Assembly: GCA_964019135.1 (NCBI GenBank)
Contig: OZ025256.1
Coordinates: forward strand, 38,226,035 to 38,290,034
Source: Arenicola marina
Lineage: Eukaryota > Annelida > Polychaeta > Arenicolidae
Direction of reading: 5' to 3'
Length of the DNA: 64,000 nucleotides
The position numbers were made by a program, and so were the translations under genes. Of the stretch, positions 1 to 64,000 are shown piece by piece. Each line of letters starts with the position of its first letter. Positions within the stretch are counted from its first letter, which is position 1. A model generated the notes under the pieces. The model was not told the DNA's origin. It saw only the letters and a program-made list of their open reading frames with translations, and did not search any database.

Positions 1-1444
1 GATATACACTGTCTTGATGATCACGATGATCAGGTCCTCTGCAATGGCGGCGGTTAACAATGGTATTACGTGTTGTTTATGTTATACAGCTTGTAAAGTA
101 GGTATGGGCGATATACACTGTCTTGATGATCACAATGATCAGGTCCTCTGCAATGGCGGCGGTTAACAATCGTATTACGTGTTGTTTATGTTATACAGCT
201 TGTAAAGTAGGTATGGGCGATATACACTGTCTTGATGATCACAATGATCAGGTCCTCTGCAATGGCGGCGGTTAACAATCGTATTACGTGTTGTTTATGT
301 TATACAGCTTGTAAAGTAGGTATGGACGATATACACTGTCTTGATGATCACAATGATCAGGTCCTCTGCAATGGCGGCGGTTAACAATGGTATTACGTGT
401 TGTTTATGTTATACAGCTTGTAAAGTAGGTATGGGCGATATACACTGTATTGATGATCACGATGATCAGGTCCTCTGCAATGGCGGCGGTGAACAATGGT
501 ATTACGTGTTGTTTATGTTATACAGCTTGTAAAGTAGGTATGGGCGATATACACTGTCTTGATGATCACAATGATCAGGTCCTCTGCAATGGCGGCGGTT
601 AACAATGGTATTACGTGTTGTTTATGTTATACAGCTTGTAAAGTAGGTATGGGCGATATACACTGTCTTGATGATCACGATGATCAGGTCCTCTGCAATG
701 GCGGCGGTTAACAATGGTATTACGTGTTGTTTATGTTATACAGCTTGTAAAGTAGGTATGGGCGATATACACTGTCTTGATGATGACGATGATCAGGTCC
801 TCTGCAATGGCGGTTAACAATGGTATTACGTGTTGTTTATGTTATACAGCTTGTAAAGTAGGTATGGGCGATATACACTGTCTTGATGATCACGATGATC
901 AGGTCCTCTGCAATGGCGGCGGTTAACAATGGTATTACGTGTTGTTTATGTTATACAGCTTGTAAAGTAGGTATGGGCGATATACACTGTCTTGGTGATC
1001 ACGATGATCAGGTCCTCTGCAATGGCGGTTAACAATGGTATTACGTGTTGTTTATGTTATACAGCTTGTAAAGTAGGTATGGGCGATATACACTGTCTTG
1101 ATGATCACAATGATCAGGTCCTCTGCAATGGCGGCGGTTAACAATGGTATTACGTGTTGTTTATGTTATACAGCTTGTAAAGTAGGTATGGGCGATATAC
1201 ACTGTCTTGATGATCACGATGATCAGGTCCTCTGCAATGGCGGTTAACAATGGTATTACGTGTTGTTAATGTTATACAGCTTGTAAAGTAGGTATGGACG
1301 ATATACACTGTCTTGATGATCACGATGATCAGGTCCTCTGCAATGGCGGTTAACAATGGTATTACGTGTTGTTTATGTTATACAGCTTGTAAAGTAGGTA
1401 TGGACGATATACACTGTCTTGATGATCACGATGATCAGGTCCTG
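1..1444. repeat. 109-bp satellite, about 13 copies, cut by the window edge
   Basis: Unit of 109 bp beginning GATATACACTGTCTTGATGA; some units are 106 bp, lacking one CGG of GGCGGCGG. Copies are over 95% alike by eye. A much more diverged copy continues to about 1,800 and carries a MITE. Confidence 0.95.
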
Positions 1445-1544
1445 GAATGGCAGTGGTGAGAAATAGTAGTACGTGTTGACAATGTTATGTTACGATTAAA
1501 ATAGGCGAAATACTCTGTAACGTGTCTTAATCACGGTGATAAGG

Positions 1545-1721
1545 AGTGGTGGATCCAGGGGGGGGGGGGCGAGAATGGGGGGTTTAGAACTTTTTCAATA
1601 ACCGTTTTTGAGGAGGAAGTGCCGTTTGTTCATACAAAATCATGCGTTCTGAGGTGTCGCAGGCTTCCTGTGCCCCCCCCACCCCCACCCCCCTCCCTTA
1701 TCAACTTGCTGGATCCGCCCC
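1545..1721. mobile_element. hAT-type MITE with 8-bp target duplication
   Basis: 177 bp. Flanked by TGATAAGG at 1537-1544 and 1722-1729. Inverted ends are GTGGTGGATCCAG and, reversed, GGGGCGGATCCAG. It has no coding capacity. The empty site rebuilds a degenerate unit of the neighbouring 109-bp satellite. Confidence 0.82.
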
Positions 1722-1729
1722 TGATAAGG

Positions 1730-4080
1730 TTCTGTAGCAGTATGTCAGCGGATTAGAAATACCGCTATTTTCCGTTGTTGCTATTTGCATGTATAAACAC
1801 CATGACTAAATTAAGTAACGTGGTTAGCAATGCCAAATATCAGTTTGACTGATATATTATATAATAATATATAATATAAGTATATTATATGGATAATTAT
1901 GAGTTTAAGAGTCATTGGTGGACTTTCATTTGTTTGTTCTGAATGAAACCAACAGCAGTATGGCGCCAATGGGACAACAGAGAGAAGAGCGGAGCGGTAA
2001 CCCTGAAATCTACAGCGGATGTTTGTTTGAACATACACGAATTAATTACTTAATTAATTAATTACTAAGTCTGGCATCAATCAGGATAGGGTGGCGGACT
2101 AGCCGGTCATGGGGGATTAATGATGACTTTCATACGGATTATAATGTGTTTCAACTGCAGATGACCTATTCGGGGCTGTTCAAATCGCGATGGCTGAGCG
2201 AGATGCTGAATCAAGATTTGTTGGAGAGATGCACTAATGTCGAAATCGACTGGAGAAATATGCTGTAGTTTAGAACGTAGTGGGTAAACTATCCAAAATT
2301 TCACCTGTATGTCTGCCAAATACGCGCAGTAACTCAGGCCTACTTCCCTCATTGCCCAATATTCCCGGTGGTGTTACTTTGGCATGTCCCCCACGCCTGG
2401 ACTGCACGGCCAGGCCAAGATTGCGTACGCTGATCGGCAGGGAGATAGTTCACACGCTACCAGGTGGGCCCATTCGCGAGCTCAGCACCTGAGTCAGGGA
2501 ATGTTTCACATATCTTTCATGCTGGTTTCTGCCTACGGGGCCTAACGTGTGATTTATCTTGATAGGGCAACCGATAGTTCAGGCTTGGGTTAGCCGGATT
2601 AGCATCTGCGCAATGGGACACTTTCTCCAGTATTAGTTAGATCAACACCTGGTAAATAAGTTCAGAAATTCAAGTGAGTCATGTAGTCGCTAGTAATTGG
2701 GAACTGAGCAATGAGAAACAACTGCAATGATTTAGAGCCTACTTGTTTGCCTCCTCCGAACTCCTCCTACATATATGCCGTCTTCTCTCACATCTTCTCG
2801 TCTGAGAAGACCTGTTTGGCTCTTCCACCCATGGAGGTGAAACGGAGAACAGGCAGACGCCATTCCAAGATGGCGGACGTTCAACGTACATACTTACTCT
2901 AAATGTGACCAAATTACTTTATGGAACGAAGTTATATAAAACCAGAGCCAAACCGGTGTGAAACATATTCAATAAGACTTGTTGCTTTTCGGGGATGAGC
3001 TTCTCTCGTCCTGTGTCGATTAAGCATTTGGATTAGCACTTGTGAAGTTTACAATTTCTTTCAATAGCCACTTGGATTAGGGCCTAGGTGATATACTATT
3101 TTTGTGTTTGTAATGCCTCGATCTGGTATCTGTGTACGTTTCTGTGGTCGATCTGATCATCAAACTGGTACCTACGGAAGTTATATTTCTTCGGGTTATC
3201 ACTAGAAAAAAGTTCTAGTCGGGTTAGTTCTCGCCTGAGCGTGTGTGGTGTGGCACCTCAAGCTGGCCTTAAATCGGCCTGGAAGGGAAGGGAGGAGGTC
3301 CATAGAAATACCGCTTGTTCCGTCAGCATTAGAGGCTCATATAGGAGACAAAACCCATTGTAGGGCCCTTAACATTAACGTAGTCTACCATCTCTTTCAA
3401 TCCTCACGCTCTACTCATGAAACTTTTAGTTCAGTAGGAGTCTACACGTCACTTAGCCGCCTTGAGACTCCCCCGCCCCCCTCCATTGTGCTGAGAGAGC
3501 CAGTCAGCCTGGACCGACTATCACAGACGCTCTGACGTCACGGGTAATCGCCCCCTCTGCCCGGTGCGTGGAGTTAGTTGGCAGCCGTTGTTTTACTTGG
3601 GGAGCTCTGCTTTCAGATGCATATTTACGGCGCGCAGTAAAACCCCAACCCCGGCCGTTTCTCCTTGCCGGGTGTTTTCACAAGGTGGCGCATTTATCAA
3701 ACTGAGTCAGCTAAGGCCGGGGGTATGTCTCCCGCCCGATATAGCACAGAAATGAACGTGTCTTAACCTAACATCTCACATGCCATGTTTACCAGACGGA
3801 ATGGAGGTAGGAATTCACCTTGACGCGGCGAGGTGGTGGCGTGTTCATATCACTATATTCAGCGATCCAGCGCACGCCATGTTAGACTGGTGACTGGTGT
3901 GTATGGATTCACACTTAGCTAGAGTAAGGGTCGCGGTAACTGCGGGGTCAGGTCATATGGTGAAGGTCAGGGGGACGTACCAAGGTCACACCTCCAGCTT
4001 AGAGTTACAGGTAACAACAGTTCAAACGGTCGGGGTCGAGCCTGAAGAAAATGATACTGGGATTTGCTATTAAGAATAAC
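1730..4080. other. No gene recognised
   Basis: Mixed unique-looking sequence. A TATATAAAA box at 2,932 with no supported gene near it is the only regulatory-like item. Short open frames here show no familiar domain. Confidence 0.5.
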
Positions 4081-4084
4081 AACC

Positions 4085-4265
4085 GTTTAAATTCTACCAT
4101 AGGTTATCAACCGTCTAGATTTATCCATAGGTTATGAATCGTTTAGACTGGACCATAGATTATGAACCGTTTAGATTGGACTATAGATTATGAACCGTTT
4201 AGATTGGACCATAGATTATTAATCGTGGCATAGATTATCAGCCGTATAGATAAGACACTAATTAA
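4085..4265. repeat. 28-bp tandem repeat
   Basis: About six degenerate units of ATGAACCGTTTAGATTGGAC plus CATAGATT. Confidence 0.85.
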
Positions 4266-4984
4266 TCAGCAGTTTAGATGAGACTGTCATTTTGCCCACC
4301 TGTACCTCTACCGCTATTGTTTAACTTGACTACAACATATACAGTATTTGTATTGGCACAAGAAGGAAATGATTTTGAAATTCATTTCACATGGCTTATT
4401 TGGTCTTTGATGCACTGTGTGAATAGTCTCCAGATAGAATCACAGTAAGGTAACGCAATCTCTTGCGGCCGCCCAGTGCATCTAGATATTCCGGATGTCA
4501 GTCGGACCTACTGGCTTAACACCTTGTTCTCCGCGGCCATATAGGCTTAGATACTGTCTGCGTCATAGGAGGTTCAACCAACTCCCTCATTTGTATGGTA
4601 CCAAGCGTATCTTTCCAGTGAAGTCTCGTGTATCTTCATCACATGACATTTTAAATGGATGAGGGCCAAAAATTCTTGAATTACAGCTTCACCATGTGGC
4701 GTTATGAATACAGTCAGATATTGCGGAAGAGTCAGAGGGAAATGTCGAAAATGTAGAGGGAGGGAGGGGGGGGGGGTACAGGAAGGGCCGGGGGAGGGGC
4801 GGACAGGGATAGGAGGGGGCAGGCTGGGGGTGTCGGGAGGGGGGCAGGCCGGGGATAGGGAGGTGTATATGGAGTGTTGGAGAAAGTAGGGACACATGGA
4901 GATAGTCAGAGGTGGGGACTGGTGGTGGTGGGGAGGGGCACAGTTGGTCGGCGGGGGGCCAGGCATAACAGTTTCGGCGTGAGG

Positions 4985-5245
4985 GGAGTGAGGAGGCAGT
5001 CAGCATGTGGGAGGCAGAGAGAGGATCCGAGAGGGAGGCTGGGGATGTAGGGGCAGTCAGCATGTGGGAGGCCGAGAGAGGATCCGAGGGGGAGGCTGGG
5101 GATGTAGGGGCAGTCAGCATGTGGGAGGCCGAGAGAGGATCCGAGGGGGAGGCTGGGGATGTAGGGGCAGTCAGCATGTGGGAGGTAGAGCATCCGAGGG
5201 GGAGGCTGGGGATGTAGGGGCAGTCAGCATGTGGGAGGCAGATGA
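4985..5245. repeat. 57-bp tandem repeat, about 4.5 copies
   Basis: Units start CAGTCAGCATGTGGGAGGC and contain GAGGATCCGAG. As 57 is a multiple of three, several frames are open across it; no gene is implied. Confidence 0.92.
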
Positions 5246-5632
5246 GGGGGTACGAGGGGCGTATGCTGGTGGTGGGGGAGGGGGTGACTTGGTATCCAAG
5301 GGTGTCGGCGTGGAGTAATCATCCCTGACTACGCGGCCAAAGAAAGACCCACATCGCTGACAATACTACTAATGCCATTCTTCATGTAATGTAACTGACC
5401 ACTCACAAGCAAAATGTACCGGTTACCTTAGCCCACAAGGCAGCGGTGAGCGAGGTCCATACCTCTCCAGTTGTCTATATATTGACCCCCGTCCACCCAC
5501 ATCCCACTTGCCCTTCGCGTCTCATATTTAATACATCGTAACTTGGCACTCCTGGTACAAATTGGCAGTGCTAGATACGTTTTTTGACATGGTTATGTCG
5601 TACAGATAATGCTATCAAGACACGGGGCCGCA

Positions 5633-6040
5633 AACTACGCTATGGTGGCCAATGCACGCTATGGTAGACAATGTACGCTATGGTGAACAATGTACGCTAT
5701 GGTAGACAATGTACGCTATGGTGAACAATGTACGCTATGGTGGATAATGTACACTATGGTGGACAATGTACGCTATAGTGGACAATGTACGCTATGGTGG
5801 ACAGTGTATGCTATGGCGGACAATGTACGCTATGGCGGACAATGTACGCTATAGTGGACAATGTACGCTATAGTGGACAATTACACTATGGCGGACAATG
5901 TACGCTATGGTGGACAATGTAGGCTATGCTGGACAATGTACACTATGGCGGACAATGTACGCTATAGTGAACAATGTACGCTATGGTGGACAATGTACGC
6001 TATAGTGGACAATGCACGCCATGGTGGACGATGTATGCTA
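5633..6040. repeat. 19-bp tandem repeat
   Basis: About 21 units of CAATGTACGCTATGGTGGA with single-base variants. Confidence 0.93.
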
Positions 6041-6523
6041 GGGGGGCGGGGGGAGGGGGGGGTATTCAACCAAGAATGTTGCTGAAAGAGCCAGAGACAC
6101 GCCCGAAATATAACTTCAGTAGTGCTACCTTTTACGCCGGTTCGCATTGCGTCCATGGTGTCATATATCGTCAATTAACAATATTGTATTTAAGTGATAC
6201 GCCGAAACTTAATAATTTAATTCTGATTCTAATCCATCGGTGATAAGAACAGATACACTCCACCTGTACGAATGTCATTATTTATGATTGAGTTATTATT
6301 TTGTGTGCATAAATGCTATTGAATCTTAAATCTTGACGTTTGATGCGACAAAAGTAGTTTAGATAAAATGGTGTTTACGTCGTTGTCGTATCAATGTTCA
6401 GTTGCAAACAGTGGGGCGTGAGTTAGTAACTGAGAACTGTCAGCTGCAAATAGGTAAAGGACAACATTCAGACAAATTAAGTAACAATTTAACCAGGAGC
6501 TGCGGTACAATAAATCTACTTAC

Positions 6524-7724
6524 TAATCTCTCCCTGCATCTCCCCGACGCGACCTTTGAGCTCAATCCTCGTGTATTTGTCGAGGTCCTTGGTGTCTCTG
6601 GCTTTCGTGGTGGGATCCCCGTGTTTGGCCAAGTCTCGCGCCAGCTTAGAACTGTGCTTCTCCAGATCCGCGACCTTCCGGCGCAGCTGTCGACTCTCCT
6701 CCTCAACGCCGCGCAGCTTGTCGCGCATGTCACGTGTCTGCTCTGCGGGATCTTGCTCCGCCTCGCGAGATCGCGCCTTGAGGACCGACTTGGAGAGTTT
6801 ACTGGTGCGTTCGTCCAGCAACTTGATCTGCGCGCGCATCGAGGCGTTCTCCGCCTCTAGCTGCCGCACGTTCTCGGCGAGTTCAATGTTTTTGAGGACG
6901 GCGTCATCGGCGGTGATGGCGGGCAGCCGGCGACTCGCCTGCGACTCCAGCTTGGTGTTCTGCAGCACCAGCTTCTCGTTTTCTCTCTCCAGCTTCTCCA
7001 GTTTGTCCCGGAGCACCTGCGCCTCCCGCTCTACCGTCTCCAGCTGTTTGCCCATGTCCTGGGGCTGCTCCCCGGCTGCCGATCCAGACTTGGCCCCCGC
7101 CGACAGCTCCTCGTTGTACTCCTCCAGGGATCTGGATTTCTTGAGCTTGCGGACGCCCGAGGACTCGCCCGGAACCCGGAGCCGGTCGACCTCGGTGTCC
7201 TTCTCGATGAGCTTCCACTTGAGGTGCTCGATGTCCTCCGCCATGGCTATGATCTTCTCCTCGTAGGGTCTGTTGTCCTCGGCGGTCTCGCCTGGCTCCT
7301 TGCCCCCCACCTTCTCCTCCAGCTTGGCCAGCAGCATGCGCACCTGGCCCACGCGCGTCTCGTTCTCCTGCTCCATCTCGTTCAACTTCCGGTGCAGCAC
7401 CTTCACTTCCTGTTCCGCCAGCTCCATCTGCAGTCGGAGCTCGTGTTCGCGCTCCGTCACCACCTCCTTGTCCTTCAGGTCGCCCTTCTTCAGGAACTTG
7501 CCGCTCTTCGCCGAGGATATCTTCTGCAGTTGCATGTTGAGACCCTCGTTTTCTTCCTCCAGATCGGAGAGCTTCTTCCGGAATATTTTGCATTCTTCCT
7601 CGGCAAATTTGAGCTGTTCTTTGAGATCGTTTTCGCGCTCCAAGCTATCCGAGAGGTCACGCATGACCTGGGCAAGGTCAAAGCTCCCGTCCGCACTTCC
7701 CTGCTTGGTTTGCCCTAGAGATGG
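6524..7724 (-). CDS. MTCL1-like: MTCL1-like exon 2: continuous coiled coil
   Basis: 1,201 nt. Branch-site-like TACTAAT and acceptor GTGTTCCAG|CCA, phase 0, match the phase-0 donor of exon 1. The donor is ATTA|GTAAGT. It encodes 400 residues of heptad-rich coiled coil: [39 protein letters not shown] and further blocks, like the SOGA pattern LQFAKEEAFLMRKKM and LRLKLVEEEANILGRKI. A serine/lysine patch ([13 protein letters not shown]) interrupts the coil. Open frames on the opposite strand are shadows. Confidence 0.9.
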
Positions 7725-10700
7725 CTGGAACACGAGGAATATATCATGATATTAGTATATGGAACTTTTTGTTAATCTGCTTTGTAATTAACAAAAGGTA
7801 AAGACATGTATGCATCAACAGAAGCTTATGAGACGTGTACATTTGGCTATGCAATGTGTCGTCGTACCATGTGACATGATAATTGTATTGTGATCATTTA
7901 AAATCTACTATCTATATATTCTGTATGCGAACAATGATTTTTTGTTGAGTTTTTAAGCACGAAATAATTTACACGATATGAAACTCACCGCTCTTTTGGG
8001 AAGACCTAACGTATTCTGGTCACCAAGTTGGGATCGTACGTTGTCTAACTGGAACCATTGGAATCAAACAATCGTTGTATGGATGTGTACCGCACAACAC
8101 CAGTGATTATACTTCATTCATATAATAAAGTTACTCATACAGCAATGTTTCCCCCAAGAAACTTTAATTTAGTTTTGAATGGAAATGATGTATTAAGGTT
8201 CGTAGTGTGTGAGAAGACACTTATGGCTCTGCCACAAAGACAGGGAACTCTGTTAGGCCAAACTGCATCGCATGTTGGTAAGTATGACTTTCTTGTGCAG
8301 TACGTCGTCATAATTCAGGCATCGCTGCCCTGGACATGCACATAACCAGAAAATATGTATCCAAGACATGGCTTCAAGAAATTTAGAAAATGTAGGTGGA
8401 AAATTGGTGTATGAACATCATTAACAAAACAAGTGACGACAATCAGATGTCATTATCATCCATTATTTATCGAATATAGCGGGAAAAGTAGAAATATTTA
8501 CCGAAAACAGAATATATATACTACAGTAATTTCTATCTAAGTAAAAACACGATTTCAAAATATATAACATGCGGAAGTTCCAATTCATGCGTATTGCAAA
8601 CAAAGGGTAAAACCATCAGAACGAGAAAAAATTCATATTGCAAACTCCATCTAATAAGGATGCTGGAAAGCAAGAGATAAGAAAGCGGGATGCTGTATGG
8701 TCCATGTCGAGGCGCGGTGAGTTCACACGGCGTGTGGCTATTGCCTCGGGGACTGGGTGCAATTGTCCCCAGATATATTGTGTTACCGCAGGCGGTAGAC
8801 AGCGGCTAGTGAAAAGCGGATAATCTGAAATCCTTCCTCGCAAGGCGTGGTTTAATCTCAATGCGATTACACGACAGCTGTGACTGGCTGCATGGGGGGT
8901 GGGGCAGGGACACCCCCGTCTGGCGCCCGGCCCCCGGCCCCCCGCCCCCCGCCCTCCCACCCCCAGGGATCCCCGGGCCTATTGTGCCAGTACACATTGT
9001 GGCAGCTCCGTAAGAACTCGCACGCAATGACCCTTTGTTGCTTCAGCTTGTGTACCGTGAATCAGAATAGGGGAGCCCGGGGGAGGAGGGTGGTTGGGCA
9101 ACCTATTACGGCGCTAGATTTAGATTTAATGTCTTTATGTCAATGACCAATCGGGCCATTAACAACAGGTCATGACCCCGACAAGATTCTACCATTATTG
9201 TTTCCGACGGATGCTACCAGCCTGAGATTCCTGAGGTCGTTTTTTGATCCCTTGGTCTAAGGACAAAACTATCCCTATATTTCTCCTTGCATAGAAAATG
9301 TGACTAATTTTCTGCCTCGTATGTGTACGCAAGGATAGTGTGCAATCCTTGGTGTGAGCAAGAACACAAGGCCGGGACGCTTTTCTATAACCGTACGTAT
9401 TGTTCTATGTATAACACATTGAGCACCAAATTATAACGTTCCATTTAATACCGCGTTCTGCGTCGTAACTGTATTGTTCGCTTGTATACGCTGGTAAAAA
9501 ATGCTCATAATATACGACTTCGCCGCCTAATAGATAACACCTACATGTCTGTTTTTTATGGCTTTGTCAGTGTGCCATCAGCAATATGTTGTGTCAGGGT
9601 CTGAGGAGTTCTAGAGCCAGTTACCACGTCACTAGCCGCCAGACATACCCAGCCTGAGATACTGACAACACTCCAATAATTCCCAGTTGCCTAGAGAACC
9701 CCCCCCCCCACTCTCCTCTCCTCGTTGTAACCATAGGAACGACATTTTGGGCTGTTGCTCGTATGATGAACTCTGTATCCCCACGGTAGTTGGCTTATGG
9801 GTCTCAAGGTGGGTCGGCGCGGTGGCCGCCTCTACACAGCCCTCAACAGCATACACTGGTAACCTACCGGTATTCCACACAGCTCCCCCCTCACCACCTA
9901 CCCCCTCAGCCCTCACCATCACCCCCCCCCCCTCATCCCCTACCATCACCCCCCACCGCCCGCCGCCGCCGCCTACCACCCTGGTATATTCCTGCCCCCC
10001 TACTCTCCCGATGACGCCCCCCCACTCCTACTTTACCTTCTGACCCCTTTCCTTCCCTTCACCTCTTCCGCCCCCTCACGCTTTGGCACACGTGCACATC
10101 ACACACAGCACAGTGCGGCGCATTTCCCGGGAGTGTGATCCGGATTAAACGCCTAAAATAAGCACCTTCATCCTTCGCGGATCCCCTTTCAGGATTCCCT
10201 CCCCGTATCCCCCCTGTCCCCTCCCCTGCCCCCTCCCCGTATCCCCATCCCGGATCTACTTTCCGGAACCCATCCCGTACCCCCTCCCCTCTCTACCGCT
10301 ATCCATGTATACTAATGGATCCCGAATATATATTATCCCGGCGGCCAGGTAGGGTGATGGTTGGCGGGTAGGGGTGGGGTGGGGGGGTCGATGGAAGGCT
10401 CGCTGCGACGTGATGGCGGAGTGGGCTACTGCAGCCAGTATCCTCGGTACCCACGGTACACGGCCATCGGCGTATATCGTGGGGGATGGGAGTTGGGGGC
10501 GGCGAAGGAAGCCGACGGTAAAGAGGGACAGGTGGTAAATAAAGCCTGTGAAGACGCAGGCAGGGACTAGATGGCACGTTTCCGGTGTCCAGCCACTTGT
10601 AGCGTCCGTCTCTATTGGGCTATAATATAGCCATGTCGCTGCTATGCAATCATATTCCATATTTCATACGTGTTTTAACGTTACTCAAGCTGCTCATTTT

Positions 10701-13700
10701 GTAATTTGCCACCTAACCCAAACATATTTCCTTCCAACGCCGTTACTAGACCAATGTTCTTTCATTTACGAAATTGATGTTTCCATGTTAAAAGAAAACC
10801 ACAACTTTGATGACGTAGTACACCAAAAAGCCATACTTTCCTGCACCAACTGTACCCAATCAGACCAAAAACTAAAAACAATATTTCCTTGTCATTGTTG
10901 CGCGCTATGTAACGGTATTTAACGGCATTAAAGATGACGTTGGATAATTTTGATTGAAACTATTTCTCAACGAAAAGGTTTTGGCATGAGCATGGTATTA
11001 ATATAATTTCCATTTGCCCACGTCATTCCTATTAATATCTAAGACCAGGATGGGATCCAGATATGCTGGATAGCGGGGGCCGGTTTCGAGAGATGGCCTA
11101 CCGTTTTGTTTTCATATGTTACATGGTATAAATTTCGGCCCTAAAAGGGGGAACCGGGGCCGGGTCCCCCCCCCCCCCGTGGATCCGCCCCTGAAGACAG
11201 ACGTTGTTTTAGAGGGGTTCCTTAACATAACAATTAGGAGGCCTAGTCTTAAGGATCCGTTCTACGGACAGTCTTCTGGATCTGACGCCAGACTACAGAT
11301 CCTCCCAGCGATACGCCCGCCGAAACCCGGATGCTGAGGGCCGCCAGCATCGGACGTCTGGACCGGAAGTGGAATCGCGGCTGTCGGCAGGCGGAGTTCG
11401 TGTCTGTGTGTTAGCGTGGACGCCACCTCCCGCCATTATACTGAGCGCAGCCAACCGATGTGGTATGCGTGGGTGCTACTGACCGGCGCGTAATCAGAGC
11501 ACGTGGCGGTGGTGGGTGTGCGGGGTGGGGGTGGGGGTAGGTGGATGCTGGGCAGTCACAGGGCCGTATCCAGACTGTATGTTAACTGGTGCTTTCTCGT
11601 ATTTCTTCCCTCCATTTCGTGAACCGGTCGTGCACCTGTCTCCTATCTTTCTGCTTGCGTGGAAACAACGGGCCCTGTCTCTTAAACGACCTTTTCTCAC
11701 TGTTCTAATTACTTCAGTAGGAGTGTCTATGTCCTAATTGGGTTTGTTCAACAACTGACAACGCAACTGGAACGAAACTGGAAGGTGCCTTTACAAACAC
11801 AACTGTCAACACCCCCATGTCGATATTCACACTGAAGTAATTACCATGTCGATATTCAGAGTGAAGTAAACATATCGATATTCAAACACACTGAAGTAAC
11901 CATTTCTCTTCACGCTTAAGTAACCATGTCGATATGTAAACTGAAGTAACCATGTTGAGGTTCACAGTCAAGTAGTAATGTTGAAATTCAGTCAGGTAGT
12001 AATGCCGATATTCACAGTAAAAACGCCACCAAACAACCACAACCCATATTGTTTGGACACAACACAGAACAAAAGGTAATGGGAGACTGTACAATGACCT
12101 ATATACTGTCTCGGCTAGGCCGATACGCGCCAAAGACTAATGAATAATTTATAACATCAGTTCTAAGTGACCGTGTCATTTAACCTGAGTCCCAGGGCTA
12201 TGGAGCGTCTGAGGTGTATCAGGTGGCTGGACTAAGGGGCGCACCAGTTCATATCAGGGGCGGGGGGGGGTGGGGGGGGGGGTAATTTATTAGAAAATAA
12301 ATTGCCATGCAATTTTTTTAAATTATGAAAGCAGGTTATCTTTTTTGTAGTATCTGAAAAGCAAACATTGTTTTCCCCAAATAGTCACAACGAATTATTT
12401 TTTTCAAATATTTTCTAGCCCCCCCCACCCTGATATAAAATGGTGCGCCCCTAACATATGGACTGATGAATACAATGTTTCGCTCTATGTGCAGACGTCG
12501 ACACGTTGTTACTGAACACCACGTGTTTATTAAGTGTGGTGTGTTTAACGGGTCGGTATCCCTAACACCCTAATGTTACCTGCTCAGTGCAAACATCACA
12601 CCCTAACACCCTAATGGTACCTGTTCAGTGTTAACATAAACCCTATTGTTACCTGTTCAGTGTAATCATCCCATCCTAACAACCTAATGGTACCTGCTCA
12701 CAGTAAACATAACACCCTAAGACCCTAATGGTACCGGGCCAGTGTAAACATCACACTCTAACACCCTAATGTTACCATCTCAGTGTAAACGCCGCACCCT
12801 AACACCCTAATGTTACCATCTCAGTGTAAACACCGCACCCCAACACTCTAATGGTCCTTCTCAATGTAAACATCGCACATTCGCTTCGCTATATGGACTG
12901 ATACAAAATGTTACTGTGCTTTGATGGACTCCTATCTTTGCTTCTACTGAGGGGGCAATTTCCATTCTTGAAGACAGATTAGCGTGTCATAGATAAATAA
13001 AAACTATGAAGTAAACACTTCATGCATTGGTGCAACTATTACATATAAATAGTGAAGTGGCATTAGGTAACATGCACTCTTGATCACACTACACAGGTCA
13101 AGAGATCAAGAGAAGGTCAATAGGTCAAAAGGTCAATAGGTCAAAAGGTCAATAGGTCAAAGGCCCAAAGGTCAAAAGGTCAGTAGGTCAATAGATCAAG
13201 AGGGCAATAGGTAAAAAGGTAAATAGGTCGAAAGGTCATTAGACCAAGGTTTACTCACGTTAGTGTTGAGGGTGTCAACCTCTTTCTGCAGTGACTGTCG
13301 CCGGCTCTCGGACTCGGTCAGTAGGTCATTGACCCTGTCCAGCTCCTCCTCATACCGCAGTCGCCGCTCCTCGACCAGCTCCAACTCGTCGTGCAGCCGC
13401 ACCGAAACCTCCTTCGCCATCTTCAGCTCCTCCTCCAGTTCCCGGATGTGCTGCTTGTCGTCGTTGCAATGGAAGCGCGACTCGAGCTGGTGTATCTTGT
13501 CCTCACACTGCAGCCGGTCGGCCTCCATCTGTTCGCTGCGCCGCTCCGTCTTGCGCAGCTTGAACTGCAGGATGCGGCAGTTCTTGGCGGCCGCCTCCAG
13601 CTCCTTCTGCAGCTCCCGAAACTCGATGGCCTCGTCCTCCCGGAACTGGTCGTGCATCTCGTCCATCTCCAGCTGCAGGTCGCGGATCTCATGCTTGAGG

Positions 13701-16700
13701 GCGCTGTTGTCCTCCAGGAGGTCCCCCACGCGGTTTTCCGCCTCCTCCACCTTGCCCTTCAGGTCGGCGATCTCGTCCTCCTGTTGCTTCATGGAGAAGC
13801 GCTCGCTCTCCGGCAGCTTGAGGCGGTCCATCAGGCGGAGTTTCTCGGAGGCGAGGCGCTCGGCCTGCACCTCCAGCTCGCCGATCTTCATCTGGTAGCG
13901 GTCCTCCATGTTGTAGAAGTCCTCCTTCTTGTGGGACAGCAGCTCGCCCAGCGTCGTCTTCTCCCGCCCCAGCCGGTCGCACCGGTCCTCCAGCGTCGCC
14001 ACCTTCTCCCGCAGGCTGTCCATCAACATCCGGGTGCCCTCCATCATGGCCGACTCGCGGCCCACGTGGTCCAGCCCCCGCCATCCTGGCCTGCGCCGCC
14101 TGCCAGGCGCTCTCGTCCACGCTGGGTCGCTTCCGGTACCGCTTCCGGTCCTCGAGCTGGTAGTCCTCGTCGGTCTGGCTCCTAGTCGGCACTACATTGC
14201 TGCTGTAGTACCAGTCCGGGTCCTCCGTGGCGACGGTCTCGCCGCCCTGGCGGTAGCCGCCGGAACCACCCCGCCCGTCCCCGCCCCCGCCGTACCCCGC
14301 TTGGTGGTGCTGCTGGTGGTGGTGGTGCTGCTGCTCGGCAGGTGGCGCGTGCTGCTGCTCGCCAGGTGGCGCGTACTGCTGCCCCCACTGGTGGTGACTG
14401 TTGCCTGCCGGATAGTGCTGCAGCACGGATGACGAGGATATCTGGCCTAGGATGTCCGCCGAGACCTGCGGCAGGCTATCCGGGATCTCACAGCGGCCCG
14501 CCGGATCACCGTATCCAGATGTCCCGCCGCTGTAATCCTGATCCGGATGTTCGATGAAGCTGTCCTGTCTGTCGTACAGGGGGCCCCCGCCGCCGGAACA
14601 CGGCTGCTCGTCGCTGTAGTAATCGCTTTCCGCGAATGACCTTGACCTTGGATTGAAGTCGTCTTGACTTCCCCCCGACGGGATTGTTGTTGTTGTTGTT
14701 GTTGTTGTTTGTGTTGTCGCTGTCGTGGTACACAATCGCCCCGGTATAGTAATCCACTGCTCCGGTCTCGGACTCAATCCCGCTGTCGATCAGAGTGGTT
14801 TGAGATCCGGAATCTCCCGTGTCGTAGTAAGGCGGTGACGTAGCTGGGGACAGGTCCCGGCTGTCGGGGTCTGGATCCTGAGTACTGGACCCCGCCACGG
14901 GCTGGCTGGCCGACTGCCCGACGCTAGACTGCGGTCTCCCCGGCCCCTCTCGGCCCGCCTCGCCCTCCGCCTGGCTGTCCGCGGTGTCCCGGGCAGCCTC
15001 TGGCTTAGCTCCGGATGCGCTGATGACTTGTCTATTATTAGAGGTCTCCTTCGGTTCCCTGGTTACCTCCGCGTCATCTTCTTCTTCCTCTTCCTCCTCC
15101 TCTTCCTCCTCCTCCTCCTCCCCTTCCCCCTCCGCCGCGCTGCTCCGACGGCGTGTTGTTAACGCCGGGTCTCTCTCGAAGGCCGACTCCCCCCAGACCC
15201 CGGCCCCGACAGCCTCACCCTCTAGGGCGAGAGACGGGGGCGGGAGCGGTGGGGGTGACGGCGACTGGGCCGGGCTGGGTCGGAGGCCGTGTGGATCCTG
15301 AACTCCGGAGTGTGGCGGTGTCGCACCTGATCCTGAGGAATCCCTGGGGCTGTGGGTCCCCCCTTGGTCCGGCGTGAGGACTGTCGGTGACGGTAGTCCG
15401 GTCGGTGAGTGGCCCGGTCCCTCTCTGCCGCTACCGCCGGCCGCTGACTGCTCACCCTGCCCCCCAGTCCCCTCTCCGGTGCCGACCTTTAAGCCACCCC
15501 CGCCGGCCTCGTCACTGCCGCTGCCGGCTTGCGGCCCACTCGGGGTGGGCCGGGGGGGTGCTGGCTTCACACCCTCGTCCGGAGCCGCAGCGGCAGGGGG
15601 GTGAGGGTGGGCGGTGGCAGTATTTAAAGCACCCTCCTTTACTTCCTGGCGCTTCCTGTTCGCTTCTAGCGAGCCAGATATCGCGGTATCGCAGGGCGAG
15701 ATGCCTTCACTGGAGGGCCGCTCCGTGGGCTGGCGTGGCTGCTGCTGATGCTGAAGCGGGTGTGACTCCCGGCTCTCTGCCGGAGTACTTGACTGGTCCT
15801 GACTAGAACTTATGGCACGCGGCGTTCCTGGCGGTGCGTCTCTGGCCTGGGCCTGACCCTCCCCCTCCGCCCGCGCCTCCCCACCCCCAGCAGTGGTAGC
15901 GGGCGGCTCCCGGTGCACGGTAGTTATTTCTGACTCGGGCCGCCCGCCCGCTGCCAATGTCTCTGGAGCTTCCTGGCGCTGTACCGAAGTCGGCTCACTA
16001 TCGCCCGACTTCCCGGCACCCGCGGGCTGGGGCGGGGGCTGGGGGTGGGAGCCAGTGGAGGAGGGTGAGGGGGTAGCCTCACCCCCCTTCCCCGGGGCCC
16101 TTCCTCCCGCGGCAGCTGCATGCGAGGATCCGGACGCAGGCGCCTGCTGCCCCTCCTCGCCCCCTCCACCTCTCCCCACCTTCTGGATCGCCGGACTCCC
16201 CGCTCCAGATGACGTGGATGAGGGCCCGGGATCCGCTTTCGGCGCCGCTATCGCTCCAGTACTTCCGACAGCAGGACTGCCCCCTTGTCCGCCATCCCCA
16301 CCGCCTGCCCCACCGCCCCCGCCACCCCCGCCACCCTCTCCACTGCTCGCACTTTTCTTCTCGGAGCCAGAAGAATCCTGGTCCTTCTCTCTATCTGGGA
16401 CCGGTTTCCTCGGACCCCCGCCTGGCGTGGTGTCGGCGCTGGCTGGCGAATCCTTATCCACCCCCTTCCCCGCGCCCTTCCCCACCCCACCCTCCTCCAC
16501 TGCCCCCTTTCCCGCGCCCTTCCCCACCCCACCCTCCTCCACTGCCCCCTTCCCCGCGCCTTTCCCCACCCCACCCTCCTCCACTGCCCCCTTCCCCGCG
16601 CCCTTCCCCACCCCACCCTCCTCCACTGCCCCCTTCCCCGCGCCCTTCCCCACCCCCTTCGCCGCCCCACCCCCCTTCACCTCTGTCGGCTTACTGTCTG

Positions 16701-17564
16701 ACTCGTTACTCCCTGTTGTAATATTCTTCGTTGTAGCTGCACCTTTAGAAGTCTTTGCGGGTTCTTTACCATTTTTCTCATCTTTCTTGCTGCGCTTCGC
16801 TGCTGATTTCCCTTCACTTTTGCTGCTTTCTTTGGTCCCTTTGCTATTCACTGCGGCAGTCTTCTCTTGAGAAGTCTCGCTGGACTTGGCGTTCTTCCCC
16901 TTGCTTTCACCCTCCGAACCTTTCCCATTGCCTTTCTGCTGTTTACCCTTATCGCTAGATACGCCTTTGTCTCCCACTTTATTAACCTTTGGCTCTGGTT
17001 TACCCTTCTGTGACGCCGTCATGGCGCTCCCCGCCTCCTTGCCCCGCCCATCTTCAGCGAGCTTCACGCTCGATTCGCCAGGTGGCGCTGTGGTGCCGGC
17101 GCCTGGCTTGGGCCCGACCGCTGTGGGTGCCGCCTTGGGCTCGGGCTTGGGCACGACGGCCTTGGGCTCGGGCTTGGGCACGATGGCCTTGGGCTCGGGC
17201 TTGGGCACGACGGCCTTGGGCTCGGGCTTGGGCACGATGGCCTTGGGCTCGGGCTTGGGCACGATGGCCTTGGGCTCGGGCTTGGGCACGATGGCCTTGG
17301 GCTCGGGCTTGGGCACGATGGCCTTGGGCTCGGGCTTGGGCTGGGGCTCAGCTTCTTCATTATGCTGTTCCTCGGTTTTGAAACAGTTTTTACACAGATT
17401 TTTCCGAAATAATTGCGGCTCGAATGTGATACATCTGACCGACTTGCCTGCTGATCTGGGTCTGGCGCTCATGGTCAAGGTGCCATTGTGTGGGGGGGCT
17501 GACTATCGATGGGGTTCCGTGTGGCCCTCCCTGCAGCTAGCGGTCAGTCCCCGCAGCTCTGGCC
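6524..17564 (-). CDS. MTCL1-like: SOGA/MTCL1-family coiled-coil microtubule-associated protein (5' two coding exons)
   Basis: MTCL proteins crosslink and stabilise microtubules through long coiled coils; SOGA names the same family. The key evidence is in the coiled coil: [31 protein letters not shown], then [20 protein letters not shown] and [12 protein letters not shown], which follow the vertebrate block with NKNCRILQYRLRKAEQKS and KVAKDVSVRLHHEL. Exon 1 (17564-13259) holds the 5' UTR and about 1,404 codons; exon 2 (7724-6524) adds 400. The rest lies to the left, outside what can be recognised. The N-terminal 900 residues are low-complexity and disordered-looking. Two single-base frame breaks lie in G runs. 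Which vertebrate paralogue it equals is undetermined. Confidence 0.87.
7725..11040. other. MTCL1-like intron, 3' half; no gene seen
   Basis: Part of the single intron between exons 1 and 2. It is AT-rich near 8-8.6 kb, with G/C-rich patches at 8,890-8,980 and C/T-rich sequence at 9,690-10,330. I see no coding exon or named element here. Confidence 0.6.
11046..11193. mobile_element. Short MITE with GGATCC-containing inverted ends
   Basis: 148 bp. Left end CAGGATGGGATCCAG; right end reversed CAGGGGCGGATCCAC. Flanked by AAGAC on both sides. The end sequence is shared with the element at 1545, so it is probably the same hAT-like group, though the duplication is only 5 bp. Confidence 0.6.
11815..12010. 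repeat. 27-29-bp degenerate tandem repeat
   Basis: Seven or so units with ATGTCGATATTCA followed by CTGAAGTAA. Confidence 0.8.
12236..12451. mobile_element. PIF/Harbinger-type MITE with TAA target duplication
   Basis: 216 bp, inverted ends of about 24 bp (GGGGCGCACCA, then TATCAGGG) and TAA on each side. AT-rich interior without an open frame. The TAA duplication and G-rich end fit the PIF/Harbinger group. Confidence 0.75.
12545..12880. repeat. About 42-bp tandem repeat with CACCCTAA motifs
   Basis: Around eight degenerate units: ACACCCTAATGTTACC, then CTCAGTGTAAACATC. The intron of the MTCL1-like gene. Confidence 0.85.
13090..13245. repeat. 8-bp AGGTCAAN array next to the MTCL1-like exon 1 donor
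   Basis: About 16 units of (T/A)AGGTCAA, giving direct AGGTCA half-sites spaced by 2 bp. It begins about 15 bp inside the intron. Confidence 0.9.
13259..17564 (-). CDS. MTCL1-like: MTCL1-like exon 1: 5' UTR end, start codon, low-complexity N-terminus, coiled coil
   Basis: Acceptor TCATTCCAG|GGCC at 17565; ATG at 17472-17470 ([14 protein letters not shown]), the first ATG in frame after the acceptor. In order: a C-x2-C-F motif (LCKNCFK, Cys27 and Cys30), about eight PKPEPKAIV repeats (residues ~43-115), Lys/Ser-rich stretch, 14-residue [14 protein letters not shown] repeats (~270-340), Pro/Gly-rich region, poly-Glu (~785-800), poly-Asn (~920), a His/Gln-rich stretch, then coiled coil from ~1137. 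The frame moves at 14,68x (run of six G on the coding strand) and near 14,08x (run of five G); removing one G in each gives 4,212 nt = 1,404 codons ending in phase 0 at the donor AAC|GTGAGT. These are probably homopolymer errors. Confidence 0.87.
16465..16660. repeat. 42-bp in-frame coding repeat ([14 protein letters not shown])
   Basis: Four to five units of 42 bp in MTCL1-like exon 1, nearly identical at DNA level, encoding Lys/Gly-rich then Glu/Glu/Gly blocks. Confidence 0.93.
17117..17346. repeat. 27-bp in-frame coding repeat (PKPEPKAIV)
   Basis: About eight near-identical 27-bp units inside MTCL1-like exon 1. They differ mainly at one Ile/Val codon (ATC or GTC). This is a recent in-frame expansion. 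Confidence 0.93.
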
Positions 17565-17589
17565 CTGGAATGACAGAAAGGGATTTTAT

Positions 17590-17725
17590 CAGTGTAACAT
17601 CTGAGGTATGGGGCTGGAAGGCAACATGCGCAAGATGCAGGGATCAGGGTTCGAACCCACGACCTGTTGGTCTGCGGATGTCAACAGAGCTAGAGAGGCT
17701 CCATGAATGAATGAACCGATGTCTT
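17590..17725 (-). mobile_element. tRNA-derived SINE-like copy upstream of MTCL1-like exon 1
   Basis: Perfect B box in GGGTTCGAACCC at 17647-17658, preceded on the minus strand by CATCCGCAGACCAACAGG, an anticodon-arm-like segment. It lies in the presumed 5' intron about 30 bp before the exon 1 acceptor. Confidence 0.6.
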
Positions 17726-18507
17726 AGACCACCTCTAGCTGTCTCCACATCGCTAAACGGACCCGAGAGAAGGATACAGATCTCTGGTAATGCATATGCT
17801 CAATATAGTCATCCATCCGGTTATACTGGTTTAAGTGTGCCGTATCGTACCAACAGACGATGCAACGATGCAAGGGGGCCATCTCTTTATGTCTAAATAA
17901 ATAGATAATGCAAATAAGCTGCTTTTAAAAGAAATATATATGTCATTGCCTCGACGATTGACATGTTTATGAACATCGAAAGGAAGGAGATCAGGTAGAT
18001 TGTGTGAATTAGAAGATCGTTAATGATGACCATACTTTTGACGTGTAAATATAATTAGATCACTATGTCTCATATCATAAGACATAATATTAATTGCCGA
18101 GTATTACAAAATTGACTTGCAAGTTTAAATGCTCTGTTTTACTTGTCCGTAACCGACTCGTTATTACATCCCTACTCTATTAAAATCGATACTGATATAT
18201 GAATTATGCAGTAGCTAGTCCATCCCTTTGACCTTTTGAAAGCTACACGACAAGAAGGATGCCCACCAAGCAATAGCCCCTCAACCTAACGTGAAGTAAT
18301 AACCCGTGTATGCGATGAAAATATTTGACCTGTCAGTTCGTTTCTGTTCCTGATAGATGCCCTTTGTATCGAAGTCCTAAAGTCGCTCTCCCGGTTTACT
18401 TCGCCACATTCCAAAATTCATTCCTTACACACAGCAACCTTTGACTTTTGCTTTCGTCAAATGGCGGGTTGAGTCAACACAGACCACCAATCAGGTTGAT
18501 ATTCACC

Positions 18508-18862
18508 CGGGGGGGGGGGGGGGAGGGGGCACTATTATACGAATAAGGTGGGTGGGGGGGGGGGTCCGCGGATTTCTGTGACGAACACATACGCCTTTAA
18601 AGCGGATATTTGTCATGAAGAAGATACCCCTAGATAGCGGATATTTTAAAACTTGCGACCCGGAAGAGGGGGGGGGGGGGGGTCTGAAAATGTGCCTTCA
18701 TGGAGCGGATGCCGCAAAAAATATCATTTCGAGTGGATTTTGGCGGTAAAACGCCTCGACTGAGCGGAATTTGGCGGTAAAACGCCCCGACCGAGCGGAT
18801 TTGGCGGTGAAAACCCCCAAACCCCAGAACCCAGCTATGTATTAAGTACCCCGCTCCCCGGG
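18508..18862. mobile_element. hAT-type MITE, 355 bp, with internal repeats
   Basis: Flanked by TATTCACC at 18500-18507 and 18863-18870. The G-rich inverted ends share GGGGAG, GGG and a TTATAC/TTAATAC motif. Inside, a segment with TTTGGCGGTAAAACGCC is repeated about three times. Confidence 0.8.
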
Positions 18863-20275
18863 TATTCACCATCGCGACACGCTGTGACGTCACAACTAAC
18901 AGGTCGAACTTCAATCTATTGACGATAGAGGTCAAGGTTGAACCGTGTTGTCGATAGACATGTGTTAAAGTACTGTTATTACGTCATCCTATTGTCTAAA
19001 CTATACATTAATTTTCAAGATTTTTTGAACAAGCTTTCTTCTATGTCACGAAATAGACAATCGCGGTCAATGCTAATCATGAGCAATAAGTGAGCTTTTC
19101 TGAAACAATTCCCAACCGCAACAGATGCTGAACTGAAAGCTTGACGCCCGATGGAATGCTCGAGTGAAACAGGTACATCGCCCTTGTGCAAAATGCAGAC
19201 CGACATTTCCTTGCGTCCTTCAGTAATCTCACTAAAAATCTTTTTCTCGTGAATCCCACATAACTCATTTTGCAAAGCATATCCTATCCATCAGCAACGC
19301 ACTTAATTAACGAGATGTTCCTTGTTTTAAACACTATCGCAACGTCGCTGCATATCATATCCTTTTAGTATCCAATAATTCGCACGATTGCATCATATTC
19401 CACCTTCAAATGAAGGTAAGAATGTAAAATTGATAAATTGAGATTGACTCAACGGGACCAAATTATATTCCAGTTGAAAAATCTTCCTTCAATGTTACGA
19501 AATCGACTATCGCAATCGATGCAAATCATGAGCAATAAGTGAGCTTCTCTGAAACGTGTCACAACCACAATGGATGATGAACTGGAAGCGTGACGCCCGA
19601 TGATATGCTCTAGCAACAACTGAAATTTACATTTCTCTTTAAAACAAGCGTAGAACACGATATCCAATATGAAAAACTAAAATTGAGATCATGTGTAATT
19701 CTTATGCCAAATACATACCGACATTTTCTTATATCCTTCAGTTATCACACAAGAAATCATTTTTCTTTTCGTGAATCCCACAAAACTCATTTTGCAAAGC
19801 ATTTCCTATCCATCAACCACGCACTTCACGTGGTGTTCCTTGTTGTAAACCCGATCGCAACATCGCCGCATATCATATCATTTTATATCCAATAATGTGC
19901 ACAATTGCATCATATTTCACCTTCAAATGATAATGATTTACGGTATAATGACACATAATCCATGTGAAGTAGCTTACGCGCCTTGATTCGAAACACAGCT
20001 TCATTCTTGCAATCTGAAGATAAACTGAACTAACCTGTGGCTGCAGGGTCTGACAGCTCTTTCATGTTTGGGCAAGTCATTGTTTCAGCTTAGCTCACGT
20101 ATGACTCAAGCCTACCATTTTCTACAATAAGACATTTCCTGGGTCCAAAGATGGAAGACGGACCGGGTTCAGTCAGCTATTGTATTGCTTTCGGAAGCGA
20201 GAGATGTAATGTACATTTAAACGGACTCCTATTCATGCCATTGGGAACAGGTGAGGCTCACCGCACTTTAATTCA

Positions 20276-20373
20276 GAGAATACCCGTGTAACAGTTCAGT
20301 CTTGAAAAGATATGTACTCGGCTTGCGCCGCGTACATAGTTTTTTAAGAATGTACTGTTACATGGGCATTCTC
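20276..20373. repeat. 33-bp imperfect inverted repeat
   Basis: Left arm begins GAGAATACCCGTGTAACAG at 20276; the right arm ends GGGCATTCTC at 20373. Terminal palindrome of the second repeat copy. Confidence 0.8.
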
Positions 20374-21291
20374 CTTACCTTAAAGTACTGCTATGACGTC
20401 ATTCTATTGTCTAAACTGCACATTATTTTTCACGAATGTACTGTTTTAGCGAGCTGATCAATTGCGATTGACTCAAGGAGACCAAACAATTTTTCTGTTG
20501 AACAATCGTCCTTCTGTTACGAAATCGACCATCGCAGTCAATGCCCATCATGAGCAATAAGTGAGCTTGTCTGAAATCGGTCACAATCACAATGGATGAT
20601 GAACTGGAAACTTGACGCCCGACGGAAAGCCCCAGCAAAAACCGATACAAATTTCTCACCAAAACAAGCATAGATCAGAAAATCCACTTTAAAAACTGAA
20701 TTTGAGATCATATGTAATTCATATGTAAAATACATACTGACATTTCCTTATATCCTATAATCACACTAGAAATCATTTTTCTTTCTCGTGAATCCCACGA
20801 AACTCGTTTGCAAAGCATATCCTATCCATCAACAACGCACTGGGTGTGACTTGTGTCAAACACCATGGCAACATCGCTGCGTATCATATCCTTTCAGTAT
20901 CCAATAATGTGAACCATTGTATCCTATTCCACATTTAAATGACCATTATCGTCTGTATAAGGACACATAATCCATGCGAAGTAGCCTACGCGCCTTGATG
21001 CGAAACACGACTTCATTCTTGCAATCTGAAGATGAACTAAACTGATTTGTGGCTGCAGCGTCCGACGTTCTTCTATGTCAGGGCGAACCACTGTTTCAGC
21101 TTAGCTCACGTATGACTCAAGTTTACCATTGCTACAACAAATACATTTCATGGGTTCTCAGATAGAATATGAACCGACTTCGGTCAGCTATTTTGTTGGT
21201 TTCGGAAGCGAGAGATGCAATGTACATCTTAAAAAAACTCTTATTCACGCTTCATGGACCACGTGAGGCTCACCGACCGTACTTTAAGTCA

Positions 21292-21375
21292 GAGAATACC
21301 CGTGTAACAGTTCATTCTTGAAAAGATACGTACTCGGCTTCTTTTTCAAGAATGTACTGTTACATAGGCATTCTC
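21292..21375. repeat. 33-bp inverted repeat, second example
   Basis: Arms 21292-21324 and 21343-21375 pair at about 29 of 33 positions (left GAGAATACCCGTGTAACAG). Loop of 18 bp. Confidence 0.83.
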
Positions 21376-21479
21376 CTTACCGTAAGGTCAAAGTTAAGCT
21401 AATTTATCATAGACATCTCGTGAAGTCAACGTTGAAACGTCGAAACGTCATGTCACAGTATAAACATGTTAACACCAGC

Positions 21480-22975
21480 CTCCTCGTGACGTCACAGTGC
21501 AAGCATGTTAACACCAGCCTCCTCTTGACGTCGCAGTACACACATGTTAACACCAGCCATTTTAAAAGGTCAATATTAGCGCCACGTGTTCACAGCAGAT
21601 ACATTCTGACGTCAAAGTTACAACGTGTTCACAGCAGATACGTTATGACGTCACAGCTACAACGTGTGCACAGCAGATACGTTATGACGTCAAAGCTACA
21701 ATGTGTTTACAACAGATACGTTATGACGTCAAAGTTACAACGTGTTCACAGCAAATACGTTATGACGTCAAAGTAACGTGTTCACAGCAGATACATTATG
21801 ACGTCAAAGCTACAATGTGTTCGCAACAGATACGTTATGACGTCAAAGTTACAACGTGTTCACAGCAAATACGTTATGACGTCAACGCGACGTGTTCACA
21901 GCAGATACCTTATGACGCCAAAGATACGTGTGCACAGCAGATACGTTATGACGTCAAAGTTACAACGTGTTCACAGCAGATACGTTATGACGTCAGAGCT
22001 ACAATGTGTTCACAACAGATACGTTATGACGTCAAAGCTACAACGTGTTCATAACAGATACGTTAAGACGTCAAAGTTACAACGTGTTCACAGCAAATAC
22101 GTTATGACGTCAAAGTGACGCGTTCACAGCAGATACGTTATGACGTCAAAGTAACGTGTTCACAGCAGATACATTATGACGTCAAAGCTACAATGTGTTC
22201 GCAACAGGTACGTTATGACGTCAAAGTTACAACGTGTTCACAGCAAATACGTTATGACGTCAACGCGACGTGTTCACAGCAGATACCTTATGACGTCAAA
22301 GATACAACGTGTTCACAGCAGATACGTTATGACGTCAAAGTTACAACGTGTGCACAGCAGATACGCTATGACGTCAAAGTTACAACGTGTTCACAGCAGA
22401 TACGTTATGACGTCAGAGCTACAATGTGTTCACAACAGATACGTTATGACGTCAAAGCTACAACGTGTTCATAACAGATACGTTAAGACGTCAAAGTTAC
22501 AACGTGTTCACAGCAAATACGTTATGACGTCAAAGTGACGCGTTCACAGCAGATACGTTATGACGTCAAAGCTACAATGTGTTCACAACAGATACGTTAT
22601 GACTTCAAAGTTACAACGTGTTCACAGCAAATACGTTATGACGTCAACACGACGTGTTCACAGCAGATGCCTTATGACGTCAACGATACAACGTGTTCAC
22701 AGCAGATACGTTATGACGTCAAAGTTACAACGTGTTCACAGCAGATACGTTATGACGTCAACACGACGTGTTCACAGCAGATGCCTTATGACGTCAAAGT
22801 TACAACGTGTTCACAGCAGATACGTTAAGATATCAAGTTACGTGTTCACAGCAGTTACGTTATGACGTCGAAATTACAACGTGTTCACAGCAGATACGTT
22901 ATGATATCAAGTTACGTGTTCACAGCAGTTACGTTATGATGTCAAAGTTACAACGTTTTCACAGTGTTGTACACC
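21480..22975. repeat. About 38-bp array carrying TGACGTCA (CRE) in nearly every unit
   Basis: Units read GTTACAACGTGTTCACAGC, then AGATACGTTATGACGTCAAA. By hand count about 29 perfect TGACGTCA octamers lie between 21,486 and 22,800, with a few one-base variants. A 180-bp block at 21,961 recurs at 22,381 (420 bp apart). Open frames across it are periodic and not genes. Confidence 0.93.
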
Positions 22976-22979
22976 ATGA

Positions 22980-24430
22980 CTTATAACATTCGTAACATTA
23001 AAATCATTATGTTCTTGTTCCAAGGAGTAGAGGCTCCTTGCCAGGGTATGAAAGTGAGGCAGAAAATTCATAACAACACTGTAACTTTGGGTGAACCCGC
23101 GAGAGACTGCACATTTCTTGCACAATGGTGAATAGGTATGCTGTTGGGCAGCGCCACTAAGCTGGTACCGCCGCTCATACTCATACAAGTCACTGAGCGA
23201 GCGAGCTTTTGGGGCCGGAGAACCAGGCTACAGAGCCACTCAGATACCGATACCCGATCTTCCGGCGGACGGCGTTACGCATGCGTTATAGTCCCTCTGC
23301 CCCACGTCAAATTTAACCATAAGATTAAATTTGACCACATCCTTCATACGCAAAATTTGAAATGAATCTAATCGAAAATACAATGTGTAGTGCGGTCGAG
23401 GTCAAAGGCGTGAAGCGTTTTGAACTTTGACCCTGTGTTATTTTGAAATAAGTTTTCGCTTAACTCTTTCATTGTGATCATTCGACAACGGAATGTATAT
23501 TTTTCAAATTCTGCATCGAAAATTCAATATTCAATCTAAAAAATCCTCTAAAACCATTCGTGACCCCAGGACCGTTGGGGTCAACCGTGAGGTGGGCGGT
23601 GACGTGGGGCAGAGGTGATGTGAGAAACGGGCGCCCTCTGCTGGCAGAGTGACGGATACCTTGGCGGAGAGTTTGTGGAGCACAGAGCCAGGGCACGGGG
23701 ATGCACCCCCTCTGGCGGAATAACTTTGAAAAAGGGACGGTGATATTCTCAGTTACCGATGTGACGAGGAATACTTGAATTATTATTAAAGTCAAAATCG
23801 CTTTAATGTGAAGGACACAGGGTAGTGCAAAGTAAGTATCTCTACACATACTAGTCATCAGTCACCAGTGCTCTATTTAGTACATGGGAGTGTTATATGT
23901 TGACACGCATAGCGCTTCCACCAGAGAGAACGCTACAGGTTTACTGCTGCCTCCCCTGCTTTTATAGCTGGACGTGATAAACAATGGCTGGGGGAGATAA
24001 ACAGATGACATTGATGGGGCATTATATACAGGTCTCACGTCTACGGCCTCTTAACGAGAATAGATTAGGAACACCGAGTAATGATGGCGGGGGGGGGGGG
24101 GGGGCGCTGATACACATAGGCTAAGAGCAGGGGCTCAAGAAACTGTCGGTTTTCGGCTTCGGTGTATTAAAGTTCGGGAAATGGATTAATCTTTTTGGCA
24201 CTTATTGAACGTCGCAGTCATATATTTACACCATCCTAACCGACCGCCGGCTCAACAAGCCACTCCCCACCACCCCACCTCAAAAAGAACAACAATAAAA
24301 GAAAAACCTGAGAACTCTTGACAGCTGTTTCCTGTCATGGCGTTGTCAACAACAGTCGGCGTCTTGGAGATGCATTGGCTGAGCAGAAGTATACCCTCTT
24401 ATTGTTATTCTGTTAGCTATTGGTGGAATG
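22980..24430. other. Intergenic; a CTCF-like motif, otherwise nothing recognised
   Basis: CCAGCAGAGGGCG on the minus strand at 23644-23632 fits the CTCF core consensus. Poly-G run near 24,090. Confidence 0.4.
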
Positions 24431-24439
24431 GCCAGGGGC

Positions 24440-24980
24440 CAGGCAGAAAATCCCGGAGATGGGGCTAGGGGTGGGGTGGCCTAGGTGTGGGGGTAGCCTA
24501 AGGGTGGGTGGCCTAAGTGTGGGGGTGGCCTAGATGTGGGGTGGGCTAGGGGTGGGGGTGGCCTAGGTGTGGGGTGGCCTAGGTGTGGGATTAGATGGAA
24601 ACCCCCCGAAATGGGGGTGGGGGGCTGGGTAGGCGTGGGGGTAAGGGTAGGGTTGAGCTAGGGGTGGGGTTAGAAGGAAAACTTGTGAGGTGTGGGTGGT
24701 CTAGGTGTGGGGTTGGACAGAAAGTCCCGGGCATGGGGGTGGGCTGGGTGTGGGGTTAGACTGAACTCGTTGGTATGGAGAGGTGTTAGATGCAAGTTTC
24801 GGGGGGAGAGAATGGGGGGTGTGGGGTGGGCTATGATGGAACGCCCCGGGGGTAGGGGTGAGAAGTTAGACGAAATGCTTTCAGGGGGGGGTAAGCTAGG
24901 GAGAGGTGTTAGAAGGGGGGGGGGGGAGATAGGCGGATCGCCCCCCCCCAGGGTGAGGATAGGGGGTTAAACGGAACGCC
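24440..24980. repeat. G-rich degenerate repeat (CCTAGGTGTGGGGTGG type)
   Basis: GCCTAGGTGTGGGGTGG-like units of 16-20 bp decay into general G-rich sequence with G-quadruplex potential. Confidence 0.7.
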
Positions 24981-25621
24981 CTGGGTGATGAGGGGTTAGA
25001 TGAAACACCGCTGAGAGGTGGGGGGAGAGATGGGCCGGTTATTTGGTAGTTTAATGGCATGAGTGGGTTGAGGGTGGGGGGTGACTGTGCCAGGAGGCCG
25101 TTATATGGAGGCCGTTATAAAGAGAGACATGTTGTAACTGGAGCAGCCCACCGCCCCCCTAACTGCCGGCAGCTGTGAACAACACCTCACAGGTAGGGGG
25201 CGCGTGGCACGCCACCTGGCGAATGAAGAGTCTTAAATTGGCTTCGGGGATGGATCTGTTCTATCAGGGTCTACGATCACGGCAGGGTGACGGGGGTGGG
25301 GCGGGGGGGATATACAGCAATGACTCTCTGATGGTGGTGGGGTAGGCCTGCATGGTTCAAGAAGTGACAACGGGGCGTGATCAAGTCTTGAGAAGGGGAG
25401 AGGCCCACGGATGGAGGGGGGGGGGGGGGCACAGATACTCGCGCCCCTCCCGCTAGGTGGGGGGAGGTTGCATGACCTATCTGACCCCCTGTTCCTATAT
25501 CTGTGTAACCTTAACTTCACCGTTGCCCCTCACTCTCCCTAACTTCAAACTGGGGGCAATTAGTGGGTCTTTTGCCATGCATAGCCGACGTGCTCCCAAC
25601 CTAGAACATGGCGGACACTCT

Positions 25622-26260
25622 AATCAATACAGCGGGCATAGCATGGCCCATAGCATGGCCCATAGCATGGCCCATAGCATGGCCCATAGCATGGCCCATA
25701 GCACGGCCCATAGCATGGCCCATAGCATGGCCCATAGCACGGCCCATAGCATGGCCCATAGCATGGCCATAGCATGGCCCATAGCATGGCCCGTAGCATG
25801 ACCCATAGCATGGCCCATAGCATGGCCCATAGCATGGCCCATAGCACGGCCCATAGCATGGCCCATAGCATGGCCATTGCATGGCCCATAGCATGGCCCG
25901 TAGCATGACCCATAGCATGGCCCATAGCATGGCCCATAGCATGGCCCATAGCGCGCCCCATAGCATGGCCAATAGCACGGCCCATAGCATGGCCCATAGC
26001 ATGGCCATAGCATGGCCCATAGCATGGCCCGTAGCATGACCCATAGCATGGCCCATAGCATGGCCCATAGCATGGCCCATAGCGCGCCCCATAGCATGGC
26101 CAATAGCATGGCCCATAGCATAGCCCATAGCATGGTCCATAGCATGGCCCATAGCACGGCCCATAGCATGGCCCATAGCATGGCCCATAGCATGGCCCAT
26201 AGCATGGCCCATAGCACGACCCATAGCACGGCCCATAGCATGGCCCATAGCATGGCCTGA
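25622..26260. repeat. 12-bp satellite ATAGCATGGCCC
   Basis: About 52 units with longer-period organisation near 130 bp marked by GCGCGCCCC and ATGACC variants. As 12 is a multiple of three, all frames stay open (MAHSMAHS, CYGP, MLWA peptides). Confidence 0.96.
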
Positions 26261-26639
26261 TAATTAGTGTTAACAATCATAAAATATTAAATCTGGATTG
26301 TGTCTAGGAAACAATTAGGTACTCTGAAGAGTGTTTCCCGTCCCATGAATTCACGACAGAAACACTTTTGTTTCCTATTATTCATTGTTTGCTTTCGTTG
26401 ATGTTGCCACTCAATGTTTCACAAATATAACACCCGGGGGGCAGTACATTAGCACAGTGGTGTGGAGTGTGCCTCCTATGGGCATGTGGAGACCGAGAAA
26501 GTGCGAGATTTTGTGGTCATTGAGAGAGACATTTTTGGTTAAAAAAGGCATCCCAAATAGACCCATGGCAAAGTATATAGAGGCTAATTATTTGAACACT
26601 TCCGATATCAGCTGGAATATATAGTCAAGAGCTTTATTT

Positions 26640-26960
26640 GAACTATAGCCAAGAGCTACAATTTCGACCAAGGGGGGTCGTGTTCTCTTATCACGAAGAA
26701 GAAATATCTTTATTCCCAGGTCACGATTAATTAAAAAAGAGAACTCCCCGCATACAAAGGAAGGGCGGATACATAATATAAATTGGAGATTTCCCGATTC
26801 ACGGTTATTTAATATTAAAATACTCAGTTCACGATCACGAGGGTCGGCTAATTCCTCGTTCCTAGTTCACGGTGAAATGAAAAGCCCATTCCCGATGAAT
26901 TTAAATACCCCTTTCCACCTCCCCCCCCCTCCCCCCCCCCCCCCACACACATTGAGAGAA
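26640..26960 (-). repeat. Dispersed repeat, copy 1 (CGTGAACTGGGAAT family)
   Basis: On the minus strand it aligns with 34,850-35,130 on the plus strand: ATATTAAATAACCGTGAATC, GCGGGGAGTTCTT and ATCGTGACTTGGGAATAAAG-like blocks. It ends in a poly-C/G tract. Confidence 0.8.
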
Positions 26961-27514
26961 TGTTATCATTTCTGCTCCCTGGAATGAGGGTATAAGATAT
27001 AGGGGAGAGCAATAGCATCGTTATCGGTAGCTCTTAACAAAAACAGTTTTTATAACGGTGGGTAACAGAGGGCAGTGGAACACTATTGGTCATGTTCGGT
27101 GAGAGTTAGAGGATCTTTGTTGCCAAGACGACGGCGCCCCATCTCATAGCCTTTCTGTCTCCAGCCGGCCGCCAACTTGTGGGAGGTGGTGTGTGTAACC
27201 TAGAACCTGATAGATTACATGAGTAATCTATCAGGCCAGCTAGTCAATGAATAGAGCGTTTTTAATTGCGAGCAGATATAAAAATGACGCTTGAACGACT
27301 GTGAAGCTGACGCTGTTTGGAGCCTACCAAGTACTGTCAGCCAATTAGGACGGAGAAAGTGCTGACAATGAAGGCCTTATATGTGACTGGATGAAGAAAT
27401 AACGAATAACATATTGTTTCGACCGATGTCTTATTCGATCCAGTCGGATCCAGGATACGCTAAGGGGAGGGGTGTGTGACGTCCGTCAAGATGAGGGTCA
27501 TTGGGAGGGTGACA

Positions 27515-27705
27515 AGGGAGGATCCAAGGGGGGATGTCCAGGGACCCCCCTCCCCATTGTGATGAAGAATGCCATTTTTCGGTGCAAAATTTAGTTCATC
27601 TGAGACGTGGACTGCCGCCCCCCCCACTTTTTTTGAGGAAGAACGCTATCTCTGAGGCGGCGTGGACCCCCCCCCTCCCCATTTCAAATTCTTGGATCAG
27701 CCCCT
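27515..27705. mobile_element. hAT-like MITE
   Basis: Ends AGGGAGGATCCAAGGGG and reversed AGGGGCTGATCCAAG; GGGTGA on both sides (27507-27512, 27706-27711). The interior resembles the element at 1545 (TTTTTGAGGAAGAACGC against TTTTTGAGGAGGAAGTGCC). Confidence 0.65.
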
Positions 27706-28689
27706 GGGTGATCACCCCTCTTGGTTCCTTCTGGAGCCGCCCAGGATGTGTTCTGAAGGTTTGTTTTTCTGTCCCGCTAACTAGGAATACCGCATTGTCA
27801 CAATAAACGGTTCGCACGATATTTAACTAACTTCTGTGCTCACTGTTTGGCTATCGCCTGCCTGCCTCACAACCCAGAGCTCAGTCGTAGACCAAAATAA
27901 GTCAACTCGGCAAGCGTTGATTTACATCCATCGTCTTTTTGTGTGCTTTGTGCTCCTGGAATTCGGACAACCTATTCTTAAGAAACTTTGGCATTCTGGA
28001 CTGATTCATATGCATGCCGCTTCCTGTGCCCGGTGGTGGCTTGTCTCCCGTTGTCTGTGAACGTAGTTACAACGTTCACTCGACCTGTAGTTTGCCGAAC
28101 TTCATACTCGGAGTAAGCCAGTGATAAACTACCTCGATGCACTAAGTATAGGTACAACATTCATCTTTCCCCATTGACTGTCGTGCTAGATATCGGCTCT
28201 ACTCGTTGCATGTGGGACGATGCGTTTGCGTTGGCAAGGCAGTCCACTATATCTGCTTGGGTTTATGGAAACCCTCCTCCCCACGCCCCCCCCCCCCCCT
28301 CTCTTCCGCTGAGCTGTAGAAGTATTGGCCGCCTACCGGTAACAGTTTTTCACTGTGCTCCAGAATCGCTGAGGCGACGGGTGAGACGCGTTTATCTAAA
28401 CAAGAAAAACTACTTAAGTGACTGAGGCTGTCGACGTAGAGCTGTGCGCATGCGCCACTTCCTATTTCAGGCGTGGTTGCCAGGCAGCCAGTATGGCTGA
28501 TCGACTGATCTGCCACTCGATTGCTCGTGAAATGCACAGACACAACATCTAGAGAGGGCCGGCTGTACGGCTAGTGATAAGACATCGGTCGAACGATTAC
28601 AAGGCGACCGGGTGGGATTATGGATTTCCCTCCACAAATAATACGTGTATATTGACTGACAACCTTGTTCTCTTTTCTTTCCCATATTC

Positions 28690-29065
28690 GAATTACATGT
28701 ATTATAATGAATTTATTATTACGAAAATTATACGTTTTAATTATTGCTAATATTATACTGTGTTTATTATCACTAATCGTATCATGTTATTGTTATTTCT
28801 AACCTTATAACGTTTTTATTATTAGTAAGCTTAATAGTATGATGGTTTTATCGTTACTATAACTATAATATTTGTATTATTACCAATTTTGTAACGTGTC
28901 AAGTTGTTATTACAAATATTATAATATTTTTCTCGTTACTAATACTATAATATTTGTGGTATTACTAATATTGTAATGTTTTTGTTATTATAATTTTTGT
29001 TATTATTATTGCAGTGTTTATTAATATTACTATAATTGTTTTATTAGCATTATTAATATGAACTT
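28690..29065. repeat. AT-rich degenerate repeat
   Basis: TTATTATTACTAATATTATA-like segments with a loose period of about 35 bp. No open frame. Confidence 0.7.
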
Positions 29066-29069
29066 TCAT

Positions 29070-29955
29070 TTGGGCCTCCCTGGGATAGAAAGCGAAGATA
29101 AAGAATGATTCTCCGTACTACCAGGTCACAACTTGCCTTTGGCAGTTTTGTTAACAGCATGAGTCAGGTAAAAAATGTAGCTTTTGCTGTTGGGTTTAGC
29201 TTCACGTCTTGCTTTTGATTATGGCTGAAATGCCGGGTTCACTTTACACCTGGGGTGGATCTGTCTACAGATTTATATTATGAGTCATATGATATTAGAT
29301 AAACACCGTTTTAGTCATGCAAAGTAAAGCCATATTGCATGCGATTATGAAATTATCGCATAAAGTAAAGATTTAAAGCACAACTGAGAAACTGCTGTCA
29401 ATGTCATGTGTTCCGGATGTGACTTCAATTATGTCCGTCAAGTTCGTCCTTCTGCACCCATTTCATATTAATTCATGTTTGATGCGTTTTACAAAGAATT
29501 TTGTTTTATAAAATCGTATTAACCACGACTACTGATATTGTGTTTATTTGTATTTTGGAATATTAATATTTTGTGCATATTAGACTAGACTACCCAGCTA
29601 TTGATAATGTTTCTGTTACTATGTTTCAGACGTTATCGCAGTAGGAGTGACAGTGTGAGGGGACTCGGCTTAGCTTATGGTTCATTCCAATCAAGCCCCA
29701 AATCATTATCAGGTCACACATTCATCGACAAAATTGACAACCATGGACTATATTACAAACCCTTATTTTCACCTGGTATTTTCTTGTCAATCAATGTGAT
29801 TCCTTCGAGATGGATGACAGTAATGTTAGCTATGAAACAAATCACATCCTCACATCCTTCAATAATTCAAAACAGTGTGGCATTTCACTGACTTCGTTTT
29901 ACCCGCTTCACCGCGCTCCCCCGGTTACCACTAACTCAGTGCGGTTGGCGTGCGT
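29070..29955. other. Intergenic; nothing recognised
   Basis: Unique-looking AT-rich sequence. The 96-residue plus frame at 29,601 has no recognisable domain. Confidence 0.4.
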
Positions 29956-29958
29956 GGC

Positions 29959-29984
29959 GTCACGTGGTCATGTGACCACGTGAC
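29959..29984. promoter_or_regulatory. Palindromic double CACGTG E-box
   Basis: GTCACGTGGTCA, TG, TGACCACGTGAC: perfect 12-bp arms with a 2-bp centre, each arm holding a CACGTG E-box with TCACGTG context as bound by bHLH-ZIP factors (USF, MITF/TFEB class). About 12.4 kb upstream of the MTCL1-like first seen exon. Confidence 0.5.
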
Positions 29985-30379
29985 CCGGGGGTTGAGCCTC
30001 ATGTGTACCGCTGGAGGAGCCATTTAATCCTTGAGATTAATCTCGTTAACTCCTCGCGAGACCAGCAGGTTGTCAGCGCACACCAACGCAGCCCCCCCCC
30101 CCCCCCCCAGGACGCGGAAGCGGGTGGATGGTGGGCAGTGGATGTAGACCGCCGCCTACTCACCTGGCACCCTGGCCGCCTACACGTTACGTCTCCCCTG
30201 GCCTCACGCCTGTCACACGAATGTCATTAATCCGCTCAGAGATGACTGATGCAACGAGTATCCTCAGTCGTTGCTGCTCCGTATCCTTCCAAGGCTTCCA
30301 GCAGCTAGCTCTGTGTGCTCGGTGCGAGTGGGGTGAGGTGCGGCTATGTACAAGTGGTGTCCCTAGACGAGAACAATGA

Positions 30380-30480
30380 TTATAGTGTTAGTGGTAGTAA
30401 TATCTCCTGTTGCGGATTCGAACCCACGACGCGCTGCGTGACGACGAAAAGTAGTGAGGCTGGCTGGCTGGCCTGTTTGG
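30380..30480 (-). mobile_element. tRNA-derived SINE-like fragment
   Basis: GTGGGTTCGAATCC B box on the minus strand (30414-30425) preceded by GCAGCGCGTC. No clear A box, so a fragment. Confidence 0.45.
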
Positions 30481-30609
30481 CTGGGAGTCCGCCTTCAGGA
30501 CGTGTCCAGGGGAGTGATCCAGACAAGGCTCTGGCCCAACGACTGACGGACGGACGGGCGGGCGGACTCGCTGGCCGGCGGCTGGCGGGGCGACCCCTGG
30601 CGGCTGGCT

Positions 30610-30975
30610 GGTGTTCCGCGAGGGGTGATGGCGGGGGAGGGGGCAAGGGGTGATGGCGGGGGAGGGGGCGAGGGGTGATGGCGGGGGAGGGGGCGAGAGG
30701 TGATGGCGGGGGAGGGGGCGAGGGGTGATGGCGGGGGAGGGGGCGAGAGGTGATGGCGGGGGAGGGGGCGAGGGGTGATGGCGGGGGAGGGAGGTGTGCC
30801 GCAAAGGATCATGGCGGGCGAGGGGTGATGGCGGGGGAGGGGGCGAGGGGTGATGGCGGGGGAGGGGGCGAGGGGTGATGGCGGGGGAGGGGGGCGAGGG
30901 GTGATGGCGGGCGAGGGAGGTGTGCCGCGAAGGATGATGCCGGGCGAGGGGTGATGTCGGGGGAGGGAGGGGTTG
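30610..30975. repeat. 24-bp G-rich tandem repeat
   Basis: About 15 units of GGTGATGGCGGGGGAGGGGG plus CGAG. Strong G-quadruplex potential on the plus strand. Confidence 0.93.
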
Positions 30976-31839
30976 AGTACCACAACCGTCGACGACGACG
31001 GCGGCTGGGATAGGGCCAGCGGGGGGGGGGGGGGTGTAGGGGCAGATCTGGACGCCGGTGAGTGGCGGGACTCAGTGCGATATCAGTCCCAGGAACCCGG
31101 ATTCTGGATGGGGAGGACTACTCAGGATGTAGGGTAGGTGTATTGGGTTAATTAAGTGGGGAGCCGGATAGAGGGGTGGAGGGTGCAAGGAGGGGGGGGG
31201 AGGGGTCAGGCGTGCGAACGTGGTGAGGCTGCGGTAGGGTGAGGCGGTGGGGATATGGTGGAGAGAGGGGTGGGACAGGGGCCGTAAGGATAACGTAATA
31301 TATATATATATGTAAGGATGGATAGGCGGGATGTATCGGGTAACTGATGGTGCGTGGCCAGTAGGAGGCCCGGGCCGGGGCGGGGGTGGGAGGGAGGAGG
31401 GTGGGAGGGTGGGGGGGGGGGGGTGCTGTAGGCAAGGAGACGGTTGCCTGTTGCGAGGTAGATATTGCAGGCCCTGCGCTCGACGCCTAGGTAACAGGGC
31501 TGTCTTTCCTCACAGCTTGCCAACGTCTATCTCCAGACCTTGCCGTAATCTCTGTCCCCCCTCCATCCCGCCATCCTCCTTACTGCCCCGAATCCTTTCT
31601 CTCTCTCTCTGTTGTTTTGCCTTTTCTAAAACATACACACTTACAGCAGTCCAACGCTCACCCCCCCCCTCTCCCCTCCCCACCCACCGCCTGCCCTGAC
31701 CCCCCACCTCCCCTGCCGTGCCACACCTGCCAGGACCCTGAGCCTCCCGACTACGTTACCCAGAGTCGGGATCATTCACTGTGACTCCGGCAGATTGCTG
31801 TGGGTAGCCACCGAGATCCCCACCCCGACGTCAGACGCG

Positions 31840-32039
31840 NNNNNNNNNNNNNNNNNNNNNNNNNNNNNNNNNNNNNNNNNNNNNNNNNNNNNNNNNNNNN
31901 NNNNNNNNNNNNNNNNNNNNNNNNNNNNNNNNNNNNNNNNNNNNNNNNNNNNNNNNNNNNNNNNNNNNNNNNNNNNNNNNNNNNNNNNNNNNNNNNNNNN
32001 NNNNNNNNNNNNNNNNNNNNNNNNNNNNNNNNNNNNNNN
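31840..32039. other. Assembly gap, 200 N
   Basis: Exactly 200 N, the fixed size used by several scaffolding programs. Flanks are G/C-rich with homopolymer runs. True gap length is unknown. Confidence 0.99.
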
Positions 32040-33150
32040 GGCGATCAGAATGGAGAAAAAAAACAGTTTTAAAAACTGCTAACAGAGCAAAAAAATAAAA
32101 TATTTCTTGATTTACGGCACAGACTGCACGAACTGTGATATCGCGTCTCTGCCTTTGTGAGTTCTTTTCCCAGAACAATTTGGTTATGAGTTACTGGCCA
32201 CTGGCATAATGCTTGGGCCATTGTACTCTCTGGGCGGTTACGAAGCTTTTGGGGGAGCCTTTAACCCCCCCCCCCCCCCCTCCTATCTCGCAGGGACATT
32301 TTGCTAAGCAGCATGGCCATCAAGCCATCGTTACCTGCCGGGGAATGGGCGATAAAGGCTTATTACAGCCAGGCCGGGGCGCTAAGGCTTACGAAAACCC
32401 CCCCTCCACCACCCCCCCCCCCCCCCCCGCCCCCTCTCCCCGTCCCCGTGAGGCCGCGTGCACCCACCCAGCGCCCCTACCGCCGCAGCAGACGCCACGA
32501 CAACAGTAACAGCGCAGGGAACGCCAGATTGATATCACCGTAGCACCCACAACACTTACCGCCGAGCACCGCTAAGCATCTTGCCCAATCCCCTAGGTGC
32601 TTTATCACGCAGTGTGCATTTACCCCGGGCAACCAGAGCTCGCACACACTTTACCTACATTAACAAGGAAACGATAACTCCCTTACCACCGGACACTGGC
32701 TGGTCAGGGGATATCTCAGCGGTGGGGGTATTAGGGTATCACTTGTGTGGGGGCTGAGGGGCCAGATATTCTGGCCTGGCGCGGATGCCCCGTCCTGTCT
32801 TATGCTCAAGTAGTGCGCCTGCAGCGACCAACGCATTGGGTGCAGGTGCAGTGCCCGCTCTATAGGTCTGGTCTGGAGAAACTGCCTTTCAACGTCAATT
32901 AAAGGTATAAAGGAACACCTCTTTCACTTGGAGATTGTGCTCCGGGTGCATAAACAAAGCCTCCGTGGCCGAGAAACACTGGCTCTGATAAGTTTGTGTT
33001 GATCTATTACAGCAGTGCATGAAGCAGTGGCTACCTGTCGGCTGTACTCCCCATCTGATTGCACTGGCGGTCTGTGTGCAATAAATAGAAATATTGGAGA
33101 GGGGAGTGGGCCAACAGGGGGAAGCTTTGCTTTGCTTTAAAGATTAAAAG
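32040..33150. other. Intergenic; C-rich runs, nothing recognised
   Basis: Poly-C tracts at 32,267 and 32,410. CTCCGTGGCCGAG at 32,960 resembles a tRNA 5' arm but lacks the rest. Confidence 0.4.
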
Positions 33151-33230
33151 GAATTGGTGTTTTAGAGGGCGTTTGTGCACACAACGGCTAATTCAGGCCA
33201 AGGAACCCTCAGGGACAATGAGTGATGTTC
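33150..33230 (-). mobile_element. SINE body fragment, same family as 60,090
   Basis: ATTGGTGTTTTAG, GCACACAA and GGCCAAGGAACCCTC with matching spacing to 60,097-60,175. The tRNA-like head is not visible. Confidence 0.6.
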
Positions 33231-33304
33231 AAAATTAATACGTCTTTCTATACCTAGAATGTCAACATGTGAATAAATTTGGCTGTTGTTTCACACGGAA
33301 GACA

Positions 33305-33410
33305 TGGGGTCACATCGTAGTTAGTAGGTAGCGCGTTCGGCTTGTCGATTGTACTCTGCTATGCCTTCCGAAGCGGTTGTTGCGTTGGTTCGAGTCCCAC
33401 ATGTACAAAC
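33305..33410 (+). mobile_element. tRNA-like SINE head
   Basis: A-box-like TAGTTAGTAGGTAGCGCG at 33318 and B box GGTTCGAGTCC at 33387-33397. The 70-bp spacing is longer than in a tRNA, so a SINE or decayed tRNA copy rather than a working tRNA gene. Confidence 0.5.
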
Positions 33411-33869
33411 ATCTATCTTTGATAAAGATCCATGCCTTTCTTTGCAGTGAGCAGGTGGCTACTCCCCCGCGACATGGCTCATCTCTGTAGTGACTCGTTC
33501 TACCCTATTACAGAGGTTAAAGCATATTGCTAAACCAACCAAACAAGTGGGAGAAAATGTGGTGTGGAACAAAGGAAGGGTCGTATTGGTGCCAGAAGCT
33601 GGCGCCAGAAGCATATCGAACAGGTCTTTGTGTCGTTTTCACAGACCCAGTGAAAACCTTGCACAGGCCTTTGTGAAGACCGTAGCGAGAGCTTGTGAAG
33701 ACCTTGTAACATCGAGGTGTGGGTCAGACCCTGGGTGCCTACTCCGCTCGAATTGCAATTACAAATAAACCATGGAGAACAAGGGAACTCATATGTCGCT
33801 ACCTGACGCCGCAGACATGGGCTTTAGCCTGAGCCAGACCATGGCGTGGGGTGTTGAACAGACGTGAGC

Positions 33870-34545
33870 ATACCCACAGAAATCCCTAGACTCCAACCCC
33901 CAGACTCCAACCCCCAGATCCCAACCCCAGGGTCCAATCCCCAGATTCAAATCCCCAGACCCCAATCCCCAGACCCCAATCGTCAGACCTCAATTCCCAG
34001 ACTCAAAACCCCAATTCCCAGACTCAAAACCCCAATCCTCAGACTCCAATATTCAGACCCCAATCCCAGACTACAATCTCCAGGTCCAATCTCCAGACTC
34101 CAATCCCCAGACCCCAATCCCCAAACCCCAATCCCCAGACCCCAATCCTCAGACCTCAATCCCCAGCTCCCAATCCCCAGTCCCCAATCCGCAGACCTCA
34201 ATCCCCAGATTCAAAATCCCAATCCTCAGATTCCAATCCCCAACCCTCAAACTCCAATCCCCGGAGTCCAATTCCCAGACTCCAATTCACATATTCCAAT
34301 CCCCAGACCCTAATCCCCAGATTCCAATCCCCAGACCCCAATCTCCAATCCCCAGCCCTCAGACTCCAATCCCCAGCCCCCAATCCCCAAATTCCAATAC
34401 CCAGGCCCCAATCCCCAGCCCCCAACCCTCAGACTCCAATCCCCAGACTCCAATTCACAGACTCCAATCCCCAGACTCCAATCCTCAGACATCAATCCCC
34501 AGACCCCAATCCCCAACCCTCAGACTCCAATCCCCAGCCTCCAGT
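33870..34545. repeat. 15-bp-type C-rich repeat (CAATCCCCAGACTC)
   Basis: About 45 degenerate units of CCCAATCCCCAGACT. Frames are open on both strands with periodic Pro or Gly/Trp peptides. Confidence 0.9.
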
Positions 34546-34849
34546 GGCTGATCCAGGGCAGCGGTGGCGGCGCCCAGCCTAGCGATGCGCTCCCCTCACT
34601 ATGGTTTCGTGAGAGGGGTATGGCAGTTTCTTGGACGGGTTTACTATACGTGTTAGCGCAGCGTTACATTGATATATGTATTGCTGTCAATGGCTCTCTC
34701 ATGTACTACGTCATTGCGGCATCGCTGCTGTTTTTTACTTTTGTAAATATGATAAAATATTTATTTCGTACAATTCTGAGATTCTCGCTGTCGGACAAGA
34801 CATTAGCCAAATACAACACCTGTCACCCTCAGGACCACGGGGCCTTGTG

Positions 34850-35130
34850 TGTGTATCAGTCACCGTGAACTGGGAATTAGGAAAATAATACTTAAGTGAA
34901 CCGGGAATGGGGGTACATGTATAAGCCGACCGTCTTGATGAAGGATTTTCATTTATCATGAACTGGGAATTTCAATATTAAATAACCGTGAATCAGGAAA
35001 TCGTCAATTTGCATCATGTATCTGCCCTTCTTTGGAACGCGGGGAGTTCTTCCATTAATTCATCGTGACTTGGGAATAAAGAAATTTATTCTTCGTGATC
35101 CCGGAAACATGACCCCCCCCCTCCCAAACC
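34850..35130 (+). repeat. Dispersed repeat, copy 2 (CGTGAACTGGGAAT family)
   Basis: Plus-strand copy of the family at 26,640-26,960. It contains at least six degenerate CGTGAACTGGGAAT motifs within 260 bp, and ends in poly-C. Confidence 0.8.
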
Positions 35131-35749
35131 CCCCCACCTTCTCCCTCCCCCCCCCCTTGCCCCCCTCCGCCAACATTCTATACAACGTTAAAGGTTATGT
35201 CACAACCATTAACGTAACATGGTATGGCACTTTGAAAACAAATCATAAAATTTAAAAAAAAGTCACTGAACAGTAGAATCTCCCTAACCTTAATCCTGAG
35301 TAAACCGAAATCTGTCAATACCAGAATAGTTTCAGGTCCCGATATTTGTTATCCCTGTAACCTTGACAAACCGACAACCTGCAGGCGGCATGATTCTCTT
35401 TGCCCCAAACACAGGTTGGCTGTACGGTTCTACTGTATTATCGTACGCCTCATATACATCTAATTAATCAGGGACATGACTGCGCGTGAAGGCAATAAAT
35501 ACTCGGAGTGTGTGTATATCTATATCTATGTCTCACCTTGACGCCAGTCCTCCTCTGTGGTAGCTCTATCCCACGGAACATTGCAAGGGGCGGACACTAT
35601 CACTTAGACCGGGATCCTCTCGATACCAGCACTCCTCAGATCCATGGGAGCCTTCTGCCCAAACCGGAACCAATCCCGAATCCTCATCGCCGATCTAGAG
35701 TCGACTGCGCACGCGCGTATACATCAGGATGCATATGGTGTGGAGCCCC

Positions 35750-35945
35750 TCCCACCCTCACCCTGACCGCGCCCACCCCCATCCTGACCGCGCTCACCCC
35801 CACCCAACCCACCCCAACTGACCACGCCAATCCCCGCCCTACAAACCACCTCCACCCTACCCAGGCCCACCCCTACCTTTACCACGGCCATCCCATCCCC
35901 ACCCTGGCCACGCCCACCCCAACCCCCGTCCGGCCCACACCTCCT
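35750..35945. repeat. C-rich CACCCC repeats
   Basis: CCTGACCGCGCCCACCCCCA-like units, degenerate. Confidence 0.65.
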
Positions 35946-36139
35946 GAGACGACGGAGACGAGGGACCCTATGATACCTGCCATTCGTTCCCCATGGAGCT
36001 GATATGTTTCAGATTAAAAAAACACCCGTTTTTCTTCCTCTTCTGTTTACGGTTATACTTTTCTTTATGGTTTGTTTTAGGCTACCCCATGCTTGGTTTC
36101 TTCTTTTTGGCCCATCCGTAGATTTCTACGTTTCATGTT

Positions 36140-36480
36140 TTGTCTTTTCATTGTGTCTGAGGTTTTCTCCATTATCTGTCTCTGTCGCTCTCTCTATCTC
36201 TGTAATTGTACCTCTGTTCTGTCTTTCCATGGTGTCTGAGTCTTTCTCCTTTCTGTCTCTGTTGCCCTTTCTCTTTTTCCCTGTATTAGTACCTCTGTTT
36301 ATGTCTTTATGTTGTCTGAGTCTTTCTTCATTCTCTCCCTCTCGCTGTCCCTGTATTTGGACCTCCGATTTTTCTCTTTTCGTTGTGTCTGACTCTTTCT
36401 TCATTCTCTGTCTCTCCCGCTCTCTCTCTCTCGGTCTCTTTCCCAGTATTTGGTTATAATTTTCCGTTGTGTTTGGGTTT
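36140..36480. repeat. Pyrimidine-rich tandem repeat
   Basis: TGTCTGAGTCTTTC and CTCTGTCTCT segments recur about every 60-65 bp on the plus strand. Confidence 0.7.
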
Positions 36481-36754
36481 GTCTCCTTTGTACTCTTTCT
36501 TTCTCTTGGTACATCCGCCCCCGCCACTTCCGCCCTGCGCCTTGGTACCCCGCGCAGCGCACACTGCCTTCTGACCTTCAGCGTCCTCGGGAGATCAGAA
36601 GCGGATAAGAACAGGTGTCCAGAGGCAAAGAACCCGAGTGTTATCTCGACAGGTGATAGAGACTGAATCATAGAGAAACTGAGCCTAGAGAGTCTAACGC
36701 GGGCTGAGTCAGAAATAAAGCGGGGCCTAAGGTGAGTCACAAGTAGACGGAATC

Positions 36755-36995
36755 AATAGGAGGTTGGATCGTCAGGAAATTGGGTCAAAAATAGGTTGGG
36801 TCATAAGTAGGTTGTGTCATAAGTAGGTTGCATCAAATATATGGTGGGTCAAAAGTAGGTTGAGTCATAAGGAGGGTTGGTCATAAGTAGGTTGACTGTA
36901 AGTAAGTTGCGTTGTGTATAAGTAGGTTGTGTTAAAAGAAGATTGTGCTACAAGTAGGCTGTGCTACAAGTAGATTGTGTTACAAGTAGGTTGGA
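36755..36995. repeat. 15-16-bp repeat AAGTAGGTTG
   Basis: About 14 units of CATAAGTAGGTTGTGT with variants. Confidence 0.85.
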
Positions 36996-37084
36996 TCAAT
37001 AGACCGATTTTAAGAAGGCTGAATTACAAGACTATAGACTGTGCACAGATACTGAATAAGGAAAACTTCCGGAGAACGGGTTCT

Positions 37085-37150
37085 TCGAACCAACGCACTG
37101 GCTGTCTATAGTTTCAGGGGTTCGACCCTGGACAAACTGGTGTCAGTTAC
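37085..37150 (+). mobile_element. tRNA B-box-like fragment
   Basis: GGTTCGACCCTGG at 37119-37131. No convincing A box. Possibly a SINE remnant. Confidence 0.3.
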
Positions 37151-38039
37151 TCTCGGGTCGAACAGTGCGCTCGCTAAACCGGCTTTTGTGTTTAGTCAAT
37201 ATGGCGAGTTGTTATTGTTTGTTGTGAACAGAGCTGACAAAGTGGCATGGCCATATCGACCATCCTATTCTAAAACAGTAAAGACCTCCGCAGCGAGCCC
37301 AGTGACCGGTATCGGTGGATTCTGTCTAGACCAATCCAAAGTGTCGTCATATCTCACAAAGAGGGAGGTTACCTCGGCACATGGCTCCACACAGTGGAAG
37401 TTCCGCGTGGAACAAAAGGAGCGATAATTAAAGAGGCGAATTGTTTACACAAGCCAAGGAGGTGTTGGCCTGCAGACCGCCTGAGGCACGGGGACCGGGG
37501 CCGGCATGATCTCACCACACGTAAGCAGGTTCTCTGTGGCGAAAAGGGGTGAGGAGACGCCAAGGTCTGTGGCGGCGGCAGTGGGTCAGATCGCCGTCCG
37601 CCGGCCACGCCACCACCTGCCTCGCCTCCCACTCCCACTGAACCAGCGCAAACGGGCTGAGACCTGTTTAGATAACTTTTACAGAGTCCCAAACACCGGG
37701 CGCATTCTCCAGGAAGCACGAAACATGTCCTGCAAAGGTCCCCTCCCCCCCACCCCTACTCCCTCCTGTCCTTCGCTATTCCTCCCACTCTTCAACAGCC
37801 ATATCCGCCGCCCTCATGGCCGTCCTGGTCCGCCTACGCCTTCTCTTCCCCATCGCCCCTTCCCCCTCTTCCCTCTCCTATACTCTCCCACATCATTCAA
37901 ATCCCTTACCCTACCCTCCTCCCACCGCCTCCTAACGCCCATTCCTGGCTCTCCCAGACCTGGTCTAGCTCACAGATTACACCAGCGACACCACACCTGG
38001 AGGCTGCAACCGGAAGGGCTGCCCCCACCGTTAACCCCC

Positions 38040-38190
38040 ACCCCTTTATGAGTCCCACCCTTAACTCCCACTTCTCTATCCCTCCCCCCACTCCTCTTTT
38101 CCTCCCACCCCTCTATCCCTTCCACCCCTTTATGAGTCCCACCCTTAACTCCCACTTCTCTATCCCTCCCCCCCACTCCCCTTTCCCTCC
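38040..38190. repeat. About 81-bp duplication, C/T-rich
   Basis: GAGTCCCACCCTTAACTCCC appears twice about 82 bp apart, followed each time by ACTTCTCTATCCCTCCC. Confidence 0.85.
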
Positions 38191-38194
38191 CACT

Positions 38195-39415
38195 CCACCC
38201 AACCCAATACTCGCCGCCGATATAATTATATATCTCAAATAATTATTTGTATCTGTATTTTTATGCATAATTTATAGTCGTTTGTATATGTATGCGTTTT
38301 ACGTATTTTATTTCTCAGAAATACCTTATTTACCCAATTAATGACCAAGAGTCGCCAATTTCCTTCTGAACAAAAACGCATTTGGTCTTTCACTGTTATA
38401 TATGCGGCATGTCCGGTGGAACAGTTGACCGTTACACATACCACCGTCACACGGTAACAACACCCGCTCAGGACATAGGACGGACTATTGTCTTGTTATC
38501 GTTGTGGGTTTATGAAACCAAATACCACCAGAGCCACAGCAGGAAAGGATTATTTCTTCTGTTGTTTTCTCTTATGGCGCTTGTCCCTTCCTCCCCCACC
38601 CCTGCCCCCTGCCTACCTACCAGCCTGCCAACGTGGTTCGTCTGGACGTTACGTCAGCAGGTGGAGGATTGGGTAGAGGGTGGGAGGGGGTAGGGGGGCG
38701 GATGAGGACGGTCCGGACACTCGTCTCGCCCCCTCCCCCCACGCATACGATCTTCATCCTCATATATGTTCTTTTATAGACCCCCTACCACCTCATGTGG
38801 CACCCTCACCGTTTCGCCAGTTTCTCAGCCGCAGGTAATCACCATCATGCAACATGTAGTACTTTACATTTCATTCGTGTGTACCATTGAATCATGTCTT
38901 GTAGCGATCCTCAAAAATTGCCAACAGTTAATCGCGAATTTCCAAGAATTCCTCGATGCCAGTCGCGAAGATCGGAAAATTAAGGTATCCGCCCCCACCC
39001 CCTCCTTACTGTGATCTTTCATGTGGATTTTTGTTTTTTTTTCGTTTGTAATTTTAGGGGGGTATGCAGGTAATTTTTCTTTTGTTCAATTTGTGTGTTC
39101 CTTGCGTGCCAGCGCACACCTATTTTGAAACACAAGCTTCGACTTCTGCTATTGGCATGATTGTTCATTTACTGGGCTTGTGGATAATAAACGTTATGAT
39201 TATGTTTTTGAATACTCCACTATTATGTGAAACTACAGATCAATTCATCTAGTGCACTTTAGGCATTTCACATTGAAAACCAGTTTCAGTCGACTAACTC
39301 CTGAGCGTTTCTAATAATCGGCTCTATCTTTGCCCATTTATAAGATCTCATTCAAGTGGCTAATCTCCTTCGGAAGTGAGTTTATGTAATTTCAGTTTAT
39401 TTGTGGATTCATAAA
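38195..39415. other. Intergenic; nothing recognised
   Basis: No domain or element seen. The 103-residue plus frame at 38,382 looks random. Confidence 0.4.
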
Positions 39416-39417
39416 AC

Positions 39418-39805
39418 ACTCGATTGTGCGTGGCTCGCAATTTGTATCACTCCATACACTTTATGTCACACGATTGTGATTGGTTCGCTCTTTGTATGAC
39501 TCGATTGTGATTGGCTCACACTATGTATCACTCGATTGTGGTTGGCTCACACTTTGTGTCACACGAATGTGATTAGTTCACTGTTTGCATCCCGCGATTG
39601 TGCTTGGTTCGCTCTTTGTATTCCTGGATTGTGATTGGCTCGCTCTTTGTTTCACTTGACTGATTGGCTCGCACTTTCTATCCCTGGATTTTGATTAGTT
39701 CGGTCTTTGTATCCCTCGATTGTGATTGGTTCGCTCTTTGTATTACTCGATTCTGATTGGCTCGCACTTTTGTTCCTCGATTGTGATTGGCTCGTTCTTG
39801 GTAGC
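39418..39805. repeat. About 31-bp array with TGATTGG (CCAAT-box) in most units
   Basis: Thirteen units of CTCGATTGTGATTGGCTCG followed by CACTTTGTATCA. Seven keep a perfect GATTGG, the reverse of CCAATC. Confidence 0.88.
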
Positions 39806-39809
39806 CATC

Positions 39810-42800
39810 AAACATAATTAACTCCTTTAACTACACACTCGGATCAGTCGACATGCAAACATGGTTCTTGCCCTGGTGTTGAAAGAAACTTGTAAGGTCG
39901 AAAACTGAAGTCCGGGGTTGAGGGGAAAATGTATTGGCGTGGGGGGTGGAGGGGTAGGGGGGGGGGTCCAAGTCAGACCCTTAGCGGTTTGGAGCTCCTA
40001 TCTTATCTACAGCAGAGGTCTCTTGTTCCCTGACCCTAGCCCTTGACCCGGGTCGCCCTGGGAGAGGGGAGGGAAGGGGGTGCTAACAAGAACCCCTGCC
40101 AGGCCACGTTGTCCGCCTTTAACCAGTTACACCTGGTTGGGAGAAGCGACACGGCAAGTCGCTGGTCTGACACCCGCTGGCAGCACTGGATTGGGAGTAG
40201 TGCGCACTCTCTCACGAACAACTAAGTCGCCATAGATGGCGCTGTATATCCGGTTGAGTGTCCGCCAGTGAAAGGTCAATGCTCTATCACGTCACTGTGC
40301 TTGCGTTGTAGGTCCTGGAATTCAGAAATTGCTCATCCCTGGAGTCATTTCGAATTTGATCGATCGCAGGCCATAATTGATTCTCTAGGACAAGCACAGC
40401 AAGAGGGGTGGCTGTTGAAGGTCGAGACCGGGTGGCGCCTAGCGGATTTTCAGAAACCAGTTTTGTGTGTGTATATTTTGAGGTTTCAATGACAACCCAG
40501 TCATATCAAATATTAGTTTCTCCGCCAAATTTGCCTTAATGTTATGGATTACCAGTAAAAGCACAAATTCAGTGTTTGCAAAAAGGCGCCGAAAGGCCAA
40601 ACTGCATTTTTTTCGCATAATCGCTTTTAGACCAAAAGTTAGTTACTTCAATGGTCGCAATCTGTCTATATAACCGAGCCTAAATACAAGAAATCACATT
40701 CGTAAAGCGCCATCAAGACGATACAACTTTACCCAAAGGCCACGTCTGCGGGGACATGACCTGTAGGAAGTCTCACCGCCTCGACAGGTGTACATGGTCT
40801 AACCTACGCCTCATCAAATATCTGACCAAATCAGTGCAAGTCTTTCTGTCACGTGATAGAAGCTAAATCATGTGATTCGGTTATAAGGAAATCACATATG
40901 GGACAATCCCATCGTGTGTACAGTGATGCCTCATAGGTCAAAAGACCAACAGGAAAAACCTATGGGGCAGACCAACAGACCAGCCATACTTTTCAATGAC
41001 TCGTCATCTGTTGAATGACCAGTCGTCTATTTGATAATTAGGTGGTCGATTAAATGCTTGGTCGTCTGTTGAACGATTGCTTTCAATGACAGCGAGCGTG
41101 ACTTAATGAAAACCACAAAACCAGGTGTTGATATATGGCAGATGACGGGATTTCTTCAAGAGAATGATTACAAATCGTTACAAATATTACACAGAGCGTA
41201 ATGATAAAAATATACAGAGCTCGAAGATATACATGAATATACAACCATCACTTGCCAAACCCATCTACAAAGTTAGTATCTGCACCCTGTAGACCCTACT
41301 ACCCCCGACAACCACCAGAGGGCGTCTGGTCTTCATTGCAAGCACCGAGTCAATGTTCACTTCTTGCCTACTTAAGTAATTCTCGTTCTTCTCCCACATG
41401 ATGAGCCATTTGTGTGTGTCAGATCAGGTAAGATATACTAAGCAATTATTTAACGTCGGTAGGTTTACATATTAACCGACCAGTGTCTAAAACAATTAGC
41501 TTCGTTGCTTAGTTAGTCATAATTGTGTCAGATAATGCATACACTAAAAGGCGTTTCAACGACAAAACCCACGTTGATAACACGTCACCATAGTGTGTAT
41601 TCCTTATTACAAAGAACTCAAGATACTTGTCCGACAAGTATTTAACAAAATGGATTAACAAATAATCTTCACAGCTGATTGGATCAGGACTTGACGAGAT
41701 CATAGTGGAGGGGGAGTCGCCCGCAGCGCCATCTTTCGGGACGCGCGCCATAGCTTTTCTCTCCCCTAGTGTCTGTTTTCATCACTAGACCTCTGGCGGG
41801 ACATGTCGCCTTAACCATGGGGACAACATCAGACGCTGTTGGTGGGTTCTTCATCACATGATTACCACGTGGCACGGTCCGCCGGGAACCATGGGAACGG
41901 GCTAACTGGGTCACCATGAACAAGAGACGAGACGCTTGAGGCCAAAATCGAAAACAGAGGAAATGGTTAGAAGATATATTTGTAGCAAACCACACTTTTC
42001 GCCGCTAATAAATATAAATTGTGTTTGCCAGCTGAATATCCAGTCATTAACTACCGAGATGCATTATGGGAGGGATAGGCTCGCACGCGGCGGATACATG
42101 CATCGCAGGCTGAGGAGATCTCCGCTAGAGGTCGCGCTGGTTGGTGGCGCTGCGGCATGAAACCCCCGGACACGTCATGATAGGCGCCTCACTATAGACC
42201 GACACCACGCGTTCATTGGTGAGAGATACACACCCATCAGGAGATGGATATGCAGATACGTACAATCATAACTCAAGTGGTTACATAAACATAACAAGGT
42301 GATATAAGCACTACTAGGGGGGGGGGGTGCGGGGCGGGGGCGGGGGGGGGGGGGTGCGGGGCGGGTCGGGGGCGGGGCGGTCCACTAACTAGCTCCCACA
42401 GTCTAGTAGTACCAGAATACCCCGTGCTAACATTAATCCTGAGGCTAAGATTGTTACGTATAAGAAAAAAAAACACAGTATCGGGTCCTATTTTGTATAA
42501 AAAGTCAGACGTAAGAGTAAATATAGTCAGTATGTAATAAATGACATTCTTTGTGAAGTTAATTAATGGCAGACTTTGAGTTTCGCGAAATCTCTTTTCG
42601 CGTGACGTTCCCTGTCGCCATGGAAACCGTGCTCTAGTATCCAGCGCATCTGTAGCAGAGGCTTACGGCGCGGGCCTCACCTTGTCTAGGCTTCTAGCGA
42701 CTAGTTTAACAACATCTGTAACATGAACGACTGCTCCTCGACGGGGGACCACCACTAAAGAACAAACTCCACCTACACACACGATAAAAAAAAGGTACAA

Positions 42801-42860
42801 AATAGCCGACTACATACAAGTGCGATTGAGATCAACATTTGCTATGCCATCAATTTGTCT
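39810..42860. other. Region downstream of GCLC; CTCF-like motif and a G-rich tract
   Basis: CCACCAGAGGGCG at 41322-41334 (plus) fits the CTCF core. The G/C-rich tract 42,317-42,380 has GGGGCGGGG GC-box repeats. No gene recognised. Confidence 0.4.
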
Positions 42861-42894
42861 TCATGATTATGTCATGTTTTTGGAATTATTATTA

Positions 42895-42900
42895 TTTATT
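42895..42900 (-). terminator. Candidate GCLC poly(A) signal AATAAA
   Basis: AATAAA on the minus strand about 143 bp after the GCLC stop, inside an AATAAT-rich stretch. It is the first canonical signal after the stop codon. Transcript data would be needed to place the cleavage site. Confidence 0.5.
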
Positions 42901-42911
42901 ATTATTACCTT

Positions 42912-43030
42912 GCCTTTGATCCTTGACCTTTGATTCTTGACCTTTGACCCTTGACCGCTGACCCATTGACCTTTCACCATTGATCCTTGACCGCTGACCC
43001 ATTGACCTTTTGAACTTTGACTCGCGACCT
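42912..43030 (-). repeat. GGTCA-rich degenerate tandem repeat in GCLC 3' UTR
   Basis: Repeated GGTCAATGGGTCAGCGGTCA-like segments of 14-30 bp, starting just after the stop. It contains GGGTCAAAGGTCA at 42938-42950 (minus strand), a DR1-type nuclear receptor element. Confidence 0.7.
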
Positions 43031-43042
43031 CTGCCCCGTGAC

Positions 43043-43383
43043 CTACTGAGGCTGGCCGCCGGTGCCATTGACCAGGGCGCCGCCCCCGTGGCTGGGGTGG
43101 GCGTCTGAGGGGGCGGGGGCGGGGCCCCCCGGGGCGGTGGCCCCCTTCTTCACCCGGCCTGCCAGGTAGCGCTCCGCCTTCTGCATGGCGTCCGGGATGT
43201 CCCCGGCGCTCTTGGTGCTGTAGCTGATCAGGAGTTCGGGAGCGCTGAGCTCGCCCCGCGTGATGCGGTCGCACGTCCGGATCAGGTCGTAGTTGATGGC
43301 GTCCGAGACGATCGAGTCCTGCTTGTAATCCGGGTGATCCGCCACGAACTTCCGGATCCACCGGGCCGTCGTCATCAGCTCAC
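43043..43383 (-). CDS. GCLC: GCLC last exon L with stop
   Basis: 341 nt to a TAG stop. It begins [20 protein letters not shown], nearly identical to the human C-terminal domain start, then [15 protein letters not shown]. The acceptor is CCGACAG|GT. The tail after SAPELL continues for about 58 residues rich in Gly, Pro and Ala (ends GTGGQPQ) and does not resemble the human tail. A GTCA-rich short repeat follows within about 20 bp of the stop. Confidence 0.95.
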
Positions 43384-46300
43384 CTGTCGGGATCAACAGA
43401 GGCGAATATAGGACGACAGCTCATTGGCTGAACGCTCCAGAGATGTGTACACTCCATATATGTGAACGCTCTATAGATGTGAACATGCCATAGATGTGAA
43501 CACTTCATAGATGTGAACACTCCATAGATGTGAACACTCCACAGATGTAAACACTACATAGATGTGAACACTCCATATATGTGAACGCTCTATAGATGTA
43601 AACATGCCATAGATGTGAACACTTCATAGATGTGAACACTCCACAGATGTGAACACTTCATAGATGTGAACACTCCAAAGATGTGAACACTCCATAGATG
43701 TAAACACTCCACAGATGTAAACACTACATAGATGTGAACACTCCATATATGTGAACGCTCTATAGATGTGAACATGCCATAGATGTGAACACTCCAAAGA
43801 TGTGAACACTCCACAGATGTAAACACTACATAGATGTGAACACTCCATAGATGTGAACGTTCCAGATGTGAACGCTACATAGATGTAAACACTACATAGA
43901 TGTGAACACTCCATAGATGTGAACAGTTCATAGATGTGAATGCTCCATAGATGTGAACACTCCATAGATGTGAACACTCCATAGATGTGAACACTCCACA
44001 GATGTGAACATTCCATAGATGTAAACACTTCATAGATGTGAACATTGCATAGATGTGAACATTGCATAGATGTGAACACTCCATAGATGTGAACACTCCA
44101 TAGATGTGAACACTCCATAGATGTGAACACTCCATAGATGTGAACACTACATAGATGTGAACACTCCATATATGTGAACACTCCAAAGATGTGAACACTC
44201 CATAGATGTAAACACTCCACAGATGTAAACACTACATAGATGTGAACACTCCATATATGTGAACGCTCTATAGATGTGAACATGCCATAGATGTGAACAC
44301 TCCAAAAAATGTGAACACTCCACAGATGTAAACACTACATAGATGTGAACACTCCATAGATGTGAACGTTCCAGATGTGAACGCTACATAGATGTAAACA
44401 CTACATAGATGTGAACACTCCATAGATGTGAACAGTTCATAGATGTGAATGCTCCATAGATGTGAACACTTCATAGATGTGAACACTCCATAGATGTGAA
44501 CAATCCACAGATGTGAACATTCCATAGATGTAAACACTTCATAGATGTGAACATTGCATAGGTGTGAACACTCCATAGATGTGAACACTCCATAGACAGT
44601 CCCCCTAAAAGAGAAACCTATATTAACTATCATGGTTCATCACTTTCATCGGTTACTTACTGTTTCTTAAACTTACCTGAGGCTCTCTTCTGGGTCAGGT
44701 TGAGGTACTGGGCGATGGTGCACCTTACCTGAGGCTCTCTTCTGGATCAGGTTGAGGTACTGGGTGATGGTGCACCTTACCTGAGGCTCTCTTCTGGATC
44801 AGGTTGAGGTACTGGGTGATCGTTCCCCGTACCTGAGGCTCTCTTCTGGATCAGGTTGAGGTACTGGGTGATGGTGCACCTTACCTGAGGCTCTCTTCTT
44901 GATCAGGTTGAGGTACTGGGCGATGGTGCACCTTACCTGAGGCTCTCTTCTGGATCAGGTTGAGGTACTGGGTGATGGTGCACCTTACCTGAGGCTGTCT
45001 TCTGGATCAGGTTGAGGTACTGGGTGATGGTGCACCTTACCTGAGGCTCTCTTCTGGATCAGGTTGAGGTACTGGGTGATAGTGCACCTTACCTGAGGCT
45101 CTCTTCTGGATCAGGTTGAGGTACAGGGTGATGGTGCACCTTACCTGAGGCTCTCTTCTGGATCAGGTTGAGGTACTGGGCGATGGTGCACCTTACCTGA
45201 GGCTCTCTTCTGGATCAGGTTGAGGTACTGGGTGATGGTGCACCGTACCTGAGGCTCTCTTCTGGATCATGTTGAGGTACTGGGTGATGGTGCACCTTAC
45301 CTGAGGCTCTCTTCTGGATCAGGTTAAGGTACTGGGTGATGGTGCACCGTACCTGAGGCTCTCTTCTGGATCAGGTTGAGATACTGGGTGATGGTGCACC
45401 TTACCTGAGGCTCTCTCCTGGATCATGTTGAGGTACTGGGTGATGGTGCACCTTACCTGAGGCTCTCTTCTGGATCAGGTTGAGGTACTGGGTGATGGTG
45501 CACCGTACCTGAGGCTCTCTTCTGGATCATGTTGAGGTACTGGGTGATTGTGCACCGTACCTGAGGCTCTCTTCTGGATCAGGTTAAGGTACTGGGTGAT
45601 GGTGCACCTTACCTGAGGCTCTCTTCTGGATCATGTTGAGGTACTGGGTGATGGTGCACCTTACCTGAGGCTCTCTTCTGGATCAGGTTGAGGTACTGGG
45701 TGATGGTGCACCTTACCTGAGGCTCTCTTCTGGGTCAGGTTGAGGTACTGGGTGATGGTGCACCGTACCTGAGGCTCTCTTCTGGATCAGGTTGAGGTAC
45801 TGGGTGATGGTGCACCTTACCTGAGGCTCTCTTCTGGATCATGTTGAGGTACTGGGTGATGGTGCACCTTACCTGAGGCTCTCTTCTGGATCAGGTTGAG
45901 GTACTGGGTGATGGTGCACCGTACCTGAGGCTCTCTTCTGGATCATGTTGAGGTACTGGGTGATTGTGCACCTTACCTGAGGCTCTCTTCTGGATCAGGT
46001 TAAGGTACTGGGTAATGGTGCACCTTACCAGAGGCTCTTTTCTGGATCAGGTTAAGGTACTGGGTGATGGTGCACCGTACCTGAGGCTCTCTTCTGGATC
46101 AGGTTGAGATACTGGGTGATGGTGCACCTTACCTGAGGCTCTCTTCTGGATCATGTTGAGGTACTGGGTGATGGTGCACCTTACCTGAGGCTCTCTTCTG
46201 GATCAGGTTGAGGTACTGGGTGATGGTGCACCGTACCTGAGGCTCTCTTCTGGATCATGTTGAGGTACTGGGTGATTGTGCACCGTACCTGAGGCTCTCT

Positions 46301-49300
46301 TCTGGATCAGGTTAAGGTACTGGGTGATGGTGCACCTTACCTGAGGCTCTCTTCTGGATCATGTTGAGGTACTGGGTGATGGTGCACCTTACCTGAGGCT
46401 CTCTTCTGGATCATGTTGAGGTACTGAGTGATGGTGCACCTTACCTGAGGCTCTCTTCTGGGTCAGGTTGAGGTACTGGGTGATGGTGCACCGTACCTGA
46501 GGCTCTCTTCTGGATCAGGTTGAGGTACTGGGTGATGGTGCACCTTACCTGAGGCTCTCTTCTGGATCATGTTGAGGTACTGGGTGATGGTGCACCTTAC
46601 CTGAGGCTCTCTTCTGGATCAGGTTGAGGTACTGGGTGATGGTGCACCGTACCTGAGGCTCTCTTCTGGATCATGTTGAGGTACTGGGTGATTGTGCACC
46701 TTACCTGAGGCTCTCTTCTGGATCAGGTTAAGGTACTGGGTGATGGTGCACCTTACCTGAGGCTCTCTTCTGGGTCAGGTTGAGGTACTGGGTGATGGTG
46801 CACCTTACCTGAGGCTCTCTTCTTGATCAGGTTGAGGTACTGGGCGATGGTGCACCTTACCTGAGGCTCTCTTCTGGATCAGGTTAAGGTACTGGGTGAT
46901 GGTGCACCTTACCTGAGGCTCTCTTCTGGATCAGGTTGAGGTACTGGGTGATGGTGCACCTTACCAGAGGCTCTCTTCTTGATCAGGTTGAGGTACTGGG
47001 TGATGGTGCACCTTACCAGAGGCTCTTTTCTGGATCAGGTTAAGGTACTGGGTGATGGTGCACCGTACCTGAGGCTCTCTTCTGGATCAGGTTGAGGTAC
47101 TGGGTGATGGTGCACCTTACCTGAGGCTCTCTTCTGGATCATGTTGAGGTACTGGGTGATGGTGCACCTTACCTGAGGCTCTCTTCTGGATCAGGTTGAG
47201 GTACTGGGTGATGGTGCACCGTACCTGAGGCTCTCTTCTGGATCATGTTGAGGTACTGGGTGATTGTGCACCTTACCTGAGGCTCTCTTCTGGATCAGGT
47301 TAAGGTACTGGGTGATGGTGCACCTTACCTGAGGCTCTCTTCTGGGTCAGGTTGAGGTACTGGGTGATGGTGCACCTTACCTGAGGCTCTCTTCTTGATC
47401 AGGTTGAGGTACTGGGCGATGGTGCACCTTACCTGAGGCTCTCTTCTGGATCAGGTTAAGGTACTGGGTGATGGTGCACCTTACCTGAGGCTCTCTTCTG
47501 GATCAGGTTGAGGTACTGGGTGATGGTGCACCTTACCAGAGGCTCTCTTCTTGTTCAGGTTGAGGTACTGGGTGATGGTGCACCTTACCAGAGGCTCTTT
47601 TCTGGATCAGGTTAAGGTACTGGGTGATGGTGCACCGTACCTGAGGCTCTCTTCTGGATCAGGTTGAGGTACTGGGTGATGGTGCACCTTACCTGAGGCT
47701 CTCTTCTGGATCAGGTTGAGGTACTGGGTGATGGTGCACCGTACCTGAGGCTCTCTTCTGGATCATGTTGAGGTACTGGGTGATTGTGCACCGTACCTGA
47801 GGCTCTCTTCTGGATCAGGTTAAGGTACTGGGTGATGGTGCACCTTACCTGAGGCTCTCTTCTGGATCATGTTGAGGTACTGGGTGATGATGCACCTTAC
47901 CTGAGGCTCTCTTCTGGATCAGGTTGAGGTACTGGGTGATGGTGCACCTTACCTGAGGCTCTCTTCTGGATCAGGTTGAGGTACTGGGTGATGGTGCACC
48001 TTACCTGAGGCTCTCTTCTGGGTCAGGTTGAGGTACAGGGTGATGGTGCACCTTACCTAAGGCTGTCTTCTGGATCATGTTGAAGTACTGGGTGATGGTG
48101 CACCTTACATGAGGCTCTCTTCTGGATCAGGTTGAGGTACTGGGTGATGGTGCACCTTACCTGAGGCTGTCTTCTGGATCAGGTTGAGGTACTGGGTGAT
48201 GGTGCACCTTACCTGAGGCTCTCTTCTGGATCAGGTTGAGGTACTGGGTGATAGTGCACCTTACCTGAGGCTCTCTTCTGGATCAGGTTGAGGTACAGGG
48301 TGATGGTGCACCTTACCTGAGGCTCTCTTCTGGATCAGGTTGAGGTACTGGGTGATGGTGCACCTTACCTGAGGCTCTCTTCTGGATCAGGTTGAGGTAC
48401 TGGGTGATGGTGCACCGTACCTGAGGCTCTCTTCTGGATCATGTTGAGGTACTGGGTGATGGTTCACCTTACCTGAGGCTCTCTTCTGGATCATGTTGAG
48501 GTACAGGGTGATGGTGCACCTTACCTGAGGCTCTCTTCTGGATCAGGTTGAGGTACTGGGCGATGGTGCACCTTACCTGAGGTTCTCTTCTGGATCATGT
48601 TGAGGTACAGGGTGATGGTGCACCTTACCTGAGGCTCTCTTCTGGATCAGGTTGAGGTACAGGGTGATGGTGCACCGTACCTGAGGCTCTCTTCTGGATC
48701 ATGTTGAGGTACTGGGTGATTGTGCACCTTACCTGAGGCTCTCTTCTGGATCAGGTTGAGGTACAGGGTGATGGTGCACCTTACCTGAGGCTCTCTTCTG
48801 GATCAGGTTAAGGTACTGGGTGATGGTGCAGCTTACCCGAGGCTCTCTTCTGGATCAGGTTGAGGTACTGGGTGATGGTGCACCTTACCTGAGGCTCTCT
48901 TCTGGATCAGCTTGAGGTACTGAGTGATGGTGCAGCTTACCTGAGGCTCTCTTCTGGATCAGGTTGAGGTACTGGGTGATAGTGCACCGTACCTGAGGCT
49001 CTCTTCTGGATCATGTTGAGGTACTGGGTGATTGTGCACCGTACCTGAGGCTCTCTTCTGGATCAGGTTAAGGTACTGGGTGATGGTGCACCTTACCTGA
49101 GGCTCTCTTCTGGATCATGTTGAGGTCCTGGGTGATGGTGCACCTTACCTGAGGCTCTCTTCTGGATCAGGTTGAGGTACTGGGTGATGGTGCACCTTAC
49201 CTGAGGCTCTCTTCTGGGTCAGGTTGAGGTACAGGGTGATGGTGCACCTTACCTAAGGCTGTCTTCTGGATCATGTTGAAGTACTGGGTGATGGTGCACC

Positions 49301-52300
49301 TTACATGAGGCTCTCTTCTGGATCAGGTTGAGGTACTGGGCGATGGTGCAGCTTACCCGAGGCTCTCTTCTGGATCAGGTTGAGGTACTGGGTGATGGTG
49401 CACCTTACCTGAGGCTCTCTTCTGGGTCAGGTTGAGGTACTGGGTGATGGTGCACCTTACCTGAGGCTCTCTTCTGGATCATGTTGAGGTACTGGGTGAT
49501 GGTGCACCTTACCTGAGGCTCTCTTCTGGATCAGGTTGAGGTACTGGGTGATTGTGCACCTTACCTGAGGCTCTCTTCTGGGTCAGGTTGAGGTACAGGG
49601 TGATGGTGCACCGTACCTGAGGCTCTCTTCTGGATCAGGTTGAGGTACTGGGTGATGGTGCACCTTACCTGAGGCTCTCTTCTGGATCATGTTGAGGTAC
49701 TGGGTGATGGTGCACCTTACCTGAGGCTCTCTTCTGGATCAGGTTGAGGTACTGGGTGATGGTGCACCGTACCTGAGGCTCTCTTCTGGATCATGTTGAG
49801 GTACTGGGTGATTGTGCACCTTACCTGAGGCTCTCTTCTGGATCAGGTTAAGGTACTGGGTGATGGTGCACCTTACCAGAGGCTCTTTTCTGGATCAGGT
49901 TAAGGTACTGGGTGATGGTGCACCGTACCTGAGGCTCTCTTCTGGATCAGGTTGAGGTACTGGGTGATGGTGCACCTTACCTGAGGCTCTCTTCTGGATC
50001 AGGTTGAGGTACTGGGTAATGGTGCACCGTACCTGAGGCTCTCTTCTGGATCATGTTGAGGTACTGGGTGATTGTGCACCGTACCTGAGGCTCTCTTCTG
50101 GATCAGGTTAAGGTACTGGGTGATGGTGCACCTTACCTGAGGCTCTCTTCTGGATCATGTTGAGGTACTGGGTGATGGTGCACCTTACCTGAGGCTCTCT
50201 TCTGGGTCAGGTTGAGGTACAGGGTGATGGTGCACCTTACCTAAGGCTGTCTTCTGGATCATGTTGAAGTACTGGGTGATGGTGCACCTTACATGAGGCT
50301 CTCTTCTGGATCAGGTTGAGGTACTGGGTGATGGTGCACCTTACCTGAGGCTGTCTTCTGGATCAGGTTGAGGTACTGGGTGATGGTGCACCTTACCTGA
50401 GGCTCTCTTCTGGATCAGGTTGAGGTACTGGGTGATAGTGCACCTTACCTGAGGCTCTCTTCTGGATCAGGTTGAGGTACAGGGTGATGGTGCACCTTAC
50501 CTGAGGCTCTCTTCTGGATCAGGTTGAGGTACTGGGTGATGGTGCACCTTACCTGAGGCTCTCTTCTGGATCAGGTTGAGGTACTGGGTGATGGTGCACC
50601 GTACCTGAGGCTCTCTTCTGGATCATGTTGAGGTACTGGGTGATGGTTCACCTTACCTGAGGCTCTCTTCTGGATCATGTTGAGGTACAGGGTGATGGTG
50701 CACCTTACCTGAGGCTCTCTTCTGGATCAGGTTGAGGTACTGGGCGATGGTGCACCTTACCTGAGGTTCTCTTCTGGATCATGTTGAGGTACAGGGTGAT
50801 GGTGCACCTTACCTGAGGCTCTCTTCTGGATCAGGTTGAGGTACAGGGTGATGGTGCACCGTACCTGAGGCTCTCTTCTGGATCATGTTGAGGTACTGGG
50901 TGATTGTGCACCTTACCTGAGGCTCTCTTCTGGATCAGGTTGAGGTACAGGGTGATGGTGCACCTTACCTGAGGCTCTCTTGTGGATCAGGTTAAGGTAC
51001 TGGGTGATGGTGCAGCTTACCCGAGGCTCTCTTCTGGATCAGGTTGAGGTACTGGGTGATGGTGCACCTTACCTGAGGCTCTCTTCTGGATCAGCTTGAG
51101 GTACTGAGTGATGGTGCAGCTTACCTGAGGCTCTCTTCTGGATCAGGTTGAGGTACTGGGTGATAGTGCACCGTACCTGAGGCTCTCTTCTGGATCATGT
51201 TGAGGTACTGGGTGATTGTGCACCGTACCTGAGGCTCTCTTCTGGATCAGGTTAAGGTACTGGGTGATGGTGCACCTTACCTGAGGCTCTCTTCTGGATC
51301 ATGTTGAGGTCCTGGGTGATGGTGCACCTTACCTGAGGCTCTCTTCTGGATCAGGTTGAGGTACTGGGTGATGGTGCACCTTACCTGAGGCTCTCTTCTG
51401 GGTCAGGTTGAGGTACAGGGTGATGGTGCACCTTACCTAAGGCTGTCTTCTGGATCATGTTGAAGTACTGGGTGATGGTGCACCTTACATGAGGCTCTCT
51501 TCTGGATCAGGTTGAGGTACTGGGCGATGGTGCAGCTTACCCGAGGCTCTCTTCTGGATCAGGTTGAGGTACTGGGTGATGGTGCACCTTACCTGAGGCT
51601 CTCTTCTGGGTCAGGTTGAGGTACTGGGTGATGGTGCACCTTACCTGAGGCTCTCTTCTGGATCAGGTTGAGGTACTGGGTGATGGTGCACCTTACCTGA
51701 GGCTCTCTTCTGGATCAGGTTGAGGTACTGGGTGATTGTGCACCGTACCTGAGGCTCTCTTCTGGATCATGTTGAGGTACAGGGTGATGGTGCACCTTAC
51801 CTGAGGCTCTCTTCTGGGTCAGGTTGAGGTACTGGGTGATGGTGCACCTTACCTGAGGCTCTCTTCTGGATCAGGTTGAGGTACTGGGTGATTGTGCACC
51901 GTACCTGAGGCTCTCTTCTGGATCATGTTGAGGTACAGGGTGATGGTGCACCTTACCTGAGGCTCTCTTCTGGGTCAGGTTGAGGTACTGGGTGATGGTG
52001 CACCTTACCTGAGGCTCTCTTCTGGATCAGGTTGAGGTACTGGGTGATGGTGCACCGTACCTGAGGCTCTCTTCTGGATCATGTTGAGGTACTGGGTGAT
52101 GGTGCACCTTACCTGAGGCTCTCTTCTGGATCAGGTTGAGGTACTGGGTGATGGTGCACCTTACCTGAGGCTCTCTTCTGGATCAGGTTGAGGTACTGGG
52201 TGATGGTGCACCTTACCTGAGGCTGTCTTCTGGATCAGGTTGAGGTACTGGGCGATGGTGCACCTTACCTGAGGCTCTCTTCTGGATCAGGTTGAGGTAC

Positions 52301-55300
52301 TGGGTGATTGTGCACCGTACCTGAGGCTCTCTTCTGGATCATGTTGAGGTACAGGGTGATGGTGCACCTTACCTGAGGCTCTCTTCTGGGTCAGGTTGAG
52401 GTACTGGGTGATGGTGCACCTTACCTGAGGCTCTCTTCTGGATCAGGTTGAGGTACTGGGTGATGGTGCACCTTACCTGAGGCTCTCTTCTGGATCAGGT
52501 TGAGGTACTGGGTGATTGTGCACCGTACCTGAGGCTCTCTTCTGGATCATGTTGAGGTACAGGGTGATGGTGCACCTTACCTGAGGCTCTCTTCTGGGTC
52601 AGGTTGAGGTACTGGGTGATGGTGCACCTTACCTGAGGCTCTCTTCTGGATCAGGTTGAGGTACTGGGTGATGGTGCACCTTACCTGAGGCTCTCTTCTG
52701 GATCAGGTTGAGGTACTGGGTGATTGTGCACCGTACCTGAGGCTCTCTTCTGGATCATGTTGAGGTACAGGGTGATGGTGCACCTTACCTGAGGCTCTCT
52801 TCTGGGTCAGGTTGAGGTACTGGGTGATGGTGCACCTTACCTGAGGCTCTCTTCTGGATCAGGTTGAGGTACTGGGTGATGGTGCACCGTACCTGAGGCT
52901 CTCTTCTGGATCATGTTGAGGTACTGGGTGATGGTGCACCTTACCTGAGGCTCTCTTCTGGATCAGGTTGAGGTACTGGGTGATGGTGCACCTTACCTGA
53001 GGCTCTCTTCTGGATCAGGTTGAGGTACTGGGTGATGGTGCACCTTACCTGAGGCTCTCTTCTGGATCAGGTTGAGGTACTGGGCGATGGTGCACCTTAC
53101 CTGAGGCTCTCTTCTTGATCAGGTTGAGGTACTGGGCGATGGTGCACCTTACCTGAGGCTCTCTTCTGGATCAGGTTGAGGTACTGGGTGATGGTGCACC
53201 TTACCTGAGGCTCTCTTCTGGATCAGGTTGAGGTACAGGGTGATGGTGCACCTTACCTGAGGCTCTCTTCTGGATCAGGTTGCGGTACTGGGCGATGGTG
53301 CACCTTACCTGAGGCTCTCTTCTGGATCAGGTTGAGGTACTGGGTGATGGTGCACCTTACCTGAGGCTCTCTTCTGGATCATGTTGAGGTACTGGGTGAT
53401 TGTGCACCGTACCTGAGGCTCTCTTCTGGATCAGGTTGAGGTACTGGGTGATGGTGCACCTTACCTGAGGCTCTCTTCTGGATCAGGTTGAGGTACTGGG
53501 TGATGGTGCACCTTACCTGAGGCTCTCTTCTGGATCAGGTTGAGGTACTGGGTGATGGTGCACCTTACCTGAGGCTCTCTCCTGGATCAGGTTATGGTAC
53601 TGGGTGATGGTGCACCTTACCTGATGCTCTCTTCTGGATCAGGTTGAGGTACTGGGCGATAGTGGACCTCACCTGAGGCTCTCTTCTGGATCATGTTGAG
53701 GTACAGGGTGACGGTGCACCTTACCTGAGGCTCTCTTCTGGATCAGGTTGAGGTACTGGGCGATGGTGCACCTTACCTGATGCTCTCTTCTGGATCATGT
53801 TGAGGTACTGGGTGATTGTGCACCTTACCTGAGGTTCTCTTCTGGATCAGGTTGAGGTACAGGGTGATGGTGCACCTTACCTGATGCTCTCTTCTGGATC
53901 ATGTTGAGGTACTGGGTGATGGTGCACCTTACCTGAGGCTCTCTTCTGGATCAGGTTGAGGTACAGGGTGATGGTGCACCTTACCTGATGCTCTCTTCTG
54001 GATCAGGTTGAGGTATTGGGTGATGGTGCACCTTACCTGAGGCTCTCTTCTGGATCAGGTTGAGGTACAGGGTGATGGTGCACCTTACCTGAGGCTCTCT
54101 TCTGGATCAGGTTGAGGTACTGGGTGATGGTGCACCTTACCTGAGGCTCTCTTCTGGATCAGGTTGAGGTACTGGGTGATAGTGCACCTTACCTGATGCT
54201 CTCTTCTGGATCAGGTTGAGGTACTGGGTGATAGTGCACCTTACCTGAGGCTCTCTTCTGGATCAGGTTGAGGTACTGGGTGATGGTGCACCTTACCTGA
54301 GGCTCTCTTCTGGATCAGCTTGAGGTACTGGGTGATGGTGCAGCTTACCTGAGGCTCTCTTCTGGATCAGGTTGAGGTACTGGGTGATAGTGCAGCTCGT
54401 GTCCACGTCGCAGTCATCCACACTCTGCATGTACTCCTGGATCAGGGGCACGAGACCCGGGAACTCGCCGGGCTGGGGGGGGGGGGGTGAAAGGTGACAG
54501 AGGTAAGTTTACTCCGTCAGTCATACGTATGTTACTCGAAAATTGTTAACTGTCGGCTTCTGTCCATAGATAGCAATAGTTCACAAGCTTCATCCCGGTT
54601 TGCGACATTAATATCTTATAAATGTTTAAAGTTGCATATCGAGCTCTTTCCCGCCCAAACTAAGCCCAGGCGACATCTATATCACAATTTGCAGAAAAGT
54701 TGATTGTTTCATTCTATAAAATCAGAAACTTGATAAACATCGCCGTTTCGGCTGTGATATGGCAAACAGAACTCGGTCGCAACACTGCGACTTATAACAA
54801 AGCATCGCGAAGCACACAAACTGATGACGTTTACCACTAAGTTGAAAACCTGTTGTAAATTGATATCACGGGCAAGGCTAAGAGACTTCATTTGGCAGTT
54901 TGCCATGTGTGAAATATAGACAACAGAAATTTTGGATGATTTAAGGACTGATTCTTATTTGTATTTTGACCTCTTTTGTTTTGGCGGGAAAGAGCTCGAT
55001 AAGTAACTTTAACACACTTATTGCATGAAATAAATAACAGGGCATGTTGTTTAGCCATTTGTCTAACAAACTGGTGTATGTTGTGTGGCCAAGTGTGCCT
55101 TTCTTGAGAACTAGATCTACGTCGTCAAACCGCGGCCGCTTCTATGCCTTTTTAAACACAGCTTATCTATTGGTAACATTCACACAGTAATTGACCCTGG
55201 TTCTGACTCCGGCCCTGGCCCTGACCCCGGCCCTGACCCCGGCGTCGACCTTGACCGCGGCCCTGACCCTGGCCCTGACTCCGGCCCTGCCCCTACCCTG

Positions 55301-58300
55301 ACCCTAACCCCGGCATCGCTCTGACCGCAGCGCTGACCCCTGCATCGACCTGAGCTCGACCCTTTCCCCGGCCCTGACCCCGGCCCCGACCCCGGGCCTG
55401 ACCCCGACCCCTACCCTGACCCCTACCCTGACCCCTACCTTGCCGTTGATGATCTCGACGATGGAGAGCATGACGTACTCCTCTTGGTCGCTGCACACCG
55501 ACCCCTCCTTGCCGGAGTCCTTCGGACACCCCCGGCACGCCCGCTCAGCCTCGCGCGGGGAGTTGCCTAGCAACAGGCGCAACGACAAGAGGGAAGCGAT
55601 GAGCACGTGTCGAGGAAGCAAACATAATTTCTCTACAATCCAAACATATTGAGTACCACTTTGTATCCTTCGGGATTTGTTTGAAACTATCTTTGTTACC
55701 ATACATTGTATTTTCGGCGGTTCTTTGGCATCAAATTGTATATAGAACTCCTCACATGTTATGAATTCTTATGTCACGATATTAGATTAAGGATACCCAG
55801 AACAGTTTAGAGCTATCCAGAAGAGTTTTTCAGAGCCTGTTGTTGCCTAGCAACACACATACATACATGTCGTGATGTCCTTCCGGAAGTAGAACTTCTC
55901 ATTCAAGACGGCGTCTCTCTTGTGAGCTTTCTTCATGTTCTCATCCACCTGACAAGAAAATACATCAATACATAAACAAAGAGCTATGTTTAGAACAGGG
56001 GGCGCAAGACGGAGTCAAAATCACTAACAAACCTGATGAGAGTAGAGCAAGAAAATCTAATCAAAAGTTATCTCAATACTGCTGTGACCGTACCACCGTG
56101 ACTGTACCGCCCGTGACGTTACCGCCGTGACCGCACCCCGCGTGACCGTACCGCCGTGACTGTACCCCCCGTGACGTTACCGCCGTGACCGCACCCCGCG
56201 TGACCGTACCGCCGTGACTGTACCCCCCGTGACCGTACCGCCGTGACGGTACCCCCCGTCACCGTACCGCCATGACCGTACAGCCGTGACTGTACCCCCC
56301 GTGACGTTACCACCGTGACCGTACCTCCGTGACCGTACCGCCGTGACTGTACCCCCCGTGACGTTACCGCCGTGACCGTACCCCCGTGACTGTACCACCG
56401 TGACCGTACAGCCGTGACCGTACCGCCGTGACCGTACCGCCGTGACTGTACCCCCCGTGACAGTACCGTCGTGACCGTACAGCTGTGACCGTACAGCCGC
56501 GACTGTACCACCCGTGACGTTACCGCCGTGACCGTACCGTCGTGACGGTACCCCCCGTCACCGTACCGTCGTGACCGTACAGCCGTGACTGTACCCCCCG
56601 TGACGTTACCACCGTGACCGTACCTCCGTGACTGTACCACCGTGACGGTACCGCCGTGACGTTACCGCCGTGACCGTACCCCCGTGACTGTACCACCGTG
56701 ACCGTACCGCCGTGACCGTACCGCCGTGACCGTACCGCCGTGACTGTACCCCCCGTGACAGTACCGTCGTGACCGTACAGCTGTGACCGTACAGCCGCGA
56801 CTGTACCCCCCGTGACGTTACCGCCGTGACCGTACCGCCGTGACTGTCCCCCCCTTGACCGTACACCCGTGACCGTACCGCCGTGACCGTACCCCCCTGA
56901 CCGTACCCCCGTGACTGTACCGCCGTGACCGTACTTCCGTGACCGTACCGGCGTGACCGTACCACCGTGATGGTAACCCCCGTGACGGTACCACCGTGAC
57001 GGTCCCCCCCGTGACCGTACCACCGTGACCGTATCGCCGTGACCGCACCGCCGTGACTGTACCCCCCGTGACCGTACCGCCGTGACTGTACCGCCGTGAC
57101 CGTACCACCGTGACCGTACCGCCGTGACTGCACCCCCCGTGACTGTATCGCCGTGACCGTACCCCGTGACGGTACCCCGTGACGGTACCGGCCGTGACCG
57201 TACCACCGTTACGGTACCCCCCGTGACCGTCCCGCCGTGACCGTGCACTGACCTTGGAGATGGGGATGACGAAGTTTAGTCTGTAGGAGAGGATAACGCG
57301 CGTCATGAGGACGATGAAGACGACGAAGGCAGCGTTCTCGAAGTCCGTCAGCTGAACCTGTGGCGTGACGTCATGCAGTGTCAATGTGACGTCACAACAC
57401 AGTGACCCCAAAATATACGTCAGAGATCAAGTAGACATAGAAAACTACAGGTTATGACGCCAGTAAAATGTAAACTAAAACTTCATGTCAAGGGCTACAA
57501 AATATATAACTTGATCAGTATACAATACTGGCCAACAGATTGCTCCCTCAACCAGATTGTAGTCACCCGTCAGGCATGGTAAAGCAAAGCCATGTGTGTC
57601 AAGGTCAATAGTTGCGTGAGTGCCCTCGAGGGGGCGTACCTCGGTGGGCCGGAACTCGACCCGCCAGCCAATGGGAGAGCAGGGGGGCGGGGGCTTAAAC
57701 CGCATCGTCTGCCAGTTGGTCGACTGAATGTTCTGTAGGACGAGACATCACGAGACATCACGAGACCACAGCGATATCATCAAACACAACTTGGATATAA
57801 CACACACATATATATATATATATATATACATTAATAAACGTTATTACTGCATCTATCTGGTTAAATGTCACCGTCATCTGTTTCCCATAATAAAGGAATT
57901 GCAATTTTGGGCCATCTTTCGTGGCAAACCAGATCCAGGCATCTGTGAAGTGGCACGGACAACAACATCTAATTAATGTTGACCACATACAGGCATATAT
58001 TCGCCATAATTGCCGCATTCCATTGAATTAAAGAAATTTATACCATTATGCACAATTTGTTAGTATTAAGGGGTAGATTTCTGTCAAACCAACGTTGAGA
58101 CTTTTAAAATAATTTGATTTTGATAAGAAAAACTTCTCTTTACCTCGAAGTGGTCAGTATCGCAGGAGTCGTTTTGCTTTAGTTTCTCGCTGAACAAAGA
58201 AATTGGATCTCGAATGAAGAGATGTGCAATGTGCTGCGCCAAGAGGTGATCGATATCTAAAAGATGTGAACAATGGACAGAACAGGAGCTTGAGAAACTG

Positions 58301-61300
58301 GATTTGAAACGCCAATCTAGGCACCCAGTGAGCATAAGCCTAGACCAAACGGCAGGTCATCGATGCGACGACTGCGGTAAGCTCTGTCGGTCACAAAATT
58401 AGTCATAAGCGCAAATGCCGCGAAAAAAAATTCCTACTTAAACCAAAACAAAAGCTGCAAATCCATCGTCTTTTGCAGACGAAACGGATGCCAACAGCAG
58501 GAGGTGATATTTGGCGGCATTTGCAAGATTGTAAGGAAGTCACCACAGGAGTGAAGCGATAACTGTACATGTGAGATTGCAGAACTATTTAAGGATTTGG
58601 TAGCCAGCCTGGCGTGACGGCTGCCCGCAGATCCCGTGGGCTATGTAGGGGGTCAGGGGTGGGGGGGGGGGCTACTGACCGGCGTCCACCAGCTGTTTGT
58701 AGACGGCTGGGTCCATGACGAGTGGAAGGTCGTTGTACTTCTCGGCGCAGGGCGACAAGTAGCTGTCGATGGAGTCGTAGCGAGACTTGTTGATCACAAA
58801 CTTGTCCTCCTTCAACTCCTGCAACACACACACGCACCAGAGGGTTAAACACGAAACATACACAGGCACCAAAGGGTTAAAGACGAAACCACACAGAAAA
58901 CAGAGGGTTATAGACAAAAATACACACTGAGACCAGAGGGTTAAAGACGAAAACACACACAGACACCATAGGGTTATAGACGAAAACACACACAAACACC
59001 AGAGAGTTACAGACGAAAACACACAGACACCAGAGGGTTAAAGACGAAAACACATGCAAACACCAGAGGGTTAAAGACGAAAACACAAACACAGACACCA
59101 GAGGGTTACAGACGAAAAAACACAGGCACCAGAGGGTTTAAGACGAAAACACATACAGACACCAGAGGATTAAATACGAAAACACACAGGCACGAGAGGG
59201 TTAAACACGAAACATACACAGGCACTAAAAGGTTAAAGACGAAACCACACACAGAAAATAGAGGGTTATAGACGAAAACACACAGAAAACAGAGGGTTAT
59301 AGACAAAAATACACACTGAGACCAGAGGGTTAAAGACGAAAACACACACAGACACCATAGGGTTATAGACGAAAACACACACAGACACCAGAGGGTTAAA
59401 GACGAAAACACACACAGACACCAGAGGGTTAAAGACGAAAACACACACAAACACCAGAGGGTTAAAGACGAAAACACACAGGCACCAGAGGGTTAAAGAC
59501 GAAAACACATACAAACACCAGAGGGTTAAAGACGAAAACACACACAGACACCAGAGGGTTAAAGACAAAAACATACACAAACATCAGAGGGTTAAAGACG
59601 AAAACACACACACAGACACTAGAGGGTTATAGACGAAAACACATACAGACACCAGAGGGTTAAAGACGAAAACACACAGGCACCAGAGGGTTATAGACGA
59701 AAACACACAGACACCAGACGGTTAAAGACGAAACACACAAACACCAGAGGGTTATCACATACTAGCACGCTGCGACCAGCAATAACAAGTTAGCTGTACT
59801 CAGCAATAACAAGTTAGCTGTACTCAGCATAGCACATTTAGCATGCACGTCCCAGTCAGTTCTCAATTACACTAAACGGTAGAAATGACACAATGACCAG
59901 CGGGCTTCGCGAGGTGTAGCAGGGACCAGAGTGACCAGAGGGACATGGGTCATAACGGCCCCCGGTGACTGTATGAGGCCGGACGGCGGTGGGTAGGGCA
60001 GTCAGCATGGTCCACCACTGGCAGTGACCGCTCTACATGGGGACTGCTTGCATGGCCGCTGTCAACTCATGGATGTCGCATTAAATGACGTGAAATGTAT
60101 TGGTGCTTTAGGCCGGCTTTGCGCACACAAGGGTTGAAGTGGGCCAAGGAACCTCCCGGGACGGTGAAGGACGGATGGCTGACACATGCCTCAGATTAAC
60201 TGCCCAGGCCATGATTCAAAACCGGGACCTGGATCTAGTCCGCTAACCACTTCACTACTCCGGGAGGTCTGGAAGGCGATCTGCTTCTCGCCCAACTCAC
60301 GTCAAGGCCACGTTCCTCTCTCGTGCGGTCGTCCACGGAGGCGGATATGATGTCCCAGCGACAGTCCGTGTCCACCAGGAATCCTCGCTGGACGGGGCAG
60401 GCGGCACTCAGGGCCAGCTGGGGAAAGGGGGGGGGGGTGGGGGGGTAGCGACAGGAGATTAGAAAATTCCGTAATAGCAGATTTACATTTCCAAACAAGT
60501 TACGATTTCGGAAATTATAATATCAAATAGTATCATTTGTGGTTATTTGGTACATGTAGATAAAGATATTCCGGTATTGACGATCTTCCACTGCAAGTTT
60601 AATATATAATGTAGTATTTTACACGAATAAGATCATATCATATATAACGGAGTGGCAGTATGTGCAACCTATGCAACCACAACATTGAAGTCCATTGGTA
60701 ACCAATTGTATCTCCATACCAGCCGCCTAGGGACTCCATAGCAAAGGATTCATAACCAGTTTACCCCTGGAAGCTTCATACCCCGGCGTCACCCATGGGC
60801 GGTAACTACGGCGCCACGAGCCACCAGACCTATGCACCCATGACGCGAGAAACAGCTCCTCCAGAATATCCCAATTATCGCTCAGGCCCGTGACTCACCA
60901 CGATAGGACAGAGCGGGGTGAGCTGGTCGTAGAGGTAGCGGGCCTCGTCAATGTTACAGGCCTGGAACGTCATCTGGAGGCAGGAACACCCCATGCCGAA
61001 CCCCATCGCGTCCATATACACGTGGTCCGGCTTGGATGCGCGTGCAGCCTCACCGTCGTCGCCGTATTGGGTGAAGTCCTCCAGGAATGGTTGTGCTGTC
61101 TTCGTGTCTCTGTAAACTGATGGACAAGGCACTGACCTTCAAACAACACAGGTCACGCTGCAGTCCAGTGCGGTCGTTTCACTCATATTCTTAAACTATT
61201 GCTCGTAAAATTTCAAACTTTATGAAGTAAAGTTAGGATCAGTCATTAAATTTGCATATAAAAAACAGGGTTACGAGCTCGCCACTCTCAGTGAAACCTT

Positions 61301-62128
61301 CTCCATGAGAGGAACACGTATTTTTTAAGTTACTGAGCACCGGCAAATACTGGTATACCGTATGAAGTGGAGATAGTGCTGGGAGGAATGGACGGCCAAG
61401 GCTATATAGCAAGCTTACTGGAGGCATAGCTTGGTCACCCGTGGCAGCGAGAACCATTGTTTCAGCATAGCTCAAGTATTTCTCATGCCTAGTGAAAACA
61501 AAGATCCAGGATAAATATGGATGGCGCCGACTATATCTTTAAATCATTCAGTACGCAAGGGGAGGGGGGAGGGGAGGGAGTCTCTCGACTTACTTGGAAT
61601 ATTGATGGCAACCTTTTCGCCTCTCCTCTGTCGAATGTTTCTTGTCAATGTGCTGAAATACAGAAGGCGAAAACCCAATATGGTCATTTGCTTAGCCATA
61701 AAGATATCTGATGCTCGGAATTACAGTCTTGAGCTTTCACCGGAAGGGGCTGGGATATAATCCCAGACCTGCTCAATTGCCGACATGGTCGATTTCTCAA
61801 ATAAATCAACGGAACGGCGTTTTGCGAGATTTGTTGTACAGATTTCCTCGACCGGCCCGCAAAATCTAGAAAAACTAAATTAACGACTATAACTAAACAG
61901 AGAATATCAGTACATAAACAAGTAAATTGGCTTTGATTCCCCTTTCATAAAGTACAAAACTCTAGACCACACAATGATGGGCAGTTAACCTTATTTACTG
62001 TAACTGTCGGGGTGTAACCGGGTGGCGGGGGGTGGAGGGGCCGGTTTGAGGGGGGGGGCCTTACCTGAACCGTGGATGCCCCTGGTAGATGGCCTCTTTT
62101 GGAAAGAACAGAGACCGCGATGCCCCGG
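43043..62128 (-). CDS. GCLC: GCLC, glutamate-cysteine ligase catalytic subunit (12 C-terminal exons; 5' part outside window)
   Basis: The product ligates L-glutamate to L-cysteine using ATP and Mg, the first and rate-limiting step of glutathione synthesis in the cytosol; in animals it pairs with the modifier subunit GCLM. Twelve exons translate in order into a protein that follows human GCLC from about residue 168 to the end: [124 protein letters not shown] and GELMTTARW. All intron phases agree and every intron is GT-AG. Summed length is 1,583 nt (526 residues plus stop). The N-terminal part, including the metal-binding glutamates known in the family, must lie beyond 64,000. Oddities: a long Gly/Pro/Ala-rich C-terminal extension and a 9.7-kb minisatellite in the last intron. 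Confidence 0.96.
43436..44600. repeat. 17-bp minisatellite near the acceptor of GCLC exon L
   Basis: About 68 copies of a 17-bp unit of the type ATGTGAACACTCCATAG, starting about 50 bp from the acceptor. As three units make 51 bp, all minus frames stay open and repeat in 17-residue blocks; this is not evidence of a gene. Sub-blocks of several hundred bp are repeated (compare 43,720-44,050 with 44,210-44,560). Confidence 0.93.
44671..54394 (-). repeat. 52-bp minisatellite made of exon K 3' end plus its 5' splice site, 187 units
   Basis: Each unit read on the minus strand is 46 nt of GCLC coding exon (from TGCAC to CCTCAG) followed by 6 nt of donor (GTAAGG; often GTACGG). Variants spaced 1196, 988 and 2184 bp apart are all exact multiples of 52. 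The total span of 9,724 bp equals 187 x 52, so there is no net insertion or deletion. The unit at the right end is the real exon end. The unit at the left end has a perfect CAG|GTAAGT and joins unrelated intron sequence. Units differ by scattered point variants that recur in blocks, showing higher-order duplication. Read-through from the exon meets an in-frame TAA at the next donor but one. Confidence 0.97.
54349..54472 (-). CDS. GCLC: GCLC exon K (source of the 52-bp array)
   Basis: 124 nt, 41 codons plus one base: [20 protein letters not shown], then [20 protein letters not shown] and S. The polypyrimidine tract of the acceptor is a run of about a dozen C before CCCAG|CCC. The donor is CAG|GTAAGC. 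The last 46 nt, starting at the TGC codon that aligns with human Cys553, are the exonic part of the 52-bp repeat filling the next intron. Confidence 0.94.
55200..55438. repeat. 12-bp-type GC-rich array starting at the exon J donor
   Basis: Degenerate CCCTGACCCCGG-like units fill the intron side of exon J. Nearest the exon they read GTAGGGGTCAG three times on the minus strand, so the donor hexamer itself is part of the repeat. Confidence 0.88.
55439..55566 (-). CDS. GCLC: GCLC exon J
   Basis: 128 nt encoding [13 protein letters not shown] through [15 protein letters not shown]. It aligns with the human EEYTLMSIDTIINGK region. The acceptor is TTGCTAG|GC and the donor AAG|GTAGGG runs straight into a short GGTCAGGGTAGG-type tandem array. 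Confidence 0.92.
55867..55948 (-). CDS. GCLC: GCLC exon I
   Basis: 82 nt encoding [20 protein letters not shown] then FRKDITT plus one base. The acceptor is TTGTCAG|GTG and the donor is ACAT|GTATGT. It aligns with human VDENMKVAQKRDAVLQGMFY. Confidence 0.93.
56085..57245. repeat. 14-bp GC-rich minisatellite in GCLC intron H-I
   Basis: About 80 units of GTGACCGTACCGCC with variants (CCCCCC, GTTACC, GGTACC). It begins about 8 bp from the exon H donor and runs 1.16 kb. Long minus frames across it are periodic and not genes. Confidence 0.95.
57253..57357 (-). CDS. GCLC: GCLC exon H
   Basis: 105 nt, 35 codons: [18 protein letters not shown] through NFVIPISK. The acceptor is CCACAG|GTT and the donor is AAG|GTCAGT. 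A 14-bp GC-rich minisatellite begins about 8 bp after the donor. Confidence 0.95.
57640..57732 (-). CDS. GCLC: GCLC exon G
   Basis: 93 nt, 31 codons: [17 protein letters not shown] then [11 protein letters not shown]. The acceptor is CCTACAG|AAC and the donor is GAG|GTACGC. Confidence 0.95.
58144..58256 (-). CDS. GCLC: GCLC exon F
   Basis: 113 nt encoding [20 protein letters not shown] through DTDHFE. The acceptor is TTTTAG|AT and the donor is GAG|GTAAAG. It corresponds to human [20 protein letters not shown]. Confidence 0.95.
58680..58818 (-). CDS. GCLC: GCLC exon E
   Basis: 139 nt encoding [20 protein letters not shown] and on to KQLVDA. The acceptor TTGCAG|GAG sits at the edge of a 31-33-bp minisatellite. 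The donor GCCG|GTCAGT is weaker than consensus. Confidence 0.95.
58824..59760. repeat. 31-33-bp minisatellite abutting the exon E acceptor
   Basis: About 29 units containing AGAGGGTTAAAGACGAAAAC and CACACACAGACACC. On the minus strand each unit supplies a T/G-rich tract and a CTTTAACCC branch-site-like motif, and the real acceptor TGTGTTGCAG lies at its end. Confidence 0.92.
60090..60275 (-). mobile_element. tRNA-derived SINE-like copy in GCLC intron D-E
   Basis: On the minus strand a tRNA-like head with A-box-like AGTGAAGTGGTTAGCGG (near 60,255) and B-box-like GGTTTTGAATC (60213-60223) is followed by a body. The body section 60,095-60,175 is also present at 33,150-33,230 (shared GGCCAAGGAACC and GCACACAA), so it is a dispersed family. 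Confidence 0.65.
60301..60417 (-). CDS. GCLC: GCLC exon D
   Basis: 117 nt, 39 codons, phase 0 at both ends. It carries [20 protein letters not shown]. The acceptor follows a C-rich tract (TTTCCCCAG|CTG) and the donor is GAC|GTGAGT. A SINE-like copy lies about 25 bp inside the downstream intron. Confidence 0.96.
60899..61116 (-). CDS. GCLC: GCLC exon C
   Basis: 218 nt, 72 full codons. It contains the family signature [17 protein letters not shown] followed by [20 protein letters not shown]. The cysteine after GMGCS aligns with human Cys249, while human Asn247-Cys248 are Cys-Ser here. The acceptor is CATCAG|TT and the donor is GTG|GTGAGT. Confidence 0.96.
61594..61652 (-). CDS. GCLC: GCLC exon B
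   Basis: 59 nt encoding [19 protein letters not shown], with one base shared at each side. The acceptor is TATTTCAG|C and the donor is CCAA|GTAAGT. It aligns with human TLTRNIRHRRGEKVVINVP. The exon is too short to show up as a long open frame, but phase and homology are exact. Confidence 0.93.
62065..62128 (-). CDS. GCLC: GCLC exon A (first visible)
   Basis: 64 nt encoding [20 protein letters not shown] plus two bases of a Ser codon. The acceptor is ACAAG|CC after a C-rich tract and the donor is CAG|GTAAGG. It matches the human segment GGASKSLFFPDEAI. The Ser codon is completed by the first base of the next exon. Confidence 0.9.
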
Positions 62129-64000
62129 CTTGTGGCGTGGGGGGGTGTAAGGGGGTGGTGAACCCGGGCGAACCCAGCCTGCATAGAGAACAGCAAACAC
62201 GTGCTTCAGACTCCACCTCCATAGGCACTGTACATCGACCAAAGTCACACTAAAAAATCATTGCAAGTATCAAGATATATACAGGTTTTCAAGAAAACGG
62301 GAAAAATATGTCAAAAGATATTATTGATAAATGAGAAATAGTATTTGTGATCGTATTTATAGCTTGCATACCTCTCGTAGCATAACGATATTTGAGTGAT
62401 AAAACAATTGTTTTGTGTACGGCATCGTAAACAAAATCTTTGTGACTTAAAAAAAAAACTCTGGTCTGTGTGATTTGTTTTTTTCACTTTTTTTTCTTGC
62501 ACGAGCATATAAGCACTGCTTCTCGGTTTGCGATGATAAATGTAATGTACATGTCTTTTTATATGAAATAAACCTATTATCATTTCGAATTAAGCTAACT
62601 CATTATCATACACAATAAACAGGAAAGATATATTCCTACGCGAACCAAGAAAGAATAAACATACAGTAAAGTCGCATGTGTTGCTGTTCGTTGTAGTGTT
62701 ACATTACAGAAATAGGCCTTTTTACAGTGGCGGATGTAATAGTGAACACTGACTCCCGCACATGAATGGGATGACATGTAATAAGGGACAACCATCACCT
62801 CCCAGTTATCATATTAATTCACACGTGCAAGTACAACACATTTGGCGCATTTCTTTGGTAGCTCGGTGTATCCCGAATTCGGTGGACCGAATACGCAAAT
62901 TACGCATCGGTAAACCGCCCGACACTTCTTTCACCCGGGTATGGGTGCGCGCGCATCCATTCGGTATGCCGATGTGCCCCGTTCTAAACAGCACGGGGCA
63001 TTCGGGAGAAGATGGCGGCTGATGGAAAGGTGATGAGAGTAGGTTGGTTCCAGTGCCCCTTCGTGCACCAGATGTGAACGGTGTGTGCATTTCATTGGAA
63101 TAGGCATATCGCTATAGGCACACCTCGAAGTTGCCCGTCACGTGTTGCGGGTGCCAGGCGGCCCACCGGTCCTGGCCCAAAGAAATGCGCCCACTAGGTT
63201 ACATTATAACATGGGACTCAACCGGCCTCGCCCTGCAACAACACTACAGCTACATCTAATGTGTCTAATAATCTAATGCATTGTAGTTAGATACAAATTG
63301 CGATAAACCACGTCAGTATAATATTACTTGTATCAATGACATCACAGCAGTTGTTGCCTCAGCTAGAGCTAGTTGGATTGGTATTTTATGCCACCCTTGT
63401 AAACACATGTGCTAAGCCGGGATAATGCGATGCGTCAACCAATCAACATGTTCGGAAGCCAAGCGAGGACACGTGTCTGTGGGTCTGAATCTCCTTACGC
63501 TACCAACTGAGGCTTCCACCATGCCATGGGACCATGCGAGGCCAGAAAGTAGGCTAGTGTTCTGTTCTGGTTAACCGTTGACGCTCATTCTTTGTGAGAC
63601 AGGGATTGTCGGGTTGCAATTAATATATTCACAATGCAGTCCCCAAGAGAACCAAATGCGGGTGAGAGGGGAAGGGAGAGAGAGAGAGAGAGTGGTCGGG
63701 GGTGGGGGGGTGGGCATATGTATACTTAGTGTATGGATGCACGTTTATCTCGCTAACCATCCGCCGGACGATGTGGGCCGTGCAATAGCCCCTTGGTTTG
63801 TATGCGGTTATAACAGTAGAGATGTGGGTTGGCTGATGTGGGCCGTGTCAATGTGTGTGTAACGGGGTGTGACTGCAATGAACAACAACAACCCACGCCG
63901 ACAACGAGACGAAATGACGATTCCGCCAGAGACAGTTGGGGGTTGGACCCGCAGACCCAGGGCCAAAACGGATCTATGAATAAGCTTTATTCTGCTGGCA
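62129..64000. other. GCLC upstream intron; nothing else recognised
   Basis: I looked for the preceding GCLC exons (human TITSFPRLGCPGF region) on the minus strand and did not find them. The stretch holds an (AG)n run near 63,680, a CG-rich segment at 62,870-63,020 and a tRNA A-box-like motif on the minus strand at 63,491-63,513 (GCCTCAGTTGGTAGCG), which may be another SINE head. Confidence 0.5.

Follow-up and report, generated by a model that had tools for sequence, protein, structure and literature searches.

A 52-bp minisatellite spanning an exon-intron boundary places 187 near-identical splice donors at one GCLC intron of Arenicola marina

We analyzed a 64,000-bp stretch of the Arenicola marina genome (the window) and identified on its minus strand a gene that matched the Pfam GCS domain (PF03074) over positions 1-372 of 372 with an E-value of 5.5e-179 (595.7 bits). 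The gene also matched yeast glutamate-cysteine ligase (3ig5) with an E-value of 1.8e-99, and this alignment extended on both sides of the junction between exon k and the last coding exon, l. Judged from the GCS domain and the homologous C-terminal exon, the host gene is GCLC, which encodes an enzyme of glutathione synthesis. The GC content at third positions of its exons was 84%. No structured RNAs or tRNAs were detected at curated thresholds. Of 26 pattern matches between the GCLC protein and contigs of prokaryote genomes, none was confirmed, and no viral contig contained an exact match to a 45-nt core of the repeat unit described below; both collections are non-animal and uninformative on relatives. 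The features of the locus are listed in the table.

Features of the GCLC locus, numbered from the first base of the window (a slash marks a splice junction)
Feature	Position	Strand	Basis
Last GCLC coding exon (l), intact; acceptor ...gatcccgacag/GTGAGCTG	43043-43383	minus	gene model
17-bp minisatellite, 68.9 copies, acceptor side of k-l intron	43429-44596	minus	TRF
Donor 187, CAG/GTAAGT, full match to donor consensus; unique intron sequence follows	44671-44679	minus	register cut
Array of 186 tandem units, 52 bp each (GTAAGG, then a copy of the 46-nt exon end), GT in each	44677-54348	minus	TRF and register cut
Second copy of 42-unit-lag block, units 95-122	48005-49460	minus	12- and 15-unit identical runs at lag 42
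First copy of 42-unit-lag block, units 53-80	50189-51644	minus	12- and 15-unit identical runs at lag 42
Example of predicted donor-hiding hairpin, units 2-3 (GUACCU with AGGUGC, ACCUGA with UCAGGU)	54236-54276	minus	consensus-unit folding, predicted
Donor 1, CAG/GTAAGC	54343-54351	minus	sole in-frame junction to last exon among 187 donors
GCLC exon k, 124 nt; repeat unit derived from its final 46 nt (54349-54394)	54349-54472	minus	closed-frame gene model, Pfam GCS, yeast homologue
GCLC exon h	55439-55566	minus	gene model, Pfam, yeast homologue
GCLC exon g	55867-55948	minus	gene model, Pfam, yeast homologue
GCLC exon f	57253-57357	minus	gene model, Pfam, yeast homologue
GCLC exon e	57640-57732	minus	gene model, Pfam, yeast homologue
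GCLC exon d	58144-58256	minus	gene model, Pfam, yeast homologue
GCLC exon c	58680-58818	minus	gene model, Pfam, yeast homologue
GCLC exon b	60301-60417	minus	gene model, Pfam, yeast homologue
GCLC exon a, only its end (60899) placed	upstream exon span 55439-60899	minus	gene model, Pfam, yeast homologue

The 10,965-bp k-l intron contained a tandem array that TRF placed at 44672-54394, with a period of 52, 187.0 copies, 94% matches and 0% indels. Starting at the first donor (54348), cuts at 52-bp intervals along the minus strand gave 186 in-register units down to 44677. Each unit consisted of a copy of the last 46 nt of exon k plus 6 nt of intron, so that it spanned the exon-intron boundary, and the array adjoined exon k; the exon's own end and its 186 head-to-tail copies, indel-free throughout, together presented 187 donors. 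GT was found at all 187 junctions, AG/GT at 173 and CAG/GT at 169. The initial annotation had named the gene as GCLC and had described a unit of 46 exon and 6 intron nucleotides, a span of 187 x 52 bp and retention of the donor GT in nearly all units, and our domain matches, register cut and TRF results agreed with it on each of these points. The 186 units were on average 97.2% identical to their consensus and fell into 53 distinct sequences, while the exon's own last 46 nt differed from the consensus by one base. The sequence CAGGTAAG occurred 128 times within the units and only twice elsewhere in the window, once on each strand, indicating that the array is not a product of chance. The units made up 88% of the intron and, with the 17-bp minisatellite, tandem repeats made up 99% of it. 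We dropped the absence of indels as a special trait, since three other arrays, of 17 bp at 43429, 12 bp at 25637 and 19 bp at 5636, likewise had 0% indels.

When joined to the last exon, donor 1 kept the reading frame and produced the junction RAS/GEL, which is conserved in yeast. It was the only one of the 187 donors to close the frame, while every one of donors 2-187 led to one and the same premature stop. The earlier expectations that one true donor would face about 186 competitors, and that splicing from later donors would bring premature stops, were thus both upheld. From the protein, we infer that donor 1 is the one used. With the U1-pairing energy of donor 1 (-11.0) as the threshold, 128 of the 186 copies paired better with U1 than donor 1 did, and therefore donor strength cannot select donor 1. 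The donor G and T were invariant, as were 18 further columns of the unit. There was no sign of selection either to keep or to destroy donors: the eight donor columns held 6 of the 37 variant states against 5.7 expected, and 1 of the 11 single-unit variants fell in them. The signals AATAAA and ATTAAA were absent from the array; a role for the array as a U1 reservoir or as a shield against early polyadenylation is speculation only.

Block duplications were detected at lags of 42, 11, 16 and 4 units, and the longest run of identical units was 15, compared with at most 5 in 200 shuffles, indicating past turnover of the array. Units 54-83 and 96-125 (30 units each) differed at only 6 of 1,560 bases. 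Three of the nine GCLC introns carried arrays of at least 100 bp, a filter that excluded a smaller array at the donor of exon h (55357-55439), and in each of the three an edge lay within 8 nt of a junction; the other six carried none. The distance was 0 nt in the k-l intron (chance under random placement 0.033), 4 nt from the acceptor in the b-c intron (0.019) and 8 nt from the donor in the f-g intron (0.125). These placements are suggestive of a preference of arrays in GCLC for splice junctions.

We consider it likely that the array is a giant boundary-spanning ('mirage') minisatellite, mostly a neutral passenger, which arose from one boundary duplication and in which exon definition selects donor 1. 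A single tandem duplication would have joined intron ...GTAAG to exon CTGCAC..., with a 2-nt AG match at the breakpoints. The flanks suggest that this first duplication probably comprised 47 exon and 5 intron nucleotides (CTGCAC...GTAAG) and that the G at +6 of most units probably arrived later. The new copy would have landed downstream of the working donor and become intronic, and it would be harmless because it lay behind that donor, inside the intron. Unequal exchange or slippage may have multiplied the copy, with block duplications afterwards. Exon definition would couple the acceptor of exon k with the first good donor (a 124-nt exon), while later donors would demand exons of 176, 228, 280 and so on up to 9,796 nt; the earliest transcription of donor 1 would give the spliceosome a second reason to choose it. 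Any leak to another donor would end at the single identical stop. Extra help may come from a predicted hairpin at the internal donors that is weaker at donor 1, which has C and not G at +6. Weighing against exon definition as the explanation, donor 187 also paired more strongly with U1 than donor 1 did. As a general rule, an intron-proximal donor can be favored in systems with two donors. Such a donor can win in DOK7, according to the available part of that report (PMC5585400), and this too weighs against the exon-definition reading.

It is unlikely, in our judgment, that a substantial fraction of transcripts is spliced at later donors and is degraded or encodes truncated protein, with the array tuning GCLC output. 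The better U1 pairing of most copies would favor such heterogeneous splicing, and 184 of the 186 alternative forms carried the stop more than 50 nt upstream of the last junction, which is the usual condition for nonsense-mediated decay. The donors, however, were without a sign of selection, and exons longer than a few hundred nucleotides are poorly defined. Moreover, the authors of the lancelet studies state, in the portions available, that boundary repeats leave regular splicing undisturbed (PMC3087553, PMC3902484). The initial annotation had placed reliable use of the first donor beside tuning through nonsense-mediated decay; the former is better supported, because only donor 1 restores RAS/GEL and because the lancelet repeats are reported not to disturb splicing, and we found no evidence for the latter.

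Thermodynamic folding, which leaves proteins out, added the prediction that the donors of the copies are hidden in a hairpin (-13.8 kcal/mol) that donor 1 forms less well (-7.1 kcal/mol) on account of one base at +6. The donor phase was predicted to be the least accessible of the 52 phases. The predicted value for an unpaired donor in the consensus array was 2.2e-7, equally low in none of 200 shuffled-unit arrays, and C at +6 raised it to 8.5e-5. These predictions would favor structural masking as the main cause of donor 1 winning, with C at +6 keeping it more open, an explanation to which we assign a small probability. Equally small is the probability of a self-masking decoy array, in which each unit would fold its own donor away; close to two hundred strong donors could then accumulate next to the true one, with mostly the first donor, which has C at +6, and the last, in its unique context, staying open. 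If it were true, the gene could toggle between functional and dead transcripts through two end donors 9.7 kb apart. Selection on the hairpin was not supported, as the 24 stem columns held 17 of the 37 variant states against 17.1 expected, and C31A, carried by 48 of the 186 units, opened the structure predicted for the consensus, to 1.1e-4. When the donor window was set to 6 nt, donor 1 came no higher than 30th and was outdone by donors 3 and 5, and with a window of 400 donor 2 almost tied donor 1 (-6.2 vs -6.3). Donor 187 was predicted to be more accessible than donor 1 in 5 of 5 folding settings. Donor 1 also had the lowest predicted accessibility among the nine GCLC donors examined, ~77-fold below that of a joined array-free site; like the openness of donor 187, these values weigh against exon definition of donor 1 as well.

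We find it very improbable that the copy number reflects misassembly, with the array expanded, collapsed or stitched from haplotypes. The near-identity of units 54-83 and 96-125 and the presence of 200 N elsewhere in the window are consistent with such an error, and a lancelet mirage was wrongly assembled in a genome draft, as the available text relates (PMC3087553). On the other hand, the flanks were unique and clean, the 186 units had no indels and the array held its many unit types and several repetition lags; an error would alter the copy count and not the existence of the array. Dual-specific or recursive splicing, in which the AG/GT of each unit would serve both ways and the intron would be excised in 52-nt steps, is very unlikely: AG/GT was frequent, sites of this type are used as a tandem array in human UBC, in the part of the report available (PMC10809524), and other AGs of the unit (positions 20, 38 and 41) averaged 54-58% pyrimidine, within the range of weaker real acceptors, but the sequence before the junction AG was purine-rich (pyrimidine mean 35%, maximum 41%, vs 47-100% at nine GCLC acceptors).

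Boundary-spanning tandem repeats, many with AG/GT signals as in GCLC, are described from lancelets as 'mirages' in Adh3, the globins BflGb6 and BflGb9 and TnC, with similar repeats in PGBD5, in the portions of the reports available (PMC3087553, PMC3902484). According to the same portions, either exon boundary can be duplicated, that of BflGb9 being the 3' boundary as in GCLC; the Adh3 unit of 10-72 bp is comparable to the 52-bp unit; and repeat turnover, with boundary copies excluded from homogenization, is a further likeness (PMC3087553, PMC3902484). The GCLC array differs from the lancelet mirages as a group in being confined to the donor side, and its 186 extra copies over 9.7 kb compare with 6 and 3 units in the BflGb6 haplotypes, as far as those texts go (PMC3087553, PMC3902484). 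The array is apparently an extreme member of this repeat type. The earlier statement that no case of this size had been described stands for size, which is far above the counts in the published portions available, but not for kind, which the lancelet mirages already represent. A minisatellite with multiple splice donor sites reportedly occurs in human 6-16 / IFI6 (Turri, Cuin and Porter 1995, to go by the title), and by that title alone it resembles GCLC in supplying many donors in one transcript. In the available text on human UBC, AGGT likewise bounds each repeat unit and splicing interacts with the tandem repeat, but the units are coding and the sites act as both donor and acceptor (PMC10809524). 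In GCLC, AGGT was present at 173 of 187 unit boundaries, and the units are intronic, with a pyrimidine-poor tract before the AG. Tandem duplication over AGGT has also been proposed as a route of intron gain (Rogers 1989; Zhuo 2007; Gao and Lynch 2009) and, as the portions available present it, boundary duplication there too adds sequence that splicing removes (PMC3087553, PMC2812944). In GCLC, by contrast, an existing intron enlarges and no new intron is made.

Most work on donor choice concerns two competing sites or a handful of them. GCLC of A. marina presents 187 donors, nearly identical in themselves and in their exonic context, only one of which gives the enzyme, and it is a clean natural test of how one splice site is chosen from many that are almost equal. 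If RNA shows that donor 1 is used, position (exon definition and transcription order) would have to count for more than either U1 affinity or proximity to the acceptor; if donor 1 is not used, a central redox enzyme would tolerate massive mis-splicing. The array also points to a way in which an intron may grow from within: duplication of the donor boundary spares the exon and, since it is harmless to the exon, expansion can continue.

The minus strand of the window carried the 3' part of GCLC (glutamate-cysteine ligase, catalytic subunit), which we modeled as 10 exons (a-h, k and l, labels of this analysis, with an arbitrarily chosen start for exon a) with a frame closed throughout and a stop at 43043. 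The spliced protein covered the whole Pfam GCS model (E = 5.5e-179) and matched yeast glutamate-cysteine ligase 3ig5 (E = 1.8e-99). Within the 64-kb window we found no 5' part of the gene. Third-position GC in the GCLC coding sequence of the window was 84%. The intron between exons k and l begins with 52-bp units that read, in the transcript sense, GTAAGG followed by 46 nt matching the end of exon k. The initial annotation had described a unit of 46 exonic and 6 intronic nt with a nearly universal donor GT, and both claims held: the register was kept in 186/186 units without insertions or deletions, and GT was present at all 187 junctions (AG/GT at 173, CAG/GT at 169). The most frequent junction 9-mers were CAG/GTAAGG (126) and CAG/GTACGG (38).

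Features of the GCLC locus and the neighboring gene (window positions)
Feature	Position	Strand	Remarks
GCLC exon k	54349-54472	-	124 nt
52-bp tandem units, n = 186	54348-44677	-	directly after exon k
Unique intron sequence, 80 nt	between 52-bp array and 17-bp minisatellite	-	
17-bp minisatellite	43429-44596	-	same intron, then 45 nt to last coding exon
Last GCLC coding exon (l)	43043-43383	-	
12-bp repeat at exon h donor (AAG/GTAGGG)	55357-55439		intron start; GTAGGG again at 0, 12 and 24 nt, without AG
14-bp array	56084-57244		begins 8 nt past exon f donor; 89% of that intron
33-bp array, about 29 copies	58823-59754		ends 4 nt from exon c acceptor
SOGA/MTCL1-like coiled-coil gene, coding exons	6516-17502	-	Pfam SOGA E = 6.6e-18 at 6516-7751

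The array contained 53 distinct units, 32 units being identical to the consensus, and 37 variant states across 52 columns. With a lag of 42 units, stretches of 12 and 15 identical units recurred, and shorter ones (7-9) did so at lags of 4, 11 and 16; when unit order was shuffled 200 times, the longest stretch at any lag up to 120 was 5. Since unit runs recur at fixed lags, the array has expanded in part by block duplication of units. The flanks and unit starts fit a single founding tandem duplication of CTGCAC...GTAAG (52 bp), whose breakpoints would share a 2-nt AG match: exon k reads ...GAG/CTGCAC... at the presumed breakpoint, and donor 187, within unique sequence, reads GTAAGTTTAAG. GTAAGC was found in unit 1 and 6 further units and GTAAGG in the other 179. 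The C at +6 (sixth intron base) of unit 1 would be a retained ancestral state, as in lancelet globin repeats, whose boundary copies evade homogenization according to the available text of that study (PMC3087553). Variant states per column across the 186 units gave no sign of selection on the array donors. Donor columns held 6 of the 37 states (5.7 expected) and 1 of the 11 single-unit variants, and the donor G and T were invariant, as were 18 other columns. The donors look neither protected nor purged, which matches the expectation for a neutral array.

Three of the nine GCLC introns contained arrays of at least 100 bp, all of which came to within 8 nt of a splice junction at one edge (random-placement probabilities 0.019, 0.125 and 0.033); the other six introns had none. 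This is suggestive, but not conclusive, of arrays being locally prone to arise at splice sites. Because the 33-bp array reaches to 4 nt from the exon c acceptor, the upstream tract of that acceptor is repeat-derived. The exon h repeat is a second, small donor-abutting repeat within GCLC. Tandem arrays (at least 100 bp, period at least 6) made up 20,214 of the 64,000 bases of the window. A 998-residue ORF (14506-17502) of the neighboring gene, which we take to be MTCL1-like, contained coding 27-bp and 42-bp repeats and had no match in Pfam.

We numbered donors in transcript order, donor 1 being exon k's own (CAG/GTAAGC) and donors 2-187 the later copies. The product of joining donor 1 to exon l aligned over a 12-residue stretch without gaps to yeast RASGELPTTAKF in the 3ig5 comparison. 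All 186 alternative donors led to one common stop (computed for 186 donors; 5 of the 186 tails were printed out), and the 113 residues normally encoded beyond the junction were missing. With donor 2 this stop ended 4 nt inside exon l, with donor 3 it lay 48 nt upstream of the junction and with donors 4-187 (n = 184) more than 50 nt upstream. The count of about 186 further copies beside the exon's own donor held, every alternative gave a premature stop in the gene model, and the reading frames indicate that GCLC protein would require donor 1, provided that there is no other GCLC locus.

Donor strength was taken as the duplex energy against the U1 5' end. Donor 1 reached -11.0 kcal/mol, the 8 other examined GCLC donors ranged from -3.6 to -9.7, and 0.14% of 3,498 GT sites outside the array attained -11.0. 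Among the other 186 donors, 130 paired equally well or better than donor 1 (128 strictly better), and donor 187 was the strongest at -12.1 kcal/mol. Donor strength would not explain a choice of donor 1; the exonic 46 nt are almost alike across units, so local enhancers scarcely tell the donors apart. What distinguishes donor 1 is its position, 124 nt past the exon k acceptor and first transcribed. Among established mechanisms, exon definition and early commitment would account most simply for such a choice, and donor 1 would be picked through them.

Masking, whereby a predicted hairpin of the unit hides its own donor, may help in donor choice. When we folded the array locally (window 200, span 150) and scored a 9-nt donor stretch, this stretch had the lowest predicted accessibility among the 52 phases of the unit. 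The predicted unpaired probability was 8e-7 for the median later donor, 1.7e-4 for donor 1 and 0.018 for donor 187; for GT sites outside the array (n = 3,433) the median was 5.5e-3, with 3.8e-6 at the 1% quantile. The consensus array, at 2.2e-7, was more closed than every one of 200 control arrays (16 units, donor retained, remaining 44 unit bases shuffled). The predicted hairpin pairs GUACCU with AGGUGC and ACCUGA with UCAGGU (-13.8 kcal/mol); at donor 1, with C at +6, it reached only -7.1 kcal/mol, and giving the consensus array this C raised its predicted accessibility to 8.5e-5. Once opening cost was added to U1 energy, five settings placed donor 1 at ranks 8, 12, 4, 30 and 2 among the 187, and donor 187 came first in all of them. 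However, stem columns held 17 of the 37 variant states (17.1 expected), and C31A, present in 48 of the 186 units, opened the predicted consensus structure to 1.1e-4. Donors 3 and 5 outranked donor 1 with a 6-nt window, and donor 2 was almost level with it at a folding window of 400. Donor 1 itself had the lowest predicted accessibility of the nine GCLC donors examined, 1.7e-4 as compared to 0.0135 in the joined array-free site. Sequestration in structure is described as an established means of limiting donor use in the accessible portion of one paper (PMC9311317). The donor-hiding fold would be one new in-silico feature of this array, and masking may be a by-product, possibly helpful.

It is also possible that array AGs serve as acceptors and create small internal exons, AG/GT being present at 173 of the 187 junctions. 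Pyrimidine content before the junction AG (mean 35%, maximum 41%) was nevertheless below that of the nine GCLC acceptors (47-100%), although internal unit AGs (positions 20, 38 and 41) averaged 54-58% and overlapped the weaker real acceptors. Tandem AGGT sites of human UBC are used in both directions, as far as the available text goes (PMC10809524), whereas here a pyrimidine-poor tract precedes the junction AG. Overall, the array described in the initial annotation is confirmed, and its splicing interpretation, either reliable use of the first donor or heterogeneous transcripts tuned by nonsense-mediated decay, is supported in part.

A human minisatellite reportedly supplies multiple donors (Turri 1995, by its title). 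In lancelets, tandem repeats spanning exon-intron boundaries, termed mirages, are described in Adh3, globins and TnC, with similar repeats in PGBD5; in the available parts of these papers, splicing is reported as regular, BflGb6 haplotypes carry 6 and 3 units, and the Adh3 mirage is somatically unstable (PMC3087553, PMC3902484). The GCLC array is like them by structure only, and it is apparently an extreme new example of this kind. No array of comparable size was described in the titles and abstract starts that searches of an open-licence library brought up, among which the search naming GCLC found no papers; a larger published case, for instance in subscription papers, is possible. The array raises a testable splicing question. 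Where two donors compete, the intron-proximal one can win, as reported for DOK7 in the text available (PMC5585400). Because such a preference runs counter to exon definition, the GCLC locus is a sharp test of position versus intron-proximal preference in donor choice.
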